DNA from: Candidatus Terraquivivens tikiterensis
GTDB lineage: Archaea > Thermoproteota > Nitrososphaeria_A > Caldarchaeales > Wolframiiraptoraceae
NCBI GenBank assembly: GCA_003056285.1
Contig: NDWU01000001.1
Coordinates: forward strand, 101,236 to 161,417
DNA: 60,182 nucleotides
Direction: 5' to 3'
Shown here: piece after piece, positions 1 through 60,182 of the stretch
Position numbering within the stretch: position 1 is the first letter of the stretch
Layout: every line of letters begins with the position of its first letter
Position numbers and translations under genes: made by a program
The notes under the pieces: generated by a model
What the model saw: only the letters and a program-made list of their open reading frames with translations
Told to the model about the DNA's origin: nothing
The model's database searches: none

Positions 1-18
1 TTGTTGCTTAAAAACACA

Positions 19-1212
19 TTAGCCCGTGCTATCCCTCCTCTCGACCCCTGATGCAAAAGCCATGACAGCCATCGCGGAGGCCATGACAGCTTGGAGTATG
101 AAGCTTTCCCGTAGGCCTACCGCCTCGGATACGTATCCAGCCAGCAACGGGCCGAAGGCAAAGCCGAGGCCGAAGATACCCTCGTATACCCCGACGACAA
201 ACCCATACTTCTCAACGGGCGCACTATGGGTTATCGCGTTGAAGAGCATCGACGTGAAGTAGCTAAGCGTCGCAGCGTACGTCGCAACGGCGACGTAGAA
301 TACTTCCAATGAAGGAAGGAAAGCTATAAGGAGCATGGGTATGGCGAAAAGGACGGAAGCTAGCGTGAAGGCGAACCTTGGCTGCGACCTGAGCACCTTT
401 CCTATCGCTAAAAACGAAAGCAGCCTGGCGAGGCTGAAGACTGTGAATATCGTGCCGATGTAAAACTCGCTTATCCCCAGCCTCCAAGCATAGTTTGGGA
501 ATATTACCAGGAGCGTTGCGTATACCATCGACTGTATGGCGAGCATGCTGTAGAATGGTGCCAGTCTAAGCGCGGAGAAGTCCACGCCTCCTTTCTTTTC
601 ATCCGAGACCTTCTTTTCCAAGACAGCCGGCTCTCTCAGCAGGAGGACCATCGGTATAGCGGCAGCCGATATGGCAGAGGATAGCCAGAATGCCGCATGT
701 ATTCCAAATTTCTCGGCAACGTAACCCCCTATGCTCGGTCCAAGGAGAAAGCCAGCATTCCAGGAAACGCTGTAGAGCGCAAAAGCCCTGACCCTGTTCC
801 GGGGAGTTGAGCTAGAGGCAACCATGGTCTCCCCCACCGGCCAGTAGAAGACGAAGGCCAACCCCATCAAGAGCTGGGCTAGGATTATCTCTGGTACCCC
901 CTTAATCAGCGAGAGGAGCGCGTAAAAAATCGTGGCGATCGTAGGGCTAATCAAGTACAGCCTAGCGTTGTTGACACCGACCAAAAAGTACCCTATGAGG
1001 GCAGGGAGGAAAGCATACGGCAAGGCCCTCATGAAGCCGAGCATCCCTATCTCCAAGTAAGACGCTCCGAGGATCTCAGCCCATATCGGGATGAAGTATA
1101 GACCGGAGGATATGCCGAGGCCTATGACGAATGTGGAAACGCTGAGCAAACGCAAGAATGCTTCAGGCCCCTTTGACGTAAGCTTGCTCAATTTCGTGCC
1201 GCCCTTGGGCAT
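19..1212 (-). CDS. MFS-family membrane transporter
   Basis: Predicted polytopic permease of the major facilitator superfamily, 397 residues with about twelve hydrophobic segments. Two six-helix halves are separated by a charged cytoplasmic loop near residues 195-212 (EKKVSDEKKGG). It should move a small solute across the cytoplasmic membrane; the substrate cannot be read from the sequence. It is the last gene of a leftward cluster and starts 31 nt after the uracil-DNA glycosylase gene. The start is the ATG at 1212. Family assignment rests on topology and length typical of MFS (about 400 residues). Confidence 0.8.
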   Translation of the reverse strand: MPKGGTKLSKLTSKGPEAFLRLLSVSTFVIGLGISSGLYFIPIWAEILGASYLEIGMLGFMRALPYAFLPALIGYFLVGVNNARLYLISPTIATIFYALLSLIKGVPEIILAQLLMGLAFVFYWPVGETMVASSSTPRNRVRAFALYSVSWNAGFLLGPSIGGYVAEKFGIHAAFWLSSAISAAAIPMVLLLREPAVLEKKVSDEKKGGVDFSALRLAPFYSMLAIQSMVYATLLVIFPNYAWRLGISEFYIGTIFTVFSLARLLSFLAIGKVLRSQPRFAFTLASVLFAIPMLLIAFLPSLEVFYVAVATYAATLSYFTSMLFNAITHSAPVEKYGFVVGVYEGIFGLGFAFGPLLAGYVSEAVGLRESFILQAVMASAMAVMAFASGVERRDSTG

Positions 1213-1243
1213 CTGCCGAAATTAAAAGTTTTCAAATAACGTT

Positions 1244-1954
1244 CTATACGCTCGCCAACCGCCTCGCCCTCTTGAATACTCTGTTCAGCATACCCTGCGT
1301 CAACCTGCCGGTTTGCGTGTTCTGCCTGCTTGGGTGGTAGGACGCTATGAGAACCGGTGCGGCTCTGGAGAACAGCTCCCCCTCTAGCTTGTAAATGGCA
1401 CCGTGCGAAAACTCCGGGAGGGGCCTTGGCATCTTAACGCCTAGCTCCGACAGGTTTTTAATACAAGCCTTGAATGCCACCATGCCGAGCGCAACTATCA
1501 CCCTTACGTTCTTGAGAAGGAAAAGTTCGTTCTTCAAATACGTCGAGCAGTTCTCTATCTCTTCTTTCGAGGGCATGTTCTTGGGTGGAACGCACCTTAC
1601 AACGGCCGTCAGGTAAGCGTCTTCTAGCCTAAGCCCATCGTCCTTATGGATGCTGTAGGGCTGGGACGCGTAGCCTGCAGAGTAAAGCGCCCTCATCAAC
1701 GTCTCGGCGGAGCCGTCTCCCGTGAACATCCTCCCAGTCCTGTTCCCACCGTGGGCGGCCGGTGCGAGGCCGACTACCAGGAGCCTGGCGTTCGGGTCGC
1801 CGAAGCCTGGTATGGGCTTTGCCCAGTACTCCTCCTTCAAAAACCTCCTCGGCCTTTTCTCGGCCACGTACGACCTGTAGTAGACAAGCCTTGGGCATTT
1901 GTTGCACGATACTATCGTGTTTGCTAACTCCTCCAAGCTGCTCAGCATACGCAT
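1244..1954 (-). CDS. Type 5 uracil-DNA glycosylase (UdgB-like), 4Fe-4S
   Basis: DNA repair glycosylase that removes uracil and other deaminated bases. The 236-residue protein has the uracil-DNA glycosylase fold motif GLAPAAHGG near residues 62-70 and a late motif SYHPSRQNTQTGRLT near 205-219 with the conserved His207. Four cysteines, C17 and C20 (CNKC), C121 and C136, match the iron-sulfur cluster ligands of the family 4/5 enzymes. The GLAPAAHGG form, lacking the family 4 Glu, points to family 5. It lies in a leftward cluster, 12 nt after the metallo-hydrolase gene. An internal ATG six nucleotides downstream is an equally good start. Confidence 0.88.
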   Translation of the reverse strand: MRMLSSLEELANTIVSCNKCPRLVYYRSYVAEKRPRRFLKEEYWAKPIPGFGDPNARLLVVGLAPAAHGGNRTGRMFTGDGSAETLMRALYSAGYASQPYSIHKDDGLRLEDAYLTAVVRCVPPKNMPSKEEIENCSTYLKNELFLLKNVRVIVALGMVAFKACIKNLSELGVKMPRPLPEFSHGAIYKLEGELFSRAAPVLIASYHPSRQNTQTGRLTQGMLNRVFKRARRLASV

Positions 1955-1966
1955 GCTCCATGCCGC

Positions 1967-2593
1967 TCAATGCTTGATGAACGGGTTGCTCCTCCTCTCC
2001 ACGCCTATAGTGGTAGGCCTTCCATGCCCGGGATATACCACGTAGTCGTCCGGTAGCGACATCAGCTTTTTGGATACGGACTCGGCCATTTGCATGGCGT
2101 TGCCTCCGGGAAGATCTGTCCTGCCAACTGTGCCCGCGAAGAGCGTGTCGCCCGTGAAAACGAACCCATCGCCCACGATGGATACGCTGCCGGGCGTGTG
2201 CCCTGGGGTGTGCAGAACCTTAACTGAATGCTTGCCGAGCTTTAGCGTGCAGCCATCGTACAGGTAACCGTCCGGATCTGCTATCTCCGGAACGTCGCCC
2301 CCGATGTACTTCCTCGCGCTCTCAGCGGCCAGCTCCAGCAACCAGGCATCGTCCTTATGTATTAAAAACTCACAGCCGAGAGCATCCCTAACCTGCTTAG
2401 CTGCCAGGACGTGGTCAAAGTGCGCATGCGTTCCGATCAGGTAGCCAATCCTAACGTCCAACCCCTTCACCAACGCTACTATCTTATCGCCGTCGCCGCC
2501 AGCATCGATTACGATACCCACGCCCTCATCGGAATCGTACAGGATGTATGCGTTGCACGATAGCGGTCCGACAACGACTCTCTCGACGCGCAT
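1967..2593 (-). CDS. Metallo-beta-lactamase fold hydrolase (glyoxalase II-like)
   Basis: Predicted cytosolic metal-dependent hydrolase of about 208 residues. The HxHxDH motif (THAHFDH, near residues 56-62), a histidine in TPGHTPGS, an aspartate in FTGDTLF and a final histidine in YPGHG supply the metal site of the metallo-beta-lactamase fold. The arrangement is that of glyoxalase II-like thioester hydrolases, but the true substrate is unknown. I chose the ATG at 2593, directly after the stop codon of the upstream R15P isomerase-like gene and preceded in frame by a TTG. The two genes are almost certainly cotranscribed. Confidence 0.85.
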   Translation of the reverse strand: MRVERVVVGPLSCNAYILYDSDEGVGIVIDAGGDGDKIVALVKGLDVRIGYLIGTHAHFDHVLAAKQVRDALGCEFLIHKDDAWLLELAAESARKYIGGDVPEIADPDGYLYDGCTLKLGKHSVKVLHTPGHTPGSVSIVGDGFVFTGDTLFAGTVGRTDLPGGNAMQMAESVSKKLMSLPDDYVVYPGHGRPTTIGVERRSNPFIKH

Positions 2594-2596
2594 CAA

Positions 2597-3565
2597 CTAA
2601 TCGGCACGCTCCAAGCCCCGCCCACAAACAGCCTCCTCGACCTCTTTATACCTTCTGAACCTAGACCCTATGAGCTCTGCCATCTGGCTGGGCGTCAGCG
2701 TGCCCTCCTCCGTTATGTAAGCCGTCACGAGCTCCGCGGGCACCACCTCGAAGTAAGGGTTCCTAACGTCTACATTTTTTGTAGAAAGCAAGCTATGCTC
2801 GTTGGCCGGCGATAGGACCTCCTCGGCCTCGTGAGCCTCCTCCGGGTATTCCAGCGTAGGAAGGGCCTTCCACGTGGTAGAGACTACGTAGAACGGCTTT
2901 CCCAAGAACTTAGACGTGCACGCTAGCTGGAGCGTACCGACCTTGTTAGCGAACGAGCCGTCGGAAAGTATCGCGTCGGCTCCGACGAGCGCCGCGTCAG
3001 CCTCTTTTAGCATGCAACCGATTGCAGCGTCTGTCGTGAGAACGACGTCGATTCCAGCCTCTGCCAGAGCCGCTGCAGTCTTCCTACCCTCGAAGAGGGG
3101 CCTGGACTCGGCCACGTAAACCTTGACCTTCTTACCGACCTCCTTAAGGACCGCCAGAACGGACGAGCTGTAGCTTATCGTTACGACGCCCTTGAGCTTG
3201 GAGAGGACCTCGCGCCCAAACCTCCTGAGCCTCTCGGACGCAACCCTTTGCTCCTCAAGCACAGATGCCGCTATCTGCTTAAGGAGTTCCCTGAGGACGC
3301 CGGGGTTGTCCGTATACCGCGAGGCCTCGGCAAACTTGGCAGCTACCTCGAACGATACGTTTCTCAAGGAGAACATAGAAGGCCTTGAGCTCGCTATCTG
3401 CCTTGCAAGCTCTACGACAGAGCTCCTGAGCTCCTCGGCAGATTTTGCTTCCGTCGAATCTGCCAAGAGGATGAAGGCATCTAATGCCCTTGCCGTAAGC
3501 TCTGCCGATCCCCTTTCCACATCGTTCCTTATCTCCTCAACTATCCCCTCGGGCCCTCGCCCCAA
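2597..3565 (-). CDS. Ribose-1,5-bisphosphate isomerase / eIF2B-like protein
   Basis: Member of the eIF2B alpha/beta/delta family, 322 residues. In archaea these proteins are mostly sugar-phosphate isomerases (ribose 1,5-bisphosphate isomerase of the AMP degradation pathway, or methylthioribose-1-phosphate isomerase relatives). Seen here: a helical N-terminal half, then the Rossmann-like C-terminal half with VAESRPLFEGR (about 150-160), DAAIGCML and the GADAILSDGSFANKVGT stretch typical of the active-site loop. No RuBisCO or AMP phosphorylase is in the window, so the pathway role is inferred. First gene of the leftward cluster with the MBL hydrolase, UDG and MFS genes. A translation-regulatory role is the alternative. 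Confidence 0.8.
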   Translation of the reverse strand: MGRGPEGIVEEIRNDVERGSAELTARALDAFILLADSTEAKSAEELRSSVVELARQIASSRPSMFSLRNVSFEVAAKFAEASRYTDNPGVLRELLKQIAASVLEEQRVASERLRRFGREVLSKLKGVVTISYSSSVLAVLKEVGKKVKVYVAESRPLFEGRKTAAALAEAGIDVVLTTDAAIGCMLKEADAALVGADAILSDGSFANKVGTLQLACTSKFLGKPFYVVSTTWKALPTLEYPEEAHEAEEVLSPANEHSLLSTKNVDVRNPYFEVVPAELVTAYITEEGTLTPSQMAELIGSRFRRYKEVEEAVCGRGLERAD

Positions 3566-3648
3566 ATGCCGCCTACCCCGTCCCCGTTGGTAGTTGCGAC
3601 GTTGGATTAAAAGCTAGCGTCCCGAGCCCGAGGCCATGCCGTACCGTG

Positions 3649-6186
3649 CTACATGAAGCTCTCCAAGCTACTGACGCCAACCATCTTGTCGAAGTCTATG
3701 CCAAGCGCATCCAAGACCTGCTCGAACGTGGACCTCATGTAGTCTATGTACTTGTCCACATCAACCTGCTCCGGTCTTGCCAGCTGAAGCGGCCTGACGC
3801 CGTCTTTATCCTTTGTCTTGACGAAGCTTATTATGTCCCCGGCCGACAGCTGTACGCCAACTGCCTCCAGCTTCCTCGCAGCCTTGACGTGCTGCGGTGT
3901 CGTTTTCGTGTACTTCTCGGGCATCTTGGAAAGCATGACCTTGAAGGCCAAGTCCTTCAGCTCGAACTGCCCGTTCTTCAGCCTATAGTACCAAGTCCTC
4001 AAGAGGTTCTGTAGGTTCTGCCTCGCCTGCTCGAAGTCCTCCTCGCTCTGTACCTTCTTGAACTCCTCCAGCATCTTGTCGAACGCCTCCTTTATGAACA
4101 TCGGTATGTGCCTCTTCTTTCCGGTCAGGCCCTTGACGTCCACGACGTCCTTCGTCGTAACGCCTAGATAGTTCTTCTTCCTCGTCGAGAACACAACGTA
4201 CCTGTAAACCTTGTCAACCTCTAGGTCCAGCCTTAGCGTGCCCTTTGCCCAAGAGATTAGCTCCTCTATGAGCTTTGGGTTGTCGGTCTTCAAGAACAGG
4301 GAGTCCGTGTCGCCGTAGACGACGTGTATGCCAAGCTCCTTGGCCTTCCTCAGGGTCCTCGTGAAGGCATACCTTCCTATCGCCGCCGTGCTCTCGGCAA
4401 CCGGAGGGCAGTAGAGCTGGAAGTTGGAGAAGCCGAATACGCCGTAGCTGGCGTTAAGCAAAACTTTAAGCGCACGCTGGACGACCTCGTACCAGCTCCT
4501 TACCTCCGGCTGGAGCGTCTTGTCGCCGCTCTTAGGCTTGTACCAGTTAATCCTTATGTCCCTAAGAGCGCCTATCAGGAGGCTCTGGAGCCCCCGCCTC
4601 TTCTTGCAAACCCAGTGGCCCGTTTCTGGGACGAGGTTGTCCCTGCACTCCTCGTGGGGGCACCTAACCGTCTCGTAGCTCAGGTTCCACTCTTTGAGGG
4701 CCGAGGGGTATAGGCTGGCGAAGTCCAGCACCGTGACGCCGAAGTGCACGCCAGCCATCGGCTCGGCGACCAACGCTCCCCTGTACTTCTTCCCCTCGAT
4801 GACCGCCTTCGTCGTCGTCGCTCCCTTTTCTTGGAGCAGCTCATCCTGCCTTGGTATCAGGTAGCCCCTCCTCCTATGCTCGAAGTAGAGCAGGCTCTTT
4901 ATCCAGCCAGAGACGCCATGCCTACAGACGTCCTCTACCGTCATCCTGCTTATCCTGGCCAAGATTATGAGCAGCTTAATCAGCAGCGAGTCGTTGAAGG
5001 TTAGCAGCTCGTGAACAAGCGCCGCATCCCAGAAGCTGTACCTGGCCAGTTCCTCCAAGCTCAGCTCGCTTATCGGCTTCTCTATCTCCACCTTGCCCTT
5101 TCCCACGAGGGCCCTCGATATCGCCTCCAGCGTGTTCTCCCTGTACTTGTTATCAAAGGCATAGACCTGTATTGACTTGTTCAGGAAAAGCCTGTATAGG
5201 TCTACGTGTATCCCTCTGCGTAGCGTCGCACCTTCCCTGCTGAGGACTATCGGGTTCTTCTCCTTCGGTATGCCTAACCTATCGCCCCTGTTCTTAAGGT
5301 AAGGTAGGTCGAAGTCGTCGCCGTTGAACGTGGCAACGAGCGGGTAGGAGCCCATTATGCTGAATGCCTCCTCGAGCATCGTCCTTTCGTCCTCGAAGAG
5401 CCTTACCTCGAACCCCTCCTGCCTTAGATCCCCGGCGGCCCCCTCCTTCTTTAGGAGGAAGACTGCCCTGAAGCCGTCCGAGCCGACGAACGAGATCGCA
5501 ACGACAGGGTCTTCGGCCTTACTCGGCGATGGGACCCTCGTGGTCACGGGCGCTAAGACTTCTATGTCAATGGAGACGTGCTTTATCCTCGGGTATTGTG
5601 CCTCCAGGATCGAGAGCCACCTGCGGACCTCCTCAGCATCCTCGCCCCTTATGTCGGCAAGCTGCTTGGCCATGGCCATTATCTGGTTAACGGTTTCCTC
5701 GCTGGCCGTAACCATGGTGAACTTTCCGTCAGCAACGATGTAGGGCATTCCCGGTATCAGGCCTTTGTCGTAGAGATAGCAGAGGTGGTAGGGTATGTCC
5801 GCCTCCCATGCCGTGATGAGCTCCCTGATCGAGTTGGACCTTCCACCGATCGCCAGAGGGTCGTTGGCGATTATCTTCACAAGCGTTACCTCTTGGTCAT
5901 GCAAAAGGTCGTACTTCTTTTCGCTCACAAAACCTACGGCTCCCCTTGCCCTCAGCTCCTGGTTGTTCGAGAGCTCGTCGATGCTCAGCTTCGAGTAGCA
6001 GTACGGCTTGTGGCCGCTCTCGTCGTAGAGTATGATCACCTCTTCCCTTTCTGGGTCGAGCATCTTTAGGTAGGCTTTGCCCGCTTGGCCGTCGTAGGCA
6101 GAAGATAGCAGGTATAGAACCTTCCCTGCAGCCTTCGCCCAGTCTTCTAGGGACGTCTGGTGCGTTCCATAAAATCCTTGGGCCAC
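3649..6186 (-). CDS. polB: DNA polymerase family B
   Basis: Replicative-type archaeal DNA polymerase with 3'-5' proofreading, 845 residues. Exonuclease motifs: DIE at 207-209, NGDDFD near 288-293 and YSFWD at 383-387. Polymerase motifs: A, DFASLYPS (488-495); B, KVLLNASYG (574-582); C, YGDTDS (624-629). All catalytic aspartates are intact. A Cys-rich insert between motifs A and B (two cysteine/histidine pairs, about 509-527) looks like a small zinc element. Length is normal for the family and there is no intein, although motifs A and C are common intein sites. Start ATG at 6186, with a TATA-like TTTAAAAG about 10-20 nt upstream, so the transcript may have a very short leader. Confidence 0.96.
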   Translation of the reverse strand: MAQGFYGTHQTSLEDWAKAAGKVLYLLSSAYDGQAGKAYLKMLDPEREEVIILYDESGHKPYCYSKLSIDELSNNQELRARGAVGFVSEKKYDLLHDQEVTLVKIIANDPLAIGGRSNSIRELITAWEADIPYHLCYLYDKGLIPGMPYIVADGKFTMVTASEETVNQIMAMAKQLADIRGEDAEEVRRWLSILEAQYPRIKHVSIDIEVLAPVTTRVPSPSKAEDPVVAISFVGSDGFRAVFLLKKEGAAGDLRQEGFEVRLFEDERTMLEEAFSIMGSYPLVATFNGDDFDLPYLKNRGDRLGIPKEKNPIVLSREGATLRRGIHVDLYRLFLNKSIQVYAFDNKYRENTLEAISRALVGKGKVEIEKPISELSLEELARYSFWDAALVHELLTFNDSLLIKLLIILARISRMTVEDVCRHGVSGWIKSLLYFEHRRRGYLIPRQDELLQEKGATTTKAVIEGKKYRGALVAEPMAGVHFGVTVLDFASLYPSALKEWNLSYETVRCPHEECRDNLVPETGHWVCKKRRGLQSLLIGALRDIRINWYKPKSGDKTLQPEVRSWYEVVQRALKVLLNASYGVFGFSNFQLYCPPVAESTAAIGRYAFTRTLRKAKELGIHVVYGDTDSLFLKTDNPKLIEELISWAKGTLRLDLEVDKVYRYVVFSTRKKNYLGVTTKDVVDVKGLTGKKRHIPMFIKEAFDKMLEEFKKVQSEEDFEQARQNLQNLLRTWYYRLKNGQFELKDLAFKVMLSKMPEKYTKTTPQHVKAARKLEAVGVQLSAGDIISFVKTKDKDGVRPLQLARPEQVDVDKYIDYMRSTFEQVLDALGIDFDKMVGVSSLESFM

Positions 6187-6255
6187 GGTAGAAATCTTTT
6201 AAAGCACGGGCTTAATAACGTTTGTCCAAGCAGCCTCCGGCATATTCCCGGAGAA

Positions 6256-7974
6256 CTAAGCCCCTTTCCGAGCCCCCCTACGCCAGCCAAAAAGCACGTA
6301 GGAAAGGCCCAGCAAAGATGCGACGAAGGCTACGATCGTTAAGGCTTGAGCTATCGACGCGGCATCTACCAGCACACCGCCCACGTTGATCTTGTCGCTT
6401 ATCCTTATCCTGAGCTCCTCGGGGCCTGACAACGAGAAAATGCGTTTTTGTAGCAGGCTCCCGTCCATGGATACAGAGACTGCAAGCTCGCCCGGATAGG
6501 GCAAGGTAAGCCTAATGCCTTCCTTCTCAACGACGCCGTCGAACACGCTTTTACCCTCGAAGCTTGCCTGGAGCCTCAGGCCCGCTATCGGAGCGCCGAG
6601 CGAGTCCACCACGGAAACCGTTACGGGATAGTTGACGGAGCTAAGCCTCATCTCGATGGCGCCCTCTCCTAGGTTAATGAGGCTAGACCGTACCGTCCTT
6701 CCCATGTAGTTGAAGGTAACCTCGTATGGACCGGGCAAAACCCTCAACTCCGCGCTGCCATCGCTTTTCGTTATCCCCTCGTACTCAGCTCCAGAGACAG
6801 CGTCCTTGGCCTTAAGCGTCACGCCAGCAAGAGGCCTGCCCCCATAATCCATTACCGTGAACAAAGCCCTAGAAAGCTTCATGGTGAACGTTTCCTCGAC
6901 GAACGCTGAGGTAACCTTCGTAACGAGCCTTCCTATGTACGACCTACCCCTGAACAGCATCAGGGTATAGTCGCCAACGCTGCTAGGAGGCGTCGAGAAG
7001 GGAGCGTTGGAGAGCGTGATGGAACCGTCCTCTCCAGTTTCTAAAACCGTAAAGTTGGCTATCAGCCCGTGGCTTATCATCACGCTTATGCCCTGGACCG
7101 GCTTCCCATCCTCGTCCAAGACCCTGAGCTTCAGCGTACCCAAGCTCGCCACCAAGTCAAGCGCCATATCGTGCGGAACGCTCCTGTTCTCTTTGTAGAC
7201 GGTAATCGGGGTCGTGAGTACCTTCCTCGTAACCTCTACAGTGTAGGAACGCGTCGGCAACAACTCCGAGGATGGAATGTTCTGGAATGAGACGGAGCCT
7301 CCCTCCCCAGCGAGGCTCCTGCTGAAGTTCCCAGACCTTATCGTTACGTCCACCTGCGGGACCTTTTTGCCCTCCATGTTCGTCACGGTGATGTTAAGGT
7401 TCACGAGCTTCGCCGACAGGTTGACCGGCGCTTGCGTGGGTACGGAGAACTGCGACTTTGCAACGGATACGCTATCCACGAAGGCCTCCGCAGTGTAGTT
7501 TCCTATACCTTCGAGCGAAGAGTACGGAACGTCGGCGAAAGATACGCTGCCCAAATCGTCGGTGGTTCCGCTTAGGTTAATGCGACCGCCAGAATCCTTT
7601 AGCCTTACCGTTATGCCCTGCACGGCTTTTCCTTTCGTATCCAGGACGGCTACTCTGACGGGGGATACCGCGAGGACGAGCTCTGCTGTCGATTCTCTAG
7701 GAAACTCTATGACCTTTCGCGCCACGACGACGTCCCTGACTACTGCCTCGACGGCATACGTGCCGCTTGCTAAGTCCATGAACACGGCATGGCCTGTGCT
7801 GTTCGTAATGAAGATGCGGCTGAACCCCTCTCTGACGACCCTGACCTCGACGTTCCCCCTCGGCCTCCCCTCTGCATCCGTTACGTGGACGTAGAGGTTT
7901 TGCTGGGCATGGATCGTCGGTACAGTTGAGGCGACGAGAAGGAGAAGGAGGACGAGCAAGGCCAACTTTCTCAA
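6256..7974 (-). CDS. Secreted, membrane-anchored protein with repeated carboxypeptidase-regulatory-like beta domains
   Basis: Cell-surface protein of about 572 residues with an N-terminal signal peptide (charged start, then LALLVLLLLLVAST and cleavage near IHAQQ) and a C-terminal transmembrane segment followed by GWRRGARKGA, which anchors it with the body outside. In between are about six repeats of 80-95 residues, each starting with V-D/N-x-G-x-P/V-x-x-x-V (TDAEGRPRGNVEV, LDTKGKAVQGITV, TNMEGKKVPQVDV, LDEDGKPVQGISV and others), the pattern of CarboxypepD_reg/CNA_B-type beta sandwiches. The open frame extends to an ATG at 8040, but the TTG at 7974 has an AGGTGAT ribosome-binding site and begins a proper signal peptide, so I prefer it. 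Function unknown; probably structural or adhesive. Confidence 0.72.
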   Translation of the reverse strand: MRKLALLVLLLLLVASTVPTIHAQQNLYVHVTDAEGRPRGNVEVRVVREGFSRIFITNSTGHAVFMDLASGTYAVEAVVRDVVVARKVIEFPRESTAELVLAVSPVRVAVLDTKGKAVQGITVRLKDSGGRINLSGTTDDLGSVSFADVPYSSLEGIGNYTAEAFVDSVSVAKSQFSVPTQAPVNLSAKLVNLNITVTNMEGKKVPQVDVTIRSGNFSRSLAGEGGSVSFQNIPSSELLPTRSYTVEVTRKVLTTPITVYKENRSVPHDMALDLVASLGTLKLRVLDEDGKPVQGISVMISHGLIANFTVLETGEDGSITLSNAPFSTPPSSVGDYTLMLFRGRSYIGRLVTKVTSAFVEETFTMKLSRALFTVMDYGGRPLAGVTLKAKDAVSGAEYEGITKSDGSAELRVLPGPYEVTFNYMGRTVRSSLINLGEGAIEMRLSSVNYPVTVSVVDSLGAPIAGLRLQASFEGKSVFDGVVEKEGIRLTLPYPGELAVSVSMDGSLLQKRIFSLSGPEELRIRISDKINVGGVLVDAASIAQALTIVAFVASLLGLSYVLFGWRRGARKGA

Positions 7975-8073
7975 ATTTCCATCACCTTGCGGAATCAACC
8001 TTATGCTTTCAAGAATGCAGCGGTTAATAATATTTTGCAAAGACTTAACCCCAGCTAGGCGATGAATGGACGC

Positions 8074-8180
8074 TAAAATTTAAATAGGGTTTTAACGTCG
8101 CAGCGGAAAACAGCATCCTTCGGGCGTTGGATGAGGAGTAGCGAACACTCATCACCCTCTCAACGAGCGTTATAGGTACT
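8074..8180 (+). ncRNA. Candidate hairpin RNA downstream of a TATA box (weak)
   Basis: The 300-base stretch 8041-8343 has no plausible gene. It holds an AT-rich TATA-like element, AAATTTAAATAG, near 8076-8087 that can serve both strands (the minus-strand surface protein lies on the other side). About 20-30 bases downstream on the plus strand is a nested inverted repeat: CGTTG-GATGAG paired with CTCATC and, further out, CAACG, near 8120-8162. A short T run follows near 8175. A small RNA is possible, but the signal could also be 5' leader or decayed DNA. Confidence 0.22.
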
Positions 8181-8343
8181 TTTAAAACGGTCGGGAAGCC
8201 TCTTGGCGTAGAAAAGCTTGTTGGTTAAAGCTTATGCAGGAAAGGCATGGAACGGATTTTTGGAATGCGGGAGAGGAGCAGAGCCGATGAGTCCCAAGGG
8301 CTAAGTGCGGAGCCATACATATCCGATAGCTCAGAGCCCTTGC

Positions 8344-8631
8344 GTGAGCTACCCACAACTAAAAGCCAGCGGGCCTCATGCCTCAAAGATGGAGCTTGCC
8401 GTTATCCCTACCATTAGGGGCTCCACCTAAGCAGGCGGATCAGGGTCAACATCCCCTCACCATCATCATGCACAGCTAAAGGTTTCAAGTAGCCTTTCCT
8501 CATTCTCCAGCTTAGGGTAGAGCTTGTAGGTCAGCTGGAATTTTTGCGCTTCTTGATCAACCTTATAAACTAAACTCTCTTCGCTCCCATCCCGCCACTA
8601 AAGGCGTGGGGTTTCCCGCCCACGATGTTAA
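8344..8631 (-). repeat. Dispersed IS200/IS605-like non-autonomous element, copy A
   Basis: Non-coding element of about 288 bp, one of three full copies in the window (with 37196-37565 and 51215-51565). At its low-coordinate end it has GTGAGCTACCCAC followed by the complement GCGGGC, the kind of end hairpin seen at the right end of IS200/IS605 elements. At its high-coordinate end it has CCCGCCACTAAAGGCGTGGG, a second hairpin. A core of about 100 bases (around 8427-8490, including AAGCAGGCGGATCAGG and CATGCACAGCTAAAGGTTT) is strongly conserved in all copies. No transposase or TnpB frame is present. Compared with copies B and C it lacks roughly 65 bases before the terminal hairpin. The end structure suggests the element reads on the minus strand. 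Confidence 0.7.
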
Positions 8632-8696
8632 ACTTATATGGATTTGTAGATTATTTTTAGCTAGGCCGCTGGAAGTGCCGTTGGGGGCACGCGCTC

Positions 8697-9125
8697 ATGC
8701 TTTACGAGAGGTCTGCTGGAGCCGTAATGTTTTACTATGATGGAAAGCGCACCGAATATCTGCTCCTGCTTTATGGTGCCGGGCACTGGGATTTTCCGAA
8801 GGGAAACATAGAGGAAAACGAGGAGGAGCTAGAGACTGTTAGGAGGGAAATTTTTGAGGAAACCGGTATAAAAAACCTTGTCTTCATACCCAACTTTAGG
8901 CACGAGATAAGGTACTTCTACAGGAAAAAGGGCGAGCTCGTTAACAAAGAGGTCGTATTCTACTTGGTCAGGTCTTACGAGAAAGAGGTCAGATTGTCCA
9001 GCGAGCATAAGGACTATGCATGGTTAGACTACGAGAATGCCCTTAGAAGGCTCACGTACAAGACCGCGAAGGAGACGTTGGTTAGGGCCCACGACTTCCT
9101 CGCGTCCATAGGCGGGCGGCTCTGA
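8697..9125 (+). CDS. Nudix hydrolase (Ap4A hydrolase-like)
   Basis: Small cytosolic pyrophosphohydrolase of 142 residues. The Nudix box is complete: starting at GNIEENE (about residue 41) and ending in REIFEETGI it matches G-x5-E-x7-R-E-U-x-E-E-x-G-U. The KGN before the box, the short length and the following FRHEIRYFYR segment resemble bis(5'-nucleosyl)-tetraphosphatases, but substrate specificity cannot be fixed. It stands alone between two gene-free stretches. A TATA-like CTTATATGG at 8632-8640 lies about 60 nt upstream of the ATG. Confidence 0.88.
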   Translation: MLYERSAGAVMFYYDGKRTEYLLLLYGAGHWDFPKGNIEENEEELETVRREIFEETGIKNLVFIPNFRHEIRYFYRKKGELVNKEVVFYLVRSYEKEVRLSSEHKDYAWLDYENALRRLTYKTAKETLVRAHDFLASIGGRL

Positions 9126-9529
9126 CGTCCTCAGCCACGAATGCTTGGTTCCTGCCTGACGCTTCGCCGTACCGTGCCTCCAGTTAAGGCACGAGGTGTC
9201 CTGTCTACCCTCACGTTAGCATTTAGGCTTTCGGAACCCTCGACCCAAAAACGGTGTCCAGGGATTTTTTTGGTTTGCCCGTCCATCCCGTCATTAATAG
9301 GCGTAAGCTTCTTGGTTAAGTATGGACGCATAGCGAATCGTTACCCTAACTAACGCTCCATAAGGGCTTGATACCGTATCATTTTACCGTTCCCGACGTC
9401 CTTTGATCCCAAAGCTTACCTACCGTGAGCTACCCACGGCCGTAAGCCGGCTTGCTCCTTGCTTCGACGACGGAGCGGGTCTTTCACAAGCTAAGTATTA
9501 ATAATGCAGAGCGTGTGGTATTGGAAGAG
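9126..9529. other. Gene-poor gap with a truncated dispersed repeat (9425-9476)
   Basis: About 400 bases without a convincing gene; short open frames here lack start signals and codon bias. Bases 9425-9476 (GTGAGCTACCCACGGCC and onward to GGAGC) match the first ~50 bases of the dispersed IS200/IS605-like element, so this is a fourth, truncated copy carrying only the low-coordinate end. The lipA promoter follows it directly: TATTAATAA at 9496-9504, about 25 nt before the proposed lipA start. Confidence 0.5.
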
Positions 9530-10417
9530 ATGCCGTTGGAAGACAAGCCCAAATGGATAAGGGTTAAAATACCTTCTGGCCCAACCTACAGCCGCATAAG
9601 GCGCGTTCTAAGGAGCAAGGCCCTTCATACGGTATGCGAGGAGGCGCTCTGCCCTAACGTCGCGGACTGCTGGGGCTGCGGGACCGTGACGATAATGCTG
9701 CTGGGCGACGTGTGCACGCGCTCGTGTAGATTCTGCGCGGTCAAGGTAGGAAAGCCGATGGGTTTAGTCGACGAGGATGAGCCGGAGAGGGTAGCTGCGG
9801 CCGTGAGCGAGCTAGGCCTGGATTACGTCGTTCTAACATCTGTCTGCAGGGATGACCTACAGGATGGCGGTGCTCGGGTATTTGCCGAGGCCGTTAGGGC
9901 GATTAGGAGGGCGGTGCCAAAAGCAAGGGTTGAGGTACTCATACCGGACTTCAAGGGCGATAGGGATGCGATAGAGGCAGTAGTGCGCTCTAGGCCCGAC
10001 GTCATCGGCCACAATTTAGAGACCGTAAAGAGGTTGACGCCCATCGTCAGGGATAGAAGGGCTGGCTACAACCTGTCCCTGAACGTTCTAAAGACCGTCA
10101 AGGAGCTGGACGGTAGCATACTCACGAAGTCATCTTTGATGCTCGGCCTAGGCGAGGTCGAGCACGAGGTCCTGGAGGCCATGGCGGACCTTAGGTCAGT
10201 CGATGTCGACATCCTGACCTTGGGACAGTACCTAAGCCCTACCAAGCGACATTTGCCCGTGGCCGAATACATCCCTCCTGAAACCTTCGACAGGCTTAGG
10301 GACCTTGCCCTCTCGCTGGGCTTCAAGGGCGTAGCTTCCGCACCGCTCGTGAGAAGCTCTTACAAGGCTGCGGAGCTCTTCCAAAGGGTCTTGAAGGGCG
10401 ACACCTATGGAGGTTGA
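9530..10417 (+). CDS. lipA: Lipoyl synthase LipA
   Basis: Radical SAM enzyme that inserts two sulfur atoms into protein-bound octanoyl groups to make lipoyl cofactor. The N-terminal auxiliary-cluster motif (C-x4-C-x5-C in CEEALCPNVADC) and the radical-SAM motif CTRSCRFC are both present, and the body (about 295 residues) is full length. The frame is open from 9452, but the conserved core begins shortly after the ATG at 9530, and the TATA box at 9496-9504 would place the transcript start there, giving a leaderless mRNA. The last 11 bases overlap the dihydrolipoamide dehydrogenase gene. With lpd and lipB nearby this forms a complete de novo lipoylation set. Confidence 0.93.
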   Translation: MPLEDKPKWIRVKIPSGPTYSRIRRVLRSKALHTVCEEALCPNVADCWGCGTVTIMLLGDVCTRSCRFCAVKVGKPMGLVDEDEPERVAAAVSELGLDYVVLTSVCRDDLQDGGARVFAEAVRAIRRAVPKARVEVLIPDFKGDRDAIEAVVRSRPDVIGHNLETVKRLTPIVRDRRAGYNLSLNVLKTVKELDGSILTKSSLMLGLGEVEHEVLEAMADLRSVDVDILTLGQYLSPTKRHLPVAEYIPPETFDRLRDLALSLGFKGVASAPLVRSSYKAAELFQRVLKGDTYGG

Positions 10418-11801
10418 TGCCGTAGTAATAGGCGGAGGCCCGGCAGGATACGTCGCTGCGATAAGGCTTGGCCAGCTACACAAAAAGACAGTCTTGGTAG
10501 AAAAGGAAAACCTGGGTGGCGAGTGTCTTAACTACGGTTGCATACCGTCGAAGGTCCTCATAACCGCGGCCGACCTTTATTGGAGGGCCGGGAGGCTTGA
10601 GAAAATGGGCATAAAGTTCCAGGGAGTATCGATTGACCTGAGGCAGCTGCAGGATTGGAAGAGGAAAGTTGTGGCCAAGCTGAGGGATGGCATAGCATAC
10701 TTGCTCAAGGGGAACGGCGTTCAAGCGGTCAAGGGCTTCGCAGAGTTGAGGTCGCCAAACGAGGTCGCTGTTAGGACAGAAGGTTCCGAGGCGACGGTTA
10801 AGGCTGAGAACGTTCTCTGGGCAGTCGGTGCCGAGGATTCCGGCCTTTCGGTCATGCCGTACGACGGGAGGCGCGTACTCAGACCGAAGGAGTTGCTCGA
10901 CTTGGAGACTGTTCCCAAGAGCATGCTGGTTGTAGGCGGCGGCGCGATAGGCCTTGAGCTGGGAACGGCGTTTGCGAAGATGGGTACAAAGGTCTCCGTC
11001 GTCGAGGTAATGGACCAGCTGCTTCCGGGAATCAGCAAGGACCTTGTCTCCGTCGTTCAAAGGAACCTGAGGAGGCTCAACGTCGAGGTGCACACAGGCT
11101 CCTACGTTTCGGCATACAGGTACGGTGATGGGTACGTCTCGGTAGACGTCGTCAGCGGCGGCGAGACCCTGACGATCGAAGCGGAGTATGTGCTCGTGGC
11201 CGTCGGCAAGAGGGCACCATCGCAGAACGCTAAGCTGAGGGAGCTTGGCGTGGAGCTTGATAAAAAGGGCTTCGTGCTCGTCGACCCAAGCATGAGGACG
11301 TCCGTGGAAGGTATATTCGCTGCCGGCGACGCTACCGGTCCCCCGTTCCTTGCTCACAGGGCCTCAAGGCAGGGCCTGATAGCAGCAGAGGCGATGGCTG
11401 GCCGGATGGATAACCCTAGAATTCCGTTCGTGTCCCTTGCGCTCTTCACGGAGCCTGAGGTTGCTCTTGTGGGCATCTCGGAGGAGGAGGCGAGGGCATC
11501 GGGTATGGAGGTCTCTGTCGGCAAGTTCCCCCTAAACGCCTCGGGAAGGGCAAACTTATCTGGCGATGCCGAGGGATTCGTGAAGGTCGTTGCGGATAAG
11601 TCGAGCGGCAGGGTTCTTGGAATCCAGATCGTTGGACGCGGAGCAGCGGACATCATCGGCGAGGCGGCATTAGCCGTATCCATCGGTATAACGGCCGAGG
11701 AGTTGGAAGGTGTTGTCCACCCCCATCCGACGCTTTCGGAGGCGATAGGGGAGGCCGCGGCCGCCGTGGGCAAGAAAGCGGTACACATACTAAACATCTA
11801 G
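10407..11801 (+). CDS. lpdA: Dihydrolipoamide dehydrogenase (E3)
   Basis: FAD-dependent disulfide oxidoreductase, 464 residues, which reoxidises dihydrolipoyl groups with NAD+. Seen: N-terminal FAD-binding GGGPAGYVAA; redox-active disulfide motif GGECLNYGCIPSK (near residues 38-50); NAD-binding VVGGGAIGLELG (about 174-185); second FAD motif GIFAAGDAT (about 298-306); and C-terminal active-site HPHPTLSEA with the catalytic His-Glu pair. It starts inside the 3' end of lipA, so the two are translationally coupled. The lipoyl-bearing partners (2-oxoacid dehydrogenase E2 or glycine-cleavage H protein) are not in the window. Confidence 0.95.
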   Translation: MEVDAVVIGGGPAGYVAAIRLGQLHKKTVLVEKENLGGECLNYGCIPSKVLITAADLYWRAGRLEKMGIKFQGVSIDLRQLQDWKRKVVAKLRDGIAYLLKGNGVQAVKGFAELRSPNEVAVRTEGSEATVKAENVLWAVGAEDSGLSVMPYDGRRVLRPKELLDLETVPKSMLVVGGGAIGLELGTAFAKMGTKVSVVEVMDQLLPGISKDLVSVVQRNLRRLNVEVHTGSYVSAYRYGDGYVSVDVVSGGETLTIEAEYVLVAVGKRAPSQNAKLRELGVELDKKGFVLVDPSMRTSVEGIFAAGDATGPPFLAHRASRQGLIAAEAMAGRMDNPRIPFVSLALFTEPEVALVGISEEEARASGMEVSVGKFPLNASGRANLSGDAEGFVKVVADKSSGRVLGIQIVGRGAADIIGEAALAVSIGITAEELEGVVHPHPTLSEAIGEAAAAVGKKAVHILNI

Positions 11802-12050
11802 CCACAGTTGTCGGATAGTTAACATTCTCTGCCCTAAAAGGCTTCATGGATTGCTTTCGGGTAGCGGAAACTCCCCACATCCTTGGCTCTTCCTCAATTG
11901 CCCATTCGGTGCTTTTAGCTTTCCGCCATATATCGGACACTCATTTGCCCGAGCCTTCCTCGCCTGTCTTTGGCCTGGAGCCTTATTCGGGCTTTGGACG
12001 TCCAGACGCATCCAAAGTTGTTAACTATTTAAAAACTGCTGACGAACCCT

Positions 12051-12749
12051 ATGCGTTGGAGGGTTTGCGGGCCGGTGTGCAGGAAAGGCTTTCTCGTCGA
12101 CCTTGGTCTCTGCGAATACGAGCCTAGCTGGAGGCTTCAGCTTAAGCTCGTCGACCTAAGGTCCTCCTCCGCAATTCCCGATACCTTGGTGCTCGTGGAG
12201 CACGAGCATGTGTTTACTTTAGGCAGGAGGGGCTCGATGGACGATATAATCGAGGCAAAGGCCCCAGTCTTCAGGGTCGAGAGGGGCGGCGGCGCTACCT
12301 ACCATGGCCCTGGGCAGCTCGTAGGCTACCCGATAATGGACCTAAGCGGCTTAGGCTTAGGAATAAAGCAGTACGTCCGAAAGCTGGAGAACGTCTTAGT
12401 AAAAACCTTGCAAAGGTTCAACGTTGGGGCATGCGTTAGGGAGGGATACCCAGGCGTCTGGGTCGGTGGGAGGAAGATAGCGTCGATAGGTGTGGCCCTC
12501 AGGAACTGGGTCGCCTTCCATGGATTCGCCCTGAACGTAAAACCCGACATGAGCTACTTCAGAAGCATAAAACCATGCGGCATGCCGCCAGAGCTCATGA
12601 CCTCGGTCGAGGAGTTGCTGGGAAGCCCTCCAAGGATGGAGGACGTTAAGGAGGCCCTCATAGAGGAGTTTGGGGCGGAGTTTGGCCTGAGTCTAAGCCC
12701 ATTCCCGTCGGATCTCTTGAAAGCTATAGCGGAATCCGTCAGGCTGTAG
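12051..12749 (+). CDS. lipB: Octanoyltransferase LipB
   Basis: Transfers octanoyl from acyl carrier to lipoyl domains, the step before LipA; 232 residues. The LipB signature RGGGATYHGPGQLVGYPI (around residue 83), the lysine in GRKIASIGV and the cysteine in SIKPCGMPP (the catalytic Lys/Cys pair of LipB) are present, which separates it from lipoate-protein ligase. The TATA box ACTATTTAAAAAC at 12021-12033 sits about 25 nt before the ATG at 12051, so the message is probably leaderless and separate from lipA-lpd. Bases 11802-12050 upstream show nothing else. Confidence 0.9.
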   Translation: MRWRVCGPVCRKGFLVDLGLCEYEPSWRLQLKLVDLRSSSAIPDTLVLVEHEHVFTLGRRGSMDDIIEAKAPVFRVERGGGATYHGPGQLVGYPIMDLSGLGLGIKQYVRKLENVLVKTLQRFNVGACVREGYPGVWVGGRKIASIGVALRNWVAFHGFALNVKPDMSYFRSIKPCGMPPELMTSVEELLGSPPRMEDVKEALIEEFGAEFGLSLSPFPSDLLKAIAESVRL

Positions 12750-12908
12750 TTTCTCTCCTGAGCCGGTCATGGTTTCCGCTTTTCTTCTGCGCCAGGCCCT
12801 CAACCTTCGTCGTTTGGCCTTTTTAACCCTCCCAGCTCTCCAGCCGGCAGGGCTCCATACAAAGCCGGAAAGCCGGCGTAAGGATATAGCAATACTTATA
12901 AGCCGAGC

Positions 12909-12930
12909 TTTTTAAATACTATTTAAATAC
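12909..12930 (+). promoter_or_regulatory. Two tandem TATA boxes upstream of tbp
   Basis: Two near-identical TATA elements, TTTAAATAC and ATTTAAATAC, lie back to back at 12911-12930, 18-37 bases before the tbp start. The downstream one would place transcription initiation at the start codon (leaderless). Overlapping TATA elements at the gene for TATA-binding protein would suit autoregulation; this is inference. Confidence 0.6.
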
Positions 12931-12947
12931 TTACGGAGAGCTGCGTG

Positions 12948-13520
12948 ATGCTGAAGGGGCCAGAGCCGACCGTAAAGATAGAGAACGTCGTGGCCAGCGT
13001 GACGCTTTTCCAGAGGCTCGACCTGTCCCAGATACAGAGGAGCTTCCCGGACGTGGAGTACAAGCCGGCCCAGTTTCCAGGCCTCGTGTTCAGGCTCCAG
13101 AAGCCGAAGACTGCCACGCTGATATTCAGCAGCGGCAAGATGGTATGCACCGGAGCGGAGAGCGAGGAGGAGTCCATAAAGGCGGTCAAGACCGTCGTCA
13201 AGCTCCTGAAGAAGGAGGGCTTCCTGATAAAGGAGGAGCCCCAGATAGAGATACAGAACATAGTGGCGAGCGTCGACCTCCACGGAAGGATAGACCTGGA
13301 GAAGGCAGCTACGGAGTTGGAGAACGTGATGTACGAGCCGGAACAATTCCCAGGACTGATATACAGGATGGAGCAGCCCAAGGTTGTCATACTCATGTTC
13401 GCCAGCGGTAAGCTTGTCTGTACTGGCGCTAAGTACGAGCGCGAGGTCTACGAGGCCGTGCAGAAGCTGAAGGAAATATTGGAAGAGAAGAAGCTGTTAA
13501 TATACGACAGGCCGTCGTGA
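12948..13520 (+). CDS. tbp: TATA-box binding protein
   Basis: General transcription factor TBP, 190 residues, that binds the archaeal TATA box and recruits TFB and RNA polymerase. The two pseudo-symmetric halves are evident: [16 protein letters not shown]...[28 protein letters not shown] and [16 protein letters not shown]...[28 protein letters not shown]. The start could be the ATG at 12948 or the GTG three bases before. Its last 24 bases overlap the convergent leuB gene. Full length; no acidic tail. Confidence 0.97.
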
Positions 13521-14543
13521 CGTGCCTCTTCCTTTCAGCAGCATATCGACGAGCCTTCTCGTTACCTCTTCGGTAGTTGCCCTGCCCCCCAAGTCTGGTG
13601 TCAAGGCCTCACCTTCTTCCAGCAAGGATAGCACGGCGTTCTCCAAGCCGTTCGCCGCTTCCAGCATGGATGCGTTACCCTTCGTGCTGCCGAGCCACTC
13701 CAGCATCATCTTCGACGCCATGACCTGGGCCAGCGGGTTTGCGTAGGATGGGTCTATGTCTGGCGCAGTCCCGTGTACCGGCTCGAAAAGGCCGAAGCCA
13801 TCCCCTATGTTGGCCGAGTATGCCAAGCCCAAGCTACCGACTATCCCGGCGGCTTCGTCGCTCAGTATGTCGCCGAACATGTTCGTCGTGAGTATCACGT
13901 CGAACCTCTGAGGGTTAACCACGAGCTGGTACGCCGCATTGTCGACGAGCATCTCCTCCACGCTAACTGAGGGGTAAGACTTTGCGACGTTGAGCGCGGC
14001 CGCCCTGAACAGCTCGAAGCTTCTCAGCACGTTTCCCTTGTGGACGACTGTGACCTTTCTCCTCCTATTCTCCGCAATTTGGAAAGCGACTTTTGCTATC
14101 CTTGTGCATGCCTTCTTCGTCAGAACCATCAACGCCACGGCGTACTCCTCGCCAACATCCTCGACGCATTTGTACAAATCCTCGGTGTTCTCCCTGACCA
14201 CGACGAAGTCCACATCCCTCCACTTTGTGCTAACCCTCGGGAGCGTCTTAAACGGCCTTATGTTGGCGTAAAGGTCGAGCTTCTGCCTCAAGAAGACTAT
14301 CACGTCCTTAGCCGTCTCGCCGACAGGCCCCTTCAGGCAAGCGTCGGAAGACCTTATCTTATCGAGCGAGTCCTTCGGCATGGGCTCGCCGAAGTCCCTC
14401 TTGGCGGCATCGCCAGCTAACGCTTCCACGAAGCTCAGCTTAAAACCATAAACCTCGGATAAGGCCTCCAGCACCTTCCTTGCCGAGCTTACGACTGCTG
14501 GGCCTATACCGTCTCCGGGTATTATGCTTACAACGCATGCCAT
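13497..14543 (-). CDS. leuB: 3-isopropylmalate dehydrogenase family (probable LeuB)
   Basis: NAD-dependent beta-decarboxylating dehydrogenase, about 348 residues. Family signatures: IPGDGIGP at the N-terminus, RENTEDLY in the substrate region, and the metal/NAD motif [19 protein letters not shown], followed by [11 protein letters not shown]. The same family includes isocitrate, homoisocitrate and tartrate dehydrogenases; leucine synthesis is inferred from its place back to back with leuA-ilvBNC. I chose the ATG at 14543 because the conserved core begins there; an ATG at 14564 is in frame. It converges on tbp with a 24-base overlap. Confidence 0.85.
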
Positions 14544-14654
14544 GCCCGGTCCCTGCCGTCCCATCTTAATCGTTCTTCGGCCAGGGCCTCGACGGACACT
14601 ACCCGAGGGGCCTTTTAGCCCTTTCTTTTAGTGGGCTAAGAGCCGTCGTATCCG

Positions 14655-14697
14655 CGGAAAATTTTCTTTCCGAGGCTTAAAGAAAACGCTTATATAC
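14655..14697 (+). promoter_or_regulatory. leuA promoter with upstream inverted repeat
   Basis: A TATA box GCTTATATAC ends near 14697 and is preceded by an A-rich BRE-like stretch (AAAGAAAAC). Just upstream, near 14655-14672, CGGAAA and TTTCCG form a hyphenated palindrome that could bind a regulator. Transcription starting about 25 bases downstream would give leuA a leader of about 125 nt, unusually long for this genome, where most starts are close to the TATA box. Confidence 0.5.
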
Positions 14698-14845
14698 AGT
14701 TAACAGCCAAAGAATCCGAGGCCGGTCGGTGAGCAAAGTGAACCAACTCGAATAAACCCGATAAGAGCTCCTGGGCAGAACTTTAGTAGATCCTATAGAA
14801 AACTCCGCCCGGCCCACACCGATACTTCTCTAAGGTGTTAAAGCC

Positions 14846-16375
14846 ATGGCCTGGAGAAAAATCCTCTCGGAAGAGTATAACCTTCCCGAAAGGGTCAGCA
14901 TCTTCGACACTACCCTGAGGGATGGCGAGCAGACACCTGGCGTCGCCCTGAAGCCAGAAGAGAAGCTGGAGATAGCAATGCAGCTCGACAGGCTCGGCGT
15001 CGACGTCATCGAGGCAGGCTTTCCGATAACGTCTAAGGGCGAATGGAAGGCTGTCTCGGAGATATGCAAGCTAGGCCTCTCGGCAAGGATATGTGCCTTG
15101 GCGAGGTGCGAGAAGAACGACATAGACGCCGCGGTCGATGCTGGCGTCGACTGGGTCCACTTGTTCTTGGCAACATCCGATATACATTTGAAGCATAAGC
15201 TAAGGATGACGAGGGAGCAGGCCCTCGAGAAGATACGCGAGGCAGTAGAGTACGCTAAGTCTAGGGGGGTCGTCGTCCACTACTCTGCCGAGGATGCTAC
15301 GAGAACAGAGCACGACTTCTTGATGAGGGCGCTGAAGGTTGCGGCCGATGCTGGAGCCGATAGCCTCGACATACCCGACACCGTTGGCTTCGCGGTGCCC
15401 GCGGCGATCCACAGGATCGTGTCGTCTGCTAAGAGGGTTACGGGAAAGCCGATAGCTGTCCACTGCCACGACGACATGGGGCTGGCGGTCGCAAACTCGC
15501 TCTCCGCTGTTGAGGCTGGCGCGGAGATCATCCATGCGACAGTTAACGGTATTGGCGAGAGGGCTGGAAACGCAAGCCTCGAGGAGATAGTCGTCGCGCT
15601 GCACGTGCTCTACGGCGTGAAGACTAACGTAAACCTCCGAGAGATATACAGAACGTCGAGGCTGGTGGCAAAGCTCACCCGCGTGTGGGTTCCTAAGAAC
15701 AAGGCGATCGTCGGCGAGAATGCCTTCTCGCACGAGAGCGGCATACATGTACACGGCATACTCGGCTCTCCCGAAACCTACGAGCCAATAGCACCGGAAA
15801 CTGTAGGAAGGAGAAGGAGGATAGTGGCCGGGAAGCACTCGGGCATACACGCCATAGACTTCCTGCTCAAGGAGTATGGTATTGACGTGGACAGGGCAAA
15901 GGCCAAGGAGGTCCTCGAGAAGGTCAAGACCATCGGCGACATGGGCGCTAGGGTTCCGGATGCCAAGCTAAAGACAATAGTCGAAGAGGTAGTAGGAAAG
16001 TCGAACGGTAAGCGGTCGATCTCCCTGGAGGAGCTTAGCATAGTCTCCAACATGAATGGTTCGGTTGCGCGCATATCCCTAAAAATCGGCGATGAGAGCT
16101 TTACGGCAGAGTCCTTCGGCCGCAGCCCGGTCGTCGCATCCCTCTCTGCACTGCTGAGCGCCCTCTCGCGTAAGATGAACGTCAGGTTGATAGACTTCAG
16201 GCTTGATGCGACGTCCTACTCTCCGGATCTGACGTGCGAGGCAGAGGTCGTGTTATCGGTTGACGACTCCTCCGAGTCCTTTGGCGAGGCGGTTGGGCAT
16301 GACCCGGCTTTTGTTTCCGTAGCCGCCGTAATATCGGGCATAGAGAAGGCCATGCTCCACTCGGTCGGAGGGTGA
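14846..16375 (+). CDS. leuA: 2-isopropylmalate synthase LeuA (or close homologue)
   Basis: Condenses acetyl-CoA with 2-oxoisovalerate, the first step of leucine synthesis; 509 residues. The DRE-TIM metallolyase start FDTTLRDGEQTPGVAL, HCHDDMGLAVANSLSAVEAG and the metal/dimer motif HESGIHVHGI are present. The C-terminal ~110 residues form the LeuA allosteric domain for leucine feedback. Citramalate synthase and homocitrate synthase share the catalytic motifs, but genomic linkage to leuB and ilvBNC favours LeuA. The SD-like GGTG lies 13 bases before the ATG. Confidence 0.9.
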   Translation: MAWRKILSEEYNLPERVSIFDTTLRDGEQTPGVALKPEEKLEIAMQLDRLGVDVIEAGFPITSKGEWKAVSEICKLGLSARICALARCEKNDIDAAVDAGVDWVHLFLATSDIHLKHKLRMTREQALEKIREAVEYAKSRGVVVHYSAEDATRTEHDFLMRALKVAADAGADSLDIPDTVGFAVPAAIHRIVSSAKRVTGKPIAVHCHDDMGLAVANSLSAVEAGAEIIHATVNGIGERAGNASLEEIVVALHVLYGVKTNVNLREIYRTSRLVAKLTRVWVPKNKAIVGENAFSHESGIHVHGILGSPETYEPIAPETVGRRRRIVAGKHSGIHAIDFLLKEYGIDVDRAKAKEVLEKVKTIGDMGARVPDAKLKTIVEEVVGKSNGKRSISLEELSIVSNMNGSVARISLKIGDESFTAESFGRSPVVASLSALLSALSRKMNVRLIDFRLDATSYSPDLTCEAEVVLSVDDSSESFGEAVGHDPAFVSVAAVISGIEKAMLHSVGG

Positions 16376-16397
16376 TGCAAAATGCGTGCCTTTACGA

Positions 16398-16560
16398 AAC
16401 GTTTTTATAATATGAGATTCTATGCTTTCACCCCGAAGCGTGAGGGTGATAATGAGGCGCCAAATTCCATAAGCAAGTGCGGGCGTACCTTCGTCCAACA
16501 TCTACCCTCCAGCATCAATCCCTCAAACGTTTTCCGGGATTTTATATTAAAGGGTGAAAA
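16398..16560 (+). promoter_or_regulatory. ilvB promoter and long leader
   Basis: Between leuA and ilvB are 188 bases without a credible gene. A TATA-like element TTTTTATAATATG at about 16401-16413 would give a leader of about 130 nt; a second possible TATA (TTTTATATTA, near 16540) lies only about 20 bases from the start. GGGTGA precedes the ilvB ATG by about 7 bases. Either two promoters or a regulated leader is possible. Confidence 0.35.
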
Positions 16561-16563
16561 AGC

Positions 16564-18309
16564 ATGGTAAGGGCAGCCAACGTTCTAGTCAAAGCAATGG
16601 AGTCCAAGGGCGTCGAGGTCATCTTCGGAATACCGGGCGGCTCCACCTTGCCTTTCTACGACGCGCTGTACGACAGCAGCATAAGGACCATACTTATGAG
16701 GCACGAGCAGCAGGCAGCCCACGCGGCAGAGGGGTATGCTAGGGTCAAGGGCAGGCCTGGGTTAGTTACGGCGACGTCAGGGCCTGGTGCGACGAACCTA
16801 CTTACCGGAATAGCCAACGCCATGATGGACAGCCAGCCCGTTATAGCCATAACCGGCCAGGTTACACGCGATACGCTCGGAACGGACGCATTCCAGGAGA
16901 CAGACATAACGGGCATACTCTTGCCCGTTACGAAGTATGCCGTAACGGTCAAGGACCCATCAAAGCTAGCCCAAGCTTTCGTGGACGCTTACCACGTTGC
17001 GACAGCCGGCAGGCCAGGTCCCGTACTCATCGACGTTCCCAGGGATGTGTTCCAAGCGGACGTCGAGCCTCAGTGGAAGGACGAGCCGAGCCTAATGAGA
17101 TACGTCCTAAGAGCCGACGTGGGACACGTCGGAGATCCAGACCCAGGGCTAGTATCGAGGGCGGCAGAAATTTTGATGAACGCCGAGAAGCCAGTAATCG
17201 TGGCAGGCGGGGGCGTGATAATAAGCAACGCTACCGAGGAGCTTGTCAGGTTGGCAGAGTACCTTATGGCTCCTGTCGTCGTCACAACACCTGGGATTGG
17301 CTCGATACCTTCTGATCATCCTCTCATGCTGGGCGTCATAGGCATGCACGGCAGGGTCGAGGCCAACCTCGCCATGATAGAGTCTGACACGATCCTGGCT
17401 GTCGGCGTGAGGTTCTCCGATAGATCCGTCGGAAGGTTTGACGACCTCCAGAAGGATAGGAAGATAATCCACGTAGACATAGATGCCAGCGAGCTCGGTA
17501 AGAACGTTATGCCGACCGTAAGCATACTGGGAGATGCGAAGAGGGTGTTATCGGAGATCTACGCCTGCATCGTATCAAAGTATGCTAGGAAAGAAGCAAG
17601 GCCCTTCGTCCAGAGGCTTAAGGCAATAGGCGAGAGGTTCGATGAGTTCATGAACAACCACGGTGAACCCAACAGGATAACATCCTGGCGCGCGCTAAAG
17701 GTGATAAGGGAGGAGCTGCCTAGGAATGCCATCGTTACGACTGGCGTTGGCCAACACCAGATGTGGGTCCAGCTGTGCTTCAAGGTGTTCGAGCCGAGAA
17801 CCCTGATAACGAGCTGCGGCCTCGGTACTATGGGCTTCGGCCTTCCTGCAGCCGTTGGCGCGAAGGTTGCGGCACCAGAAAGGACTGTGGCTTGCATAGA
17901 CGGCGACGGTAGCTTTACTATGACGTGCCAAAGCCTAATACCGATAGCCCAGTACGACATACCCGTGGTATGCATAATATTCGACAACAAGGCCCTCGGC
18001 ATGATAAGGCAGTGGCAGGACATCTTCTACCAGAAAAGGTACAAGGACGAATGTCTCGAGATATGTCTAAAGAGGCGAGCCGGTAGGGGCATAGATTACG
18101 TAAAGCTCGCGGAGTCGATGGGCGTGGAGGGGGCCGTAGCAGAGTCATTGGACGACCTGAGGATGCTGGTTAGGAGGGCCGTTAGGTCGGAGCAAGCGCT
18201 TGTCATAGACTTGCCGATAGACAGGGAAGAGAAGGTGCTTCCGATGGTACCCCCTGGTAAATGGCTTAGCCAAATGATTACGCCTCCGGGGTTTGAGATC
18301 TATGGCTAG
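16564..18309 (+). CDS. ilvB: Acetolactate synthase large subunit
   Basis: Thiamine-diphosphate enzyme that makes acetolactate and acetohydroxybutyrate for valine, leucine and isoleucine; 581 residues. Seen: IFGIPGGSTLPFYDAL and RHEQQAAHAAEGYARVKG (catalytic glutamate region) at the N-terminus, the central FAD/Rossmann domain with RFSDRSVGRF, and the TPP motif GDGSF...NNKALGMIRQWQ (about 443-480, here DNKALG). Full length. The 3' end overlaps the small-subunit gene by 8 bases. Confidence 0.95.
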   Translation: MVRAANVLVKAMESKGVEVIFGIPGGSTLPFYDALYDSSIRTILMRHEQQAAHAAEGYARVKGRPGLVTATSGPGATNLLTGIANAMMDSQPVIAITGQVTRDTLGTDAFQETDITGILLPVTKYAVTVKDPSKLAQAFVDAYHVATAGRPGPVLIDVPRDVFQADVEPQWKDEPSLMRYVLRADVGHVGDPDPGLVSRAAEILMNAEKPVIVAGGGVIISNATEELVRLAEYLMAPVVVTTPGIGSIPSDHPLMLGVIGMHGRVEANLAMIESDTILAVGVRFSDRSVGRFDDLQKDRKIIHVDIDASELGKNVMPTVSILGDAKRVLSEIYACIVSKYARKEARPFVQRLKAIGERFDEFMNNHGEPNRITSWRALKVIREELPRNAIVTTGVGQHQMWVQLCFKVFEPRTLITSCGLGTMGFGLPAAVGAKVAAPERTVACIDGDGSFTMTCQSLIPIAQYDIPVVCIIFDNKALGMIRQWQDIFYQKRYKDECLEICLKRRAGRGIDYVKLAESMGVEGAVAESLDDLRMLVRRAVRSEQALVIDLPIDREEKVLPMVPPGKWLSQMITPPGFEIYG

Positions 18310-18571
18310 GCACGTTTTTACCACGTTGGTAGAGGATTCTCTGGAAGCGATCATCAAGGTACTCTTGACGACGAGACAGGCCCAGGCGAGGCTTATCAGC
18401 GCAGAGGTCAGCGACCCGGGTATAGAGAACGTTAAGCTCTTAACGATGTCGGTCTCTATAAAACCTGAGAAGGCCGAATGGCTCAAAAGGAAGCTATCCA
18501 ACCTACCGACGGTCCTGGAGGCTAACTATATAGAGGTGGGTACTGGTTTAAAGGAAAGGACGATTATGTAA
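18302..18571 (+). CDS. ilvN: Acetolactate synthase small (regulatory) subunit, short ACT form
   Basis: Regulatory partner of IlvB. The 89-residue protein is a single ACT-like domain (start HVFTTLVEDSLEAIIKVLLTTRQAQARL, end YIEVGTGLKERTIM). This is much shorter than the usual two-domain IlvN/IlvH (about 160 residues) and comparable in size to the single-domain IlvM type. Start ATG at 18302 overlaps the ilvB stop; an in-frame TTG at 18293 is less likely. Position between ilvB and ilvC supports the call. Confidence 0.75.
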   Translation: MARHVFTTLVEDSLEAIIKVLLTTRQAQARLISAEVSDPGIENVKLLTMSVSIKPEKAEWLKRKLSNLPTVLEANYIEVGTGLKERTIM

Positions 18572-18583
18572 GGAGGTGAAAGC

Positions 18584-19564
18584 ATGGCAAAGATATACTA
18601 CGACGAGGATATCAGCCTCAAGCCGTTGCTCAGTAAGAAGGTGGCAGTCATAGGCTACGGTAGCCAAGGAAGGGCCCAGGCCCTCAACATGAGGGACTCC
18701 GGACTGAACGTCATAGTCGGCGTCAGGGAGGGCGGAAAGTCTTGGAGGATGGTAAAAGAGGACGGGCTTGAGCCCATCCCGGTGGAGGATGCGGCGAGGG
18801 AAGGGGACGTGGTCCACATGCTGATACCGGACGTTGTCCAGCCTGAGGTCTACAGCCAGCACATAGGGCCGAACTTGAAGCCTGGAAAGGTCCTAGGGTT
18901 CTCCCACGGCTACAACATACACTTCAGACAGATAGTGCCGCCCAGCTATGTCGACGTCGTGCTCGTCGCTCCCAAGGCGCCCGGCCCAAGGATGCGCGAG
19001 CTCTACCTAGAGGGCAAGGGCGTTCCGGCGCTCTTCGCGGTAGGGCAGGACTACTCAGGAAACGCCAGGATGATAGCCTTGGCAATGGCTAAGGCGTTAG
19101 GTTGTGCCAGGGCCGGCGTCCTCGAGACGACGTTCAAGGAGGAGACGGAGACAGACCTGTTTGGAGAGCAGGCGGTATTGGTAGGAGGCGTCATGGAACT
19201 CATAAAGAAGGGATACGAGGTGCTCGTCGAGGCCGGATACCAGCCAGAGCTTGCTTACTTTGAGGTGTGCAACGAGCTGAAGCTGATAGTCGACCTTATA
19301 TACAGGGGAGGCCTAGTCGGCATGCTAAATGCTGTCTCCGATACAGCAAAGTTCGGCGGCTTGGTCGTAGGTCCCCAGATAGTCGACGAGCATGTTAAGG
19401 AGAACATGAGGGAGGCCCTCAGGAGTATTCAGGACGGTTCCTTCGCAAGGCTCTGGAGCGAGGACCCGAGGAGCAGGCTGATACTCGAAAAGAAGATGGA
19501 GGAGATGATGAACCACCCGATGGAGAAGGTTGGCGAGGCTGTCAGGAAGCTGGCCCAAATATAG
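18584..19564 (+). CDS. ilvC: Ketol-acid reductoisomerase
   Basis: NADPH-dependent isomeroreductase of the branched-chain pathway, 326 residues (class I length). N-terminal Rossmann motif [30 protein letters not shown] and the metal-binding [15 protein letters not shown] are present. A strong Shine-Dalgarno, GGAGGTGA, precedes the ATG; the gene follows ilvN by 12 nt and closes the operon. Confidence 0.96.
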
Positions 19565-19952
19565 CCCGTGTCTTTACCATTTCCATCCCCATCAACGTGT
19601 CCAAGACGTACCTAAGGGCTGTGCTTTCCAGCATGCCGGCTTTCTTAACGTGCCTCCTCGTGGTCCCTAGATTCCTTTTGAAGGAGCCTGTCCAGCATAT
19701 CGCACCGTTTTATAGCCCATACACCATTTCAAAAGCTCGTGCGGAGGTATCGGAACGCTACGTTATGACGGCTCCTAAACCCGGAGGAGGGTTAGACACC
19801 AGCGATTACCCAACGAATCGTCCGCTAGAGCCTTGAGAAGGTCTAAGGCTTAGAAGGAAGTTATGAGACCTCGGCGATCTATTGCATGCTATCAAAGCAT
19901 TTTCATGAAAATATTTAAATGTCATGTTTATTTAAAAATGTATGGTGATCTT
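19565..19952. other. Gene-free stretch before vapBC
   Basis: About 390 bases downstream of ilvC with no supportable gene; the short open frames show no codon bias or start signal. TATA-like ATATTTAAAT at 19911-19920 and TTTATTTAAAAAT at 19928-19940 belong to the promoter of the following toxin-antitoxin pair. Confidence 0.5.
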
Positions 19953-20192
19953 ATGGGATACATTGCAAAGGTTACAAGCAGACGAATGGTAACAATCCCC
20001 GCTAGGATAATGAGGAAGTATGGGATTAAAGAGGGGATGAGGGTTAAGTTCGTTGAAGCTGAAACTGGAGTATTACTCATTCCCATCCCTAAACTTGAGG
20101 AGTTCCACGGCATAGACCGTCACCACGCATCAGCGATCATCGAGGGAATAAGGGAGCTTGAGGCTGAACATCGTAAAGAGGCGGGAGAATGA
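19953..20192 (+). CDS. vapB: AbrB/VapB-type antitoxin
   Basis: DNA-binding antitoxin of about 79 residues. The N-terminus GYIAKVTSRRMVTIPARIMRKYGIKEG is a swapped-hairpin AbrB fold, the usual DNA-binding half; the C-terminal helix (ASAIIEGIRELEAEHRKEAGE) should wrap the toxin. I chose the ATG at 19953, which has GGTGAT upstream; the frame is open further but without signals. It overlaps vapC by four bases (ATGA), the normal coupling of antitoxin and toxin. Likely autoregulated from the adjacent TATA boxes. Confidence 0.85.
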   Translation: MGYIAKVTSRRMVTIPARIMRKYGIKEGMRVKFVEAETGVLLIPIPKLEEFHGIDRHHASAIIEGIRELEAEHRKEAGE

Positions 20193-20587
20193 AAAGGTAT
20201 GTAGTTGACGCCGGAGTGCTATTCCTACTTTTTATTGGTGATGAGAGGGTTAAGCCCTACTTTGACGAGGTCGCCCGGGGCCAGGCCCAAGCATACATCT
20301 CAGACATAAACCTAGCTGAATACTATTACAAGACGTGCGAAAAACTTGGGAAAGAAATCGCTGAACTTCGATACCATCAGATAAGGGCTTCGGACATAGT
20401 GCCGGTTGCAACGGATGAAGGGCTTACATGGAAAGCTGGCGAAAAGAAATGCAAATACAAAGGCAAGCTTTCGCTTGCAGACTGCTTCTCCCTAGCCCTT
20501 TCCGAGCTAAAGAAGGCGACGCTACTAATAACGGATAACGAGCTAGCAAAAGTCAAGGAAGTGACTGTTAAACACTTCCCAATCTAA
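20189..20587 (+). CDS. vapC: PIN-domain toxin VapC
   Basis: Predicted ribonuclease toxin, 132 residues. The PIN acidic residues are in place: D8 in VVDAGVLF, E44 in NLAEYYY, D97 in LSLADCFSLAL and D115 in LITDNELAK. It is coupled to the upstream antitoxin gene. A fragment of the dispersed IS200/IS605-like element begins directly at its stop codon, so the 3' boundary may be an insertion point. VapBC pairs often accompany islands; this one lies just outside the proposed left attachment site. Confidence 0.9.
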   Translation: MKRYVVDAGVLFLLFIGDERVKPYFDEVARGQAQAYISDINLAEYYYKTCEKLGKEIAELRYHQIRASDIVPVATDEGLTWKAGEKKCKYKGKLSLADCFSLALSELKKATLLITDNELAKVKEVTVKHFPI

Positions 20588-20610
20588 AGGTTCCCGCCCA
20601 TGATGTTAGA
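20588..20610 (-). repeat. Terminal fragment of the dispersed IS200/IS605-like element
   Basis: The bases GGTTCCCGCCCATGATGTTA match the high-coordinate end of copy A (GGTTTCCCGCCCACGATGTTA) with one deletion and one substitution. Only this end remains. It lies between the vapC stop codon and the left attachment repeat of the island. Confidence 0.55.
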
Positions 20611-20615
20611 AAATA

Positions 20616-20629
20616 GGTGGGCCGGGTGG
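20616..20629. repeat. Left attachment repeat (attR-like) of the island
   Basis: GGTGGGCCGGGTGG is a perfect 14-base copy of 33779-33792, which is the 3' end of tRNA-Val(TAC) including part of the encoded CCA. The bases on the island side differ afterwards. A shared 14-mer at exactly a tRNA 3' terminus, in the same orientation, is what site-specific integration into a tRNA gene leaves behind. Confidence 0.65.
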
Positions 20630-20766
20630 TATGTAATTAAAAAATTAAGTGAGTCCTTTTTGTTGATACTTTGGAAATGAATTGGGCGGGATGATTAGAT
20701 AAATTTTTAACCCCAAACCCAAAAAGGCATGCTGGAGTTTTATTTTGTAAAGTCTTTGCATTGCAA

Positions 20767-21332
20767 TTAGCTGGAGAGGTTCGAAGGTTTAAATGATTTT
20801 TCCCGCTGCATCTTTTTCCTTTGCTCGATTAGTAATTTAGCAATTTTTGCTCCGTTCCAAAGTTCGATACCATGTTTTATCGCTAATTCTCTTGCAGGTT
20901 TCGTAAAATCGGTTGTAGTGATATATATTCCCTTTTTTGCTTTATATTCGGTTATCATCATGCCAATGAATTTCTGAATTTCTGGCGAACTAACTTTTTG
21001 ACTCGTATATCTCTTGTATTGAACAATCACAGATTCTCCATTCGCATCCTTGCATGATATATCTCTGCTTAGATCACCTGACCCCCAGTCACTCTAACGT
21101 GCATATAGCCTAGATCTCCAAGCAGGGTTGCCATAGCCCTTTCAAACCGAGATGGAGTCGATGACATTAATTCCTGAAGGGTTTCAACTCTTATTTTATA
21201 GTACCTAGTATACCAAAAGATGAACAGAATAAGCGATAATGCCAGAAGCGGAAGCCCTATTAACGGATAAAGAATTGATAAGAAAACTAATATTATAAAG
21301 ATCAAAGCCCAACCATTACCTTTACGCTTCAC
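20767..21332 (-). pseudogene. Membrane-anchored Mrr-like restriction endonuclease, frameshifted
   Basis: Two overlapping reading frames together encode one protein of about 187 residues: two N-terminal transmembrane helices (FIILVFLSILY and LPLLALSLILFIFWY), a short linker, then a nuclease domain beginning FERAMATLLGDLGY. The catalytic pattern of the Mrr/RecB-like fold is present: an aspartate in SGDLSRDIS and Q-x-K in VQYKRY. The frame breaks in a run of five G/C at 21082-21086; one more base would restore VTGG-SGDLSRD. So the gene is either recently inactivated or carries a sequencing error. The role would be cleavage of foreign or modified DNA. Adjacent to the left boundary of the island. 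Confidence 0.7.
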
Positions 21333-21357
21333 ATGCGGTCACTTCTAGAGATAACTC

Positions 21358-21580
21358 TTAATAAACCAAGAAAATCTCTACTGTTTGACCTTCTTCGATG
21401 GTTATCCATGTGAATTCAAATGTTTCTGACTCACCCATATACAGGTTTTCTATTAAATCATAATCGTAGGTTCTAAAATCCGCAGAACCGTCTGGATTCC
21501 TCAGTATTAAATAGACATACACTTTCTCGATAGGTTTGTCGCCGATGTTTGTGATAGTTCCATTAACAGTCCACGACCAG
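21358..21580 (-). pseudogene. C-terminal fragment of a secreted-type beta-domain protein
   Basis: About 73 residues from SWTVNGTITNIGDKPIEKVYV to GQTVEIFLVY resemble the C-terminal half of a FxLYD/CARDB-like beta-sandwich (N-G-x-I-x-N-x-G-D-K-P pattern). Upstream of about 21580 the frame runs into sequence that makes sense only on the other strand, so the 5' part has been lost. Function unknown. Confidence 0.45.
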
Positions 21581-21587
21581 CGCGCGG

Positions 21588-21802
21588 GGAAAAGACAAGT
21601 TTTAAACCCTGAGAGGACAAGAGAGCTAACGGAAGAGCTTAACCGCCTCTTTGAAGCTAAGGTTGAAATTCCAAGGATCAGATGGGGTGAAAAACAAACC
21701 TTAGAAACTTTAATTAACGAAGAAGCTTTCTTGTTTGCTAAATATTTAAGAGGTGAACGTGAAGCATGGATTCCGAGGATTGTCATCCCAACTAACGATT
21801 AG
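21588..21802 (+). pseudogene. C-terminal fragment of an unrecognised protein
   Basis: About 70 residues, from KRQVLNPERTRELTEELN to IVIPTND, have the look of a real protein end (helical, charged, with a WGEKQTLETL motif) and end in a clean stop. The 5' side is cut at about 21585, exactly where the opposite-strand fragment is also cut. I do not recognise the family. Confidence 0.35.
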
Positions 21803-21812
21803 AGGTTAGAGT

Positions 21813-22396
21813 ATGGAAGTGGAAAAAGTAAAAAGAATCACGAAAGCTACGAAAGTTGCTCTGATTGTAACTATCATCCTCATAGTCATACTAATTTCGT
21901 ATATTATGTTTAATTGGTCTGGATCACCGTTTTATGATCCAGCAAGAAAGATTCCTTCCCCCCTATTATAAGGATGAGGGTTTTGTAGATAATACTTTAG
22001 AAAATTTTGGAAAATCTTCTAGTAAGGATGCCTATTCCGAATTATTACAAGGAAGGCGTGTTTGATTGTAGTGAGCGAAGCGCTTATGTCGAGTGGTATT
22101 TAGAGAATCATGGGATACCTGCACGCATTGTTGTAGGATATGCAAAGCCTTTCCTAGGAGAAGGTGGAAATCACGCTTGGGTTGAAGCCTATGTTAAAGC
22201 TGGAATTTACGGATACGGATGGGTAAGGATTGAAACTTCCGAAATGAGCTTATTTGGCGGAGTATACATTCACACCCTCACAATATTTGATGCTCTATTT
22301 ACAGAGTATGAACCAAAAATCTATTTTGAAGACATTTATGAGGCTGTTCGATATTACCGATCAACCATTGAATGGGACTGGTGGAATGTGGAATGA
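21813..22396 (+). pseudogene. Membrane-anchored transglutaminase-like protein, two frameshifts
   Basis: Three consecutive frames make one protein of about 190 residues. The first encodes a cytoplasmic start and a transmembrane helix (VALIVTIILIVILISYIMF). The second encodes PPYYKDEGFVDNTLENFGK. The third encodes the transglutaminase-like core with Cys in VFDCSERSAYVEWYLE, PARIVVGYAKPF and His in NHAWVEAYV, plus an acidic residue after WVRIE. Frame breaks fall in a run of six C at 21958-21963 and near 22005-22020. The Cys/His residues survive, so inactivation is recent or apparent. Such proteins act outside the cell as peptidases or cross-linkers. Confidence 0.65.
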
Positions 22397-22488
22397 TGGA
22401 ACAATTTTCTATGAATTAAGAATGTAAGCAGGAACAAAAGTATAACTGTGAAATATCGATTGATAAATCAATGAAACACCCACGTCTT

Positions 22489-22824
22489 TTAGTCTTCTAG
22501 GAAGCCCATCTGACTAAATGCCTTAATGACTTCTAACAACTTATTAGTCAGCGTATATGGACTAAAATATGTTATGATATTCTTCCTTTCAGTTCTATGC
22601 CTTTCTTGACACAAAACCTCCAATACGTAGAAATCTTTTTCAGATAAAGACCACATCTTGTTGTTAAGCACAATTAGCTTCTTTAAGGAGGGCTTTCCAC
22701 CTACATCATGAACAGTCTTAACCAGCTTATGAAGCCTTGTGCGTGTTGGGTTATTAGGACTATTGCGAGTGCTAGGCATGCGAATATTGATAGGTCTTTT
22801 GCGTTGATTGTTGAGAGGTTCCAT
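22489..22824 (-). CDS. Hypothetical protein, winged-helix-like end
   Basis: The usable part is about 80 residues starting around HDVGGKPSLKKLIVLNNKMWSLSEKDFYVLEVL and ending SQMGFLED. The pattern of short helices (SEKDFYVLEVLCQ, TLTNKLLEVIKAF) could be a small winged helix, but I recognise no family. The first ~40 codons overlap the membrane-protein gene at 22701-23105 in another frame and are probably not translated, so the real start is uncertain (an internal ATG at MWSLSEK is one choice). Last gene of the leftward secreted-protein cluster. Confidence 0.35.
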   Translation of the reverse strand: MEPLNNQRKRPINIRMPSTRNSPNNPTRTRLHKLVKTVHDVGGKPSLKKLIVLNNKMWSLSEKDFYVLEVLCQERHRTERKNIITYFSPYTLTNKLLEVIKAFSQMGFLED

Positions 22825-23105
22825 AGGTATTTTCCAACTTTCGTCAAGCTATTGCAGTATGGTTCAGAGTTTAGGTATCCCTTTAAAGTGTAGTATGCTC
22901 CGAAGATGAAGGCTAAGGATGTTAGGAAAACTATTGTGCTTGACAGGTGAGGGTTTAAACCGTAATGCATAAGGAGTCTAACGTAGGGGTTTGCTTCAGA
23001 CCATGCCGGATACCTGCTTAACCCGATCTGCGTAACTGCGTAGTCTAGTGAGTCTAAAATAATGGTTAAGGCGAAAACTGTTTTATATAATGTTTTGAAC
23101 TGCAT
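22701..23105 (-). CDS. Small polytopic membrane protein
   Basis: 134 residues with about four hydrophobic segments: VFALTIILDSLDYAVTQIGL, HLSSTIVFLTSLAFIFGAYY and IFACLALAIVLITQ, plus a weaker one. The first segment followed by SEANPYVRLLM resembles DUF5658-type archaeal membrane proteins (D-x-x-x-T followed by E-x-N-P). Function unknown. Lies between the secreted-protein gene at 23119 and the putative winged-helix gene, all leftward, so it is probably part of the same transcript. Confidence 0.55.
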   Translation of the reverse strand: MQFKTLYKTVFALTIILDSLDYAVTQIGLSRYPAWSEANPYVRLLMHYGLNPHLSSTIVFLTSLAFIFGAYYTLKGYLNSEPYCNSLTKVGKYLWNLSTINAKDLSIFACLALAIVLITQHAQGFISWLRLFMM

Positions 23106-23118
23106 GAAACCCGCCTGT

Positions 23119-23562
23119 TCAGGATTGTATCGTATAATTTAGAAGCCATTCATAATAGGTTTTAGGTGAAGTTAGGTTTAGGTTTGATTCCTCAGAAGCC
23201 CAAACTGCAACTGAAACTTCACCTTCGGCTGAAACGCTTCCAGCAACATAGTTCATGCGGACATCCACACAGTAATAGTCTTCGGGTAAGGTCACGTTTT
23301 TAACGGTTTCATCTAGAAGTTTAAGGGGTAAAGTTACAACGGCCCTAGCTTCGTCATGAATAACTATCTGCACAACAAGGCTTGTGAAGTGTTTCTCTAA
23401 AACGTCACACCCTAAAAGCTTGAAGAAAACTGTTAAATTCTGTTTTGGAACGTTTAGGTTGAAGGCTTCAGTTATGTTTATCCAGCCATGCGAGTTCGCT
23501 TGCAGGTTAACCGTATTAATATGCTGTATGTTCACGATGAGGGGGACGAGTTCATAGTTCAC
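23119..23562 (-). CDS. Secreted beta-rich protein; start uncertain
   Basis: 147 residues from a GTG at 23562, rich in beta-strand patterns and N-glycosylation sequons (NLT, NVT, NIT). In frame upstream there is a hydrophobic stretch that would make a fine signal anchor (KYLLALNFLLCSFLISSFG, to about 23655), but no ATG, GTG or TTG precedes it before the stop. So either a rare start codon is used, or the signal has been cut off. No known family. Third in the row of leftward secreted proteins. Confidence 0.5.
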   Translation of the reverse strand: MNYELVPLIVNIQHINTVNLQANSHGWINITEAFNLNVPKQNLTVFFKLLGCDVLEKHFTSLVVQIVIHDEARAVVTLPLKLLDETVKNVTLPEDYYCVDVRMNYVAGSVSAEGEVSVAVWASEESNLNLTSPKTYYEWLLNYTIQS

Positions 23563-23669
23563 AATCCACGGATAATTTTTGGTTCCAAATGAAGATATTA
23601 AAAATGAACATAGCAGAAAATTTAAAGCAAGTAAATATTTGAGGTAAGTAAAAAACTTCGGGATAGCAA

Positions 23670-24209
23670 TTATGAACCCTCAACAAACCATATTTGTATT
23701 GGAAAACTATCCTGAACAGTGCCTGTCACCGCTTTTGTCTGATATGTAACCTTAATTTTCACGTCGTAATGTCCCAGTTCCGAAGCAGAAAACATAATTT
23801 CAATTCTCAAATCCCCATCATAGACAGTCCCACCACTCACAATTGTTTTTTCGGCTTTCATAAGCACTCCTGAGAGATAGAACTCTACTTTTATCGACAA
23901 ATCCTCAAAAGCGTTCGCCATTTCAGGCTTAGACACTATCCTCAATTTTAACGTTCCAGGCTTTACGACTTCAACAAAAGTTGTTCCTATCAGTGTGTCA
24001 GTAGCTGTTGTTGCACCGCTCGTATTTATGTAAAAAGTCTTCGTTTCCGTTAAAGGCTTGATTGTGTAGCTAACTGACCAACTATAATATTGGGCTGCGT
24101 AAGAGCCCAAAATAATGAGCATAAACATTAAAGATATTACGAAAACAGGCTTTCTAACAAAACAAGATAAAATGTGGGAAAATTGGGGCTTCCTCAACTC
24201 GTTCCTCAC
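23670..24209 (-). CDS. Secreted beta-sandwich protein, paralogue of the 24220 gene
   Basis: 179 residues with an N-terminal signal anchor (VFVISLMFMLIILGSYA) followed by AAQYYSWSVSYTIKPLTETKTF and a beta-rich body ending IWFVEGS. The segment after the signal (QYYSW-SYTIKPL, then TSGATTATDT) lines up with QYYTW-SYSINPL and TSGATSGTY in the neighbour at 24220-24723, so the two are paralogues in tandem, 10 bases apart. The signal anchor followed directly by a beta domain is the layout of TasA/camelysin-like fibre subunits; that relation is only a guess from architecture. Confidence 0.55.
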   Translation of the reverse strand: MRNELRKPQFSHILSCFVRKPVFVISLMFMLIILGSYAAQYYSWSVSYTIKPLTETKTFYINTSGATTATDTLIGTTFVEVVKPGTLKLRIVSKPEMANAFEDLSIKVEFYLSGVLMKAEKTIVSGGTVYDGDLRIEIMFSASELGHYDVKIKVTYQTKAVTGTVQDSFPIQIWFVEGS

Positions 24210-24219
24210 CTCTATACTA

Positions 24220-24723
24220 CTACTCTACCGCGTAAGTGTTCACTGTAAAGGAACCACCTACTGTATCGGTAACAGCTCCTGTCCAATAATCGACAGTAAC
24301 GTATAGATCGTAACTTCCGCCTCCTACTCCATTGATGCTGACATCCAAAGTTGTTCCTGGTGCGCCATTAACAACTATGTGCATCGTTTGGCTACCAACG
24401 GTTCCCAATGTAAACGTTACATCAAGACTATAATAATCGTCTGCAAGCGCAGAAGCGTTGAAGCTGGTTACCATAAAATGCACGTTCACGGTCTTCCTTG
24501 AGGGCACGGAAATCGTTGCAATCGGAGATGTTGGCACGTAGGTTCCACTCGTTGCTCCCGACGTATCCGGAATCGTTATGTCTACGATGCTCGTTGCTAA
24601 TGGGTTAATACTGTAACTTGCAGTCCAAGTGTAATATTGCGATTCAAACGCCAGTCCTATTATTCCAGCCATCATTAAAGCAATAGCCAAAAAGCCCTTC
24701 TTTCCATTCAACAACTTAAACAT
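24220..24723 (-). CDS. Secreted beta-sandwich protein, first gene of surface-protein cluster
   Basis: 167 residues: positively charged start (FKLLNGKKG), one hydrophobic signal anchor (FLAIALMMAGIIGLAF), then a threonine/serine/glycine-rich beta domain ending SFTVNTYAVE. GGTGAA lies upstream of the ATG at 24723. Threonine-rich beta domains of this type form extracellular filaments or coats in several archaea, but I cannot name the family. It heads a leftward cluster of three secreted proteins, a membrane protein and a short basic protein. Confidence 0.55.
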   Translation of the reverse strand: MFKLLNGKKGFLAIALMMAGIIGLAFESQYYTWTASYSINPLATSIVDITIPDTSGATSGTYVPTSPIATISVPSRKTVNVHFMVTSFNASALADDYYSLDVTFTLGTVGSQTMHIVVNGAPGTTLDVSINGVGGGSYDLYVTVDYWTGAVTDTVGGSFTVNTYAVE

Positions 24724-24907
24724 TTAATTCACCTTTCTTATTGTTAGCTTTTGTTTCATCAAATTCTTTTTAAGAATTGTGGAATATTATGCTATCACAA
24801 TTTGCTGTCACATTATACCAGTATTTTGTCCTAGAACAATCTACCATCACAATATTCCTTAAAGCTTTTAAAATTTGGGTGCGAAATTTGCGTTTTGAGG
24901 GTTAAAC

Positions 24908-25319
24908 TTGAATGAACGCTTCTTCCTATACGTGGTCGAGGACGGTGAATGGCATAGGCTTGAGGATGTAGCCGAGGAGCTTGGAATATCCATTGGAAGG
25001 GTTAGGGATGCGGCTGAATACTTGGCTAGGGGAAAACTCGTCCATTACGATAGAGAGAGGTGAAGTAAAAATTCAAGATTGGCTTAAAAAGCTTCCGAGG
25101 GCTGAATGGGAGAAGCCAGGTGCGAAATCCACCGGAACAGTGGTGATATCTAAGGGTGGAAACGTCACACTTCAAGGAACAACCATATGTAATGAGACGG
25201 AACAAGATTTAGAGCTAATGTTCCTTGTAGTTGACGGAAAAATTAAAGAAATAACGATAAACAGGCTTCCAGAAACTAAAAACGAGCCTTCCCCCGTAAA
25301 CTCTCACGAAACTTTTTGA
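24908..25319 (+). pseudogene. Winged-helix protein split by a frameshift
   Basis: A TTG start at 24908 opens a 51-residue frame with a clear winged-helix start (WHRLEDVAEELGISIGRVRDAAEYLARGKL) that stops at 25063. Another frame immediately continues the protein from RGEVKIQDWLKKLPRAEWEKPG to NSHETF at 25319, with a threonine/glycine beta segment (TGTVVISKGGNVTLQGTT). One base lost or gained in GAGAGAGG at 25052-25060 would join them into about 135 residues. Probably a regulator for one of the adjacent divergent clusters, now broken unless the shift is a sequencing error. Confidence 0.5.
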
Positions 25320-25492
25320 AAAACTTAAGGGTTTCAACACCCCTAACCGTAGTCCTATAAACAACATCGCAAAAGAAGGAATAACATACGAAATAAACCC
25401 GTCACTAATATAAACATGTCCTAAAATCTCCAAGGCAAACACTCCACGCTAAAACAACAATTGGATATTTTAATTCCATTGTGGACAATATG

Positions 25493-25535
25493 GTGTTACG
25501 GAAAGAGAAAAGTTTATTACCATCTTTGGTAACAC
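25493..25535 (+). promoter_or_regulatory. Candidate operator and promoter of the metal-transport operon
   Basis: Two nested inverted repeats precede the transporter operon: TTACCA-TCTT-TGGTAA at 25517-25532, and GTGTTAC at 25493-25499 with GTAACAC at 25529-25535. A TATA-like GTTTATTA lies at 25512-25519, so a protein bound here would cover the promoter. The arrangement suits a metal-dependent repressor such as a NikR, DtxR or Fur-like protein; which one cannot be told. Confidence 0.45.
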
Positions 25536-25560
25536 AAAATTCTAAAAAAGTAATACGAAA

Positions 25561-26727
25561 GTGGTTGTCATGAATGCCCGTAAGGTTTGGATATGCGTGG
25601 TAGTAATTGTTATAGCGTTGGTGGCCGGATTAGCGGCCGCATTTTATTATACCAGAATGTTGGGTTATAAAGAGGAAGTCGGGCCGATCGTGGTCACAGA
25701 CCTCGCTGGTAGAACCCTAACATTTGAGAAACCTGTCGAGCGAATAATACTGCAATATAGCGGAAGTGGTGGCGCCTTCTACACCTTATTTGCCTTGGAA
25801 GGCAGGGATGCCTATAAAAGAATCGTTGGTATCGACCCCGGATTGAAGAAGTACCGGTACGACATATGGCAAGAGTTTGTCAAGGTCATTCCGGAGTTAG
25901 AAAACATACCTGACGTTGGAAGCATTGAGGATGGAACATTTGGTGTTGAGAAAGTCATTTCCTTGAGACCAGACGTCGTCATAATTCCTTTATGCTCAAA
26001 GGATGGAGCTGAAGACATAATTAAAAAACTGGAGGAGGCTAAAATAAAGACAGTTTTCATTGATTACCATGCTGAAACAATAGAGAATCATGTAAAGAGC
26101 ATTACCTTATTAGGAAAAATTTTGGGGAAAGAGGAAAGGGCTAAGGAGCTTATAGATTTTTACGTAGGGCATGTTAACGAAGTATATTCTCGTTTAGAGA
26201 AGATAAACAAGACAAAGCCAAAAGTCTACGTGGAATGCGGCATGAAAGGGCCGTCTGAATATGGTAATACCTACGGCAGCAACTTCATGTGGGGCGCATT
26301 GATTGTTAAGTGTGGAGGAATAAACATTGCTGAAGGCAAAGTGCAAACTTGGGCTCCAATAAACCCAGAATATCTCCTATCTGCGAATCCAGACGTGATC
26401 ATCATAACGGGCGCTTATTGGCCTGCTTATCCCACTTCATTCAGGCTTGGGTTTAACGCCACGTTAGAAAAAGCGAGAGATAGCCTCAGACTATTCACGG
26501 AACGCCCAGGCTGGGAAGCGCTCAACGCTGTGAGGAATCATAGAGTCTACGGCATCTATCATGGTCTTTCAAGAGATATTTGGGACTTTGCACCTATAGA
26601 ATTCATGGCAAAATGCTTCTATCCAGATGAGTTTAAAGATATAGACCCTGAAAAGGACCTCAAAGAGTTCTTTGAACGATTTCTGCCCATACCCTATTCC
26701 GGAGTTTGGATGATGTCTTTATGGTAA
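25561..26727 (+). CDS. ABC transporter substrate-binding protein, siderophore/cobalamin/metal-chelate type
   Basis: Extracytoplasmic binding lipoprotein-like or signal-anchored protein, 388 residues, of the FecB/BtuF fold (Peripla_BP_2). A transmembrane start (VWICVVVIVIALVAGLAAAFYY) anchors it. Core landmarks: VVTDLAGRTLTFEKPVERII at the front, VISLRPDVVIIP (about residue 140), VYVECG near the domain hinge, and NPDVIIITG with RPGWEALNAVRNHRVYGI in the C-lobe. The ligand would be a metal chelate or corrinoid. First gene of a rightward operon with permease, ATPase, DUF4198-like protein and two methyltransferases. Start GTG at 25561 or ATG at 25570. Confidence 0.88.
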   Translation: MVVMNARKVWICVVVIVIALVAGLAAAFYYTRMLGYKEEVGPIVVTDLAGRTLTFEKPVERIILQYSGSGGAFYTLFALEGRDAYKRIVGIDPGLKKYRYDIWQEFVKVIPELENIPDVGSIEDGTFGVEKVISLRPDVVIIPLCSKDGAEDIIKKLEEAKIKTVFIDYHAETIENHVKSITLLGKILGKEERAKELIDFYVGHVNEVYSRLEKINKTKPKVYVECGMKGPSEYGNTYGSNFMWGALIVKCGGINIAEGKVQTWAPINPEYLLSANPDVIIITGAYWPAYPTSFRLGFNATLEKARDSLRLFTERPGWEALNAVRNHRVYGIYHGLSRDIWDFAPIEFMAKCFYPDEFKDIDPEKDLKEFFERFLPIPYSGVWMMSLW

Positions 26728-26772
26728 CACTACATGAACAACATGGCTTTCATAAAATAGTGGCAATGAGCA

Positions 26773-27870
26773 TTGATGGCGGCTTTAAGCGAGGTCATAA
26801 AAATGTGTTTGAGGGTGATGGCAGTAAAGGAAACGAAGGGTAAAGAGCTTTACAAGAAAATAGTGTGGCGAAAACTTGTACTGGTGATTTCGCTTGCAGT
26901 CACGTGCGCGCTTACATTACTATTAGACATTTCAACGGGGCCTTCACAGCTTTCGCTTTTTGAAGTATTTTCCACCATTATTTCGCCAAATCATAGCGAC
27001 CCTGTCACTCATACCATCATTTGGACTATAAGATTGCCAATGGCTTTAATGGCGATCGTCGTTGGTGCAGCGCTCGGCGTTGCGGGTGCGGAAATGCAGA
27101 CAATCCTCAACAACCCTCTGGCAAGCCCTTATACACTTGGCGTATCTGCTGGGGCAGGGTTTGGTGCCGCACTGGCAATTGTCCTCGGCGCAGGAGTTAT
27201 TCCGTATATCGGTGAATTCGTCACATCCATTAATGCATTCATCTTCTCTTTGCTCACATGTCTATTGATTTATCTTATCGCCAAGGCAGGGAGAATGGCT
27301 GCGGAGACAATGATACTTGCTGGGATTGCAGTAACGCTCTTGTTCCATTCACTTTTAGCTTTGCTTGAATATATTGCCTCACCAGAAGCTTTACAGGCAA
27401 TAGTTTTTTGGCTTTTCGGAAGCCTCACAAAGGCGACATTGCTGAAAGTAGGTATCACGTCTGTAGGTTTGCTCGCTGTCGTCGCATTTCTCTCCACAAG
27501 AGTCTGGAGATTAACCGCTTTGAGGCTGGGAGACGAGAAAGCTAAGAGTTTAGGAATAAATGTTGAAAAGTTAAGGTTAGAAGTATTTATATGCGTTTCT
27601 CTTCTCACAGCTGTTGCAGTGTGCTTTGTTGGGACAATAGGGTTCATAGGGCTCGTAGGTCCACATATAGCGAGAATGTGTGTAGGGGAGGAACAGAGGT
27701 TTTTCCTACCAATGTCGCTTCTCGGCGGTGCCGTTACGCTTTCAGCGGCATCAGTCATTAGTAAATTAGTTGTACCCGGCATCTATTTCCCAATTGGAAT
27801 AATCACTTCTTTAATAGGTCTCCCATTCTTTCTTTCAATAATCCTCATGAAAAGGAGGGGATACTGGTGA
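26773..27870 (+). CDS. FecCD-family ABC transporter permease
   Basis: Inner-membrane permease of the iron-siderophore/cobalamin class, up to 365 residues, with about ten transmembrane helices. Family marks: IRLPMALMAIVVGAALGVAGAEMQ, NNPLASPYTLGVSAGAGFGAA, and, near the end, GTIGFIGLVGPHIARMCVGEEQRFFLP. An N-terminal extension before the first helix is unusual; an internal ATG at 26818 (AVKETKG) may be the true start. Its stop overlaps the start of the ATPase gene by four bases. Confidence 0.92.
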   Translation: MMAALSEVIKMCLRVMAVKETKGKELYKKIVWRKLVLVISLAVTCALTLLLDISTGPSQLSLFEVFSTIISPNHSDPVTHTIIWTIRLPMALMAIVVGAALGVAGAEMQTILNNPLASPYTLGVSAGAGFGAALAIVLGAGVIPYIGEFVTSINAFIFSLLTCLLIYLIAKAGRMAAETMILAGIAVTLLFHSLLALLEYIASPEALQAIVFWLFGSLTKATLLKVGITSVGLLAVVAFLSTRVWRLTALRLGDEKAKSLGINVEKLRLEVFICVSLLTAVAVCFVGTIGFIGLVGPHIARMCVGEEQRFFLPMSLLGGAVTLSAASVISKLVVPGIYFPIGIITSLIGLPFFLSIILMKRRGYW

Positions 27871-28664
27871 GTTTAGAAGTGCGCAATTTAAGCTTCTCTT
27901 ACGGTGCAACGAGTGTCTTAAAAAATATCAACATGAAACCTTTGCCCGGAAAAATAACGGCAATCATAGGCCCAAACGCCTCAGGGAAGACGACGCTCCT
28001 TAAATGCATATGTGGGATCTTGAAGCCGATAGAGGGAAGTGTTCTATTTGAGGGGAGGGAGATAAGCAAAATCAGAAAAGAAGAGCTTGCAAAGCACATA
28101 GCTTACATGCCACAAGAAAATCCCGCGGTAGCGTTTTTAACAGTGTTCGAAACGGTGCTTCTTGGAAGACTGCATTCTTTGTCTTGGAGGGTTAGCGACG
28201 AGGATCTTGAAATGACCCTAAAAACGTTGGAAAGCTTGGGGATTAGCGAGCTATCATCGAGATTTCTCTCCGAACTCAGTGCAGGGCAACGACAGCTGGT
28301 CTACATAGCACAAGCAGTCGTTCATCAGCCTAGAGTGCTTCTTTTGGACGAACCCACAAGCAATCTGGACCTTCAGCACCAGCTAGAGGTTCTTGACCTC
28401 ATAAAGGAGCTGACATCTGAAATGAGAATTACAACAATTATCGCTTTGCATGACCTCAATTTGGCGGCTAAATATTCCGATGAAGTAATTGTGCTGAACT
28501 TTGGCAGAGTTTACGCTGCAGGAAAGCCGGAATCAGTATTGTCTGAAGACATGTTGAGAGCAGTTTACGGAGTCAGTGCCAAGGTTAACGCTCACGATGG
28601 GGTGCTTCAAATAACAATACTCAACTCTATCAGAAAACGACTTGCCAAGAAAAAATGTGGCTGA
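27867..28664 (+). CDS. ABC transporter ATP-binding protein, FecE/BtuD type
   Basis: ATPase of the metal-chelate transporter, 265 residues. Walker A GPNASGKTTLL, Q-loop in YMPQENP, signature LSAGQRQL, Walker B VLLLDEPTSNLD and switch His in ALHDLN are all intact. Starts with GTG overlapping the permease stop and preceded by GGAGGGG, so translation is coupled. The basic C-terminal tail extends slightly beyond the usual end. Confidence 0.94.
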   Translation: MSLEVRNLSFSYGATSVLKNINMKPLPGKITAIIGPNASGKTTLLKCICGILKPIEGSVLFEGREISKIRKEELAKHIAYMPQENPAVAFLTVFETVLLGRLHSLSWRVSDEDLEMTLKTLESLGISELSSRFLSELSAGQRQLVYIAQAVVHQPRVLLLDEPTSNLDLQHQLEVLDLIKELTSEMRITTIIALHDLNLAAKYSDEVIVLNFGRVYAAGKPESVLSEDMLRAVYGVSAKVNAHDGVLQITILNSIRKRLAKKKCG

Positions 28665-28675
28665 GGAGGAAAAAG

Positions 28676-29449
28676 ATGAGAGAAAGGAGCTGGAAGAGTC
28701 CTTGGGGAAAAAATAGCAATCATGTAATATGGCTAGAGCCAAACAAAGCAGCGTACAATGTGAATGAGGATGTCGAGATAAAAGTATTCTGGGGCAGTGT
28801 TCGAAATCCAGAAGTCGGAGAATACGAGGATTGGCTTGCGTATCTGCTTGATCCCGAAGGCGCGCGTTTAGAGTTGCCCATAAGACGAGAAATGCTACGA
28901 TTTAGTGGTGGAAAACCATTTTTCTTCCTTGCCTTTAAACCAAGGAAGAGCGGACCCTACACAATAATGCTGGAGAACAATTATGGAGTTCTGAACAAAC
29001 TTAAAGATGGAGACTGGACTTATGGTCCGAAAAGATACCATAGAAACGTCGAGGAAAGCATATATTTCTATCAGTATGCAAAGACCATAGTTCCAGTGGG
29101 AGAGTCAACTCAGGGATCCACAAGGGTTGGGAATGAGCTGGAGATAATCACAACAAAAACAGGGTTTTATGTAAACGATATCATGGAACTTACATTACTT
29201 TGTCGAGGGTCGCCACTTCCCCGAGCCCAGATTAAAGCGGTATACGGTATTTACCCCCACATAAAAGAAGAGACTGCAGAGACAGACATGAATGGAAAAG
29301 CTGGATTTCATATTAAAGAAAAAGGAGTCTGGCTGTTTGTTGCAGAACACAAAATTATGGAGGGGGTAGATGGTGAATATGATTACAAGTGGCTCACGGC
29401 AACTCTTTCACTACCGGTACGAGGGATAAAGAATGCAAAACATGATTGA
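28676..29449 (+). CDS. DUF4198-like (COG5266-type) protein without signal peptide
   Basis: 257 residues from the ATG at 28676, which has GGAGG seven bases upstream. The body has two beta-sandwich-like parts: HVIWLEPNKAAYNVNEDVEIKVFWG at the front, and, after an SAPV-like linker, GNELEIITTKTGFYVNDIMELTLLCRGSPL followed by TDMNGKAGFHIKEKGVWLFVAEHK. This resembles DUF4198 proteins, linked to cobalt/nickel uptake and normally exported. Here the N-terminus (MRERSWKSPWGKNSN) has no hydrophobic signal, so it would stay in the cytoplasm or use another anchor. Its 3' end overlaps the first methyltransferase gene by 17 bases. Confidence 0.6.
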   Translation: MRERSWKSPWGKNSNHVIWLEPNKAAYNVNEDVEIKVFWGSVRNPEVGEYEDWLAYLLDPEGARLELPIRREMLRFSGGKPFFFLAFKPRKSGPYTIMLENNYGVLNKLKDGDWTYGPKRYHRNVEESIYFYQYAKTIVPVGESTQGSTRVGNELEIITTKTGFYVNDIMELTLLCRGSPLPRAQIKAVYGIYPHIKEETAETDMNGKAGFHIKEKGVWLFVAEHKIMEGVDGEYDYKWLTATLSLPVRGIKNAKHD

Positions 29450-30251
29450 TTGGGAAAAAGAGTGGAAAGAAAAGACAAGGGAAGAGAAGAAGAACGCCAG
29501 CAGACTGGATTTGCTCGACTACTGGAATAAAAGGGCTGAAGATTACACAGACTATATAAAAACAAGCAATTATGAGCACGGTAGAAAAATAGTGGAGCTC
29601 TTTGAAAGAGAGGGAATATTGAAACCCGAATTCGAAGTTCTCGACATTGGTGCTGGGCCTGGATCGGTTTCCATACCCTTTGCGGAGGTTGTGAAGAAAG
29701 TAACAGCAATAGAGCCTTCAAGCGAAATGGTTAAGCGCTTAATGAAAAATGCCGCGGAGAAAGGCCTTAAAAATATTGAGGTGATAAATAAGAAATGGGA
29801 AGAGGTGAATACTTCCGAGTTTGAGGCAAAATTTGACCTAGTAGTCGCTTCGCATGTTACATGGCTTTTCGAAGATATCGTAGATTTCATAATGAGGATG
29901 AATCGCGTATCAAGAAAATATTGTTGTATTGCCGAAGGCATTTTCTCTAATAGAAATTGGGGCAATGTTTACAAAGAATTGAAAATAACCCCACAAACAT
30001 TCGACCGTTTCATTTACATATACAATATTCTGTACCAGAGAGGCATACCCGCCAACGTTAAGATAATCGATACCCTTATGAGACGTTCTGTGCAATCCGC
30101 AATAAGCATGTTTGAACTTTTTCTCAGCAAGTACAGAGAGCCGACGGATGAGGATAGGAAAATTATCAGAAATCATGTGCTTATGAACTCTGAGGACGGC
30201 ATATACAAGAAAGAAGGGAAGATGGCGGTAGTGTGGTGGCGGAAAGAATGA
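29433..30251 (+). CDS. Class I SAM-dependent methyltransferase
   Basis: 272 residues. SAM-binding motif I is VLDIGAGPGSVSIPFAE (about residue 70), motif II VTAIEPSSEMVKRL, and the later FDLVVASHVTWLFEDIVDFI gives motifs III/IV. The N-terminal SRLDLLDYWNKRAEDYTDYI segment occurs in small-molecule methyltransferases associated with metal-transport operons of archaea. The substrate is unknown. The start overlaps the preceding gene, so expression is coupled to transport. Confidence 0.85.
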   Translation: MQNMIDWEKEWKEKTREEKKNASRLDLLDYWNKRAEDYTDYIKTSNYEHGRKIVELFEREGILKPEFEVLDIGAGPGSVSIPFAEVVKKVTAIEPSSEMVKRLMKNAAEKGLKNIEVINKKWEEVNTSEFEAKFDLVVASHVTWLFEDIVDFIMRMNRVSRKYCCIAEGIFSNRNWGNVYKELKITPQTFDRFIYIYNILYQRGIPANVKIIDTLMRRSVQSAISMFELFLSKYREPTDEDRKIIRNHVLMNSEDGIYKKEGKMAVVWWRKE

Positions 30252-30279
30252 ATGCCTCCCTTTGTGAAAGGTGATGTCA

Positions 30280-31212
30280 ATGAAAGTATACGATGTTGTG
30301 CGGAGATACTGGAATGAGCAAGGAGCGCAAATTTATGATAGGATAAACTGGATTAATCGGGAGAAAATGAAAGAGACGCTGCTCAAGTATCTGGGTATAG
30401 ACAAAAAAGGTGTTATACTCGATTTTGGAACTGGTACAGGATTTCTTGCGTCAATATTGGCTGAAGCGGGTTACAAAAAGATCATAGGTGTAGACATAAA
30501 CGAGCATATGCTCCATATAGCAAAGGAAAAATTGGCAGGTTACTCTGTGAAATTGGTGCAAGGCGATGGACTACATCTGCCAATTGCAGATAATTCAATA
30601 GACGCTGTTGTAAGCAGGTGGGTTCTCTGGGTGATGCCTAACCCGGAAAGGGCGATAGAGGAAATGGTAAGAGTAACAAGACCTGGGGGTGTAATCCTTA
30701 CACTTGAAAGCGATAACGCTAAGGAATGGAAAAAGCCGTCCCTACGAAGGAAACTTTCAGGCTTTCCGATTAGGCATTTATATTCGCTCTACTTGGAGAA
30801 AGTCTTAGGAAAACATAGAGGTCTTACCACAAAGCAATTTTGGAAAGAAACCGAAGGAAAGCTGCCACTATACTCTCTTGACGAGTATGTCAAAATATTC
30901 AATCAGAAAGGTCTTATGCATATAGTGAGAACGGATGAAGAAGATTATGGAACACTACGTGCAAAATTGGTTTTTGGTGGTTTCAAATTCTCATTAATCA
31001 GAGGCATCAAACCTGGCAGGACAAGTAAAGGCATAACAAGAAATCAAGAATGGGAGGAGAACGAGTTACTAAGAATTATAGTGTGCCCACTATGCCATTC
31101 AAGTTTAGCGATAAAGGACGAAATAGGATATGAATGCAAGCGATGTGGTAAAACTTATCCAATAAAACATGAGATACCAATTTTGCTTCCCCCAGAAGAT
31201 TTACTCCAATAA
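30280..31212 (+). CDS. SAM-dependent methyltransferase with C-terminal zinc ribbon
   Basis: About 310 residues. A UbiE/MenG-like fold: VILDFGTGTGFLASILAEAG (motif I), IIGVDINEHML, then SIDAVVSRWVLWVMPNPERAIEEMVRVTRPGG. The last ~50 residues carry a Trm112-like ribbon, CPLCHS and CKRCGKTYPI, ending IPILLPPEDLL. Fusion of such a ribbon to a small-molecule methyltransferase is uncommon. AAAGGTGA sits eight bases before the ATG at 30280. Last gene of the metal-transport operon; 28 nt after the first methyltransferase. Confidence 0.85.
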   Translation: MKVYDVVRRYWNEQGAQIYDRINWINREKMKETLLKYLGIDKKGVILDFGTGTGFLASILAEAGYKKIIGVDINEHMLHIAKEKLAGYSVKLVQGDGLHLPIADNSIDAVVSRWVLWVMPNPERAIEEMVRVTRPGGVILTLESDNAKEWKKPSLRRKLSGFPIRHLYSLYLEKVLGKHRGLTTKQFWKETEGKLPLYSLDEYVKIFNQKGLMHIVRTDEEDYGTLRAKLVFGGFKFSLIRGIKPGRTSKGITRNQEWEENELLRIIVCPLCHSSLAIKDEIGYECKRCGKTYPIKHEIPILLPPEDLLQ

Positions 31213-31328
31213 GCAAAACAATTAAATAATTTTGAGATACTGCAACGAAAAATTCCTTTCAAGATAATCCGCGAAAATTCTGTTAGTAACGTATAACCGA
31301 AATGAGGGAGGCGTAAAACAGTAGTCTA

Positions 31329-31439
31329 TTATGATTTTGATGCGGCGATTCCTGCGAGGATTATGGAGGCCATAATTATCCAAAAGAGGCATGCGAGGGC
31401 ATGGGTAGCGGAGGCTGTAATCTCCTCAAACATCTCCAT
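31329..31439 (-). CDS. Possible small single-helix membrane protein
   Basis: A 36-residue frame with acidic start (MEMFEEITASATHAL) and one hydrophobic helix (LACLFWIIMASIILAGIAA). A TATA-like TTTTAAATC lies about 20-25 bases upstream on the same strand, which would give a leaderless message. No homologue is recognised. The rest of 31213-31603 shows nothing else. Confidence 0.3.
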   Translation of the reverse strand: MEMFEEITASATHALACLFWIIMASIILAGIAASKS

Positions 31440-31603
31440 CAGCTCAAAAAGATTTAAAATCGGTTGGCTTTTAAGTGATGTTTCAGTTGAGAAAATAGCT
31501 CGAGTTTTGATATGTCTTTTAATATGCTGAGAGATGTTTTAGGTTCTAAATGTTTGTTGATTTCTCACGGTTACTTTTAGTTCTGTGCCCTTCTCCGGTT
31601 CCT

Positions 31604-32150
31604 TCAAGTTTTTAGGTATTCTTTAACACGCTTAACCAGTTGCTTATCTGTTTGGAGCATGGCCACAACTATTCGGAAGCGAACTTCTGTTAGGTTCGCT
31701 TCGCCTTTTACAACATCCCGCACGGTTATCGCTCGCTTCATATCTGTTGCTTCGGAAATTCCGCGCTTTTCTTTTATGCTTCCCTGCGCCTTTCCCCTTC
31801 TTTTCAGTCGAACTCCCCCACGTGGAAGCATAGCGTTCAGCTTTGCGGATGAAATGCGTGAACTGGAATGTTTTTGTTTCTTTATATTTTAAGCCCATGT
31901 TGGAGTAGAGCTCCCTCACGATTGCTTTTAGCAGTAGCTGAGCTCCTAGACCAAAGATTTTTTCAAGGGCGGCAGCAAACTTTTCGGGATTCTTATACCA
32001 CATGTCCCTCTTTATCCCGGAGGCTTTTTCTATGTAGTAATATGTTGCCTGCCTCCCAGTCTCCCCCAATAGAAGCATAGCCCCCATCAACCGCTGAAAT
32101 AAATAGTTCTTCGAAGGATGAATCTGAAACTTTAGAGAACCCTTGTCCAA
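31604..32150 (-). pseudogene. Unrecognised protein, apparently frameshifted
   Basis: Two overlapping leftward frames. The upstream one (from 32150) encodes LKFQIHPSKNYLFQRLMG, GRQATYYYIEKASGIKRDMWYKN and FGLGAQLLLKAIVRELY, a helical protein of about 110 residues before turning into a basic nonsense tail. The other, ending at 31604, encodes TDMKRAITVRDVVKGEANLTEVRFRIVVAMLQTDKQLVKRVKEYL, which looks genuine. The shift would be near 31800-31850. I do not recognise the family. Confidence 0.4.
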
Positions 32151-32179
32151 AGGTATCTCCTTTTAATTACAAGAATTTA

Positions 32180-32207
32180 GGTATATAATTAAAAGATTAA
32201 GTGAATC
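32180..32207. repeat. Near-copy of the island left-end sequence (20628-20655)
   Basis: GGTATATAATTAAAAGATTA and the next eight bases match 20628-20655 (GGTATGTAATTAAAAAATTA and onward) at 25 of 28 positions, in the same orientation. The left copy starts at the end of the 14-base attachment repeat. This suggests duplicated element ends or a composite island. Confidence 0.45.
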
Positions 32208-32756
32208 TCTCTTTAAAAGAGAGGGGCGATTGGTGGGAGGAGGTAGCTCGTTTTCAAATCCTCCTGATGCTCTACAGGAGATTTCAGTCTAGATACTTAT
32301 GTAGATGAGGGGGTTGCCCAAGGGTATAGAGTATTTCTTCCCCTCCATAGATCCCCAACCTATTTCTCAGCCCTCTTCTACCGGTGCTTCCAATATACAA
32401 TACCCCCTCCGTCTATGCCTAAAACCCTACAAATGGTGATGGCCTCCCTCCTCTAATCCAAAAGACGATATATACACCAGAATCATCAGGCACATCCTCG
32501 AAGTTTTTTAATGAAAGCCTTATGAGCGGCTCCAAAGTTAAGGGACTCATCGTGCTTTCAGCGGTAATAGATGGCCGAAGCAAAGTTCTTGAATTTTATG
32601 GTGACCGATAGCTAGGCGAGGAGCGTTTAACATTAGTAACCTCAAAAGGAGTTTTAGAAAATGATGGCCTTGTATAAAAGGCCGTTTAAAAAGCGTTTTA
32701 CCGTCCTACCGGCTTCCAGCCGTCCTTAATTAATGGTTTCCGTATACCCCTAAAAG

Positions 32757-32885
32757 TGGATAAATTTATCCATTTAAGCGCCCTCTCGTATTCTTAGCTT
32801 TATTCAACCCTTTGTAAAATACTGAAGTGGTTAAATTTAACCACTAAAACATAATGTTGGTATTCTTAATGGGTAAAATTTTACC
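32757..32885. promoter_or_regulatory. Cluster of three perfect AT-core palindromes
   Basis: TGGATAAATTTATCCA (32757-32772), AGTGGTTAAATTTAACCACT (32826-32845) and GGTAAAATTTTACC (32872-32885) are perfect palindromes sharing a GG...AATT...CC plan, spaced 71 and 43 bases centre to centre. Such sets are typical of operator arrays, partition sites or plasmid origins. No gene for a cognate protein is adjacent, so the role is open. Confidence 0.5.
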
Positions 32886-33100
32886 TGTAAGTAACAGCTC
32901 TGCATGTTCGTGAACTACAAAAATACCATTCATGTTAGAGACACGTTAATTCTGTTTTCGCCCTCACCATTATGTTTAACATATCATCTACAAAGTAAAA
33001 GTCGGAATCGCTTATAACGTTTATGAGGAATGTTGATAACGCTCTTACGTCCATCATATGGCTTTCTTTAGGAGTGTAACCTAAAAGCCCAGAAGGAGTA

Positions 33101-33419
33101 ATGAAGGCTTTTTTGCTTCAGTGTTTCCTATGCATTCCTTCTGAGAGGGTTTTAGCTGAAAAGCTGGCTAAATGCAGGGATTACAGGCGGATTTGCGGTT
33201 TTAGGCGTAAAACGCCAAGCAGGGGCTGCTTTACATATTTTAGGCGGAACCGTTTCAAGGAATAAAGGTTCAGGGAGGCTTTCAATTTCATGGTTGGTCA
33301 GGCCATAGCCTTAGGCGCTGTTAAGGGCTACGTTTTAGCTATCGATTCAACAGCCTTTAAGACTTACAGCGCCAGAGACGCAAAGAAGGTAAAGTCTGAT
33401 CCGGATGCGGATGTTCACC
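33101..33419 (+). pseudogene. IS5/IS4-like transposase remnant
   Basis: The frame reads MKAFLLQCFLCIPSERVLAEK, KCRDYRRICGF and FTYFRRNRFKE, then an in-frame TAA near 33265, and continues in the same frame REAFNFMVGQAIALG...GYVLAIDSTAFKTYSARDAKKVKSDPDADV. The AIDSTAFK segment carries the first catalytic aspartate of a DDE transposase. Similarity ends at about 33415, where the DNA becomes the integrase gene of the other strand. So the transposase has a stop codon and lacks its C-terminal half. Confidence 0.65.
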
Positions 33420-33731
33420 TTAAGCTTAACGTTCAAACCGTTGTACGAAAACCAGGAGTGGAGGGCCTTCTTGAACCTCGCTATGTAGGAGCCGGCCTTC
33501 CCCCTCCCCCTCGAGCCTCCTCACGAAGTCGCTGAAACTGTCCCTGAAGTCCTTCGTTCCGGCGGCTCTCAATATGCTCTTAGGGTCGGTCCTGTTCAGC
33601 TCGCAGAATAGGCCCAGGGTCCTGAGGTAGACTGTGGGCGTAACGTAGGACTTGGCGGCGAGGTTCTCGAACCACCTCTTCACGTCCTCGTCCTTCAGCA
33701 GGTCCTTATACTTGGCCTTCTCCATAACCAA
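33412..33731 (-). pseudogene. Archaeal tyrosine-recombinase (integrase) N-terminal part, frameshifted and truncated
   Basis: The first ~77 residues (YKDLLKDEDVKRWFENLAAK, TPTVYLRTLGLFCELNRTDP, DFVRRLEGEG) are the SAM-like N-terminal domain of archaeal XerC-like integrases. One extra G in the GAGGGGGAGGGGG tract near 33498-33510 shifts the frame; the next frame continues KAGSYIARFKKALHSWFSYN and LNVKLKVN until it meets the transposase remnant. The catalytic domain is missing. The gene starts about 50 bases from the tRNA end of the island, where an integrase belongs. Confidence 0.65.
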
Positions 33732-33778
33732 GGAATGTTATATTTAGGGTTTATTTAAGGTATTCACTTAAAAATTTT

Positions 33779-33792
33779 GGTGGGCCGGGTGG
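33779..33792. repeat. Right attachment repeat (attL-like), in tRNA-Val(TAC) 3' end
   Basis: GGTGGGCCGGGTGG on the plus strand; complement of the acceptor 3' strand plus encoded CC of the tRNA. Perfect match to 20616-20629. Confidence 0.65.
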
Positions 33793-33853
33793 GACTCGAA
33801 CCCACGACCTCTGCCTCGTAAGGGCAGCGTCATAGCCGCTAGACCACCGGCCC
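33781..33853 (-). tRNA. tRNA-Val (anticodon TAC)
   Basis: A 73-base tRNA on the minus strand: acceptor GGGCCGG/CCGGCCC, D arm GTCT...TGAC, anticodon stem CTGCC/GGCAG around loop CTTACGA (anticodon TAC), variable AGGTC, T arm GTGGG-TTCGAGT-CCCAC, discriminator A, and genomic CCA at 33778-33780. No intron. The 3' end is one attachment repeat of the genomic island; the gene is intact. Confidence 0.95.
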
Positions 33854-34000
33854 GTCCGAGGCCCAGCAAGCTATAGACGGGTGCGGCCGCTCTTAAAATT
33901 TAGCGTTAAGGTATGGCCTGCAAGAAATTCTCCAGGAACACCGCCATGGGAGAGCTTTAATTCAGGCGCGTAAGATGCTTTAGCCGAGTAAGGTAGCAGC

Positions 34001-35551
34001 ATGAGGCCTCAGAGGGTATTGGTAATAGACTTCGGCGGGCAGTATGCTCACCTTATAGCCAGGAGGTGCAGGGAGCTCGGCGTGTACTCCGAGATAGTGC
34101 CCTTCACGACCCCGCTTGAGGAGGCCTTTTCTGGATGCTACGAGACCCTCGGCATCATACTATCCGGAGGCCCCCGGAGCGTCGACGATCCAGGTGCTCC
34201 GAGGCTCTCGGCCGAGGGCTTATCGAGGGTTCCAGTCCCGGTCCTCGGCATATGCTATGGCCACCAGCTTATAGCACGTGCTTTCGGCGGAGAGGTCGAG
34301 CATGGAAGCCTCATGGAATACGGCCGGACCTCCGTTAGAATCGTCGAGCGGGACGTCCTGTTTATGGACGTGCCGGAGCAGTTCGTCGCATGGATGAGCC
34401 ACGCGGATTCCGTGGTAAGGGTGCCGCCAGGCTTTAACGTCCTGGCGTTGACCGAAAGGGGTGCCGTGGCCGCTATGAGGCATGCTGAGAGGCCGGTCTA
34501 CGGCGTCCAGTTCCACCCCGAGGTTAGGCACACGCAGATGGGGAGCGCAATCCTCAAGAGGTTCTTGGCGGACGTTTGCGGCTTTAGATGCGATTGGAGG
34601 CCGATGGACAGGGTGGAGGAGCTGAGCAGGGAGATAGCAGAAACGGTTCCGCCGGACGAGCACGTTGTCTGCGCGGTCAGCGGCGGCGTAGACTCCGTCA
34701 CGACTGCGGTCCTCCTAAGCAGGACGCTAGGAGGAAGGCTCCACTGCATATTCGTAGACCACGGCTTGATGAGGAAGGGCGAGCCTGAGCAAGTCGTCTC
34801 GACCTTAAGGCGCATGGGCATAATAAACCTCGTATTCGTGAGGGCAGCGGACAGGTTCCTTTCCAGGCTTAAGGGCGTGAAGGACCCTGAGGAGAAGAGG
34901 AGGATAATCGGCGAGGAGTTCGCGAGGGTATTCGAGGAGGAGGCTGCCAAGATACCCAAGGCCCGTTGGCTTGCTCAGGGTACGATCTATCCTGACAGGA
35001 TAGAGAGCGGCCTCGCAGGTTCCGGCTCCGCTTTGATCAAGACGCACCATAACGTGGCAGGCCTTCCTGCTGGCTTGAGGCTTAGGCTCGTGGAGCCTCT
35101 CAGGGACCTTTACAAGGACGAGGTCAGGGAGGTTGCGAGGAGCCTCGGCATACCAGAGGAGATAGCATCCCGCCACCCGTTTCCAGGACCTGGTCTGGCC
35201 GTCAGGATAATCGGCGAGGTCACGGAGGAGAAGCTCAGGGTATGCAGGGAGGCCAACGCGATAGTAGAGGAGGAGTTCAAGAGGGCCGGAGTTTATGACA
35301 AGGTTTGGCAGGCATTCGCCGTAGTAACCGACAGCACTTGGACGGGTGTGATGGGCGACGTTAGGGCCGAGGGCTACGTGGTAATAGTAAGGGCAGTAGA
35401 GAGCGAGGACGGGATGACGGCTGACTGGTACAGGCCGGACATGGAGCTAATCGACAGGATATCCAAAAGGATAGTGAACGAGGTAGGTAACGTGACGATG
35501 GTTGCCTACGCCACGACACCAAAGCCGCCGAGCACGATAGAGCCATGTTAG
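34001..35551 (+). CDS. guaA: GMP synthase (glutamine-hydrolysing), single-chain
   Basis: Converts XMP to GMP using glutamine; 516 residues. N-terminal glutamine amidotransferase with catalytic Cys in GICYGHQ and His/Glu in VQFHPEV; ATP pyrophosphatase loop SGGVDSVTTAVLL near 225; C-terminal dimer domain with FPGPGLAVRIIGEVTEEKLRV and the terminal KPPSTIE. Both halves are in one polypeptide, whereas many euryarchaea have them split. Start ATG at 34001. It stands alone just beyond the tRNA and converges on the DUF2148 gene. Confidence 0.96.
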   Translation: MRPQRVLVIDFGGQYAHLIARRCRELGVYSEIVPFTTPLEEAFSGCYETLGIILSGGPRSVDDPGAPRLSAEGLSRVPVPVLGICYGHQLIARAFGGEVEHGSLMEYGRTSVRIVERDVLFMDVPEQFVAWMSHADSVVRVPPGFNVLALTERGAVAAMRHAERPVYGVQFHPEVRHTQMGSAILKRFLADVCGFRCDWRPMDRVEELSREIAETVPPDEHVVCAVSGGVDSVTTAVLLSRTLGGRLHCIFVDHGLMRKGEPEQVVSTLRRMGIINLVFVRAADRFLSRLKGVKDPEEKRRIIGEEFARVFEEEAAKIPKARWLAQGTIYPDRIESGLAGSGSALIKTHHNVAGLPAGLRLRLVEPLRDLYKDEVREVARSLGIPEEIASRHPFPGPGLAVRIIGEVTEEKLRVCREANAIVEEEFKRAGVYDKVWQAFAVVTDSTWTGVMGDVRAEGYVVIVRAVESEDGMTADWYRPDMELIDRISKRIVNEVGNVTMVAYATTPKPPSTIEPC

Positions 35552-35553
35552 CT

Positions 35554-36093
35554 CTAAGCCCTTCTATCGAAGTAGGGGCTTTTTCCGGTCGCCGAGAGCG
35601 GTATGCCCAACGCGACGTCGCCATCTATCAGCCCAAGCCTTAGGGCTGCCGTTCCTACCGTGTACATTATCCTGTTGTCCGCGTTGAGCATGCTAGCCGT
35701 CTTCGCGGCAGAACCCGCGGCTATGCCGAGGTCCGTGATGTACATGGCACACGTCGGTCCCCTGTAGGCCCTTCCCATGCTCTTCGGTGCCTTCTCGAAA
35801 TCGCTGCACGTTCTATACCCGCAGGCGCTGCAGTCTAATCGCTTCGGCTCCGTGGCCTTCACGGCAAGCAGGAGGACAACGGGCGACTGCCTCACGTTCT
35901 CCGCATCCCGCTTGAAGAAAGCTTGGCCGAGCTCATCGGCCAGCTCCTCCATCATCTTTGCAAGCTTCTCCTTTTCCTCTCCGTAGACGATCGCTATGCT
36001 CAGAGAGTCCAAACCCCTCGCTTTCGGCGCTGTCCTCGCGCTCAGGGCCATCAGCTCCGCAACCCTCAAGAGCGCCTCATCCTCGGCTTTCAT
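35554..36093 (-). CDS. DUF2148 ferredoxin-like protein
   Basis: 179-residue cytosolic protein of the DUF2148 family. Cysteines lie in CSACGYRTC (near residues 91-99) and PTCAMYITDLGIAAGSA (near 117), the pattern thought to hold an Fe-S cluster; the end is GIPLSATGKSPYFDRR. N-terminal ARTAPKARGLDSLSI is also typical. Function in vivo is unknown; redox or nitroreductase-linked roles have been suggested. It overlaps nothing; 3 nt separate it from convergent guaA. Confidence 0.82.
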   Translation of the reverse strand: MKAEDEALLRVAELMALSARTAPKARGLDSLSIAIVYGEEKEKLAKMMEELADELGQAFFKRDAENVRQSPVVLLLAVKATEPKRLDCSACGYRTCSDFEKAPKSMGRAYRGPTCAMYITDLGIAAGSAAKTASMLNADNRIMYTVGTAALRLGLIDGDVALGIPLSATGKSPYFDRRA

Positions 36094-36183
36094 GGGTAAA
36101 CACCAGGCTACGCATAAGAGCTGTTGTGGGCTTCGAATTAAAGCTTATTGATTAGCTATTTTAAAAATAACAAGAAAGCGGAT

Positions 36184-36600
36184 ATGCCTGGCGACTGGAG
36201 GAAGGGACCCATCAGGCCCTTCGACTTCGAGGTCAGGGTATCCGGCTTCTTCCTAGGCGAGCCATTCCGCATAAGAATCACGCCGGAGGGCTTAGAGCGT
36301 ATAAGGGTAACTGAGCGGCCTGAGGTCAGGGAGCCGTCGGTAGAGGTGTCGGAGCGGGACGATGAGTTGTTGATCGTGGCCGAGGTGCCCGGCGTCGAAA
36401 AGGAGAGGATAGAGATAGAGGCAACGGAAGATTCCTTGAGGATATCGGCCTCGAACCACGGGAGGAAGTACCAAGGAGAGGTTTCCCTGCCGGCGAAGGT
36501 GGACCCGAAGAGCGGGAAGGCGGTTTACAGGAACGGCTTACTGGAGATAAGGCTTAAGAAGTTGGAGGGGCGAAAGGGCGAGAGGATAAGCGTGGAGTAG
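36184..36600 (+). CDS. Small heat-shock protein (Hsp20/alpha-crystallin)
   Basis: About 138 residues. The alpha-crystallin domain runs from EPSVEVSERDDELLIVAEVPG to the GLLEIRLKK end motif (A-x-x-x-N-G-L-L-E-I), followed by a short tail. It should bind unfolding proteins as an oligomer. A TATA box CTATTTTAAAAATAA at about 36155-36169 puts the transcription start at the ATG 36184, so I prefer this leaderless start to an upstream TTG in frame. Confidence 0.88.
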   Translation: MPGDWRKGPIRPFDFEVRVSGFFLGEPFRIRITPEGLERIRVTERPEVREPSVEVSERDDELLIVAEVPGVEKERIEIEATEDSLRISASNHGRKYQGEVSLPAKVDPKSGKAVYRNGLLEIRLKKLEGRKGERISVE

Positions 36601-36611
36601 CGTGCTAAAAC

Positions 36612-37127
36612 ATGGATTCCGCCAAACCTACGAGCAGGAGGGTTGCGGTGGCTACACTCTTCGGCGTCATGATCTTCGTATCCAAAGTCATACTGCCAAC
36701 GCCGCTCGATAAGATGCTCGTTATAGTCCAGGCGTTGCTCCTCTCGTTATCCTACCTGCTACTGGGCAGGATGGGTGCTACATACGCTGCCGTTATAGGT
36801 GGGCTTTTGACGCAGGTATGGAGGCCGGTGTTCTTTCCGCTCTCGCTGGTATTCGCCGTGGCGTACGGCCTGATGGTAGATGGCCTTTTCAGCATCTTTA
36901 GGGTTAGAACATCTGGCGGCGACGTAAAAGCCGGTAGGCTTGTGTTTTCCTTAACGTTGAGCACGTCCACCATCGGGGTCCTGAGCATGTACGTAACTGT
37001 CACGCTTGGCTTCATGCCATGGTCGCCATGGCTTTACGCAGCTGTGCTGGTGGCTGGTACTGTTAGCGGAGCTTTGGCAGGATACCTTTCGGTCTTGTTG
37101 TGGAGAAGGTACCTCGCTAGATTATGA
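36612..37127 (+). CDS. Six-helix membrane protein, ECF S-component-like
   Basis: 171 residues with five to six transmembrane helices (AVATLFGVMIFVSKVIL, VQALLLSLSYLLLG, FPLSLVFAVAYGLMVDGLF, LSTSTIGVLSMYVTVTLGF, AAVLVAGTVSGALAGYLSVLL). Size, the AAVIGGLLTQ segment after helix 2 and the GALAGYLS near the end resemble vitamin-binding S components of ECF transporters, but no T or A component is nearby. It follows the heat-shock gene by 11 nt. Substrate unknown. Confidence 0.55.
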   Translation: MDSAKPTSRRVAVATLFGVMIFVSKVILPTPLDKMLVIVQALLLSLSYLLLGRMGATYAAVIGGLLTQVWRPVFFPLSLVFAVAYGLMVDGLFSIFRVRTSGGDVKAGRLVFSLTLSTSTIGVLSMYVTVTLGFMPWSPWLYAAVLVAGTVSGALAGYLSVLLWRRYLARL

Positions 37128-37195
37128 AAAAGCTAAAAGAGGAGATTATAGAATACGTAGCCAGAAAACCTTAGAGTTGGGGATAAATGGCAAAC

Positions 37196-37565
37196 GCGAG
37201 CTACCCAAGGCTTAAGCCAGCGGGCCTGTCCAAAGACGGAGCCTGCTAGTACCAGTAGAGGTTCCGCCTAAGCAGGCGGATCAGGCCTACCATCCGCTCA
37301 TCACTATCATGCAGGGCTAAAAGTTTTCGGGTAGCCTTTCCTTATGCCCAGGCTTATGTTAGAGCTTGTAGCTCAGCTGGGTTTTTCCGCACTTCTCGGT
37401 CAGAGTTTTTACGACGTCGTAAGGTTCTCTTTTGGTGATTCTAAGCTTTTTCAAACTCTCCCTCGTCTATTTTGCACGATTATCGTTGTCCGCTCACGCA
37501 ATATGCACTTGTTCGATCTTATCCCACAACTAAAGGACGCAGTATTTCCCGCTCACTGTGCTAAG
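37196..37565 (-). repeat. Dispersed IS200/IS605-like non-autonomous element, copy B
   Basis: About 370 bp. Begins GCGAGCTACCCAAGGC and ends in CCCACAACTAAAGGACGCAG and GCTCACTGTGCTAAG, matching both ends of copies A and C. The core AAGCAGGCGGATCAGGCC and CTCATCACTATCATGCAGGG (near 37270-37318) is almost identical to copy C. No transposase frame. It ends only about 40 bases before tRNA-Val(CAC), and with the downstream element it makes this tRNA neighbourhood a repeated insertion target. The remaining bases 37128-37195 hold nothing evident. Confidence 0.7.
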
Positions 37566-37603
37566 AGTTATGTAGAAGGAGCCCCAACCGGTTAGCGATG
37601 GCT

Positions 37604-37708
37604 GGGGCCGTGGTCTAGCGGTATGACGCATTCCGCATAAGGCCGCCCTCACGGCACCCTTCGGCTGGGAAACGGCGGAGGTCGTGGGTTCGAACCCCAC
37701 CGGCCCCA
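37604..37708 (+). tRNA. tRNA-Val (anticodon CAC) with two introns
   Basis: Acceptor GGGGCCG (37604-37610) pairs with CGGCCCC (37701-37707), discriminator A at 37708, genomic CCA following. D arm 37613-37627, anticodon stem CCGCC (37643-37647) with GGCGG (37674-37678), loop start CTCACG giving anticodon CAC, variable AGGTC, T arm GTGGG-TTCGAAC-CCCAC. Two inserts make the gene 105 bases: about 19 bases (37654-37672) at the usual 37/38 position, and about 14 bases (around 37629-37642) between D arm and anticodon stem. Exact splice points are uncertain by a base or two. Confidence 0.85.
37689..37708 (+). repeat. Attachment repeat in the tRNA-Val(CAC) 3' end
   Basis: The last 20 bases of the tRNA, TTCGAACCCCACCGGCCCCA, recur perfectly at 39588-39607. 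Confidence 0.8.
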
Positions 37709-38535
37709 CCAAAACGTCAGGTTCAATAATTTTGTATAACCAACGCAGAAGACGTTTAAGTTTGGGATAAAGGAGCCAGGTTTAACAAGTCCTCTCGCTC
37801 ATCGTTTAAGGCGTCAGCCGGTCGTTGCGTTGAAGTGGAAATCCGCTAGTTGCAGAGATCCTACTAAATAGTGTTTGTATTAATAGGAGGTTAAAGCTTT
37901 GCAAAAGGCAAGATCATTTACCATAGAGATTAAAGCTAGGATGTTCACCCCTATTAAGGATAGCATGTCGTACCTTTTGCCGTTTTCGCGCTTGAAACTG
38001 CATGAATACTGCTCCGTCCATTTTAGCCCAGTAAATCCAGGCTGAAGTATCAAAAACTATCTATAAACCTATACACGCGTCTCGCAACGTTCAAAGCTAA
38101 CCCAAATACGTGTGACTTTCCTTCAATAGTAGTTTAATCGCCCTTACCGCATTTCCCATTAACCGCATGCTGCGAGTCATGCATAGTGAGCCTATGCCCC
38201 ACTCCTTAGCACGTATTCCATGCTCTTTATAAAGGTCGTAGAGGGTTAAAGCCGATAAGCTGGCTACTCTGGATCTCCCACTTAACATTTTAACCCAGAG
38301 GCCTCCCAATTAAGGAGGGAATTAAAAAGACAGTTGAGCTTGGAGTGGAAGTAGTAACTCACACCAAAAAGTCCGACTTAAACGTTGACAAAATCGTGCC
38401 GGTGTTACAGGGCTTTAACCACATATCTCAATGGCTGGAACGCAAGGCGAGGTGGAACGAAGAGTTATAAAATTGTTAATTATCCAACAACGGTTTGAGA
38501 CCCGGGGTTCTATACTTCGATGGGATTCAGGCAAT

Positions 38536-38928
38536 CTAAGGCTGAGTCCTTTGCCCGGCAGGTACCACAAAAGTGTGGTACTTACCGAGCCTCTTCCTAA
38601 GCAACTCAGTAACCTCTTCCAACCTCTCAACGAGCGCCGACGCCTGCTCCCTGTCTAGCTCCGCCCTCTCGACGTAGCCCAGCAACGAGAGCAAATAGTC
38701 AACGGCCCTCCCCCTATCCAGGAGGCCCTTGAGCGCCAGGCCCTCCTTCGCGTGCATCTGGCCGACGTAGGCGTACTCTTCAGCCCCTAGGTAGCACTTC
38801 TTAACTTTGAGCTCGCCGCTACTACGCTCCCTGTGGACAGCATAGTAGTACAGGCGCTGCCCTTTTCTCCGCCTTTCGACCCCGACGTACTTCATGCCGC
38901 AGCGCGGGCAAACTTTCTCTCCACTCAC
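38536..38928 (-). CDS. Zinc-ribbon protein of mobile-element type
   Basis: 130 residues from the GTG at 38928. N-terminal zinc ribbon half CPRCGMKYVGVERRRKGQR, then YYYAVHRERSSGELKVKKCYLGAEEY, and a helical C-terminus with AELDREQASALVERLEEVTELLRKRL that could form a coiled coil. Proteins with this CPxCG...YYAVH...KKCYLG layout occur in archaeal integrated elements; their function is unknown. A perfect palindrome touches the start codon and a second one overlaps the last codons, so it may bind its own gene. A TATA-like CTTTTAAAG lies just beyond the first palindrome. Confidence 0.6.
   Translation of the reverse strand: MSGEKVCPRCGMKYVGVERRRKGQRLYYYAVHRERSSGELKVKKCYLGAEEYAYVGQMHAKEGLALKGLLDRGRAVDYLLSLLGYVERAELDREQASALVERLEEVTELLRKRLGKYHTFVVPAGQRTQP
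38562..38581. promoter_or_regulatory. Palindrome at 3' end of the zinc-ribbon gene
   Basis: GTACCACAAAAGTGTGGTAC: eight-base arms around AAAG. The arms are the same as in the palindrome at 38929-38950. Confidence 0.5.
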
Positions 38929-38950
38929 AGTACCACACTTGTGTGGTACT
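38929..38950. promoter_or_regulatory. Palindromic operator at the start of the zinc-ribbon gene
   Basis: Ten-base arms AGTACCACAC and GTGTGGTACT around TT, perfect. It lies between the TATA-like element (about 38951-38961, minus strand) and the GTG start, so a bound protein would block initiation. Confidence 0.5.
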
Positions 38951-39080
38951 ACTTTAAAAGCATTTCCAACCTTTCCGTTGTTTTTACTCAAGGCCGAATA
39001 GCAACAGCTTCTCGCTCTCAACCGTGCAGCTCACGGCCTTTCAGCCCTAAGATCGATCTTGAGTAGCTAGCTGGATGTCA

Positions 39081-39102
39081 GTTAACTGGATATCCGGTTA
39101 AC
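39081..39102. repeat. 22-base near-palindrome inside the element remnant
   Basis: Arms GTTAACTGGAT and ATCCGGTTAAC pair with a single T/G mismatch (a G-U pair in RNA). No gene is adjacent. Could be a protein-binding site of the lost element. Confidence 0.35.
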
Positions 39103-39587
39103 CGAACAGCTACCCCTAGCTCTGCTTTGCTCCCAGCTTGCTGGAGTGAAGCTATCTTTTGGCTAAGCTCGTCGCTCGCGAAACGACGCAACTAATTTGA
39201 AGAAGCTAGCTTCCTCAGCCTGCGCAGTTCAGGGCCAAAAGTAAGGCTCACTCGGCCTAAGCTCGTAACCCGCACCGCCCGGCCTTTTTATCCGGCAACA
39301 AAGCTGAGTACGGCCGCGAGCTGTTGGATTTTGGAACCCCAAGGAGAGAGTGTTCATTTCAGAGCTGTTGGATCGCGGGCTGAGCGGTACAGCGCGTGCT
39401 GAAGACTTCAACCTAAGCCTCCTACTAGGTGTCAGGGCCTGAGCTTGCGCAACGCTAGCTTAGCTGTTCGCTGCCCCATCCCGACCTATCAGCTATGCTC
39501 TCCAGCCTACTTCGCCGCCCGCAACGTCGATGGGTTTTTAGGAGGAGCACCGTATATGAGATTTGTTGAACCAAACGTTATAGTTTA

Positions 39588-39607
39588 TTCGAACCCCACC
39601 GGCCCCA
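39588..39607 (+). repeat. Distal attachment repeat
   Basis: TTCGAACCCCACCGGCCCCA, identical to the tRNA-Val(CAC) 3' end; here there is no tRNA body upstream, as expected for the far end of an integrated element. Confidence 0.8.
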
Positions 39608-39713
39608 TCCAAGCTGATATGCTAGGGCCTTCAGGGGAATTGTGTAAGCGTTTTCTGCGAGCCTTTGAAAAGGCTCTGAAAGTTTAAAAGCGGAACGCCG
39701 CGCCCTTCATCGT

Positions 39714-40592
39714 ATGAGCTTCGTGGGGTTCATAGGCCTTGGGCTGATGGGAAAGCCCATGGCGACTAGGCTTCTAAAGGCAGGGTACTGTTTGGTGGTG
39801 CATAACCGGAGCCCTAAGCCCGTGGAGGAGTTGGTTGCGTTGGGCGCGCTTCCGGCCTCTTCGCCAAGGGAGGTAGCCGAGCGGTCTGAGTTCGTCATCA
39901 CGATGCTGCCCGACAATCCCGACGTACGCTCGGTCATAGCCGGAGCTAACGGCGTAATCGAGGGCGCTAGGGAGGGAACGGTCGTTATAGACATGTCCAC
40001 TGTATCGCCTTACCTTGCCCAGGAGCTCAATGCGATGCTGGCAGCTAAGAGCGTGGATTTTCTGGACGCTCCTGTGTCGGGGAGCACGATGGCCGCGGAG
40101 GCAGGCACCCTCACGATAATGGTAGGTGGTAGAAAGGAAGCATACGAGCGGGCCCTGCCGCTCTTTAGGGCCATGGGCGACAAAATCTTTTACATGGGTG
40201 GGCCCGGGATGGGAGCGTACACAAAGCTCTGCAACCAGATAGCGGTGAGCCTCAACCTGCTCGCGGCATGCGAGGCCCTTCTTCTAGCCAAGAAGGCCGG
40301 CCTTGATCAGCAGAAGGTAATCGAGGTGCTTAGCACGGGAGCTGGAAGCTCTTGGCAGCTCGCTACGCTAGGACCAAGGATGATAAAGCGGGACTTCAGG
40401 CCTGGCTTCAAGGTCCAGCACCTGCGAAAAGACTTGCGAATAGTTCGGGAGATAGCGGAGCATCTCGGGCTACCTTTGCCCGGAGTTGGCCTGGTGGCAG
40501 AGCTGATCAAGTCTTTAGAGCAAAGAGGGCACGGAGCGGACGGGACGCAATCGCTGATAACGCTCCTGGAGGAGCTGGCAGGTATGGGGTAG
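39714..40592 (+). CDS. 3-hydroxyisobutyrate dehydrogenase-family NAD(P)-dependent reductase
   Basis: 292 residues. N-terminal Rossmann motif GFIGLGLMGKPMATRLLKAG, then DAPVSGSTMAAEAGTLTIMVGG (family substrate motif) and the catalytic lysine in KLCNQIAVSLNLLAACEA. The family covers 3-hydroxyisobutyrate dehydrogenase, tartronate semialdehyde reductase and glyoxylate/succinate-semialdehyde reductases; substrate cannot be fixed. It begins about 100 bases after the distal attachment repeat and is GC-rich like the host, so it is not part of the element. Confidence 0.88.
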   Translation: MSFVGFIGLGLMGKPMATRLLKAGYCLVVHNRSPKPVEELVALGALPASSPREVAERSEFVITMLPDNPDVRSVIAGANGVIEGAREGTVVIDMSTVSPYLAQELNAMLAAKSVDFLDAPVSGSTMAAEAGTLTIMVGGRKEAYERALPLFRAMGDKIFYMGGPGMGAYTKLCNQIAVSLNLLAACEALLLAKKAGLDQQKVIEVLSTGAGSSWQLATLGPRMIKRDFRPGFKVQHLRKDLRIVREIAEHLGLPLPGVGLVAELIKSLEQRGHGADGTQSLITLLEELAGMG

Positions 40593-40723
40593 CTGCTTTT
40601 TTGCATCCGGCGGTATAGGGAAGGGTTATTGCCGTGCCTCGGTTATAGAGCGTTATAACCATTCAAACGACGTCGAAGAACCATTCTCGGAAAGCCTCAA
40701 GCTACGGCCGCAGGCTAACCGGC

Positions 40724-40885
40724 TTAGCGCTTTATCTCCCGCCTTTTCCACCTGAGGTTCCTGCTCCTGCACTTTCTGCACTTTTCCGCAGACGGTGGAT
40801 TCCTTACGCCGCAGTTCCTGCATATCTTTACGTAAAGCCTGCGCCTCTGGGCAAGCTGGAGCAGCTCCGTATCCCTTATCGGCAT
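40724..40885 (-). CDS. rpl40e: Ribosomal protein L40e
   Basis: 53-residue zinc protein of the large ribosomal subunit. Seen in translation: RDTELLQLAQRRRLYVKICR, then C-x2-C (ICRNCG) and C-x2-C (KCRKC), ending SRNLRWKRREIKR. This is the full archaeal L40e pattern with all four zinc cysteines. The ATG is at 40885; upstream on the minus strand is T/A-rich sequence. It is easily missed because of its length. It lies between the dehydrogenase and the Alba gene, divergent from the latter. Confidence 0.9.
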   Translation of the reverse strand: MPIRDTELLQLAQRRRLYVKICRNCGVRNPPSAEKCRKCRSRNLRWKRREIKR

Positions 40886-41031
40886 GTCAGCTTTTGCCCC
40901 AAAGCCCCTGAATAAGGCCTTTTTTAAACCTTACCCTTTCTATGGGCTTGCGCTTTCGGGGAAAGTATTTATTTAGGGCTCAAAAACTATCCCCAGTAGC
41001 CCCGCTAGGAGAAAAAGACTGGTGAGTAGGG

Positions 41032-41313
41032 ATGTCAAAGGAGCAGCCAGCGTCTACGATACTCGTAGGTAAGAAGCCCCTGATGAACTACGTGTTCGCC
41101 TGCCTTACGAGCCTCCAGAGCGGCTCGAACAGCCTCGTCGTGAAGGCCAGGGGAAGGGCGATAAGCAAGGCCGTCGACCTCGTCCAGATACTCCAGAAGA
41201 GGTTCTACAAGGACCTGAAGGTAACGGACATAAAGATAGGTACTGATCAGGTAACCGGTCAGGACAACAGGACGATAAACGTGAGCACGATAGAGATCAG
41301 CATAAGCAGGTAG
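41032..41313 (+). CDS. albA: Alba chromatin protein
   Basis: 93-residue DNA/RNA-binding protein that coats the archaeal chromosome. N-terminal STILVGKKPLMNYVFACLT, the lysine-bearing loop (VGKKP), VVKARGRAISKAVDLVQIL and the closing STIEISISR strand are typical. TATA-like TATTTATTT upstream near 40964-40973 and a GTGAGTAGGGATG start region. Full length. Confidence 0.96.
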   Translation: MSKEQPASTILVGKKPLMNYVFACLTSLQSGSNSLVVKARGRAISKAVDLVQILQKRFYKDLKVTDIKIGTDQVTGQDNRTINVSTIEISISR

Positions 41314-41378
41314 CCGGCTTCCAGCGACCTTCAGCCATAAGACGTCGTCCGAGAGCGGGCTACTTGGTGGTGTGCAGG

Positions 41379-41990
41379 ATGGAAATACCGGTCTGCGCGT
41401 TCGACCTAAAGACGGGTATATTCTGCGAAAGGTGCGAGGAGAAGATCAGGCGCGGCGAAGTATCAGAGTTGGACATAAGGGTAATGAGGAGCTTACTGGA
41501 GCTGGAGAAGACCTTCCACCAACTCCAGTCCATGTGCTACGTCAAGAGCGTGGACACTAAGGACGCTATAGCCGTCGTTCTAAGGAACGGAAACCTGGGT
41601 GCGGTATCCCAGCAGTCCTTGGCATTGCTGAGGAGGAAGCTCTCGGATAGCCTGGGCAAGAACGTTAGGCTCGTCGAGGACTCCTCCGACATAGGCAGGT
41701 TCTTGGAGCCGCTCGTCGCACCGGCCAGGATAGTTGCGATCAACAAGATATGGCTGCCGGACAACTCCATGGAGATAAGGATAATCCTTGACGAGGATAG
41801 GGGTCTAAAGCTAAGCGTCGAGTCCATCCAGGAGATCGTGAGGGTAACCAAGAACGTAAACCTCAAGGTCGACTTCGCGAGAAGGTCGCGGAAGAGGGTG
41901 CTGCCCGTAAAGGAGAAAGTCGTGAAGGAAGTGGAAGCTCCCGAAGATAGGGATAAAAGAGGGAGCAAAAACCATGTAGTAAGCCTATAA
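41379..41990 (+). CDS. NusA-like KH-domain protein
   Basis: About 203 residues. An N-terminal part with a cysteine pair (CAFDLKTGIFCERCEEKI) and helix, then VLRNGNLGAVSQQSLALLRRKLSDSLGKNVRLVEDSSDI, a KH-like fold, then NSMEIRIILDEDRGLKLSVESIQEIVRVTKNVNLKVDF. Such proteins precede aspS or other translation genes in TACK archaea and are annotated as transcription elongation factors of NusA type. I start at the ATG 41379; an upstream in-frame TTG is less likely. It is 6 bases from aspS, so the two are cotranscribed. Confidence 0.7.
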   Translation: MEIPVCAFDLKTGIFCERCEEKIRRGEVSELDIRVMRSLLELEKTFHQLQSMCYVKSVDTKDAIAVVLRNGNLGAVSQQSLALLRRKLSDSLGKNVRLVEDSSDIGRFLEPLVAPARIVAINKIWLPDNSMEIRIILDEDRGLKLSVESIQEIVRVTKNVNLKVDFARRSRKRVLPVKEKVVKEVEAPEDRDKRGSKNHVVSL

Positions 41991-41996
41991 GGCGAG

Positions 41997-43316
41997 ATGG
42001 TAGTTTTGGTCAAGAAGGCGTGGGTTAGGACGCACGTTGCACGCCAGATAAAGCCTGAGCTGAGCGGCCAAGAGGTCCACATGGTCGGATGGGTCCACGA
42101 GGTTCGGGACCTTGGCGGTATAAAGTTCATCATGCTTCGCGACGCCTCTGGGCTATGCCAGATCTCCGCAAAAAGGTCCGAGCTGACGCAGGACGTGCTT
42201 TCTGCGCTCGACGGTCTTGGTAGCGAGGACGTCGTGTACGTGAGGGGCATAGTTAGCGAGGAGCCGAAGGCGAGGCTGGGCGTGGAGGTCAAGCTAAAGG
42301 AGCTGAGGATCCTGAACAAGGCACGACAACCTATACCCTACGACGTCACCGGGAAGGTTCCAGCCGGCATGGACACGAGGCTCAACCACAGGATACTAGA
42401 CCTCCGAAAGCCAGAGAACAAGGCAATATTCAGGATAGCGACCACTGCGCTAAGAGCGATAAGGGAGTTCTTCTTGAAGGAGGGCTTCGTGGAGGTAAGG
42501 ACGCCGAAGATAATAGCAACGGCCACGGAGGGCGGCGCTGCCCTCTTCCCGGTCCAGTACTTCGAGAGGAGGGCTTACCTCGCCCAGAGCCCGCAGCTCT
42601 ACAAAGAGCAGCTTACTACGGTCTTCGAGAAGGTCTTCGAGATAGGGCCCTTCTTCAGGGCCGAGGAGTCGCACACGAGGAGGCACGTGAGCGAGTTTAC
42701 GTCTGTAGATATAGAGATGGCGTTCGCCGACCTCTACGACGTCATGAACGTCCTTGAAAGGTTGATCGCGCACGTAATCGACGAGGTAATCAAGAACAAC
42801 GCGGAGGAGTTGAGTTTACTGAACGTTACGCTAAAGCCCATCCAGTTGCCTTTGAAGAGGTTCACTTACAAGGAGATGCTGGAGGAGCTCAGGATGGAGG
42901 GGAGGGAGCTGGAGTGGGGCGAAGACTTCGGAACCGAGGAGAACAGGATACTCGGAAGGAGGCATCCCTACTATTACTTCATAACACACTTCCCGACGAA
43001 GGCGAAGCCTTTCTACATCCAGCCGTGCGAGGACGACCCTGAGGTCTCGGAGTCTTTCGACCTGATGTACCAGTGGCTCGAGCTGGCATCCGGAGGGACG
43101 AGGGTTTCCGATAGGAGCCTGCTCGAGAGGAGGCTGAGGGAGCAGGGCCTAAACCCAGAGAGCTTCAAGAGCCACCTCGCCGTCTTCGACTACGGAATGC
43201 CCGTTCATGCAGGATGGGGCCTTGGGTTTGACAGGCTGATGATGGTCCTAACGAAGAGGACGAACATCAGAGAAGTCATACTCTTCCCTAGGGATAGGTT
43301 CAGGCTCGAGCCCTAG
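41997..43316 (+). CDS. aspS: Aspartyl-tRNA synthetase
   Basis: Class II synthetase, 439 residues, archaeal/eukaryotic type without the bacterial insertion. N-terminal OB fold (VHMVGWVHEVRDLGGIKFIM), motif 2 FFRAEESHTRRHVSEFTSVD, YYFITHFPTKAKPFYI and motif 3 GWGLGFDRLMMVLT with IREVILFPRDRFRLEP at the end. Whether it is discriminating or non-discriminating (Asp/Asn) cannot be decided by eye. Convergent with nuoH, six bases apart. Confidence 0.97.
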   Translation: MVVLVKKAWVRTHVARQIKPELSGQEVHMVGWVHEVRDLGGIKFIMLRDASGLCQISAKRSELTQDVLSALDGLGSEDVVYVRGIVSEEPKARLGVEVKLKELRILNKARQPIPYDVTGKVPAGMDTRLNHRILDLRKPENKAIFRIATTALRAIREFFLKEGFVEVRTPKIIATATEGGAALFPVQYFERRAYLAQSPQLYKEQLTTVFEKVFEIGPFFRAEESHTRRHVSEFTSVDIEMAFADLYDVMNVLERLIAHVIDEVIKNNAEELSLLNVTLKPIQLPLKRFTYKEMLEELRMEGRELEWGEDFGTEENRILGRRHPYYYFITHFPTKAKPFYIQPCEDDPEVSESFDLMYQWLELASGGTRVSDRSLLERRLREQGLNPESFKSHLAVFDYGMPVHAGWGLGFDRLMMVLTKRTNIREVILFPRDRFRLEP

Positions 43317-43322
43317 CGTACG

Positions 43323-44396
43323 TCAGAGCAAGCCCATCTGTATCAGAACGGCTACGACAAGAAGGTTCAGGAGCGCTAACGGTACAAGGAACCTCCAGCC
43401 AATGTCTAGCAGCTTGTCCAAGGTTACCCTCGGAAAAACACCCCTCAGAAGGAGCACCAATGAAACGACTATCAGGCTTTTTAGTATAAGCCAGAAAGGC
43501 CCTAGGACGCTCCCGGGTAACCATGGTATAGAGGGGCCGTTCCAACCTCCTAGGAAGAGGAGTGCGGTAAGTATAGCAACAGCGTCAAGCTTTATGTAGG
43601 CTGCAAGGTAGAAGAGAGCGAAGTAAGCGCCGCTGTACTCCGTCTGCCACCCGCTCACAAGCTCCTGCTCGGCTGTCGGTATGTCGAACGGGACCCTCTC
43701 CACCTCGGCGATGGCTGTTATCAAAAACACGAGAAATCCCAGGAAGGCTGGTATTATGAAGGGAAAACCTGCCTGAGCCTCCACTATCCTCTCCAGGTTA
43801 AACGACCTTGCCGCCAGGGTTACGCTGGCAAGCGCCAAGAAGAACGGGACCTCGTAGGAGAAAACCTGGAAGGCGAACCTGACCATTCCGATAAAGCTGT
43901 ACTTGCTCCTCGATGCCCATCCTGCAACGAGTATCGTTATAGGCGTGACAGCCAGCACGACGAAGACGAGCAGGAGGCCGATATCGGAAGGGTATATCAC
44001 CCAGCCTGGGCCGAGGGGCAGGAAGGCAAACGTAAGCATCGAAAGGGCGCAGCAAAGGACCGGCATGGATACGTAAAGCGGCTTTACTGCCTTCTCCGGC
44101 ACTATCAGCTCCTTGGACAAAAGCTTAACGGCGTCAGCCACTAGCTGGAGGAGGCCAGCATACTTGCCCACGTGTAGGGGGCCTAACCTCACCATCACCC
44201 TGGCCAGCAGTTTTCTCTCGAACCATATCGTGAACATGACGAACGTAAGTATGAAGAGTATCCCAGGGAATATGATCGGCTTTATGAAGGCGTCGCTATG
44301 TAGGAAGAGTATGAAATCCCTCAACGGCTGAGGGAGCTCCTTAAGGAAGTTGGCAGCAGCCCTTGCGTACTCCTGGATGATCTGTGGCGGCAACAT
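43323..44396 (-). CDS. nuoH: NADH-quinone oxidoreductase-type subunit H
   Basis: Membrane subunit that links the peripheral arm to the proton-pumping arm and forms the quinone tunnel; about 357 residues, eight or more helices. Landmarks: FERKLLARVMVRLGPLHVGKYAGLLQLVADAVKLLSKE and AEVERVPFDIPTAEQELVSGWQTEYSG, both strongly conserved. GAGGTGAGC precedes the ATG at 44396 (an in-frame GTG lies two codons earlier). Last gene of the leftward complex I cluster; six bases separate it from the end of the nuoA gene. Confidence 0.95.
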   Translation of the reverse strand: MLPPQIIQEYARAAANFLKELPQPLRDFILFLHSDAFIKPIIFPGILFILTFVMFTIWFERKLLARVMVRLGPLHVGKYAGLLQLVADAVKLLSKELIVPEKAVKPLYVSMPVLCCALSMLTFAFLPLGPGWVIYPSDIGLLLVFVVLAVTPITILVAGWASRSKYSFIGMVRFAFQVFSYEVPFFLALASVTLAARSFNLERIVEAQAGFPFIIPAFLGFLVFLITAIAEVERVPFDIPTAEQELVSGWQTEYSGAYFALFYLAAYIKLDAVAILTALLFLGGWNGPSIPWLPGSVLGPFWLILKSLIVVSLVLLLRGVFPRVTLDKLLDIGWRFLVPLALLNLLVVAVLIQMGLL

Positions 44397-44403
44397 GCTC
44401 ACC

Positions 44404-44757
44404 TCATATCCTCTGAATCAGCCTCTTTAAGTTCATGCTGGCGAATATCGATGAGAAAGCCAAGATTGCCAGGAAGACTGTCACCCTCATTAGAGCATCC
44501 GGCACCTCGAAGACGTAGAACAGGGATACCAAAACGAGCACGGCCACGACGGCGTAGACGACGTAGATCAGCAGGTAAGGAAAGTACTGTACGGGGAATT
44601 GTAGCGTACGCCACTCGAATGGTTTTTGGCCGCACTCGAACGTGAGGACCTTCGTCCTCTTACGCCTTCCATGGCTCAGCAGCATTCCCAGGAGGACGAA
44701 GAGCAACGATAACAAGAAGGCCGCCACGACGAATACGAGAAAAGCTTCCATGCCCAT
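44404..44757 (-). CDS. nuoA: NADH-quinone oxidoreductase-type subunit A
   Basis: 117 residues, three transmembrane helices. The conserved loop TFECGQKPFEWRTLQFPVQYF (family pattern Y/F-E-C-G-x-x-P) and the FEVPDA loop before the last helix identify NuoA. In most complex I operons nuoA is first; here it is next to last, just before nuoH. Confidence 0.9.
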   Translation of the reverse strand: MGMEAFLVFVVAAFLLSLLFVLLGMLLSHGRRKRTKVLTFECGQKPFEWRTLQFPVQYFPYLLIYVVYAVVAVLVLVSLFYVFEVPDALMRVTVFLAILAFSSIFASMNLKRLIQRI

Positions 44758-44775
44758 GGACGGCTACCCCTAGGC

Positions 44776-45123
44776 TCAGAGCCCCCGCATCCTCTTAACT
44801 TTAAACTCTAGGCCGGTCGATATTATGTTAGCCCTTACTATCGCGTAGACGGCCTGGCTGACTAGGTGGGCATGCGTCTCCGTGTCTAGCTTACCGCAGG
44901 CCTGCCTGTACGTTGAGTATATGCTGTTTACGTTGCTCCTCAGATCCTCGAAGCCCGGGAGCTCCTTGCCTTCCAGGGCTTCGCAGAGACGCTGCGCCTT
45001 CTCGACGAAGGCGTAATCCTCGCTCTCGACGAACGCCCTCAAGCTCTCGAGGATATCCCTTATCCCATCCCTTAACCTAAGCAAACCCTCCCTGAGCCTA
45101 AGGGGTTGGGCCTTCTCGGCCAT
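44776..45123 (-). CDS. Unrecognised helical protein inside the nuo cluster
   Basis: About 115 residues, almost wholly helical (LRLREGLLRLRDGIRDILES, FVEKAQRLCEALEGKEL, DTETHAHLVSQAVYAIVRAN). No membrane segment and no cofactor motif. Its ATG overlaps the nuoI stop (TGATG), so it is translated with the complex. It could be an accessory or assembly subunit. I know of no matching family. Confidence 0.6.
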   Translation of the reverse strand: MAEKAQPLRLREGLLRLRDGIRDILESLRAFVESEDYAFVEKAQRLCEALEGKELPGFEDLRSNVNSIYSTYRQACGKLDTETHAHLVSQAVYAIVRANIISTGLEFKVKRMRGL

Positions 45124-46046
45124 CACCAAACCAGCCTCCTGAAGATCATCCTCATCCTCTCTATCATGTTAAGCTCAGGGGGGACGCCGGTAACGTTAAA
45201 ATCTTCTGGCCTCTTGGCAAGCATCGTCGGCGTGTACACAAGCTCCCTCCTGCTTGTGGACGAGATCTCGAACTCGCCCGTCATCTCTAGAGCCTGGAAA
45301 GGGCAAGCGTCGACGCAGAAACCGCACATCACGCACCTTCCGTAGTCGATAGAGGGGAACAGGGACCTCCTGTTCTGCTTGTATCCCATTTCTATCTTGC
45401 GGACGAGGACGTTAAACGTAAAGTCCTGCCTAGAGAGCTCAACGGAAGCGGACTCCGTTGCCGCATCGAGCTTCCTAAGCTCCCAGCCTGCTGCCTTAAG
45501 TTTCTCTACGGCAGGGTAGACCTTCTGGTGGAGGACCTCGACGGCCCTCGCGTCAAAAATAGGCTCGCGGTTCAACCTAATCTCGTAGCCTCCCTCAACC
45601 TTTGTAACCTGCCTCGTGTCCGTTGGAGCCCAGAAGAAAGAGCTGAGGGAGTTGTACTCGATCCTCCCTGGCTCGGCCGAGAATGAGCCCACGAGGGCCT
45701 CCACTGCCTCCACGATTCCCGGCATTGATCTTTTAAAGGATTCGTAGCATCCCTCGTCCAGGACGATGAGGACGTCGAACCCATGGGTCATCGTGATCGC
45801 CTCCGCTATGTTCTGGCACGTTAAGTCGCAGCTGCCGCAGCCAGTGCACTTTTCCATGTAGAGTACGTGCCTTCCCTTGCTGCCTGGATAGCCTATGCCG
45901 GCCTTTGGGTCGAACCTGTAACCCTCCTCTGGCAGGTTCGGGACCTTCTCGTACGGCCACTTCACCGTGTATGGCTTTAGGAAGACGTGCTTAAGCCCAG
46001 AGTATACAGGCATCAGCGTCCTCTTGATAGCTTGCGCTATGCCCAT
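45123..46046 (-). CDS. nuoI: NuoI-like 2[4Fe-4S] subunit with a large insertion
   Basis: About 307 residues from the ATG at 46046 (AGGTGAG seven bases upstream). Two cluster motifs are intact: CTGCGSCDLTC (C67, 70, 73, 77) and CVMCGFCVDACP (C238, 241, 244, 248). The interval between them is about 160 residues instead of about 40 in ordinary NuoI: an extra domain (GFDVLIVLDEGCYESFKRSM, EIRLNREPIFDARAVEVLHQ, YPAVEKLKAAGWELRK) sits there. The first motif also lacks the usual CP (C-Q instead). It carries electrons from the quinone-side clusters. Overlaps the end of nuoD. Confidence 0.85.
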   Translation of the reverse strand: MGIAQAIKRTLMPVYSGLKHVFLKPYTVKWPYEKVPNLPEEGYRFDPKAGIGYPGSKGRHVLYMEKCTGCGSCDLTCQNIAEAITMTHGFDVLIVLDEGCYESFKRSMPGIVEAVEALVGSFSAEPGRIEYNSLSSFFWAPTDTRQVTKVEGGYEIRLNREPIFDARAVEVLHQKVYPAVEKLKAAGWELRKLDAATESASVELSRQDFTFNVLVRKIEMGYKQNRRSLFPSIDYGRCVMCGFCVDACPFQALEMTGEFEISSTSRRELVYTPTMLAKRPEDFNVTGVPPELNMIERMRMIFRRLVW

Positions 46047-46051
46047 GCGGC

Positions 46052-47266
46052 TCACCTGTCGCACTCTACCGGCCAGTAATTCAGCGACCAGTATATTATC
46101 GGTATGTCCGCAACCCTAACGTCCCTGATAAGGTGGGGCAGCGCTATGAGGTTCCTGAAGGACGGCGAGCATATCTTCACCCTGTACGGTCTGTCCGTAC
46201 CGTCGCTCCTGATGTAGAAGGAGCACTGCCCCCTGGCAGCCTCTGCGCTGGCGAAGACCTCGCCGGCAGGAACCCTTATCGAGACCGGATGCTGCTTTAG
46301 CTTTACGGGCCCATCCGGCATCTGCTCGATTGCCTGCTCGATTATCCTGACGCTCTCCTTCATCTCGTAGTACCCTACCATCATCCTTGAGTAGCTGTCG
46401 CAGCCATCCATGGTCGGTACGTTGAACTTGATGTACGGGTACGCGTCGTACGGCTCGTCTATCCTCGTATCCGACCTCACGCCCGAGCCCCTCAGGACTG
46501 GACCGACCACGCCCAGGGATACGGCATCTTCCCTCCTTAGGACGCCTACGCCCTTCGTTCTGTATATGAATATAGAGCTGTCGAGGAGCATCCGATAGTA
46601 CTCGTCGAGCCTGGTGTCGAAGAATTCGCACACGGCAAGGGCGTACCTACGGAAGTCCTCGGGCACCTCGCCGCCGTAATCCCTTCCAAGCATCATGCGG
46701 TAGTACCTCCTGAATTCCTTCACGAGCTCCTTGGGGACCTTGGCCGGTGCGTCGTTCCTTACGCCGCCTGGGACGAAGTACGAGTGCGTTATCCTCTGGC
46801 CGCCTATAAGCTGCGTCAGGTCTACGAGGTACTCCCGGTCGCCGAAGCACCACATGTACATAGTGGCGTGGCCGGCGAACACGCCCATCAGGCCAAGCCA
46901 GTAAAGGTGGCTACATATTCTCTGAAGCTCAGCCATTATGACCCTAAGGTACTTCGCCCTCTCCGGAGGCTCTACACCCATGAGCCTCTCAACCGCCAGA
47001 ACGTATGGGTAAACCATTCCTGCGGCGTCGAGTATCGCCGGCCTCTCAAGGTGGGGTATGTTCGTTATCCATGTCTTGTACTCGCACATCTTCTCCTCGC
47101 CCCTGTGTACGAAGCCCGGGTCAGGGTCGCACCTAACGACCGTGTCGCCTAAGACCGTGATTACCATCCTAAAGTGTCCTGTCCCCGGATGCTGCGGCCC
47201 CATGCTGAACGTGAGCGTCGGCCCGACCTCGTATACCTCTACCGATTTGACCTCCTCCGCGACCAT
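46052..47266 (-). CDS. nuoD: NADH-quinone oxidoreductase-type subunit D
   Basis: Quinone-site subunit, 404 residues. Conserved: FSMGPQHPGTGHFRMVI at the N-terminus, PDPGFVHRGEEKMCEYKTW, AELQRICSHLYWLG, RLDEYYRML, GVLRREDAVSLGVVGPVLRGSG and, at the end, DIPIIYWSLNYWPVECDR. The cysteine pairs that hold nickel in the related hydrogenases (RxCGxC and DPCxxC) are absent, so it is a respiratory subunit. Two bases follow the nuoC stop. Confidence 0.95.
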   Translation of the reverse strand: MVAEEVKSVEVYEVGPTLTFSMGPQHPGTGHFRMVITVLGDTVVRCDPDPGFVHRGEEKMCEYKTWITNIPHLERPAILDAAGMVYPYVLAVERLMGVEPPERAKYLRVIMAELQRICSHLYWLGLMGVFAGHATMYMWCFGDREYLVDLTQLIGGQRITHSYFVPGGVRNDAPAKVPKELVKEFRRYYRMMLGRDYGGEVPEDFRRYALAVCEFFDTRLDEYYRMLLDSSIFIYRTKGVGVLRREDAVSLGVVGPVLRGSGVRSDTRIDEPYDAYPYIKFNVPTMDGCDSYSRMMVGYYEMKESVRIIEQAIEQMPDGPVKLKQHPVSIRVPAGEVFASAEAARGQCSFYIRSDGTDRPYRVKICSPSFRNLIALPHLIRDVRVADIPIIYWSLNYWPVECDR

Positions 47267-47267
47267 C

Positions 47268-47777
47268 CTAGCGCTCCCTCCCAGGAACAGCGTAGTCCTT
47301 CCTAAGCGGGGGCTTGTCTGACCAAAACTCGGGTAACAATAGCCTCCTCATGTCCGGGTGCCCCTCGAAGTTGACGCCCAGCATCTCGTACACCTCGCGC
47401 TCATGCATCTCCGCCCCCCTCCAGACGCCGGTCAATGACGGCATGACAGGGTTGGATAGGCTAACCTTCGTTGACAACGAGAACGTCACACCCCTAAGAT
47501 CCTCGGAGGACATGCTGCCTACATGGTAAATGACCTCTAACGCCTCTTGCGGTTTGTCGGGCAACCTCGACAGGTCCACTCCCGTTACGCCCTTTATGTA
47601 ATCCATCGCCCATTCCGATTTTAGGTACTGCGCCACCTCTTTGATGCACTCGGGAGCGACGAGGACCTTCGCTATCTTCTTCGGCTCGATGACCACTTCC
47701 AGAACTTTGTCGCCAAACTTCTTCTTTAGATCGTCCACGATCCTATTCAAAGCCTCCTCCGCTGCCGGCAAGCTCAC
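47268..47777 (-). CDS. nuoC: NADH-quinone oxidoreductase-type subunit C
   Basis: 169 residues. The 30-kDa subunit motif is EMHEREVYEMLGVNFEGHPDMRRLLLPE, followed by KPPLRKDYAVPG. Connects B and D in the peripheral arm. Starts four bases inside the nuoB end. Confidence 0.93.
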   Translation of the reverse strand: MSLPAAEEALNRIVDDLKKKFGDKVLEVVIEPKKIAKVLVAPECIKEVAQYLKSEWAMDYIKGVTGVDLSRLPDKPQEALEVIYHVGSMSSEDLRGVTFSLSTKVSLSNPVMPSLTGVWRGAEMHEREVYEMLGVNFEGHPDMRRLLLPEFWSDKPPLRKDYAVPGRER

Positions 47778-49579
47778 CTAACCACCTCGTTCATTATCTT
47801 GTCCCTAAGCATCAGTATGCCCTGAAAGAGCGTCTCGGGCCTTGGGGGGCATCCGGGTATGTAAACGTCGACGGGCACTATGTCGTCTATGCCTTGGATC
47901 ACGTTGTAGGAGTCCTTCGCGTAGAGCCCGCCGCTTATGGCGCAGTTGTGTACCAGGATGCCTTGCGTAAAGAAGTTGTGGTAATTCTCTACCTCTATAT
48001 CGTAAACTGGCATGAACCTGGCCGGCTCGATCGATTCGACCCTCGCCAAGGCGATCCCACGACCGTTAGCTATCAATCTAGGCCTTTCCGGCAGAACTTT
48101 TTTGAACCCTCGTGAGGCATCGGGCATGCTGTCCCACAGTCTTAATGGCGGGGACTCCGCCGAAGAGCTCACGCAACGCTGCGCCGATGCAAAACTTCGG
48201 CCTTCGATTACGCTATCTTTAATCCCCGTAAACGTCGGGGGAACGCTGATAGACCCGTAGCGGCATGGTTCGACCTGGTCTTCCAGGAGTAGCTTGCTCC
48301 TCGAGCGGGTGCATGCCGAAACCCAAGACCCTACGTAGCCGCCAGAATGTAACGATCCAGCTAAGGGTTGTTCGAGCTGCCGCATAGGCGCCGCGAACGA
48401 CCGCATGGATAGGCGCCCATCGTGGGCGCTGTACACTGGCCGTAAAGCCGCGACCAAGCCTCCCTCCGCCCTGCCCGGAGCATCGGTCCCGGATTCCTGG
48501 CCTGGGAACGGACCCATGGGATCGGCAGGTATCCTCAATAGGCCATCCCGGCCGGCCCTTCTCCCGCCCTCACCAACTTGTAGCCATGCCAACCCATCCG
48601 CGACGATGCCTTGAGGCCTTCCTCGACCGCTACAGGAGGGCGTGTGCGGCCTGCCGCCCCCCTGCTCTCCGAATACGACTATAAGGTCTCCAGGTTTCAG
48701 CATCGATAGCGGCTTCCACACGACGTCCATGCTCGACGCTTCCGGCGGGCTCCTCAGCCAAAGATCCAGCGTCTTGTAACTTATACCTAGCAGGGTTGCC
48801 GCTTGCTTTTTGCTCAGCCCTGCCTTGAGCAAGCGTAGCGCCTCTCTAAAAAGCATGCCCTTCCACGTTTCCACGCTCTCGTAGACAGCAAAAGGATGGT
48901 CTTCAGTCGCCTCGACCTCGTAGGAGCCTGCCCTCAACCTGTAAGTTTGCCTAACGCCGTTATACCTCTTCGCCACGACCCTCGATAGGGCGACCCTGCG
49001 ATTCCGTACGTCGTAAGCGTACACGGTATCGCCTACGTTTACCTCCACGATCTGCTTAACGCCATTAGACGTGTAGACCGTGGCGTTAGCCGGAAGGCAC
49101 GCCCCCATCGCTATGACCCACTTGGGCTCGGGCATCTGGTCGTAGATCAGCCTGACCCTTTGGGCCATCTTCGCCGTGACCGTACCCTCGATCAGTAGAA
49201 CGTCCGATTGTCTCAAGGAGCCGACGGCCGTGAGCCAGCCGAACCTTTCGGGGTCGTACCTTGGCCCGCTCAAGGCCGCGAACTCTACGGAGCAGCATGC
49301 AGTCGTGAGGTGAACCGGCCACATCGAGCAGATCCTACTCCAGTTTATTATGTACTTGATGAGCGACAGGTTCTTCAGCTTGTAGATGACGTACTTCAGC
49401 CCTCCCTTCCCCTCCTCGTAAACGCGCCCAAGCTTGTACCTCCTCAGTACGTCCTTAACATCGCCCCTCGGCACGACCTCCTCCTCGACGGATTCTAACA
49501 CCGTCTTTGAGCTGCCCAAGCTGTAACAGAAGGTGCCAGGCTTAATGTGAAAACTTTTCAAAGGGTTTTTGTGAATCAA
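47774..49579 (-). CDS. nuoB: NADH-quinone oxidoreductase-type subunit B, interrupted by an intein
   Basis: 601 residues before splicing, 216 after. The extein is a normal NuoB: SMWPVHLTTACCSVEFAALSGPRYDPERFG, GTVTAKMAQRVRLIYDQMPEPKWVIAMGA, then CAISGGLYAKDSYNVIQGID and VPVDVYIPGCPPRPETLFQGI. The four ligands of cluster N2 are the CC pair, the Cys after MGA and the Cys in PGCPP. The intein separates MGA from its cysteine, so the complex cannot bind N2 until splicing. Starts with TTG at 49579; a TATA-like ATTTAAATAC at 49617-49627 stands upstream. First gene of the leftward nuo cluster. Subunits J-N, L, M are not in the window. Confidence 0.95.
   Translation of the reverse strand: MIHKNPLKSFHIKPGTFCYSLGSSKTVLESVEEEVVPRGDVKDVLRRYKLGRVYEEGKGGLKYVIYKLKNLSLIKYIINWSRICSMWPVHLTTACCSVEFAALSGPRYDPERFGWLTAVGSLRQSDVLLIEGTVTAKMAQRVRLIYDQMPEPKWVIAMGACLPANATVYTSNGVKQIVEVNVGDTVYAYDVRNRRVALSRVVAKRYNGVRQTYRLRAGSYEVEATEDHPFAVYESVETWKGMLFREALRLLKAGLSKKQAATLLGISYKTLDLWLRSPPEASSMDVVWKPLSMLKPGDLIVVFGEQGGGRPHTPSCSGRGRPQGIVADGLAWLQVGEGGRRAGRDGLLRIPADPMGPFPGQESGTDAPGRAEGGLVAALRPVYSAHDGRLSMRSFAAPMRQLEQPLAGSLHSGGYVGSWVSACTRSRSKLLLEDQVEPCRYGSISVPPTFTGIKDSVIEGRSFASAQRCVSSSAESPPLRLWDSMPDASRGFKKVLPERPRLIANGRGIALARVESIEPARFMPVYDIEVENYHNFFTQGILVHNCAISGGLYAKDSYNVIQGIDDIVPVDVYIPGCPPRPETLFQGILMLRDKIMNEVVR
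47945..49099 (-). other. NuoB intein (385 aa), splicing motifs intact
   Basis: Intein residues 161-545 of the precursor. Block A: Cys1 in CLPANATVYTSNGVKQIVEV, with VNVGDTVYAYD. Block B: VEATEDHPF (T-x-x-H). A KPGDLIVVFGE strand closes the N-terminal splicing half. Blocks F/G: MPVYDIEVENYHNFFTQGIL ending VHN, with Cys+1 of the extein. All catalytic positions are present. Between are a helix-turn-helix (LSKKQAATLLGISYKTLDLW) and about 200 residues rich in Gly, Pro, Arg and Ser without LAGLIDADG motifs, so the homing endonuclease is lost or unrecognisable. Confidence 0.93.
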
Positions 49580-49641
49580 GAGGCAGGCACCCCTCAGATG
49601 CCGACCGTGCGCCCCGTATTTAAATCCTCATCCAAGCCTTG

Positions 49642-50259
49642 CTACAGTATGCGCCTGAATTTTGAGTAGAGCTTTGCCGCGTAGAGCAGTAGGGTTACCG
49701 TCATGGGCACGATTAAAAGTATAGACCATCTTGGTACCTGAGGGGGCAAGGTCGCAAAGGGTGCTGCGAGCGCTGCGGCGATTAGCGAGAGAAAGAACAT
49801 GAACGCTATGAACCTTACGCCCGACCTCGAGTCCGCGAGCAACTTCAGAAAAGATTCAGCCAAACAATCCTTGACCTTTCTCTCACGGCTTGAGTGCAGC
49901 CCATAAACTTCCCTGCCCAATTCCTCGAACAAGCCCGGTTCGTCGGCACCAAAGAAGTCTTCCCTTAGCCACGCAACGACCCCTCCGTCCCTCTTTAAGA
50001 AAATCCCGTTCCCAACGACCTCTGCTTCAAGATTCCTGAGCTTCGCAAACTTCCTCGCCAACGCTATGAAGCTCCTGTCGAGCTTAACGTTCATGTTCCC
50101 AGCCATCCCGATTATCGGCTTATCGAGGAAGTATACACGGTTGACGAGGAAGCCATTCGCCTCGAACTCTGGCATATTCTCCTGAATCGCTACCCTCGGC
50201 GTGCCCTTCCGTAGCTGCCCCCAAACGTATTCCTGGGCCTTCAGGAAAGCCTCCGACAA
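49642..50259 (-). CDS. Hypothetical protein with C-terminal transmembrane hairpin
   Basis: 205 residues. A soluble part of about 145 residues (PEFEANGFLVNRVYFLDKPI, LDRSFIALARKFAKLRNLEAEVVGNGIFL) is followed by two hydrophobic helices (FIAFMFFLSLIAAALAAPFA and ILLIVPMTVTLLLYAAKLY). So it is anchored at the C-terminus with the domain in the cytoplasm. No family recognised. It diverges from the small membrane protein at 50367, about 105 bases apart. Confidence 0.6.
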   Translation of the reverse strand: MSEAFLKAQEYVWGQLRKGTPRVAIQENMPEFEANGFLVNRVYFLDKPIIGMAGNMNVKLDRSFIALARKFAKLRNLEAEVVGNGIFLKRDGGVVAWLREDFFGADEPGLFEELGREVYGLHSSRERKVKDCLAESFLKLLADSRSGVRFIAFMFFLSLIAAALAAPFATLPPQVPRWSILLIVPMTVTLLLYAAKLYSKFRRIL

Positions 50260-50336
50260 CAGTTACCACTGCTTTATCCGAAAGCTTCCGGATATTAAAA
50301 ACTATTACTGTAAGCAAACGGTTATATTCTTCACTT

Positions 50337-50352
50337 CCTGCGTATACGCAGG
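50337..50352. promoter_or_regulatory. Perfect palindrome upstream of a small membrane protein
   Basis: CCTGCGTATACGCAGG is a perfect 16-base palindrome, 15 bases before the ATG at 50367 and about 10-15 bases after a TATA-like GTTATATTC (50321-50329). It would overlap the transcription start and could be an operator. Confidence 0.4.
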
Positions 50353-50366
50353 AGCTTGGAGCGCTA

Positions 50367-50537
50367 ATGGTGTCGTTATCGGCTGCAGGCTTCAGGGAGA
50401 TCCTTGCGATAGTCGTCCTATTTTTGATATTCCTAGTAACCCTGATGGTCGTCGTGGTACTCGCAGCCTTCCTTAAATCGCTCGGAGCGGAGATGGGCAA
50501 GCAGATGGTGGACCTCGTCCTCGGGCTATTAAGGTAG
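50367..50537 (+). CDS. Small single-helix membrane protein
   Basis: 56 residues: short polar start (VSLSAAGFREIL), one long hydrophobic helix (AIVVLFLIFLVTLMVVVVLA), then an amphipathic end (AAFLKSLGAEMGKQMVDLVL). Codon use matches the host, and a TATA-like element with a palindrome lies upstream. No known family. It ends five bases before the convergent rhomboid gene. Confidence 0.55.
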   Translation: MVSLSAAGFREILAIVVLFLIFLVTLMVVVVLAAFLKSLGAEMGKQMVDLVLGLLR

Positions 50538-50542
50538 CAAGC

Positions 50543-51178
50543 TCAGATGTAGTAGTACCTCCTAAGTCCAGCCTTGTAGACTAGCGTGATGAGCAGGCCC
50601 GCTATGAAACCTCCAACGTGCGCGACATAGGCTATCGTGCCGAGCGGTGCCGCTACTGCGTAGAGCAATTGTATCAGCGCCAGCCCGAATATCACGACTA
50701 TTGCAGGCGCCGCTACGGGAATCAGGCCGAAGAAGACGAACAACCTCCTGAACGGGAATAGGATGGCATAGCTAGCCATAACGCCGAATATCGCACCGGA
50801 AGCGCCTATGGCAGGCCTGTAAGCATCCTCCGGGAACAGTGTGCAGACATACGCGGAGTGGAGCAAGCCTGCGATTATCCCGGATAAAAAGTACAGCAGG
50901 GCGAACCTTTTTGAACCGTAGGCTGCCTCGCAGTCCCTACCAAGGAGGAAAAGAGCATACATGTTGAAGAATATGTGGAAAAAATCTGCATGCAAGAACA
51001 TAGAGGTTATGAGGCTATGGAGCCCCACACCGTCCATGACGTACGCCGGGACGACGCCGAAGGTGTATACCAACCTGGCCATTTCCCTACGCGAAAGCGG
51101 CAGCGTGTAAACGAAAACAACCAGGTTAACTATTATGAGGGCATAAACCACCTTGGGCCTTTCTCGGGCGTAGTACAT
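50543..51178 (-). CDS. Rhomboid-family intramembrane serine protease
   Basis: 211 residues, six transmembrane helices. The serine motif GASGAIFGVMASYA (Ser in GASG), the histidine in YVAHVGGFIAGLLITLVY, and the early helix-2 FFHIFFNMYALFLLGRDCEAAYGSKRFALLYFLSGI with conserved N and R-F are all present. It cleaves other membrane proteins within the bilayer; targets unknown. Start ATG at 51178. The dispersed repeat copy C begins about 40 bases upstream. Confidence 0.92.
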   Translation of the reverse strand: MYYARERPKVVYALIIVNLVVFVYTLPLSRREMARLVYTFGVVPAYVMDGVGLHSLITSMFLHADFFHIFFNMYALFLLGRDCEAAYGSKRFALLYFLSGIIAGLLHSAYVCTLFPEDAYRPAIGASGAIFGVMASYAILFPFRRLFVFFGLIPVAAPAIVVIFGLALIQLLYAVAAPLGTIAYVAHVGGFIAGLLITLVYKAGLRRYYYI

Positions 51179-51214
51179 TCTGGATAAGGTAGCGGCCCTG
51201 GTTTATATATTTTG

Positions 51215-51565
51215 GCGAGCTAACCACGGCCGAAGCCAGCGGGCTTCGTGCTTCAAAGATGGAGCCCCTACTGGTAGAGGTGCCGAGAAGCTCCACCTCG
51301 GCAGGCGGATCAGGCCTGCCATCCACTCATCACTATCATGCAGGGCTAAAGGTTTCGAGCAACCTTCCCTCATGCTCTGTTTTCGGATAGAGCTTGAGCT
51401 TGTAGCCCAGCCGAATCTTCGCATCCCTCGATCAGCCTTTTTATGACCCCGTCGTAAGATTCCTTTTTTGCACGCCATCGTTGCCCACCCGCTCACGCGA
51501 CGTGCATAAACTTTGTCCGCTCCCATTCCACGGCTGAGGCGCGGGATTTCCGCCCAAGGCGTTAA
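51215..51565 (-). repeat. Dispersed IS200/IS605-like non-autonomous element, copy C
   Basis: About 351 bp. Starts GCGAGCTAACCACGGCC and ends CCATTCCACGGCTGAGGCGC then CGCCCAAGGCGTTA. The core GGCAGGCGGATCAGGCC and CTCATCACTATCATGCAGGG (near 51300-51345) is nearly identical to copy B. No transposase frame. The following 51566-51850 has no supportable gene; a TATA-like TTAAATATATTA at 51809-51820 serves the MBF1 gene. Confidence 0.7.
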
Positions 51566-51850
51566 TTTGGCCGTCTCGAAATCAGCCTAGCGGCGGAGCA
51601 GGAAGTACCGGATTTTCCACGCTTCGCGTAGGTTCGTGCGGCCGAGGTCAAGCCTGAGGGGCTTGACGTCTGCGTTCCATGCGGAGGGGCCTGCGCTTTG
51701 TATGGGGAATCGGGGACGCTCGCAAAGGCTGGAATCCGGCTAATGATTGCGGTTAGCCCAAACTTCATCTAGCACGGAACCTGTTTGTATACCGTAACGC
51801 ATTCGCATTAAATATATTAGGGCGTTTCTTGAAGTCCTAAATGAACCGTC

Positions 51851-52231
51851 ATGTCCTCTGATCCTCCGGAGAAGGCTGAACGCAAGAAGAGCTCGACATC
51901 GAAGAAAGACATCATGCCGATGGAATGTATCGATTATGTGGAGGACTTTCACGTAAGGATAAAGAATGCCAGGGAACGCATGGGGCTGTCGCAGGAGGAG
52001 CTCGCTGCGCAGTTGAACGAGAAAGTAGGGCTCATCAGAAAGATCGAACAAGGAGAGGTCAAACCTCCCATCGAGCTTGCCAGGAAGATAGAAAAGTTTT
52101 TGAAGATACAGATAATAGAGGAGGTGGAGGAGGATTACCCGTACGGGCCGTTTCTCAGCAAACCACGGCCAAGCGGATACACGCTGGGAGACGTCATGAG
52201 GAAGCTGGGGATGGAAGAGAGAGAAAGTTGA
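51851..52231 (+). CDS. MBF1-like transcription factor lacking the N-terminal zinc ribbon
   Basis: 126 residues. The HTH_3 domain runs from IKNARERMGLSQEELAAQLNEKVGLIRKIEQGEVKPPIELARKIEKFLKI. Archaeal MBF1 normally carries a C-x-x-C ribbon at the front; here there is a lysine/serine-rich segment (ERKKSSTSKKDIMP) without cysteine pairs. The tail GYTLGDVMRKLGMEE is typical of the family. Followed 31 bases later by hflX. Confidence 0.82.
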   Translation: MSSDPPEKAERKKSSTSKKDIMPMECIDYVEDFHVRIKNARERMGLSQEELAAQLNEKVGLIRKIEQGEVKPPIELARKIEKFLKIQIIEEVEEDYPYGPFLSKPRPSGYTLGDVMRKLGMEERES

Positions 52232-52262
52232 TATAACCCGCAAAAACAATACATACCAGCCC

Positions 52263-53516
52263 TTGAGGGTAGCGATAGTCCATCGTCTATGCCCCGACGA
52301 GAGGCCGAACCTAGACGAGCTTAGGGAGCTATGCTCGACTGCGGGCTATGAAGTTGTATACGAGCTCGTGCAGCGCCGCCATCCTCACCCAAAGTACAAC
52401 ATCGGACCAGGAAAGCTGGCTGAGCTAAAGGATGCTATCAAGAGGTTGAAGATAGAGAAGGTAATATTCGAGAACGAGATCAAGACGGTCCAAGAGTATA
52501 ACTTGGCAAAGACCCTCGGCGTTCCAGTAATGTCGAGGTCCCAGCTAATATTGGAGATATTCTCCCTCCATGCATCCTCAATGGAGGCTAAGCTTCAGAT
52601 CAAGCTTGCCGAGCTGAAGTACGAGCTCTCGAGGGCTAGGGAGAAGGTTCGGCTTGCGAAGATGGGCGAGCAGCCTGGCTTTCATGGGCTGGGCGCTTAC
52701 GAGGCCGACGTTTACTACAACGAGATCAACAGGAGGATACACTTGCTGAACAAGAAGCTGGCCAGTATAAAGAAGAGGCGGGAGCTGTTCAGGCTAAGAA
52801 GGGAAAAGTACGGAACCCCTACGGTATCCCTCGTTGGCTACACCAACGCCGGCAAGTCGACGCTCTTCAACGCTCTAGCCTCCGAGAACGTTCCGGTCGA
52901 CGACAGGCTATTTACGACGCTATCCACGACAATAAGGCTAGTCAGGATAAAGGGCAGGAGTGCGTTCCTATCCGACACGGTAGGTTTCATCAAAAACTTA
53001 CCGCCAATCCTCATCGATGCGTTCCACTCCACGCTTAGCGAGATACTTTTCTCCGACCTTATACTTTTAGTCGCAGACTTCTCGGAGCCCGTAGAGATTA
53101 TCAGGGAGAAGCTTGCCTACTCGTTGGAGACCTTGGGCCTGATAGGTGCCCACTCCATACCTACGCTCGTCGTATTAAACAAAATAGACCTCGTGAGCGA
53201 CGTTGAGAAAAAGGTTGAGGCGCTAAACCTGGCGTTGCCATACGTAACGGTCTCTGCCCTATACCGTACCAACCTGGACTTATTGGAACAGCACGTGGCC
53301 TCGATGATGGGGGGTTACGTCGTTGCAACGGCCGAGATAGACGGGAGCGATGAGGGCTCCGCAAAGGTTCTATCAGAGATACGTGAGAAATCAAACATCT
53401 TAGAGATGAAATACAACGATGGCCTCATAGAGCTAAAGGTTGAGACGCCCTACTACTTAGCAGAAAAGCTGAAGAGGCTCGGCCTTGTTAAATCGTTTAG
53501 GGTAGAGGGTAATTAG
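52263..53516 (+). CDS. hflX: GTPase HflX
   Basis: Ribosome-associated GTPase, 417 residues. N-terminal HflX domain: YNIGPGKLAELKDAIKRLKI and RSQLILEIFSLHASSMEAKLQIKLAELKYELSR; a coiled linker; G1 GYTNAGKSTLFNAL, G3 DTVGFIKNLP, G4 NKID, and ends in a subdomain. Starts with TTG at 52263. Two bases separate it from the PUA gene; the row mbf1-hflX-PUA-nac looks like one transcript. Confidence 0.95.
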   Translation: MRVAIVHRLCPDERPNLDELRELCSTAGYEVVYELVQRRHPHPKYNIGPGKLAELKDAIKRLKIEKVIFENEIKTVQEYNLAKTLGVPVMSRSQLILEIFSLHASSMEAKLQIKLAELKYELSRAREKVRLAKMGEQPGFHGLGAYEADVYYNEINRRIHLLNKKLASIKKRRELFRLRREKYGTPTVSLVGYTNAGKSTLFNALASENVPVDDRLFTTLSTTIRLVRIKGRSAFLSDTVGFIKNLPPILIDAFHSTLSEILFSDLILLVADFSEPVEIIREKLAYSLETLGLIGAHSIPTLVVLNKIDLVSDVEKKVEALNLALPYVTVSALYRTNLDLLEQHVASMMGGYVVATAEIDGSDEGSAKVLSEIREKSNILEMKYNDGLIELKVETPYYLAEKLKRLGLVKSFRVEGN

Positions 53517-53517
53517 G

Positions 53518-53979
53518 TTGCTGGACGTGGTCAGGGCGATCTCGAACTACCAGTTCGGGGTTGGGGTCGGCGAGCAGCTTTTCCCCGAAGGCTCAGTAGT
53601 CGAGGTTTCGAAACGCACGGGCAAGCCGAAAAGGGTCTACTTGGACGGTAGTATCCTGGCGACTGTAAGGAGCAACGATGGCTTGCTAGCTCTAACCCTA
53701 GAGGGCGCTACGAGGCTCAGGGCGCTCTTGCCAAAAGGCAGGTTTAGGGTTGTCGTCTCCGACGAGGCCATTAGGTTCATCATGGAAGGAAAATCCTTAT
53801 TTTCTAAGCACGTAGTAGAGGCTGACCCAAACATTTTACCAGGAGAGGAGGTTATAGTAGAAAACAGCAAAGGTGATCTTTTAGCCGTTGGTAAGGCCAT
53901 GATGAGCGGCCGCGAAATGGGTAGGTTTAAGCGAGGTTTGGCCGTAAAGGTTAGGAAGGTTAGGGGCGGAGCTGTATGA
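53518..53979 (+). CDS. PUA-domain RNA-binding protein
   Basis: 153 residues. The C-terminal half is a PUA domain: LPKGRFRVVVSDEAIRFIMEGKSLFSKHVVEADPNILPGEEVIVENSKGDLLAVGKAMMSGREM and RGLAVKVRKV. The N-terminal half (YQFGVGVGEQLFPEG, RTGKPKRVYLDGSILATVR) is the pre-PUA region of archaeal stand-alone proteins. Starts with TTG at 53518. Its stop overlaps the nac start (ATGA). Confidence 0.88.
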   Translation: MLDVVRAISNYQFGVGVGEQLFPEGSVVEVSKRTGKPKRVYLDGSILATVRSNDGLLALTLEGATRLRALLPKGRFRVVVSDEAIRFIMEGKSLFSKHVVEADPNILPGEEVIVENSKGDLLAVGKAMMSGREMGRFKRGLAVKVRKVRGGAV

Positions 53980-54350
53980 AAAAGATGAGCTCGCGTGAGC
54001 TCAGGAGGATGCAGTCGAGGCTGCTTAGCAGCCTAGGCCTTGACGTTACGGAGCAGAGCACTGCAAAGGAGGTGCTGATACGCCTGCCAGATAAGGACGT
54101 CGTGATAAAAGACCCGACGGTGATAGTTTTACAGGTTGGCGGCGAGAAGGTCTACCAGATAATAGGCGGCGAAGTTTCCGAGCAGAAGGCTAAGGCGGGC
54201 GAGGTCGAGGCACCGGCCTACGAGCCATCGCCCGAAGACGTTGCCGTTGTGGCACTACAGGCAGGCGTATCGGAGGATGAGGCAAGGAGGGCTCTTTTAG
54301 AAGTCGGGGGAGACTTAGCCAAAGCTATCCTTTTACTAAAGTCTAGGTAA
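53976..54350 (+). CDS. nac: Nascent polypeptide-associated complex protein
   Basis: 124-residue ribosome-bound chaperone that forms a homodimer in archaea. NAC domain: KEVLIRLPDKDVVIKDPTVIVLQVGGEKVYQIIGG; C-terminal UBA: SPEDVAVVALQAGVSEDEARRALLEVGGDLAKAILLLK. Starts ATG inside the PUA gene end. Confidence 0.95.
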   Translation: MKKMSSRELRRMQSRLLSSLGLDVTEQSTAKEVLIRLPDKDVVIKDPTVIVLQVGGEKVYQIIGGEVSEQKAKAGEVEAPAYEPSPEDVAVVALQAGVSEDEARRALLEVGGDLAKAILLLKSR

Positions 54351-54410
54351 TGGAAGCAGCGTTCCTCGCAGAATTCTTTAAAAATCGTGCTGGCCATCCG
54401 TCACGACGGG

Positions 54411-54437
54411 CTCGCCGCTTACCTAACTCGGCGAGAA
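54411..54437 (+). terminator. Stem-loop after nac (possible terminator or small RNA)
   Basis: CTCGCCG and CGGCGAG form a perfect 7-bp stem around an 11-base loop (54411-54435), followed by a second CAACAC/GTGTTG hairpin at 54442-54460. A TATA-like CTTTAAAAATC at 54376-54386 lies upstream, so a short RNA is also possible. Confidence 0.35.
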
Positions 54438-54506
54438 GGCCCAACACCCTTTAAGTGTTGTATGAATCGCCGACAAGGGTTAAATATGCAATAAAAGTTT
54501 TGAGCG

Positions 54507-54697
54507 GGCCGCTCATATGTGGCTTGGACGTCAAAAGGGCCGAAGGGCGAGGGTGTTCGGCAGGCAGGCCGCATGCCCATGGCAGGGGTTTGGCACAGCC
54601 CATAACCGATACGATGGGGAGCTAAGCCCCGAAGGACCGAAATCCGGGCTTCAGCCATGGGGGTGCCAAAAACGAATACGCTCTCTTTGTTTTCTTA
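54507..54697 (+). ncRNA. Candidate structured non-coding RNA
   Basis: A GC-rich block in the gap between nac and the convergent NrdD-like gene, with a TATA box (GGTTAAATATGC, about 54478-54489) some 25 bases upstream and a T-rich end (CTCTCTTTGTTTTCTT, to 54696). It contains a long helix: TTTGGCAC-A-GCCCAT (54589-54602) pairs with ATGGGGGTGCCAAA (54657-54670), enclosing about 54 bases with further hairpins (GGGG/CCCC at 54615-54630; TCGG-type stems near 54633-54650). No coding frame is convincing. I could not match it to SRP, RNase P or tRNA. Confidence 0.5.
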
Positions 54698-54735
54698 TAA
54701 GACGGCACAGACCTCCTAGGCTTTTCCCTTTACTC

Positions 54736-56544
54736 CTAAATGAGCTTCAAGGAGCACTCACCAAATTCTAGGTACTTCTTAGCAAGCTCAACGGTTTCTT
54801 GGATGTCCGTATTCTTGGATGGTTTAGGGAGCAGTATCATGTAACCCCCGTTAAGAGCTTTGGCGACCTTCGCATCCAGTTGCAGCCTATCCTCCTGCGG
54901 AATTTTCGCATCGTGGGGTACGATGGTGTTAGAGTAGGTGACGTTGGACGTGCTGGGGTAAAGGGACAGGCTCGATACAGCTTTAAAGCCGAACCTCTCG
55001 ACATCAGACTTTACCATCCTCCTAGAAGATTGCGGCGGGCAAACGTTGGCGACCCTTATTTGGAAGTATTTTTTGGAGCCCTTCGAAGCTAGCCTAACCA
55101 TCTCCCTGAGCACGTTTAAAAGAATGTCCGCAGAGTCGGGATTCGGGTAGCTTCCCGTTAAACACTTTATGCTCTCGAACATGCCGCACGGAGATACGAC
55201 GAATTGGTGTACGATGTCCCTCCCTCCACAAAGCACATCCGTCAGGTCCTTCTTCTTCATGAAGGCCGTCACGATGAGCTGCATCGTCCTCCTTACGGAC
55301 TCCATGAACTCTTCTTCGTTGCCCTCAGAGTGTAGCGCCAACCTTGGCATGTTAACCGCAGCTACGCCGCACAGAAAGTTTTCGAAGTTCTCCGAGCTCT
55401 CGATAGATACCCTGTATCCGCTGCTCGTCAAAATTTCCGAGTTGGAGGTCGTTGCGAATATTACCTCACAACCATCGCCAGGGGTACGATCTGTTAACAG
55501 CTTATCGATTAGGTCTTTGTTTACGACCAGGGAGACGTTATCTTTACGGTGAGGGGCGAAAGCCTCCGCTAAGCCCTCTGCATGCTCTAAGTCGTCGGCA
55601 ACGTTAAGGACAAATCTGTGCCCTTCGAATACGCTCAGGGAAGAAAATTTCGTTAGTGCCGATGTGAACTGCTTTAGCAGTTTTTTGTTCGCTACGACGT
55701 CGCTGACGTTATACAAAAGGAACTCCTCCTTTACCATGAACGTATCATTTATGAAATTCATTACGAGCGCCTCGTAGATCTCCATACCATCTGCTTTGCT
55801 TAGAACATCGCCGTTGTACGCCTTTCCGTATACCGAAGTGGCCCATGATTCCAGCGAGTAGATGTCTATGGTCCCGGAAAGGTAAGCATCTGCCACGTTC
55901 CTTGGCAATGCATCGAGCAGCATGTACTCCTTCAAGACGGAGTTTGCCGCCACCATCATAACAAGGTTGGCGCCGCCATGTTTTGAGGCGCTCTTGATCG
56001 TCTGGGTTACGTCGTAAAGCGGCATCCCAACCCTCGTCAGCTTGTGCCTGTACTTCTCCAAACCTTGGTCTATCAAAACAGAATTCACGAGCTCCCTTAT
56101 CAATGGTGCTGAGAGGTACTCCACCTTAAGGTCCAAAAGCTTTTCTTCAACCTCGGATGCAACCTTGTGGGCAAGCTTTGCTGGCATGCCGGCCTCCTTA
56201 ACAAGAGCGTTCACTATCTTATTCTTGTCAAAAGGCTCTATCGAGCACTCGCTACGTCTTACGATCAGCAGGTCCGAGCCCGCCAGCTTTCTCTTCGCCT
56301 GCTCGATCAGCTCCAACATCATCCTGCCGCTATGCGAAAGCTCGTAAAGCTTTGTCTTTTCGTTAATTCTTACGAGCTTTGAGCTGAGTAGCTTCTTTAG
56401 ATGGTAAGAGAACTTACCCGCATCCTTCTGGGGGTTCATGCCGACGGAGCGTATCAACTCCGTGTAGTTCATATCGTGCTTCGAGAGCTGCCTTACCATC
56501 TCGATCCTTACGGACGACGCCAACGCCTCCAGCATCCTGTCCAA
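54736..56544 (-). CDS. Winged-helix / ATP-cone / NrdD-like fusion protein
   Basis: 602 residues. Domain order: ArsR-like winged helix (about 1-75: LASSVRIEMVRQLSKHDMNYTELIRSVG, FSYHLKKLLSSKLV), ATP-cone (about 91-180: RRSECSIEPFDKNKIVNALVKEAG), then a long region like the barrel of anaerobic ribonucleotide reductase NrdD (AYLSGTIDIYSLESW, CGVAAVNMPRLALH, EDRLQLDAKVAKALNGGY). The protein ends at ECSLKLI, before the zinc motif and glycyl-radical loop (R-x-x-G-Y) of NrdD. So it should not make deoxynucleotides; it may be a nucleotide-sensing regulator. It diverges from argF. Confidence 0.7.
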   Translation of the reverse strand: MDRMLEALASSVRIEMVRQLSKHDMNYTELIRSVGMNPQKDAGKFSYHLKKLLSSKLVRINEKTKLYELSHSGRMMLELIEQAKRKLAGSDLLIVRRSECSIEPFDKNKIVNALVKEAGMPAKLAHKVASEVEEKLLDLKVEYLSAPLIRELVNSVLIDQGLEKYRHKLTRVGMPLYDVTQTIKSASKHGGANLVMMVAANSVLKEYMLLDALPRNVADAYLSGTIDIYSLESWATSVYGKAYNGDVLSKADGMEIYEALVMNFINDTFMVKEEFLLYNVSDVVANKKLLKQFTSALTKFSSLSVFEGHRFVLNVADDLEHAEGLAEAFAPHRKDNVSLVVNKDLIDKLLTDRTPGDGCEVIFATTSNSEILTSSGYRVSIESSENFENFLCGVAAVNMPRLALHSEGNEEEFMESVRRTMQLIVTAFMKKKDLTDVLCGGRDIVHQFVVSPCGMFESIKCLTGSYPNPDSADILLNVLREMVRLASKGSKKYFQIRVANVCPPQSSRRMVKSDVERFGFKAVSSLSLYPSTSNVTYSNTIVPHDAKIPQEDRLQLDAKVAKALNGGYMILLPKPSKNTDIQETVELAKKYLEFGECSLKLI

Positions 56545-56683
56545 TTCCTTCTCGCCGTCGCCGAAGAATATGAGGGTCGCCCCCTACGAGCTGTCCCATA
56601 CCTTAGGCAATAGTTTAGATAAACCTTACAGCACGGCATGCCTTAGTACGTTTAAATATCCATCCGTAATACGGTTTTTGGGC

Positions 56684-57616
56684 ATGGTCAGGCATTTCTT
56701 AGATTTTGAGGGCTACACGGCAGAAGAAATCCTCCGCATAGTAGATATGGCCATAGAGTTTAAGAGAAAAGGCTACCCCGACACAAAACCGCTCTCCGGA
56801 AAGTGTATACTGCTGATCTTCGAAAAACCATCTACGAGGACCAGGGTGTCGTTCCACGTGGCGATAACGAGGCTCGGTGGCGATAGCATACCGATCAGCA
56901 CAGGTGAGATGCAGCTGAGCAGGGGGGAGGCTTTGAGCGATACGGCCCGAGTTTTGTCGGCTTACGTCGACGCAATAATCGCAAGGGTTTACAAGCACGA
57001 GACGCTCTCCGAGATGGCCAGATACAGCTCCGTGCCGATAATCAACGCCCTCAGCGACAGGTTCCATCCTTGCCAGGCGCTTGCTGACATTATGACCATT
57101 AAAGAGATAAAGGGCGAGCTCAGCGATGTAAAAGTAGCTTACGTTGGCGACGGGAACAACGTCTGCAACTCCCTTATCCAAGCCTGCTCGCTGCTCGGTG
57201 TTAGGATATCCGTGGCCTCTCCCAGAGAGTACAGGCCTTCTGAGGCCGTGATAGCGCAGGCGAGGGAGTGGGTGAAGAGGTCCGGGGGCTCGATAGAGTT
57301 GACGGAAAGCCCGGAGGGAGCTGTTAGGGATGCCGACGTCGTCTACACGGACGTCTTCGTTTCCATGGGCCAGGAGGAGGAGAGGGAAAGGAGGCTGAAG
57401 GTCTTCTACCCAGGATACAAGGTGACCGAGAGGCTCATGTCCTTGGCAAAGCCCGATGCCATATTCATGCACTGCCTACCTGCGCACAGGGGAGAAGAGG
57501 TTGACGCCTCGGTAATAGACGGTGAGAGGTCTGTTGTCTGGCAGCAGGCCGCCAACAGGCTGCATACGGAGGCAGCCCTGCTTCTTTATCTGCTCCGGGA
57601 TGGAGGAAAAATTTAA
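56684..57616 (+). CDS. argF: Ornithine carbamoyltransferase
   Basis: Forms citrulline from ornithine and carbamoyl phosphate; 310 residues. Carbamoyl-phosphate motif EKPSTRTRVSFHVAI, HPCQALADIMT, DVVYTDVFVSMGQE and the ornithine motif FMHCLPAHRGEEV are present. The frame is open upstream, but TATA-box GTTTAAATATCC (56650-56661) fits a leaderless start at the ATG 56684 that begins the conserved fold. The 3' end is 31 bases before the methyltransferase start. Confidence 0.95.
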   Translation: MVRHFLDFEGYTAEEILRIVDMAIEFKRKGYPDTKPLSGKCILLIFEKPSTRTRVSFHVAITRLGGDSIPISTGEMQLSRGEALSDTARVLSAYVDAIIARVYKHETLSEMARYSSVPIINALSDRFHPCQALADIMTIKEIKGELSDVKVAYVGDGNNVCNSLIQACSLLGVRISVASPREYRPSEAVIAQAREWVKRSGGSIELTESPEGAVRDADVVYTDVFVSMGQEEERERRLKVFYPGYKVTERLMSLAKPDAIFMHCLPAHRGEEVDASVIDGERSVVWQQAANRLHTEAALLLYLLRDGGKI

Positions 57617-57647
57617 TTCAAACCGGATCCGCTCCGGTTGGTGGGCT

Positions 57648-58196
57648 ATGGCGTATCCGTGCATTTCGAGGAAGAAACCCATTCCGAAGATACCATTTTA
57701 CCCGTCTCCGATGGACGTAGTTAGGCTGATGCTTAGCGTCGCAGAGCCGAAGGAGGGCCAGGTGCTGGTTGACTTGGGTTGCGGCGATGGAAGGATACTA
57801 GCGGAGGCCGCAAGCGGCTACGGTTGCTCCGTCGTCGGTGTGGAGTCGAACCCTAGGCTGGCGAGCTATGCTTACAATAAGCTTCTGGAGATGGGTGTTA
57901 AAAACTTCAGGATAGTAAGGGGGGACCTTTTCGGGTTCAACTTTGGCTCAGCGGACATCATAACTATGTACTTGACCAGCGATGCTCTGAAGATCCTGAG
58001 ACCAAGGCTTGAAGCTTACGTCAAGCCCGGGACGAAGCTCGTCGCCCACGACTTTCCGGTTCCGGGATGGAGGCCGGTAGCCGTCGAGGGTGTTGTTTCC
58101 GTAGAGGATGGAAGGTTCCATAGGGTATACCTATATGAGGCGGGAGAATCTTTCGACCTCCTAAGCAGGCAGAAAAGGATATATCGTACAGGGTAG
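57648..58196 (+). CDS. Class I SAM-dependent methyltransferase (protein-lysine type possible)
   Basis: 182 residues from the ATG at 57648 with GGTGGG upstream. Preceded by YPCISRKKPIPKIPFYPSPM, then SAM motif VLVDLGCGDGRILAEAA, VVGVESNPRLASYAYNKL, and ADIITMYLTSDALKILRPRL, a DxxTxYL version of motif IV seen in archaeal protein lysine methyltransferases of the aKMT group. The final YRTG ends 19 bases before secE. Substrate unproven. Confidence 0.78.
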   Translation: MAYPCISRKKPIPKIPFYPSPMDVVRLMLSVAEPKEGQVLVDLGCGDGRILAEAASGYGCSVVGVESNPRLASYAYNKLLEMGVKNFRIVRGDLFGFNFGSADIITMYLTSDALKILRPRLEAYVKPGTKLVAHDFPVPGWRPVAVEGVVSVEDGRFHRVYLYEAGESFDLLSRQKRIYRTG

Positions 58197-58215
58197 GGAA
58201 AACCGACGGAGGGCC

Positions 58216-58386
58216 GTGAAGCTCGTCGAATTCTTAAAGTCCGTAAGCATGCTCATGAAGGTCGCGAAGAAGCCGAGCAGGGCTGAATTTTCTGTAGCTC
58301 TAAAAATAACGTTTCTTGGAATAGTCGTCCTGGGCACGATCGCCTTCATAATAAGGTTCGTGGCCCTAGCCCTCCAGACGATATGA
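58216..58386 (+). CDS. secE: Preprotein translocase subunit SecE/Sec61-gamma
   Basis: 56 residues, GTG start. The cytosolic amphipathic helix with KVAKKPSRAEF is followed by one transmembrane helix (VALKITFLGIVVLGTIAFIIRFVALAL). Position before spt5 and ribosomal protein genes is the usual archaeal arrangement. Too short to be picked up by simple length cut-offs. Confidence 0.9.
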   Translation: MKLVEFLKSVSMLMKVAKKPSRAEFSVALKITFLGIVVLGTIAFIIRFVALALQTI

Positions 58387-58487
58387 CCTCAAGGGCCTGA
58401 GCAAAAGTAGATATTTAGGGACGATTTGGTTAAGTGGGCGGCTGAGTGCTAGCAGCAACTGAAGCCCGGGGATGCTAAGGCTTGGGT

Positions 58488-58952
58488 ATGGAAAGGTACA
58501 AGCTGTTCGCGGTAAAGACGACCGTAGGGCAGGAGAGGAACGTAGCCAGGATACTGGAGGGGAGGGCGAGGAGCGAGAACGCCGATATAGCATCCATCCT
58601 AACGCTCCCGGACGTTAAGGGTTACATATTCGTTGAGGCAAAGAGCAAAGAGGTCGTGAACATACTCATACAGGGGATCAGGCACGTCAAGGGAAGGCCC
58701 GTGATGCCGATAGACATGAAGGAGATATCGAACCATCTTATCGAAAAACCGATGATAGAAATGCTTTCGGAGGGTGACACGGTCGAGATAATAGCCGGTC
58801 CGCTAAAAGGGATAACGGGCAAGGTCGTCAGGGTGGATAGGGCTAAGAATGAGGTTACGGTAGAGTTGGCCGAGGCAGCATTTCCTTTACCTATATCCGT
58901 ATCGGCTGACCAGGTAAGGATTCTCGCTTCCCAGAAGAAAGGTGTGGGTTAG
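58488..58952 (+). CDS. spt5: Transcription elongation factor Spt5 (NusG)
   Basis: 154 residues from the ATG at 58488. NGN domain: RYKLFAVKTTVGQERNVARILEGRA, VKGYIFVEAKSKEVVNILIQGIRHVKGRPVMPI; KOW domain: LSEGDTVEIIAGPLKGITGKVVRVDRAKNEVTVELAEAAFPLPISV. Binds RNA polymerase clamp. Follows secE in the normal order. A TTG two codons upstream is also in frame. Confidence 0.95.
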   Translation: MERYKLFAVKTTVGQERNVARILEGRARSENADIASILTLPDVKGYIFVEAKSKEVVNILIQGIRHVKGRPVMPIDMKEISNHLIEKPMIEMLSEGDTVEIIAGPLKGITGKVVRVDRAKNEVTVELAEAAFPLPISVSADQVRILASQKKGVG

Positions 58953-58954
58953 GG

Positions 58955-59437
58955 ATGCCAGAGAAGCAATTCAGGTTCCTCGTAGAAGGGGGCAAGGCTA
59001 CGGCCGGGCCACCCATAGGCTCGTCGCTTGGACCCCTTGGGTTGAACGTGCTGATGGTCGTTGAGAAGATAAACGAGGCTACGGCCGAGTTTATGGGCAT
59101 GCGCGTCCCAGTCGAGGTGACCGTTAACACAGACACGAAAGAATTCTGGATTAAGGTGGGAACGCCGTCTGTTGCCGCCTTGATAGTAAAGGAGGCATCC
59201 GTCGGGAAGGGCTCGGGCAACCCGGGCAAAGAGTACGTTGGTAATATATCCATGGATGCCGTCGTCAAGATAGCTAAGATAAAAATGCCCGACCTACGCG
59301 TCAAGACCTTAAAAGCGGCCTCGAAGCAGGTTATCGGCACGTGCGTGAGCATGGGAATAAAGGTAGACGGGAAGGAGCCTAAGCAAGTGCTCAAGGAGAT
59401 AGATGCAGGCCAGTACGATAGCATCCTGGGTGATTAG
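58955..59437 (+). CDS. rpl11: Ribosomal protein L11
   Basis: 160 residues of the stalk-base protein. N-terminal FLVEGGKATAGPPIGSSLGPLGLNV and C-terminal VVKIAKIKMPDLRVKTLKAASKQVIGTCVSMGIKVDGKEPKQVLKEID; both domains complete. Starts two bases after spt5. Confidence 0.97.
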   Translation: MPEKQFRFLVEGGKATAGPPIGSSLGPLGLNVLMVVEKINEATAEFMGMRVPVEVTVNTDTKEFWIKVGTPSVAALIVKEASVGKGSGNPGKEYVGNISMDAVVKIAKIKMPDLRVKTLKAASKQVIGTCVSMGIKVDGKEPKQVLKEIDAGQYDSILGD

Positions 59438-59438
59438 C

Positions 59439-60104
59439 TTGCTGAGGACGTTATCTTCTAAGCTTTTAGAGGCTATAGACGCTGCGAAGAAGTCCCCCAG
59501 CAGGAACTTTGTTCAGTCGGTCGAGCTCATAGTGAACGTGAAAGACGTAGACCTTACAAAACCTGAGAATAGGTTTACGGAAACGATCGAGCTTCCGCAC
59601 GGTCTTGGAAAAAAGAGGAGGAAGATCTGCGTGATAGCCTCAGGCGACCTGGCGCTTAGGGCGGAGAGGCTTCAGCTCGTGGATAAGGTCTTGGGAAAAG
59701 AAGACCTTGAGGCGCTAGTAGGGAACAAGAGGATGGCAAAGAAGCTTGCTGGAAAGTACGACTACTTTATAGTCGACCCGTCGATGATGGGCATGGCCGC
59801 GAAGGCGCTAGGAGCCGCGCTTGGTGCCAGGGGAAAGGCACCCGTGCCTATACCCCCTGGCATGGAGCTCGAGAAGCTGGTCGAGAAGTACTCGAGGAGC
59901 GTAACCGTCAGGTTACGAAAGGGTCCGATGCTTGGCTGCATAATCGGAACGGAGGATATGGACTCAAAGGCGCTGGCCGAGAACGCGGAGGCGGTAATAG
60001 CGAGGATCGTTGAAAAGCTGGAGAAGAGGTTCAGGAACGTGGCATCCATATACGTCAAGAAAACTATGGGCGAGCCCGTAAGGGTTGGGATTGAGGAGAA
60101 GTAG
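59439..60104 (+). CDS. rpl1: Ribosomal protein L1
   Basis: 221 residues from the TTG at 59439, one base after the L11 stop. Conserved: FVQSVELIVNVKDVDLTKPENRF, ELPHGLGKKRRKICVIASGDLALRAE, FIVDPSMMGMAAKALGAALGARGKAPVPIPPG and the T-x-x-x-T-M-G-x-P tail (IYVKKTMGEPVRVG). Binds 23S rRNA and probably its own operon mRNA. Confidence 0.96.
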   Translation: MLRTLSSKLLEAIDAAKKSPSRNFVQSVELIVNVKDVDLTKPENRFTETIELPHGLGKKRRKICVIASGDLALRAERLQLVDKVLGKEDLEALVGNKRMAKKLAGKYDYFIVDPSMMGMAAKALGAALGARGKAPVPIPPGMELEKLVEKYSRSVTVRLRKGPMLGCIIGTEDMDSKALAENAEAVIARIVEKLEKRFRNVASIYVKKTMGEPVRVGIEEK

Positions 60105-60157
60105 GTGGAGGTTATGCTAATCTCAAGATATTCAGGGGCTGGTGGAGCGAATTGACG

Positions 60158-60182
60158 ATGGTCCTGAAGAGAAGGGCTGGAA
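60158..60182 (+). CDS. Ribosomal protein L10 (start only, cut by window end)
   Basis: The last 25 bases encode VLKRRAG after an ATG at 60158 (a TTG two codons earlier is in frame). Position after L11 and L1 and the lysine/arginine-rich beginning fit L10. Too short to confirm. Confidence 0.45.

Follow-up and report, generated by a model that had tools for sequence, protein, structure and literature searches.

The window, a stretch of 60,182 nucleotides of archaeal DNA, holds three miniature copies of one dispersed family of mobile elements together with two fragments of it (Table 1). The three copies had been recognised in a sequence-only reading and are indeed present, aligning over their whole length with a mean column identity of 71%; alignment to empty sites leaves the low ends proposed there unchanged and sets the high ends slightly lower, since those proposed include a few bases of the target motif. 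The two end fragments are likewise real, 9425-9476 being a right end (RE) according to the covariance model and 20588-20610 a left-end (LE) fragment according to its sequence. Copy 2 (37196) has a longer 5' part, in which what is left of a VapB-like ORF still precedes tnpB, and in copy 3 (51215) the apical hairpin arm has been swapped for an inverted duplicate of the arm. An Rfam scan of the window returned tRNAs only; one of them, a 105-base match directly beside copy 2 (37604-37708), probably contains an intron, since it is longer than the 71-position model, and the region upstream of this tRNA gene is the ancestral target site. In the 1,536,389-base (1.54 Mb) draft genome to which the window belongs, family matches are far above chance: blastn retrieved 33, and a genome-wide search for further copies with the right-end covariance model R1 gave 58 right ends, about half of them weak matches. 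The right ends decay continuously, scoring from 158 down to 22 bits.

Table 1. Features of the element family in the window and the evidence on which each placement is based (a slash marks a join)
Feature	Positions	Strand	Basis or remark
Copy 1, miniature IS605-type element, class A deletion derivative	8344..8627	-	blastn and covariance-model matches; ends from alignment and congener site
Target motif TTTAA at LE of copy 1	8628..8632	-	kept in congener G004 (CATATAAGTTTAA/CCGTAG)
Putative guide position of copy 1, GCAAGGGCTCTGAGCTATCG	8324..8343	-	flank directly after RE; congener-site rule and PMC11043419
tnpB 3' end and right end of copy 1, omega-RNA scaffold terminating in ..GTGGGTAGCTCAC	8344..8469	-	covariance model R2, E 1.7e-34; fold z -2.0
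tnpB 5' remnant of copy 1, reading TYKLYPKLENEERLLETF	8470..8560	-	
Copy 2, class A	37196..37560	-	covariance-model match 37196-37310, E 2.1e-21
Target motif CTTAG of copy 2	37561..37565	-	congener empty site CTTAA
Putative guide position of copy 2	37176..37195	-	
Copy 3, class A	51215..51561	-	
Target motif ATTAA of copy 3	51562..51566	-	sequence
Putative guide position of copy 3	51195..51214	-	sequence
Right-end fragment of the family, coinciding with a synteny breakpoint	9425..9507	-	covariance model, E 1.3e-4
Bare left-end (LE) fragment, reading TAACATCATGGGCGGGAA	20588..20610	-	sequence
Synteny breakpoints relative to G004	8036-8627, 9109-9481, 37132-37562, 51182-51800		

On the minus strand the copies present, in this order, the target motif, an LE hairpin, a promoter-like box, the first tnpB codons, a deletion junction and the tnpB 3' end, which overlaps the RE; the omega-RNA scaffold lies within this last part and terminates in ...GGGTAGCTCAC. 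What had been proposed on the IS200/IS605 character of the ends, the orientation of the elements and the end that carries the scaffold is right. The family had also been described as being without any tnpA or tnpB. As far as intact genes in the window are concerned this is correct, but tnpB sequence survives inside the copies, with N-terminal coding pieces on one side of the common junction (near 8468-8480 in copy 1) and C-terminal ones on the other; the first codons read GYKLKLYPKTEHEGRLLETF in copy 51215, and the remnants contain stops and frameshifts. One junction is common to eight copies of about 285-365 bp (class A) and another to four copies of about 475-536 bp, in which both TnpB ends are fused in frame (class B). 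The recurrence of one junction at different loci is most readily accounted for by a single deletion whose product then spread. The promoter-like box, which was recognised by eye, occurs in the LE of most copies (e.g. GCGAACAAAGTTTATATA in C5_39029). With both ends present, no intact transposase or tnpB and several dispersed copies bearing the same deletion, these copies are non-autonomous, internally deleted derivatives of the IS605 group, of the PATE/MITE type, with omega-RNA scaffolds.

The longest family member in the genome, a 1.29-kb element with the same LE and RE (C35:19606-20897), encodes a TnpB of 379 amino acids (PF01385, E 4e-26) whose C-terminus (GSPDPPAEVEPL..EAGSPLAFSRG) is specified by the same bases as the conserved RE core. 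Its RuvC residues D188/E272/D332 are intact and invariant in relatives at 57-81% amino acid identity. A near-complete TnpB element with the same ends, as had been suggested might be sought, exists, and the copies are not partnerless, although a TnpB domain lies upstream of only this one of the 58 right ends and the other 57 are without. We had considered that the C35 TnpB might be decayed because it lacks a zinc ribbon, and rejected this since the same short form, with D188/E272/D332 invariant, is found in several archaeal groups. The TnpB subgroup represented by L031:997-2133 and L163-L176 is characterised by a shortened TNB domain, matched by Pfam over 29 of 60 positions only, by the absence of the zinc ribbon, by the presence of the RuvC-III aspartate and by the motif GTSEGLxYENPxRDWISAxRIKMRG. 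Directly before tnpB, the C35 element carries a C-terminal TnpA remnant, HVSDETIQKYIEEQKGK, which matches the TnpA of L171, an element from a Sigynarchaeota bin with the same kind of ends, a whole TnpA and a broken tnpB. Autonomous forms with a Y1 (HUH) transposase are thus represented by L171 and L164-L166, in which a TnpA-like ORF, read from sequence, lies upstream of the family tnpB, the miniature copies themselves being without TnpA. In L003 (G000:C31:1-536), L007, L005 and possibly L169, the place of tnpA is taken by a short ORF that overlaps the start of tnpB and matches the Pfam families DUF7557 (E 1e-9) and VapB antitoxin (E 2e-6). No TnpA of the family was found in the draft genome, whose contigs break at many TnpB copies, so that one may be missing; the sole Y1 transposase found there (C22) is part of an element whose RE is different. 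Many of the contigs (C1, C9, C13, C23, C32, C35, C38 and C2) terminate within tnpB genes belonging to several other families, and TnpB repeats evidently break the assembly.

Empty sites in congeners indicate how these elements insert. The clearest case is the clean insertion C1_88817, whose flanks are contiguous, and with TTTAA, in three congeners (..ACTTTAA/CTCATC.. in G005); pairwise alignment runs across this join, at which the element separates the target motif from the RE flank. C5_34981 lies between positions 382585 and 382598 of G004 C1, where G004 has GTTAA. At C15_103935 contiguity in the congeners is seen at the gene level, the intergenic flank being unconserved and giving no alignment across the join. 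The LE flank of copy 37196 matches G004 as far as CTTAA, and the continuation of this site, AGACGCGATGCTTTAGATTCTCCGTCCGATGC, recurs with four changes immediately behind the RE of the class A copy C14_21250; the ancestral site CTTAA/AGACGCG.. thus combines the LE flank of the former with the RE flank of the latter, and the flank now in the guide position of copy 2 derives from a different ancestral locus than its target motif. NTTAA (consensus TTTAA) adjoins the LE in most copies as well as at the congener empty sites, and the sites examined carry no target duplication. Since the empty sites read so, the family is shown, as judged by comparison between genomes, to insert directly 3' of NTTAA, so that the following bases come to occupy the guide position behind the RE. 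Subterminal hairpins, insertion 3' of a fixed short motif and absence of target duplication are as in the IS605 group. TARC-like tetramers had been suggested as a possible target motif; a motif does lie at that end, but it is NTTAA, the C of TARC being the first base of the element. The placement of putative guides just left of 8344, 37196 and 51215, on the other hand, agrees with the rule read from the congener sites, and the flanks in these positions differ at every copy. The insertion rule is identical to one that experiments on an IS605 TnpB have established in Sulfolobus islandicus, where TTTAA is the TAM, with NTTAA about as good, and the guide lies right after TTCAC (PMC11043419; PMC10640517).

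The right end was modelled with four helices, namely an outer CCTGCT/AGCAGG, GAGGTGGAGC/GCTCCATCTT, an apical CTGGTA/TACCAG and the terminal RE hairpin. In 58 matches from 52 loci of this genome and relatives, and with numbers that lean towards the model because the alignment was fitted to it, 82.2% of helix cells were paired as compared with 77.6 +/- 0.5 in shuffles and 30-49% in slid controls, and 82 two-sided changes, present in 22 of 32 pairs, compared with 37 +/- 7 in shuffles. A 12-sequence covariation test is weak on its own, and RNAalifold reported almost no covariation on a first alignment, in which the apical hairpin was misaligned until the structure-guided model mended it. Whole-arm replacements (the arm at C36:28697-28883, L099; the inverted arm in 51215) support the reality of the hairpin. 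The compensatory changes proposed as a check on the guide-RNA reading are therefore found in the RE helices, and a structured scaffold at the tnpB 3' end and RE followed by a variable guide is the arrangement of OMEGA systems. In such systems the RNA is expressed, binds TnpB and guides cleavage, and a TnpB with the D/E/D residues exists in this genome.

The greater conservation claimed for the core is confirmed in the eight class A copies with the same junction, where the mean column difference is 0.12 in CCTGATCCGCCTGC and the RE hairpin as against 0.29 in the 5' part (Mann-Whitney p 3e-6); the apical arm varies like the 5' part (0.31). Low variation in the former and high variation in the apical arm is a pattern that an RNA scaffold would show. 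This conservation had been read as suggesting selection on an RNA, for which it is insufficient alone, since the copies form mosaics and swap segments with one another. Pairs of class B copies switch sharply in identity along their length: C12 and C15_83355 differ at 1/128 positions in the scaffold and 46/96 in the 5' part, C31 and C12 at 0/152 positions in the 5' part and 11/142 in the tnpB remnant, and class B scaffolds are near-identical at different loci. Conservation of the core is thus owed partly to recombination between copies, which also homogenises their 3' part, and for the same reason we do not take it as sole proof of selection on a cellular RNA.

A search with the right-end model detected the family in none of 43 other genomes of the order (5 of the same genus, 16 of the same family and 22 of the same order). 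It is present in other families of the phylum, and TnpBs at 57-81% amino acid identity, some of them accompanied by TnpA, occur in bins named Bathyarchaeota, Nitrososphaeria, Brockarchaeota, Methanomethylicales and others. Because the family is absent from the 43 same-order genomes and has its relatives in other archaeal groups, horizontal arrival followed by multiplication is its simplest history. Comparison of the window with parts of the congener G004 placed all four synteny breakpoints in the mapped 44 kb at family copies or a fragment. Between the first two lies a Nudix gene (8697-9125) that stands in inverted orientation at its locus as compared with all five congeners, in each of which Nudix and its neighbour are side by side, and the window junctions at 37196 and 51215 occur in none of the five. 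The separated flanks adjoin other family copies elsewhere in the same genome: the counterpart of G004 C1:371360-371860 lies at C14:21257, directly next to the RE of C14_21250, and the counterparts of G004 C4:59640 and C1:382521 surround the right end at C5:34393-34540. The two other copies tested, C1_88817 and C15_103935, are not rearranged. Ectopic recombination between copies is the simplest cause of the breakpoints, and that TnpB cuts helped the rearrangement is speculation. A single reciprocal crossover at 51215 was considered and discarded, as the polarity of the flanks does not fit, and our claim there is limited to a breakpoint at family copies.

We therefore favour the following explanation, to which we assign a probability of about 0.92. 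Through one shared deletion the copies lost the greater part of tnpB together with tnpA, or with the VapB-like ORF that replaces it, and kept LE, RE and scaffold. The shortened copies, to judge from the recurrence of one junction at different loci, would have been moved in trans by the Y1 transposase of a full-length relative; since no family TnpA was found in the draft genome, their present mobility is unproved. A minus-strand transcript starting from the promoter-like box in the LE could then yield an omega-RNA that takes the flank following ..GCTCAC as its guide, and the single family TnpB may use such guides in trans to cut empty sites, with restoration of the element by recombination. That the C35 TnpB borrows the guides of miniature copies is plausible. 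Later recombination of copies with one another, supported by the congener comparison, would have shuffled their segments and rearranged the chromosome. It is tempting to go further and propose that one TnpB serves tens of dispersed guide-RNA genes in trans, that the omega-RNAs target their own empty sites so that miniature elements persist, and that breaks and repair between copies drive both gene conversion of the scaffold and chromosome rearrangement, a broader proposal that we regard as rather unlikely in its entirety.

A stronger competitor, to which we give somewhat less than even odds, keeps this origin and drops the trans-guide step: the copies would be dead MITE debris whose RE no longer makes RNA and which have no working partner protein. 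The failure to find a family TnpA, the weakness of about half of the 58 right ends and the stops and frameshifts of the tnpB remnants all agree with decay, but decay alone sits badly with class B scaffolds that are almost identical between loci, with the constraint on the scaffold, with the retention of a promoter-like LE box by most copies and with one TnpB whose catalytic residues are intact. The opposite reading, orphan guide RNAs selected for a cellular role in regulation or defence after transposition was lost, could draw on scaffold motifs conserved above the rest, on the covariation of the helices and on that same intact TnpB, and it nevertheless appears very improbable to us, given that the family occurs in no congener, that the guide differs at every copy, that right ends decay continuously from 158 to 22 bits and that conservation is confounded by recombination between copies. 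Exaptation of the TldR kind, with a nuclease-dead TnpB and a conserved guide at a fixed locus, is likewise not what we find, because the C35 catalytic residues are intact, the guides differ and the family is absent from congeners. The anatomy on which the guide-RNA reading of the sequence was built is sound, but a function of the copies for the cell is not supported. The short palindromic ends could also be those of an unrelated MITE family mobilised by a DDE transposase and resembling IS605 ends by chance; ends, tnpB pieces and insertion motif all match IS605 elements, empty sites show no target duplication, and C35 and L168-L171, which have tnpB between the same ends, refute it to the point that its probability is negligible.

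Internally deleted IS605 derivatives of this sort offer a natural case for testing whether non-autonomous elements survive on a borrowed nuclease: guide loci are numerous and TnpB is single, the congeners supply clear empty sites, and the motif rule has already been worked out in a cultured archaeon. They also place small repeats of this kind at the joints of a rearranged archaeal chromosome. The PATE of Halanaerobium hydrogeniformans, which consists of 28 nt of LE, the last 58 nt of tnpB and 160 nt of RE (PMC7290912), and other ends-only IS605 derivatives likewise join LE, tnpB 3' end and RE, have lost their coding capacity and are in principle mobilisable in trans. Unlike the PATE, the present family comprises dozens of right ends and two deletion classes (about 285-365 and 475-536 bp), and also keeps the start of tnpB and the promoter-like box of the LE. 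The IS605-group elements of S. islandicus REY15A (TnpB7, SisTnpB1; PMC11043419, PMC10640517) resemble it in their TAM, TTTAA (NTTAA), in an RE that ends in ..TCAC just before the guide and in a short TnpB, the RuvC residues D187, E271 and D335 of SisTnpB1 being likened by their published positions to D188, E272 and D332 here, but almost all right ends in our genome are without tnpB. Non-coding RNAs linked to IS200/IS605 elements have similarly been described in archaea (PMC12558985), where the omega-RNAs were seen by RNA-seq, whereas ours are predicted from sequence. PATE/MITE-like elements with omega-RNA scaffolds are thus a known kind, here unusually abundant beside a single TnpB.

Follow-up and report, generated by a model that had tools for sequence, protein, structure and literature searches.

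A probable decayed mobile element with a foreign uptake operon, inserted at tRNA-Val(TAC) of Candidatus Terraquivivens tikiterensis

We analyzed a window of 60,182 nucleotides, i.e., the whole stretch presented here, in which 13 kb of foreign DNA are found at the terminus of a valine tRNA gene on an archaeal chromosome. An earlier note had proposed an island at tRNA-Val(TAC) defined by a direct repeat. This proposal is supported by the tRNA 3'-end target, an integrase remnant, foreign cargo, a break in base composition, inward-pointing border motifs, and an element of the same build in another genome (G047). We conclude that the island is very probably a decayed mobile element, integrated at the 3' end of tRNA-Val(TAC) by a tyrosine recombinase. 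It is an ordinary element of a kind already known, the cryptic integrated elements, with borders that are unusually well preserved.

The full assembly (1,536,389 bases) contains just two exact copies of the 14-base sequence GGTGGGCCGGGTGG, at 20616-20629 (plus strand) and in the 3' end of tRNA-Val(TAC) at 33779-33792 (minus strand), which bears out the direct repeat described in the earlier note. These are the core copies of the att sites at the two borders. The integrase-distal one was found by its exact match to the tRNA end, and the other, given by the tRNA call and the repeat search, spans the last 14 bases of the gene, up to the CC of CCA, and leaves the tRNA intact (33778-33853, minus strand; Rfam gives 33781-33853). 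Scanning the window at up to one mismatch revealed no third copy, and shuffles lead one to expect 0.00. A control counting the reversed pattern in the assembly was uninformative because the 14-mer is palindromic as a string, i.e., it reads the same backwards.

The broken integrase reported beside the tRNA is real. From its frames and the comparison with relatives, the remnant (33407-33731, minus strand) consists of the N-terminal part of the gene with one frameshift. It lies inside the island next to one border, starts 47 bp past the tRNA, and its start faces the tRNA. Its catalytic part is lost, cut off by a remnant that appears transposase-like from the reading of frames (33086-33415, plus strand), which has no Pfam match and a 95% identical copy at G000:C8:61-390. 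A dispersed repeat in the vicinity (32757-32908), which we read as MITE-like, has whole or partial copies on contigs C34, C17, C33, and C25 with 89-95% identity, and one more at 78%. A split integrase of the SSV type (type I, suicidal) was rejected: the core lies outside the integrase start, at the distance given above, the relatives in genomes G001 and G047 are unsplit, and no int(C) half was found in the window.

These relatives are open integrases 41-42% identical to the remnant, which start around 50 bp past tRNA-Ala(CGC) in G001 and tRNA-Lys(CTT) in G047. The G047 element is apparently an intact relative of the same build; the core recurs at its opposite end, 7,277 bp away, as AATCCCTTCAG(G/A)CCCGCCAT, with one mismatch in 20. 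Around the tRNA-Ala of G001 and the tRNAs of contigs C31 and C14, no second core copy longer than 9 bases was found in the DNA scanned, the contig of G001 ending 6.8 kb past the tRNA. Read by eye, the relatives P0001 and P0002 have the catalytic order R..YxxR..Y of classical pNOB8-like integrases (LRPQS; YVLR; GHKGDIEARY), which is the part missing from the window remnant. Pfam gave nothing above the cut-off for two intact relatives, PHROGs gave nothing for the one tried, and a PDB search with the G047 integrase returned only two weak matches, both superoxide dismutases. No relatives of the G047 integrase were identified in phages, plasmids, or viral_contigs. In viral_contigs, pattern-seeded scans, which detect close relatives only, gave none for the integrase remnant or for two other island proteins (24220 and DUF4198, see below), and the tRNA-side border had no exact copy. 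In G046, a 44% identical integrase shows a different arrangement, with no tRNA at its start and a tRNA near its other end that was detected only in intron mode and lacks the border motif.

The base composition of the island is distinct: G+C is 0.414 between the repeats (20630-33777), compared with 0.549 (1-20615) and 0.542 (33854-60182) outside, and it is fairly even across 21-33 kb (0.39-0.46 per kb). The proposed shift to A+T-rich DNA is present, with edges that do not fall exactly on the repeat. To the left, G+C falls from where ilvC ends (0.469 in 19565-20186), some 1 kb before the repeat is reached, and to the right an intermediate value (0.522) applies to the 347 bp just within the border. 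We did not see the same genes in the same order in close relatives lacking the repeat. The drop in gene quality, also claimed for the interval, is seen in the left third and at 31.2-33.4 kb, but not at 25.5-31.2 kb, where six consecutive genes are open.

The left third encodes an Mrr-type (type IV restriction-like) nuclease whose N-terminal part contains a hydrophobic stretch (20767-21338, minus strand; PF04471, 9.1e-18; mREase_IV, 5.5e-15), split over two frames near 21.08 kb, and a transglutaminase-like protein with broken frames (21810-22396, plus strand; PF01841, 4.7e-9). Frames and alignment further gave one small hydrophobic protein, together with three proteins that look secreted and are hydrophobic over an N-terminal stretch (22701-24723, minus strand). 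In a three-way alignment, the second and third of these are 34% and 15% identical to the first. For the protein at 24220-24720, our phylum sample of 300 genomes yielded no relative at E<=0.001 in any of the 299 besides its own. A pilin-like fold was considered for the secreted proteins and discarded, since the model was poor (mean pLDDT 61), its PDB structure matches were judged meaningless, and there was no PDB sequence match.

The rest of the cargo is an apparently intact metal-chelate uptake operon on the plus strand. It encodes the substrate-binding protein of a siderophore/heme/corrinoid-type ABC transporter (25561-26727; PF01497, 3.6e-25), a FecCD-type permease (26773-27870; PF01032, 1.5e-85), the ATPase of the same transporter (27867-28664; PF00005, 5.8e-34), a DUF4198 protein (28655-29449; PF10670, 2.9e-25), and two class I SAM methyltransferases recognized by Pfam (29433-30251 and 30271-31212), of which the second ends in a Trm112-like tail that scores below the cut-off of Pfam. 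Its nearest counterpart is the operon of Desulfallas sp. Bu1-1 (L047), which has the binding protein, permease, ATPase, and methyltransferases in a common order, with 55-71% identity for four proteins (64% for the binding protein, 71% for the permease, 61% and 55% for the methyltransferases). By reading, the Desulfallas operon has one extra methyltransferase-like gene in between, and upstream a weakly DUF4198-like gene (7.4e-4, below the cut-off). In the phylum sample, the best match of the binding protein is 38% identical, and the DUF4198 protein is present in one of the 300 genomes, its own; like the 24220 protein, it is absent from the genus and family genomes searched. A FecCD tree of 30 rows (the window and 29 of 80 loci), in which the window joins nothing at starred support, is informative for the nearest row (Desulfallas) only. 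A tRNA-inserted element would have brought an apparently bacterial-type uptake operon into a little-studied archaeal lineage. Neither Pfam (19 island and flank proteins, the integrase remnant excluded) nor PHROGs (8 other island frames; one match, function unknown) revealed the capsid/terminase or conjugation/relaxase genes that would identify a provirus or an integrative-conjugative element, and no replication or other virion genes were recognized in these searches.

Both ends of the island and of the G047 element carry a TTRRGTG motif pointing inward, the orientation expected of attP arm sites. The putative arm-type sites are TATGTAATTAAAAAATTAAGTGAGTCC, next to the distal core (20630-20656, plus strand), and TTAAGTGAAT, next to the tRNA-side core (33762-33771, minus strand). 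A pairwise 13-mer test of the two island borders was not significant alone, as 350 of 4000 random pairs were as good (354 of 4000 for G047). It was replaced by a six-flank test, run post hoc once the motif had been seen, in which a single 8-mer matched all six tested flanks (four integrase-side and two distal), always in one orientation; its mismatches summed to 5, whereas none of 100 random sets had fewer than 10. This test used four of the six integrase-side flanks; the two left out were those of G058, without the motif, and of C14 of the same genome as the window, with a variant. The candidate arm motif may allow decayed elements of this tRNA-targeting integrase family to be recognized.

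A third copy of the border motif (32180-32207, plus strand; 89% over 28 nt) is oriented like the left end. It would fit a composite island produced by at least two successive insertions at one tRNA, where 32180-33778 (1.6 kb) would be what is left of one element, including the distal motif belonging to it, the cargo would derive from another, and the 14-mer would border the outermost element only. The remnants of several mobile elements seen at 32.7-33.4 kb and the different states of the decayed left third and the open operon also favor such a history, but the motif at 32180 has no adjoining core, no second integrase was seen nearby, and the G+C content varies little along the island. We consider such a history unlikely.

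For a single integrated element, the attP would consist of a 14-bp copy of the tRNA end with an arm motif pointing inward on either side. By recombining with the tRNA, it would have rebuilt the full gene at one border, the other core copy ending up at 20616-20629. The integrase gene, located just inside the tRNA-side border and directed away from the tRNA, would therefore have stayed whole on integration. Its catalytic part may have been lost afterwards through a frameshift together with an insertion or deletion derived from a transposase, and the element would consequently be unable to excise itself. The six-gene cargo operon (25561-31212), encoding a putative metal-chelate or corrinoid-type importer, would have been gained from outside the lineage, is still open, and is probably now a host trait.

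The cryptic integrated elements of Thaumarchaeota, in the passages of Krupovic et al. (2019, PMC6563490) used here, are tyrosine-recombinase elements in tRNA 3' ends with direct repeats of median 17 bp, down to 8. The island resembles them in its target site, its short repeat, and the lack of hallmark virus or conjugation genes, and differs by its broken integrase, its Bacillota-like transport operon, and the lack of an empty site among congeners. As in the classical (type II, pNOB8-like) archaeal integrases of the corresponding passages of Badel et al. (2021, PMC8371274), the att site is outside the gene and, in the open relatives, the integrase next to the tRNA is whole; these relatives also share the R..YxxR..Y order given for the NOB8 plasmid integrase in a passage of Cossu et al. 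(2017, PMC5495485). The pNOB8 integrases of Sulfolobales described by Badel et al. have a core of 40-50 bp, unlike the 14-20 bp found here, where the intact relatives also escaped Pfam and PHROGs to the extent given above.

The left flank (18584-20587, plus strand) consists of ilvC (18584-19564) and a pair made up of a MazE-type antitoxin and a PIN-domain protein (19863-20587); the ilvC loci of the five congeners (78-82% identical DNA over five genes) show no match to this pair. The right flank, guaA and two further genes (34001-37127, plus strand), is linked to tRNA-Val(TAC) in all five. In each of them the flanks of the island are apart, with ilvC followed by another block and tRNA-Val-guaA elsewhere, so their lineage and that of the window are separated by a rearrangement. 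With flanks that do not adjoin, these congeners offer no locus at which an empty site, with 20615 joined to 33793, would be visible. The separated flanks count against an integrated element, as do the G+C drop outside the left core, the core-less motif at 32180, the outcome of the pairwise motif test and the post hoc nature of the six-flank one, the arrangement in G046, and the lack of replication, conjugation, and virion genes. Flanks set apart in this way would fit a chromosomal rearrangement in which recombination at tRNA 3' ends put the ilvC side beside tRNA-Val, the 14-mer being a tRNA-end fragment of the breakpoint and not an attL, and the genus does have inversions with tRNA-end breakpoints. 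Yet, the inward motif at both borders, the integrase remnant at the expected place, the apparently intact G047 example, and the foreign cargo filling the interval make this improbable. The already disfavored reading of a chance 14-mer beside an ordinary variable A+T-rich region is barely credible, as the earlier note had argued: the tRNA end is G+C-rich and of low complexity, and most of seven scanned tRNAs are surrounded by 9-13-base matches to tRNA ends, but the shuffles, the assembly count, the integrase, and the border motif all speak against it.

The most interesting side result is an inversion bounded by tRNA genes. A valine tRNA gene facing outward lies at each end of the tRNA-Val-guaA segment, whose orientation differs among the congeners: the unit from tRNA-Val(TAC) through guaA to the intron-containing tRNA-Val(GAC) is flipped in two of the five, and the breakpoints fall on the 3' ends of the tRNAs. 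The two 3' ends are identical at 21 of 24 bases, and the crossovers were placed within this 24-nt end. In the passages of Cossu et al. consulted here, inversion end points at different tRNA genes, as in our case, are proposed for Thermococcales from synteny, the pTN3 integrase inverts DNA in vitro with identical segments down to 104 bp, and homologous recombination in Thermococcus kodakarensis is cited as detected at 500 bp of identity. The ends described here are far shorter than the latter and, unlike in the case of pTN3, not fully identical. It is possible, if somewhat doubtful, that the integrase family of the genus (tRNA 3' core and inward TTRRGTG arm) both inserts elements and flips the chromosome between tRNA genes, including the tRNA-Val-guaA unit, and that the same activity moved tRNA-Val beside ilvC. 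An integrase-made inversion would extend the link between integrases and chromosome flipping from Thermococcales to this lineage, with sites shorter than those shown to work there. A further observation may mark the reciprocal break, without being decisive for a multi-copy family: the EcfT gene facing ilvC in congeners is found in G000 on contig C36, where its neighbor is 62% identical to a gene adjoining tRNA-Val in G004.

The island at tRNA-Val(TAC) (13.2 kb, 20616-33792) is an ordinary kind of element, convincingly bordered, with a decayed integrase and an open foreign operon. The tRNA gene lies at 33778-33853 on the minus strand according to ARAGORN, and Rfam agrees. The earlier note had claimed a 14-base direct repeat including the tRNA 3' end, and this was borne out: the copies at 20616-20629 and 33779-33792 are the only two in the window at up to one mismatch, and there is no third exact copy across the 1.54-Mb assembly. 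Some archaeal elements have att sites of only 8, 11 or 13 bp (excerpt of PMC8371274). The median for thaumarchaeal att sites is 17 bp, and tRNA genes are targeted by 39 of the 68 thaumarchaeal elements with defined sites (excerpt of PMC6563490). The composition break proposed in the same note was also borne out, with a correction to its left border. The G+C content is 0.414 within the island and 0.54-0.55 beyond its borders, but on the left the fall starts already at the end of ilvC, outside the repeat (0.469 in 19565-20186). The rightmost 347 bp of the island have a G+C content of 0.522. An A+T-rich MazE/PIN-domain pair (19863-20587), located between ilvC and the left copy of the repeat, has no match in the ilvC loci of the congeners and is possibly an older insertion.

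The broken integrase reported beside the tRNA was confirmed. Its remnant, on the minus strand, comprises a first frame (33426-33731) and, after a frameshift, a second one (around 33407-33520), both matching open tyrosine recombinases over their N-terminal region. It stops where a stretch at 33086-33415 starts. This stretch has a 95% copy on another contig of the genome (C8, 61-390) and no match in Pfam, and by its frames it reads as a transposase fragment. The catalytic part of the integrase was searched for in the window and not found. Open relatives, 41-42% identical, are a 449-codon frame in the congener G001 and a 442-codon frame in a further genome, G047. The remnant matched in 8 of 61 genomes, its own included, and the full G047 integrase in 18 of 61, many of these matches being weak or to other integrases. 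Read by eye, both open proteins have the order R, YxxR, Y, the same as that reported for the NOB8 plasmid integrase (excerpt of PMC5495485). The G047 protein matched archaeal XerA in NCBIfam (2.9e-9) and PF00589 in Pfam (8.5e-5), each under the cut-off; the G001 protein had no PF00589 match. The integrase starts 47 bp past the 3' end of tRNA-Val(TAC) in the window, about 50 bp past that of tRNA-Ala(CGC) in G001, and likewise at tRNA-Lys(CTT) in G047. The exception is the integrase of genome G046 (44% identical), which has no tRNA at its start and a tRNA-Lys, detected in intron mode only, near its opposite end. Two more decayed integrases of the family lie beside tRNA 3' ends in the genome under study (G000), on contigs C31 (L150, 5906-6732) and C14 (L154, 1454-1876), and an open 433-codon integrase-like frame is found at C31:59944.

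The G047 integrase belongs to an apparently intact 7.3-kb element at tRNA-Lys(CTT) (L039, 5807-13103), whose 20-bp cores, at 5807 and 13084, are 7,277 bp apart and differ by one mismatch. Read inward, TTAGGTGC is found at either end of this element; in the window, AAAATTTTTAAGTGAATACC lies directly inside the tRNA-side core and TATGTAATTAAAAAATTAAGTGAGTCC directly inside the far core. We compared six flanks jointly: on the integrase side those of the window, C31, G001 and G047, and on the distal side those of the window and of G047. Two further integrase-side flanks, from genome G058 (no motif) and C14 (a variant), were omitted. The best common 8-mer had 5 mismatches in total, against at least 10 in 100 random flank sets from the same DNA. 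A 13-mer comparison of the two borders of one element was not significant, being equalled by 350 of 4000 random pairs for the window and 354 of 4000 for G047. Of the 31 tRNA rows in the loci scanned (29 distinct genes, including a few doubtful intron calls), 4 have the motif TTRRGTG no more than 30 nt beyond the 3' end, and all four adjoin an integrase gene or remnant. Six tRNAs are followed by an integrase start; of these, the one in G058 lacks the motif and the one on C14 has TTAAGCG. A literature search on arm-type sites of archaeal integrases gave no paper that, judged by its title, is on archaea, which is not proof that such sites are undescribed. The left border motif recurs in a third copy at 32180-32207 (89% over 28 nt), where no core accompanies it; this copy may be an old border or a promoter of the frame at 31644-32162.

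The empty-site junction predicted for such an element was seen in none of the five congeners (G001-G005), whose DNA is 78-82% identical to that of G000 over five genes. In all five, ilvC and its upstream genes are collinear to the end of ilvC, over the reach of each stretch; next comes an EcfT transporter block, whose G000 counterpart lies on contig C36. The tRNA-Val(TAC)-guaA pair is also kept in all five, with neighbours on the tRNA 3' side that differ from those in the window (in G002, 410 bp of the contig lie beyond the tRNA). Hence, the two sides of the junction have other neighbours in these genomes, and it could not be observed. By gene content the host reads as archaeal, with TFE, exosome and proteasome genes in its congeners. 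Right-hand synteny with the congeners ends at 37127; an intron-containing tRNA identified by Rfam beyond this point (37604-37708) was missed by the default ARAGORN scan.

The guaA segment (about 6 kb; loci L009-L013 in G001-G005) is bounded by tRNA-Val(TAC) and by an intron-containing tRNA, which is tRNA-Val(GAC) when read with the intron removed (ARAGORN names vary when it is left in). Both 3' ends point outward. Compared with G002-G004, G001 and G005 carry the segment in inverted orientation, and the break points fall at the tRNA 3' ends. One flank, which has TFE and TrmJ-like genes and, where present, a TauE gene, is at the GAC tRNA in G002, G003 and G004. In G005 it is on the TAC side, and so it is in G001, where about 8 kb of intervening genes separate it from the tRNA. 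This flank meets a tRNA at a TTAAGCG in G002, G003 and G005, with no integrase seen there; this motif is absent from the junction in G001 and G004. SufD-SufC adjoins the TAC tRNA in G003 and the GAC tRNA in G001 and G005. The stretches examined of G002 and G004 yielded no SufD-SufC; the TAC side of G004 has a large gene related (63%) to the gene on the far side of SufDC in G003. Both junctions are on a single contig in G001, G003 and G005. As guaA adjoins the TAC tRNA in all five congeners, the crossovers are placed within or beyond the 3' parts of the two tRNAs, and these parts have 21 of 24 bases in common in the G000 copies. G001 and G005 group as sisters with a bootstrap of 94, so one inversion event suffices. 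In G000 one part of the segment is in the window and the other on contig C14, and there the GAC tRNA is likewise followed by an integrase remnant. An integrase may have made this inversion. In Thermococcus, according to the excerpt of PMC5495485, inversions between tRNA genes were proposed from synteny and an integrase is capable of making inversions; a tRNA-Leu/tRNA-Thr pair failed in vitro.

The cargo consists of six genes in succession, all open (25561-31212), encoding in order a Peripla_BP_2 binding protein, a FecCD permease, an ABC ATPase, a DUF4198 protein and two SAM methyltransferases. Family matches of the transporter spread over siderophore, heme, B12 and F420-0 importers, all under the cut-offs shown. 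The permease is closest to that of Desulfallas sp. Bu1-1 (71%), the best among the 80 genome_contigs loci listed, and the locus there has a binding protein (64%), permease, ATPase and methyltransferases (61% and 55%) in the same order as the window. Among 300 genomes sampled from the phylum, the binding protein matched in 27, its own included (E<=1e-20), the best non-self match being 38% identical, with none in the other genomes of the genus or family listed; the DUF4198 protein and the protein of frame 24220-24723 were found in their own genome only. Since the backbone of the permease tree is weakly supported, the putative donor group and direction of transfer are drawn from identity and distribution.

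The left third of the island is frame-broken, with an Mrr-like nuclease and a transglutaminase, and a GIY-YIG-like remnant near 32284-32595 was recognised by eye only. A tandem of three secreted-looking proteins (23119-24723), two of them 34% identical, has no match in Pfam, nor has the frame at 24220-24723 a sequence match in the PDB. Dispersed, MITE-like repeats at 32673-32744 and 32757-32908 have copies, mostly 89-96% identical, on contigs C17, C25, C33 and C34.

Follow-up and report, generated by a model that had tools for sequence, protein, structure and literature searches.

Why should an importer for chelated metal be encoded together with a DUF4198 protein and two methyltransferases? 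The question is raised by six genes of Candidatus Terraquivivens tikiterensis within the 60,182-nucleotide stretch of DNA analysed here (the window). We prefer, tentatively and at somewhat less than even chances, a chelate importer, nickel being the favoured metal, accompanied by handling enzymes of its own in the cytoplasm: the methyltransferases (MT1 and MT2) would act on the imported ligand and the DUF4198 protein would handle the metal. An earlier note on this DNA had proposed that the transporter imports a metal chelate or corrinoid and that the methyltransferases build, modify or release a metallophore or tetrapyrrole. As a whole that interpretation is partly supported.

Gene block and island setting

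Six co-directional ORFs of 264-388 codons each fill 25561-31212 exactly. Three of the five junctions overlap, by 4, 10 and 17 bp, while 45 bp separate solute-binding protein (PBP) and permease and 19 bp separate MT1 and MT2. The arrangement noted earlier, six genes in one direction with overlaps, is thus confirmed, and the six identities hold at family level by Pfam matches to Peripla_BP_2, FecCD, ABC_tran, DUF4198 and methyltransferase domains. A promoter and terminator scan, which presumes sigma-70 promoters, stayed at chance level. The features are:

25561..26727, plus strand: PBP with N-terminal hydrophobic anchor, YiuA/Veillonella FepB (4mo9) clade (Peripla_BP_2)
26773..27870, plus strand: FecCD-family permease (FecCD, E 1.5e-85)
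27867..28664, plus strand: ABC ATPase (ABC_tran, 5.8e-34; motifs intact)
28655..29449, plus strand: DUF4198 protein of predicted NikK/Zcp fold (Pfam, alignment, structure match)
29433..30251, plus strand: MT1, class I SAM methyltransferase whose family is linked to importers (Pfam, neighbourhoods)
30271..31212, plus strand: MT2, class I SAM methyltransferase whose family is likewise linked to importers; the C-terminus here carries a CxxC...CxxC (Trm112-like) tail
33778..33853, minus strand: tRNA-Val (TAC), right border of the island
20616..20629, no strand: 14 bp repeating the 3' end of the tRNA-Val (33779-33792), candidate remnant of an attachment site

The block probably sits on an island of acquired DNA. 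GC content is 0.35-0.48 over 19801-33400 (400-bp bins) as against 0.53-0.61 in the flanks. The island postulated before is therefore real by GC; calling the block the only intact one in it was too strong, since the toxin-antitoxin pair MazE/PIN (19863-20587) appears intact as well. No Pfam family matches the four island ORFs on the minus strand at 22701-24723. Neither the DUF4198 nor the binding protein was found in five genomes of the same genus. A search for mobile copies gave no plasmid match, and two stretches of viral contigs fit a pattern, neither coding for a relative. The host genome has genes for two large subunits of [NiFe]-hydrogenase, in which both CxxC motifs are present; this was counted for nickel.

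Importer and DUF4198 protein

The PBP matches Peripla_BP_2 (E 3.6e-25) and scores 410 bits against the Veillonella parvula FepB-type protein 4mo9 (window residues 41-386) and 180 bits against YiuA (6b2x). The ATPase has intact Walker A (GPNASGKTT), LSAGQ and LLLDEP motifs. Judged by their sequences, PBP, permease and ATPase are together a FecBCD (type II) ABC importer sharing PBP clade, FecCD permease and ATPase with YiuABC/FepB-type systems, which supports the metal-chelate type assigned earlier. Annotations of the PBP clade name iron/siderophore, an observation counted against the preferred reading. YiuA R64, R165, R223, H331 and Y334 correspond to G71, H170, G227, H334 and S337, hence the basic triad (R64, R165, R223) of YiuA is absent from the window protein; this absence was counted for the preferred reading. 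In contrast to NikK systems, none of the NikKMLQO/CbiMNQO ECF components NikM, NikL, NikQ and NikO is among the six genes. Close PBP relatives were found in 0 of 239 genomes of the Dethiobacter-type phylum at E <= 1e-40, a search run without positive control and hence uninformative.

The DUF4198 protein matches PF10670 with E 2.9e-25 (90 bits, cut-off 34). Its structural model reaches Z 21.1 with NikK/IsDUF4198 (9gcb) and 22.7-23.4 with Zcp (9mhi-9mhn), the next row being 6.6; by model and Pfam match it has the DUF4198/NikK fold. In contrast to NikK and Zcp it lacks a signal peptide, a free N-terminal histidine and conserved histidines, so that the pattern of nickel-binding members (signal peptide, free N-terminal histidine, second conserved histidine) is not present. 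Because it has no signal peptide, the protein is probably cytoplasmic. H23 is retained and aligns by range with the first histidine, the mapping to His18 itself being unsure. The GHNM histidine, found in 17 of 20 relatives, falls into a gap, and the VGH-histidine position (histidine in 12/20) is occupied by E150. The metal site therefore seems altered or lost. These losses were counted against the preferred reading, and so were the ties of DUF4198 kin to metals other than nickel: Zcp structure titles name zinc, copper and cobalt, and an excerpt of PMC11870441 names iron. PMC2667541, in part, suggests a possible role of orphan NikK proteins in pathways independent of Ni, also counted against that reading. 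For nickel, the accessible text of PMC12537917 gives a Kd of 18 nM for one DUF4198 protein, whose structure is the one that the window model matches at Z 21.1.

DUF4198 as a trait of the phylum was rejected: with the window protein as query, only the host genome matched among 250. PF10670 itself matched 29 of 398 genomes at E <= 1e-3. Eight were above cut-off, the host genome via one match and the other seven via several short in-frame matches only. The window protein spans model positions 4-208 of 209, the longest of the 32 matches listed. The next longest cover 42-192 (G062, a 1980-aa ORF) and 65-197 (G037, 280 aa); a further one covers 81-197 (G361, 734 aa), and all three are under cut-off.

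Methyltransferases and their neighbourhoods

MT1 matches Methyltransf_25 (E 4e-14, 53.5 bits) and MT2 Methyltransf_11 (E 4.2e-26), the LDxGxGxG motif being intact in both. Among the best 25 of 55 NCBIfam rows for MT1 and the best 25 of 66 for MT2, no equivalog cut-off is reached. MT1 scores 26.7 bits for KsgA (cut-off 171), 29 for Erm (212), 34.6 for RlmD (183.55) and 27.6 for RsmG (99.5), and it narrowly clears an FkbM subfamily domain (38.9 vs 37.7). In Pfam it clears RrnaAD (41.6, cut-off 24), GidB (27.9, cut-off 27) and Methyltransf_15 (22.8, cut-off 22), in each case over the SAM core and with a score below that of Methyltransf_25. Membership in RNA-modification families, which the earlier note had considered, hence finds no equivalog among the matches listed, but retains those Pfam hits. 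The MT1 model is generic class I: many different small-molecule methyltransferases match it about equally with close Z values, which was counted against the preferred reading. Nicotianamine-synthase-like enzymes are not among its structural matches listed, a listing that excludes nothing. The best NCBIfam matches include the CpaM family for MT1 (49.5 bits) and the DVU_1556 family for MT2 (72 bits), both below the curated cut-offs (180 and 155). The parts seen of the mlp gene cluster paper (PMC10418091) make no mention of an ABC transporter, CpaM or DUF4198; a figure legend there names a selenocysteine-assisted organometallic system.

Neighbourhoods were collected with the methyltransferase alone as query. 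Of 22 phylum loci with an MT1 relative, 19 have a solute-binding protein (SBP) or a permease within 1.5 kb of it, and in two of the three misses (L094, L095) the ATPase is adjacent with the remaining FecBCD operon behind it. MT2 relatives lie equally close to an importer component in 26 of 34 methanogen-phylum ORFs (18 Nik/Opp, 8 FecB/C). Control methyltransferases of weak similarity did so in 0 of 36 cases, an imperfect control as most come from other taxa. The association of methyltransferases with importers suggested before is thus borne out. In the wider genome collection 15 of 31 MT1 matches (E < 1e-10) stand beside FecB/C or Nik/Opp parts. No importer lies within 1.5 kb of the other 16, most of them from bacteria, and these were counted against the preferred reading.

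Fec and Nik neighbours are intermixed in the MT2 tree, and both importer types occur together with MT2 at L283 and L294, implying that the enzyme is kept when the type of importer varies. All three methanogen-phylum genomes with a PBP match at E <= 1e-40 (40-42% identity) have MT2 directly upstream of FecBCD. The labelled genes of L285, L287, L289, L297 and L245-L247 are importer and methyltransferase only.

Of 22 loci with a DUF4198 relative, 17 have a Nik/Opp importer within 6 kb and 16 have an MT1/MT2-type enzyme nearby. Within 6 kb, a CooC-like ATPase is found in five of these loci, CfbA in one and CbiM in one, pointing to nickel, and the previously claimed link of DUF4198 to this metal is supported. 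L208 is the sole DUF4198 locus beside FecBC, also counted against the preferred reading. As at the window, Nik/Opp-type nickel importers (L224, L285, L287 and others) have an MT2-family enzyme and often DUF4198 in the operon; they consist of SBP_bac_5 and two permeases, in contrast to FecBCD. Scores for NikA models, 233 and 296 bits, are below the cut-off of 393.

The linkage of MT1-type, MT2-type and DUF4198 genes hence recurs with two importer types. The exact set of FecBCD, DUF4198, MT1 and MT2 was seen at the window alone among the loci examined. Nearest are the methanogen locus L208 (FecBCD, DUF4198 and two MT1) and L294 (FecB-type protein, MT1, MT2 and Nik/Opp components). Conservation of the gene set thus holds for repeatedly linked pairs and triples, but not for the full set. 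Thirteen phylum loci (L107-L119), the PBP top matches of a longer list with the two closest included, carry no MT1, MT2 or DUF4198 label. FecBCD operons therefore often do without these genes, which was likewise counted against the preferred reading. No paper describing sets of importer, DUF4198 and methyltransferase was found in the portions of open-licence literature seen. Orphan NikK genes have been reported with neighbourhoods yielding no functional clue (PMC2667541, in part), whereas the DUF4198 (NikK-fold) proteins here recur beside Nik/Opp importers and methyltransferases.

Possible roles of the block

As two methyltransferase families recur in importer operons, their substrate should be the ligand of the importer or its precursor. 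In the preferred reading, the anchored PBP would bind a metal chelate outside the cell and the FecC-type permease would bring it in, driven by ATP. MT1 and MT2 would then use SAM to methylate the ligand that has been brought in, or its donor groups, thereby discharging the metal or trapping the ligand; the DUF4198 protein would take over or buffer the metal. That the metal is nickel is slightly favoured by neighbourhood and homology. Methylation of the ligand by MT1 and MT2 appears reasonably probable and, given that, release or trapping after import is the likelier role as compared to chelator synthesis.

The staphylopine system CntABCDF also joins metal-chelate import with a SAM-using enzyme, whereby staphylopine is made by the cell and then re-imported; its importer is Opp-type, in contrast to FecBCD. 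Along these lines MT1 and MT2 might make a secreted metallophore, e.g. from a common metabolite, and the importer might retrieve the metal-loaded form. We consider this unlikely. Two Nik/Opp-type SBPs from DUF4198/MT2 loci do score with the model of the staphylopine-binding CntA (189 and 216 bits, cut-off 800), and an MFS transporter at two DUF4198 loci (L227, L231) possibly exports, but the six window genes contain no match to CntL (nicotianamine-synthase-like) or CntM (opine dehydrogenase), and several importer-methyltransferase operons have no further enzyme or exporter among their labelled genes.

An ordinary ferric-siderophore importer, joined by chance or shared regulation with methyltransferases that serve some unrelated purpose (on RNA, protein, quinone or another target), is quite unlikely. 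Trm112 is an activator of RNA and protein methyltransferases, and the tail of MT2 resembles it (Trm112p, 21.7 bits, just under the cut-off of 22); yet this tail occurs in 0 of 44 non-control MT2 homologs. The RrnaAD match of MT1 also fits such a task, and YiuA, a member of the PBP clade, has been proposed to bind siderophores (PMC5683015, in part). The missing arginine triad and the recurrence of both enzyme types in importer operons argue against it. Import of a tetrapyrrole or corrinoid (heme, cobinamide, nickel tetrapyrrole) that the methyltransferases tailor or salvage is very unlikely. It is suggested by scores of the permease for BtuC (206 bits, cut-off 334) and of the ATPase for a heme-transport ATPase (224, cut-off 261), by the porphyrin methyltransferase ChlM, which at Z 19.2 is one of the structural neighbours tied for MT1, by H170 and H334 of the PBP at or near YiuA ligand positions and by CfbA, the nickelochelatase of F430 synthesis, at the DUF4198/MT2 locus L203 (139 bits, cut-off 120). 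However, including the F420-0 permease (185 of 437 bits) and ATPase (234 of 372) models, no importer protein reaches the NCBIfam cut-off for a heme, B12 or F420 transporter among the matches listed, and the nearest sequence relatives of MT1 are not tetrapyrrole enzymes (BchM-ChlM, 23.1 vs 158.9).

Siderophores are known to release their metal by reduction or hydrolysis. It is a doubtful, further-reaching idea that MT1 and MT2 represent a widespread importer-coupled class that empties chelates by donor-atom methylation, with FecBCD as well as Nik/Opp importers and DUF4198-tied nickel delivery. If true, donor-atom methylation would be a metal-release reaction distinct from those two, in archaea and anaerobic bacteria. 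Little is known of how these organisms take up chelates of nickel and other scarce metals and then liberate the metal within the cell. The linkage points to an unexplained metal-uptake step that one binding protein and two soluble enzymes would be enough to test.

The six-gene block and its island

The interval 25561-31212, for which the earlier note claimed a one-directional operon of six genes, is filled exactly by six plus-strand ORFs, which overlap at three of their five junctions. They match the Pfam families Peripla_BP_2 (solute-binding protein, PBP), FecCD (permease), ABC_tran (ATPase), DUF4198, Methyltransf_25 (MT1) and Methyltransf_11 (MT2). The ATPase motifs as well as the SAM-binding motifs of the methyltransferases are intact. 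The zinc ribbon proposed for MT2 was recovered in part: the tail is readable as CxxC...CxxC, but its Trm112p score (21.7 bits) lies under the cut-off of 22.

The surrounding island (19801 to 33400) has a GC content of 0.35-0.48 in 400-bp bins compared to 0.53-0.61 in the flanks. The following features accompany it:

19863-20587, apparently intact toxin-antitoxin pair (PIN-domain toxin, MazE/AbrB-like antitoxin) on the left border of the island
22007-22396, ORF with a transglutaminase core, by appearance a fragment
22701-24723, minus strand, four small ORFs without Pfam match; at least 23670-24209 and 24220-24723 have an N-terminal hydrophobic segment and are possible secreted proteins
33426-33731, minus strand, ORF adjoining tRNA-Val, without Pfam match but by its sequence similar to the N-terminus of a tyrosine recombinase
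33778-33853, tRNA-Val, island end

A 14-bp repeat joins the 3' end of tRNA-Val (33779-33792) to a second copy near the left island edge (20616-20629). As 3 of 200 random 76-mers (right flank) gave a match equally long or longer, its reading as a candidate attachment site stays suggestive. Neither the window DUF4198 protein as query nor PBP (E up to 1e-12) found a match in five genomes of the same genus (G009, G025, G033, G041, G116), hence the block looks acquired. The profile PF10670 gave a weak match in G009 (20 bits, positions 148-194), located in a 1079-aa ORF.

Methyltransferases beside importers

With MT1 as the sole query, 18 of 250 phylum genomes gave a total of 23 places at E up to 1e-12, the window among them. 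All 22 other places were examined. In 19 of them the MT1 relative has a solute-binding protein (SBP) or permease no more than 1.5 kb away, a common order being PBP-MT1-permease. At two loci (L094, L095) the ATPase adjoins the MT1 relative with the remaining FecBCD operon behind it, and a single locus (L106) is devoid of importer parts. Residues W7, W31, N198, N208 and W269 (window numbering) are invariant outside the SAM core in 20 sequences. The structure model of MT1 (pLDDT 86.9) resembles numerous small-molecule methyltransferases to a similar degree.

Scanning the genome collection with the MT1-family alignment yielded at least 74 loci, and among those listed MT1-type ORFs occur at E under 1e-10 in 28 (L120-L145, L148, L160). 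An importer part, either FecB/C or of the Nik/Opp type (SBP and two permeases), lies within 1.5 kb of 15 of the 31 MT1-type ORFs among the matches listed, mostly in methanogens, and is absent from this range in 16, mostly in bacteria (Ktedonobacter and Thermogemmatispora among them). MT1 is therefore strongly linked to importers in archaea, and in bacteria only partially.

MT2 as the only query found 32 places in 19 of 100 methanogen-phylum genomes (E up to 1e-18). MT2-type ORFs were counted by phmmer (E under 1e-17) in 25 loci around these places; 26 of 34 are no more than 1.5 kb from an importer component, which is an SBP or permease of the Nik/Opp type in 18 cases and FecB or FecC in 8. Typical orders are SBP-MT2-permease-permease-ATPase-ATPase (L285, L287, L297) and MT2-PBP-permease-ATPase (L245-L247). 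As a control, none of 36 weakly matching methyltransferase ORFs showed an importer component within 1.5 kb (46 loci among those listed from the MT1-alignment scan, mostly bacteria). In a tree of 62 rows the window MT2 sides with the importer-associated family, and 16 of 17 controls lie across a split whose support is only 83/88. Its pairing with L203_13615 (99/91) carries a warning, since both branches are long. Fec and Nik neighbours are intermingled on this tree, Fec requiring 7 changes, and thus the importer type switches while the enzyme persists. The C-terminal CxxC...CxxC tail occurs in none of 44 non-control homologs. Two loci hold both FecB-type and Nik/Opp-type importer parts: L283, where MT2 is present three times alongside a CooC-like ATPase and a Gate-domain protein, and L294, with MT2 and MT1.

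DUF4198, the solute-binding protein and the metal

Among 15 genomes to which MT1 loci had led, 4 had a DUF4198 match, as did, at E up to 1e-8, 4/148 and 9/199 genomes of two phyla (centre genome counted in each). Together with L280 from the MT2 search, the genome searches gave 22 DUF4198 loci, including the weak or doubtful L209, L235 and L236. Their neighbours are summarised below.

Neighbours within 6 kb of 22 DUF4198 loci
Nik/Opp importer: 17
MT1- or MT2-type enzyme: 16
CooC-like ATPase: 5
Gate-domain membrane protein: 5
FmdE: 2
CfbA, CbiM, FecBC: 1 each

The 13 loci from the phylum-wide DUF4198 searches alone (L224-L236) include 11 with a Nik/Opp importer and 8 with an MT1/MT2-type enzyme. 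CfbA scores above its curated cut-off (139 versus 120 bits), and CbiM is clearly identified at a locus with apparent hypA, hypB and hydrogenase genes, as read from sequence. Two Nik-type SBPs reach 233 and 296 bits against the NikA model, high but under the cut-off of 393. Taking these neighbours together, nickel would be the favoured metal. The host, taken to be an archaeon, itself has a use for nickel, since it encodes two large subunits of [NiFe]-hydrogenase in which RxCGxC and DPCxxC motifs are present. The DUF4198 family has also been tied to iron (PMC11870441), and Ni-independent roles were suggested for orphan NikK (PMC2667541).

Individual loci show further neighbours. At L203 the sirohydrochlorin nickelochelatase CfbA (7470-7934) adjoins a DUF4198 gene, with Nik/Opp sets and MT2 enzymes on either side. 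Gate-type membrane proteins recur near DUF4198 or MT2 with FecBCD (L228, L230, L231, L232, L280, L245, L247). Of these, the protein at L228 is recognised by PF07670; the one at L245, without a Pfam hit at 1e-5, owes its label to its resemblance to the L228 protein. MFS transporters in Nik/Opp and DUF4198 clusters (L227, 9442-10590; L231, 11866-13023) are candidate chelator exporters. In the Nik/Opp cluster L202 a different methyltransferase type, an O-methyltransferase with dimerisation domain (3420-4451), directly follows DUF4198.

The window DUF4198 protein has no signal peptide as judged by eye. Its AlphaFold2 model (pLDDT 88.2) matches Zcp (Z 22.7-23.4) and nickel-bound IsDUF4198/NikK (9gcb, Z 21.1), the next row being at 6.6. 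IsDUF4198 binds Ni with a Kd of 18 nM via its N-terminal histidine and His18 (PMC12537917). Judged by the structural match range, the former position corresponds to H23 of the window protein, a histidine in 19 of 20 relatives. Metal binding is however called into question by two further positions: the window protein has a gap at the GHNM histidine (17/20 relatives) and E150 in place of the VGH histidine (12/20). A tentative mapping suggests that Zcp H29, H31 and H142, named in the title of a triple-mutant structure, are likewise missing.

PBP is related by sequence to Veillonella parvula 4mo9 (410 bits) and YiuA (180 bits). The YiuA residues proposed for siderophore binding, R64, R165, R223, H331 and Y334 (PMC5683015), correspond to G71, H170, G227, H334 and S337. 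In an alignment of 53 rows both L107 domains retain H334, as do L246, L247 and one L245 domain of two; L108 and the majority of the other rows have lost it. H170 of the window PBP is also present in domain 1 of L107 and in a single, distant row from L290. In a separate alignment 4mo9 has both histidines. At E up to 1e-40, PBP matches occur in 3 of 148 methanogen-phylum genomes (40-42% identity), in all three with MT2 directly before FecBCD.

Possible substrates of the methyltransferases

The smallest recurring unit consists of an importer and one methyltransferase, with no further enzyme among the labelled genes. Hence the substrate should be either the imported cargo or a common metabolite, of which we favour the cargo by inference. 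After import, methylation would discharge or trap the ligand, and DUF4198 may take up or buffer the metal. Rival explanations have the methyltransferases synthesise a metallophore or tailor a tetrapyrrole. According to another, the block is an ordinary siderophore importer with bystander methyltransferases. This is strengthened by 13 PBP-similar loci (L107-L119, drawn from 74 phylum genomes with a PBP match), all of which, the two closest included, are devoid of MT1, MT2 and DUF4198, and by the wider MT1 ORFs found away from importers.

Every part of the block falls in a known superfamily, and the exact six-gene set was seen once, in the window. Neither this set nor the recurring combination of importer, DUF4198 and methyltransferase was found described in the open-licence literature at listing level. 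The enzymatic step proposed for the methyltransferases lends itself to testing.

Follow-up and report, generated by a model that had tools for sequence, protein, structure and literature searches.

A predicted class 1 intein carrying a dead homing endonuclease before an iron-sulfur ligand cysteine of NuoB in Candidatus Terraquivivens tikiterensis

Most of the catalogued inteins known to us sit in proteins of DNA metabolism. In the hot-spring archaeon Candidatus Terraquivivens tikiterensis, within the 60,182-nucleotide stretch of DNA analyzed here (the window), an intein-like insert instead interrupts NuoB of respiratory complex I, between MGA and CAISGG and directly before a conserved cysteine. 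This raises the question of what the insert is, and of whether its position beside a likely iron-sulfur ligand reflects regulation of complex I or the history of a mobile element. We consider it very probable that the insert is a constitutively splicing former homing element that is held at an invariant NuoB site, and that it is not a redox switch.

The features of the locus are collected in Table 1. The NuoB reading frame continues over 601 codons with no stop or frameshift, and NuoB models match both flanks of the insert (TIGR01957, E=8e-55, in two stretches). The gene heads a complex I cluster in the order B, C, D, I, an unmatched ORF, A and H.

Table 1. Features of the nuoB locus (positions refer to the window; slashes in the table and text mark splice junctions).
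Feature	Position	Strand	Extent and motifs	Basis
nuoB ORF with in-frame intein	47774..49579	-	601 codons, TTG start	
NuoB N-extein	49100..49579	-	codons 1-160, ending ...KWVIAMGA	TIGR01957, NF005012, uninterrupted homologues
Tandem Cys95-Cys96, first two N2 ligands	49292..49297	-		
Predicted intein	47945..49099	-	codons 161-545, 385 aa, Cys1...His-Asn	PF14890, TIGR01443, TIGR01445; empty sites
N-terminal splicing region	48875..49099	-	codons 161-235; block A Cys1, block B T-E-D-H	conservation
Helix-turn-helix (HTH) insert and linker	48671..48874	-	codons 236-303	near-cut-off match to PF13384
HTH core	48752-48844	-	codons 246-276	
LAGLIDADG homing endonuclease relic	48065..48670	-	codons 304-505	identity drop, flat codon positions, no stops
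Degenerate first LAGLIDADG motif	48563..48592	-	LAWLQVGEGG (relatives LAW[IL]xGVYxGDG), 3-residue deletion	
Degenerate second LAGLIDADG motif	48332..48364	-	LAGSLHSGGYV (relatives IAGxxESDG), catalytic Asp to Gly	
C-terminal splicing region	47945..48064	-	codons 506-545; blocks F and G, VHN end	TIGR01443, E=1.4e-9
Cys+1 codon, third N2 [4Fe-4S] ligand	47942..47944	-	residue 546	2fug_6 offsets and established ligand roles
NuoB C-extein	47777..47944	-	codons 546-601	NuoB model match
Cys577, fourth N2 ligand	47849..47851	-	PGCPP	
Complex I cluster downstream of NuoB	43323..47777	-		
NuoC	47268-47777	-		
NuoD	46052-47266	-		
NuoI	45123-46064	-	CxxCxxCxxxCP uninterrupted	
ORF without Pfam match	44776-45129	-		
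NuoA	44404-44757	-		
NuoH	43323-44402	-		

By its motifs and profile matches, the insert is predicted to be a full-length class 1 intein. It matches Intein_splicing (PF14890, E=1.4e-10, 41.6 bits against a cut-off of 35.8), intein_Cterm (TIGR01443, as given in Table 1) and intein_Nterm (TIGR01445, E=1e-5). The first residue, Cys161, is Cys1, and is kept in all same-site relatives in which the start is present; the TxxH of block B is found as T-E-D-H within ...EVEATEDHPFAV; and blocks F and G run to a His-Asn end followed by a nucleophile at +1, VYDIEVENYHNFF...LVHN/C. In the sequence alignment, the motifs TEDH, YDIEV, HNFF and VHN/C are retained together with Cys1, and the N-terminal splicing region is 52-59% identical among three lineages. 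The best PDB matches of the structure model in Foldseek are inteins and Hint domains (probability 1.00), but with low TM-scores, and the model itself has a mean pLDDT of 42.7 and is weak outside residues 1-143; the sequence profiles point the same way as these matches. The original prediction had described a complete intein with exactly these boundaries and had proposed a search against intein profiles, and on both points it held up; it made no mention of the endonuclease relic or of the HTH insert, which are described below.

In all five congeneric genomes, MGA/CAISGG is intact and free of interruption at the same base, as it is in many other members of the order; the DNA flanking the insertion aligns base for base with these empty sites. 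The five congeners are identical at 136-139 of the 141 compared positions of the NuoB extein, and their C-exteins are 93-98% identical to that of T. tikiterensis. Intein-free alleles, which had been proposed as a check, exist among congeners and other members of the order.

To place the insertion relative to the cofactor, we used phmmer, which aligns residues 88-227 of a congener NuoB to residues 24-161 of Thermus Nqo6 (2fug_6). The mapping of the N2 ligands rests on the offsets of this alignment, by which the tandem CC corresponds to positions 45/46, MGAC to 111 and PGCP to 140; Cys 45/46, 111 and 140 of Nqo6 are established as the four N2 ligands of complex I. Spliced NuoB would thus have all four (CC, MGxC and PGC; Cys95, 96, 546 and 577), and the +1 cysteine corresponds to Cys111, which agrees with its earlier assignment as the third N2 ligand. 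Since this ligand is also the predicted splicing nucleophile, splicing would have to precede assembly of N2, and the earlier claim that the unspliced precursor cannot form the cluster appears sound by the same reasoning.

That splicing occurs, as well as its chemistry, order and rate, we infer from the sequence. As a class 1 intein, the element would remove itself from NuoB after translation: Cys1 would form a thioester with Ala160, Cys546 at +1 would attack this thioester, the terminal Asn would cyclize, and MGA would be joined to CAISGG with restoration of the third N2 ligand. The element would once have been mobile, with a LAGLIDADG endonuclease cleaving intein-free nuoB alleles at the invariant site. 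Once this endonuclease had decayed, all that remained would be the machinery for splicing and an open frame, kept because the downstream extein is needed. Inteins require one of Cys, Ser or Thr at +1 and tend to survive at the codons under the strongest conservation, which in Fe-S proteins are those of ligand cysteines. The position before an iron-sulfur cysteine probably reflects site choice and retention, in that a +1 nucleophile would be found at the most conserved codons, where exact removal alone would be tolerated.

The same site is occupied in other genomes. Candidatus Calditenuaceae archaeon HR02 (G032; locus L006, within L025), a member of the same order (Caldarchaeales), carries an intein of 410 aa with both LAGLIDADG motifs at the identical NuoB position, and in family f59, which belongs to a different class of the same phylum, same-site inteins are found in six genomes (G337, G524, G577, G639, G724 and G538). 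The original prediction was right that the insertion is rare, but it is not unique to this genome. Presence at the site is sporadic, since only two of 44 genomes of the host organism's own class have an intein there (a third match in this class proved to be a SufB intein); the same search found no NuoB intein in 81 genomes of another class, and a contig scan with two narrow patterns returned HR02 as the sole NuoB intein. Viral contigs, considered as donors, gave short intein-block matches only and no full-length relative. Comparing the intein and NuoB phylogenies was likewise set aside as a test of transfer, support being too low at the key node; in the intein tree, the T. tikiterensis/HR02 node is weakly supported.

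Because inteins occupy the same site in HR02 and in the six f59 genomes, the insertion is not explained by misassembly, which had been named as an outcome that would overturn the prediction. Although the T. tikiterensis genome is a draft of 39 contigs, the insertion is exactly in frame, NuoC, NuoD and NuoI follow in order, and one of the independent same-site genomes (G337) is a single contig. We regard misassembly or contamination as scarcely conceivable.

The endonuclease of the T. tikiterensis intein is dead, while its splicing blocks are still under constraint. HR02, G337 and G639 have both LAGLIDADG motifs with their acidic catalytic residues; in T. tikiterensis both motifs are degenerate. 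Across the splicing regions, identity is 48-59% in all three comparisons among T. tikiterensis, HR02 and G337, whereas in the endonuclease it is 47% between HR02 and G337 and 27% between T. tikiterensis and each of them. Inclusion of the endonuclease lengthens the T. tikiterensis branch of the tree from 0.68 to 1.45 and leaves that of HR02 at 0.50 (0.50 without it). Codon-position composition is flat in the relic (p=0.75; both halves are flat), against p=1e-10 for the T. tikiterensis exteins, p=2e-7 for its splicing and HTH parts together and p=2e-7 for the G337 endonuclease; the signal in the HR02 endonuclease is weak (p=0.03). AlphaFold2 confidence was rejected as a test of decay: the intact HR02 endonuclease (two rows) scores equally low, so the structure model does not show decay.

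The relic has nevertheless stayed open. Its 202 codons contain no stop, against a mean of 6.5 in shuffled sequences (P=0.00085), and the other two frames contain 8 and 6 stops. All gaps in its alignment are whole codons. Compensated frameshifts were considered and rejected, as a frameshift-aware alignment gained 0 at a penalty of 15 and 0.5 at a penalty of 10; decay therefore proceeded by substitution and in-frame gaps. We read this pattern as a relic that probably drifts freely except for its open frame, which selection for the C-extein would preserve. That the frame is kept open suggests that the downstream extein, and splicing with it, are still needed. Decay of the endonuclease could in principle have extended further, such that the intein has also lost splicing, leaving nuoB as a pseudogene or as a source of split products. 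However, all splicing residues and the codon-position signal of the splicing regions are retained, which contradicts a loss of splicing, and a pseudogene is contradicted by the open 601-codon frame and by the closeness of the C-extein to those of congeners. We judge this alternative highly improbable.

Silent sites differ by 44-62% between T. tikiterensis and its congeners, a separation long enough for one acquisition to have been followed by such decay, although a copy that was already dead may have been transferred instead. The HR02 intein has a low GC3 of 0.31-0.42, whereas its exteins have 0.76/0.53, a contrast that would fit recent arrival; in the conserved parts of the T. tikiterensis intein GC3 is 0.66-0.70, closer to its own gene.

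Intermediate and terminal states are found among the f59 relatives. In G524 and G724 (L098 and L099), both LAGLIDADG motifs are largely kept with a flat stretch between them (p=0.26 for codon positions in G524), and these endonucleases are apparently half decayed. The same-site intein of G538 has no endonuclease, making it a natural mini-intein of 203 aa. Compared by sequence, the empty, intact, half-decayed, fully decayed and deleted states at this one NuoB site would represent a homing cycle.

The least explained feature of the NuoB intein is the HTH insert. HTH_23 (PF13384) matches its core with E=3.9e-5 and 23.8 bits, just below the cut-off of 24.6. The stretch keeps a codon-position signal (p=0.0008 for codons 236-303; p=0.015 for codons 236-284) and is probably still constrained in T. 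tikiterensis; this insert could belong to the splicing fold itself or have a different role. One such role would be DNA binding, for example in operon autoregulation, by the excised intein or the precursor, with the HTH acting alongside the kept Hint domain. Consistent with this, the HTH retains some signal where the adjoining endonuclease has none, and the G538 mini-intein keeps it despite loss of the endonuclease. On the other hand, the HTH is possibly built into the Hint fold or a left-over part of DNA recognition, its Pfam match is under the cut-off, no target site is known, and the corresponding stretch of G524 has no clear codon-position signal. A DNA-binding role seems to us quite unlikely.

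We searched about 900 genomes of one phylum for complex I inteins, and predicted inteins were found at four positions in NuoB and NuoI across relatives, all directly before Fe-S ligand cysteines. In the G538 NuoB (L100), which has the mini-intein at the site described here, a further and distinct intein separates the tandem cysteines (LETAC/C...VHN/CSVEV), which are N2 ligands 1 and 2, so that it has a Cys at -1. The NuoI of G016, from the same family as T. tikiterensis, has a 367-aa intein (L092:4243-5343) directly before Cys1 of the second CxxCxxCxxxCP, with junctions YGR/C...VHN/CVFC; both LAGLIDADG-like motifs are apparently present in it. In G028, of the same order, a 764-aa NuoI ORF (L106) includes a 371-aa intein directly before Cys3 of the same motif (CGF/C...TSN/CVDACP), and here position -3 is a Cys. 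ABCE1/RLI of T. tikiterensis and at least four congeners likewise carries an intein, placed before Cys3 of an equivalent 4Fe-4S motif (L091:785-3550, minus strand, in T. tikiterensis; L107, L110, L111 and L112 in congeners). The NuoI and ABCE1 inteins are mutually related (E=1e-33 to 1e-60).

Several further inteins were seen in these genomes. In T. tikiterensis, a radical SAM protein intein (L079:1-1917) ends directly before Cys-Cys (VKN/CCAAWFC), and inteins occur in an RtcB-like protein and a glycosyltransferase-like ORF, the latter with a degenerate-looking central part (L089 and L090; hosts named by eye). Three other genomes (G044, G026 and G229; L050, L051 and L052) have inteins in a putative 2-oxoacid:ferredoxin oxidoreductase beta subunit, also named by eye, that share one site (YDNEAYMN/C...VHN/TGIQRSG).

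Could the NuoB intein itself be a sensor of redox state or metals, in which an oxidized Cys1 or +1 Cys stops splicing and thereby gates complex I? The original prediction had raised such a response. A disulfide trap in MoaA and metal inhibition are known for other inteins (PMC10663303), the complex I inteins of relatives all precede Fe-S cysteines, with the Cys at -3 in G028 NuoI and at -1 in G538 NuoB, and splicing parts retained after endonuclease loss would suit a useful role. But the ten residues upstream of the T. tikiterensis intein (EPKWVIAMGA) include no Cys, nor does any position from -1 to -64; the MoaA-type N-extein Cys next to Cys1 is absent, and the nearest upstream Cys, residue 96, is 65 residues off in sequence, although folding could bring Cys95/96 near Cys1. 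Cysteines of the intein other than Cys1 are confined to the decayed part, and a NuoB intein is dispensed with in five congeners and in most members of the order. Moreover, the requirement for NuoB is enough to account for the retention of splicing. Responsive splicing at this site thus finds no support in the comparison, and we consider it unlikely. The G028 NuoI and G538 NuoB inteins are better candidates for a MoaA-like redox trap, judging by analogy.

A broader version would have the inteins at the four Fe-S ligand positions act as condition-dependent checkpoints that gate complex I maturation, the NuoB intein among them having passed from mobile element to host function and retained its HTH to that end. 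Because a +1 nucleophile and highly conserved codons favour ligand-cysteine sites, however, their repeated use is a pattern and not proof of regulation, and we hold such gating to be very unlikely. The position before an Fe-S cysteine does not by itself imply a regulatory switch; a constitutively splicing former homing element at an invariant site remains our preferred reading.

Several aspects give the locus wider interest. Taken over all relatives, a single enzyme, complex I, bears inteins at four of its ligand cysteines, and the NuoB intein would be an extreme case for splicing regulation, as without splicing no N2 cluster could form. Because a natural series exists at one exact NuoB position, the homing cycle and any contribution of the HTH insert to splicing are directly testable. 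The original prediction knew of no intein at this NuoB site, and the openly accessible papers searched describe no intein in complex I; earlier records may exist in subscription literature or in annotation databases. The element is of a known kind, and for its host protein and the sites concerned the papers searched yielded no report.

Compared with known systems, the NuoB intein shares with class 1 LAGLIDADG inteins the same splicing blocks and an endonuclease between blocks B and F, together with Hint-type fold matches of low TM-score, and differs from them in its NuoB host, its decayed endonuclease and the HTH insert after block B. Its closest relatives found outside NuoB are the SufB inteins of two genomes of the same order (G031 and G032). 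The host there is an Fe-S assembly protein, and the NuoB-intein model matches the G031 SufB intein with E=1.8e-37, most of the match covering the stretch between the start of the linker and the end of the endonuclease; these inteins differ in host and in their +1 residue, which is Ser and not an Fe-S ligand Cys. The Pyrococcus abyssi MoaA intein likewise resides in an Fe-S oxidoreductase and uses Cys1 chemistry, but its redox trap pairs an N-extein Cys with Cys1 (PMC10663303), and the NuoB site has no such Cys nearby. Among the Fe-S proteins of these archaea, Tes (tetraether lipid synthase, NF045703), ABCE1 and NuoI have inteins as well. Those of NuoI match the Tes model, and together these inteins form a separate lineage that is distantly similar to the NuoB intein.
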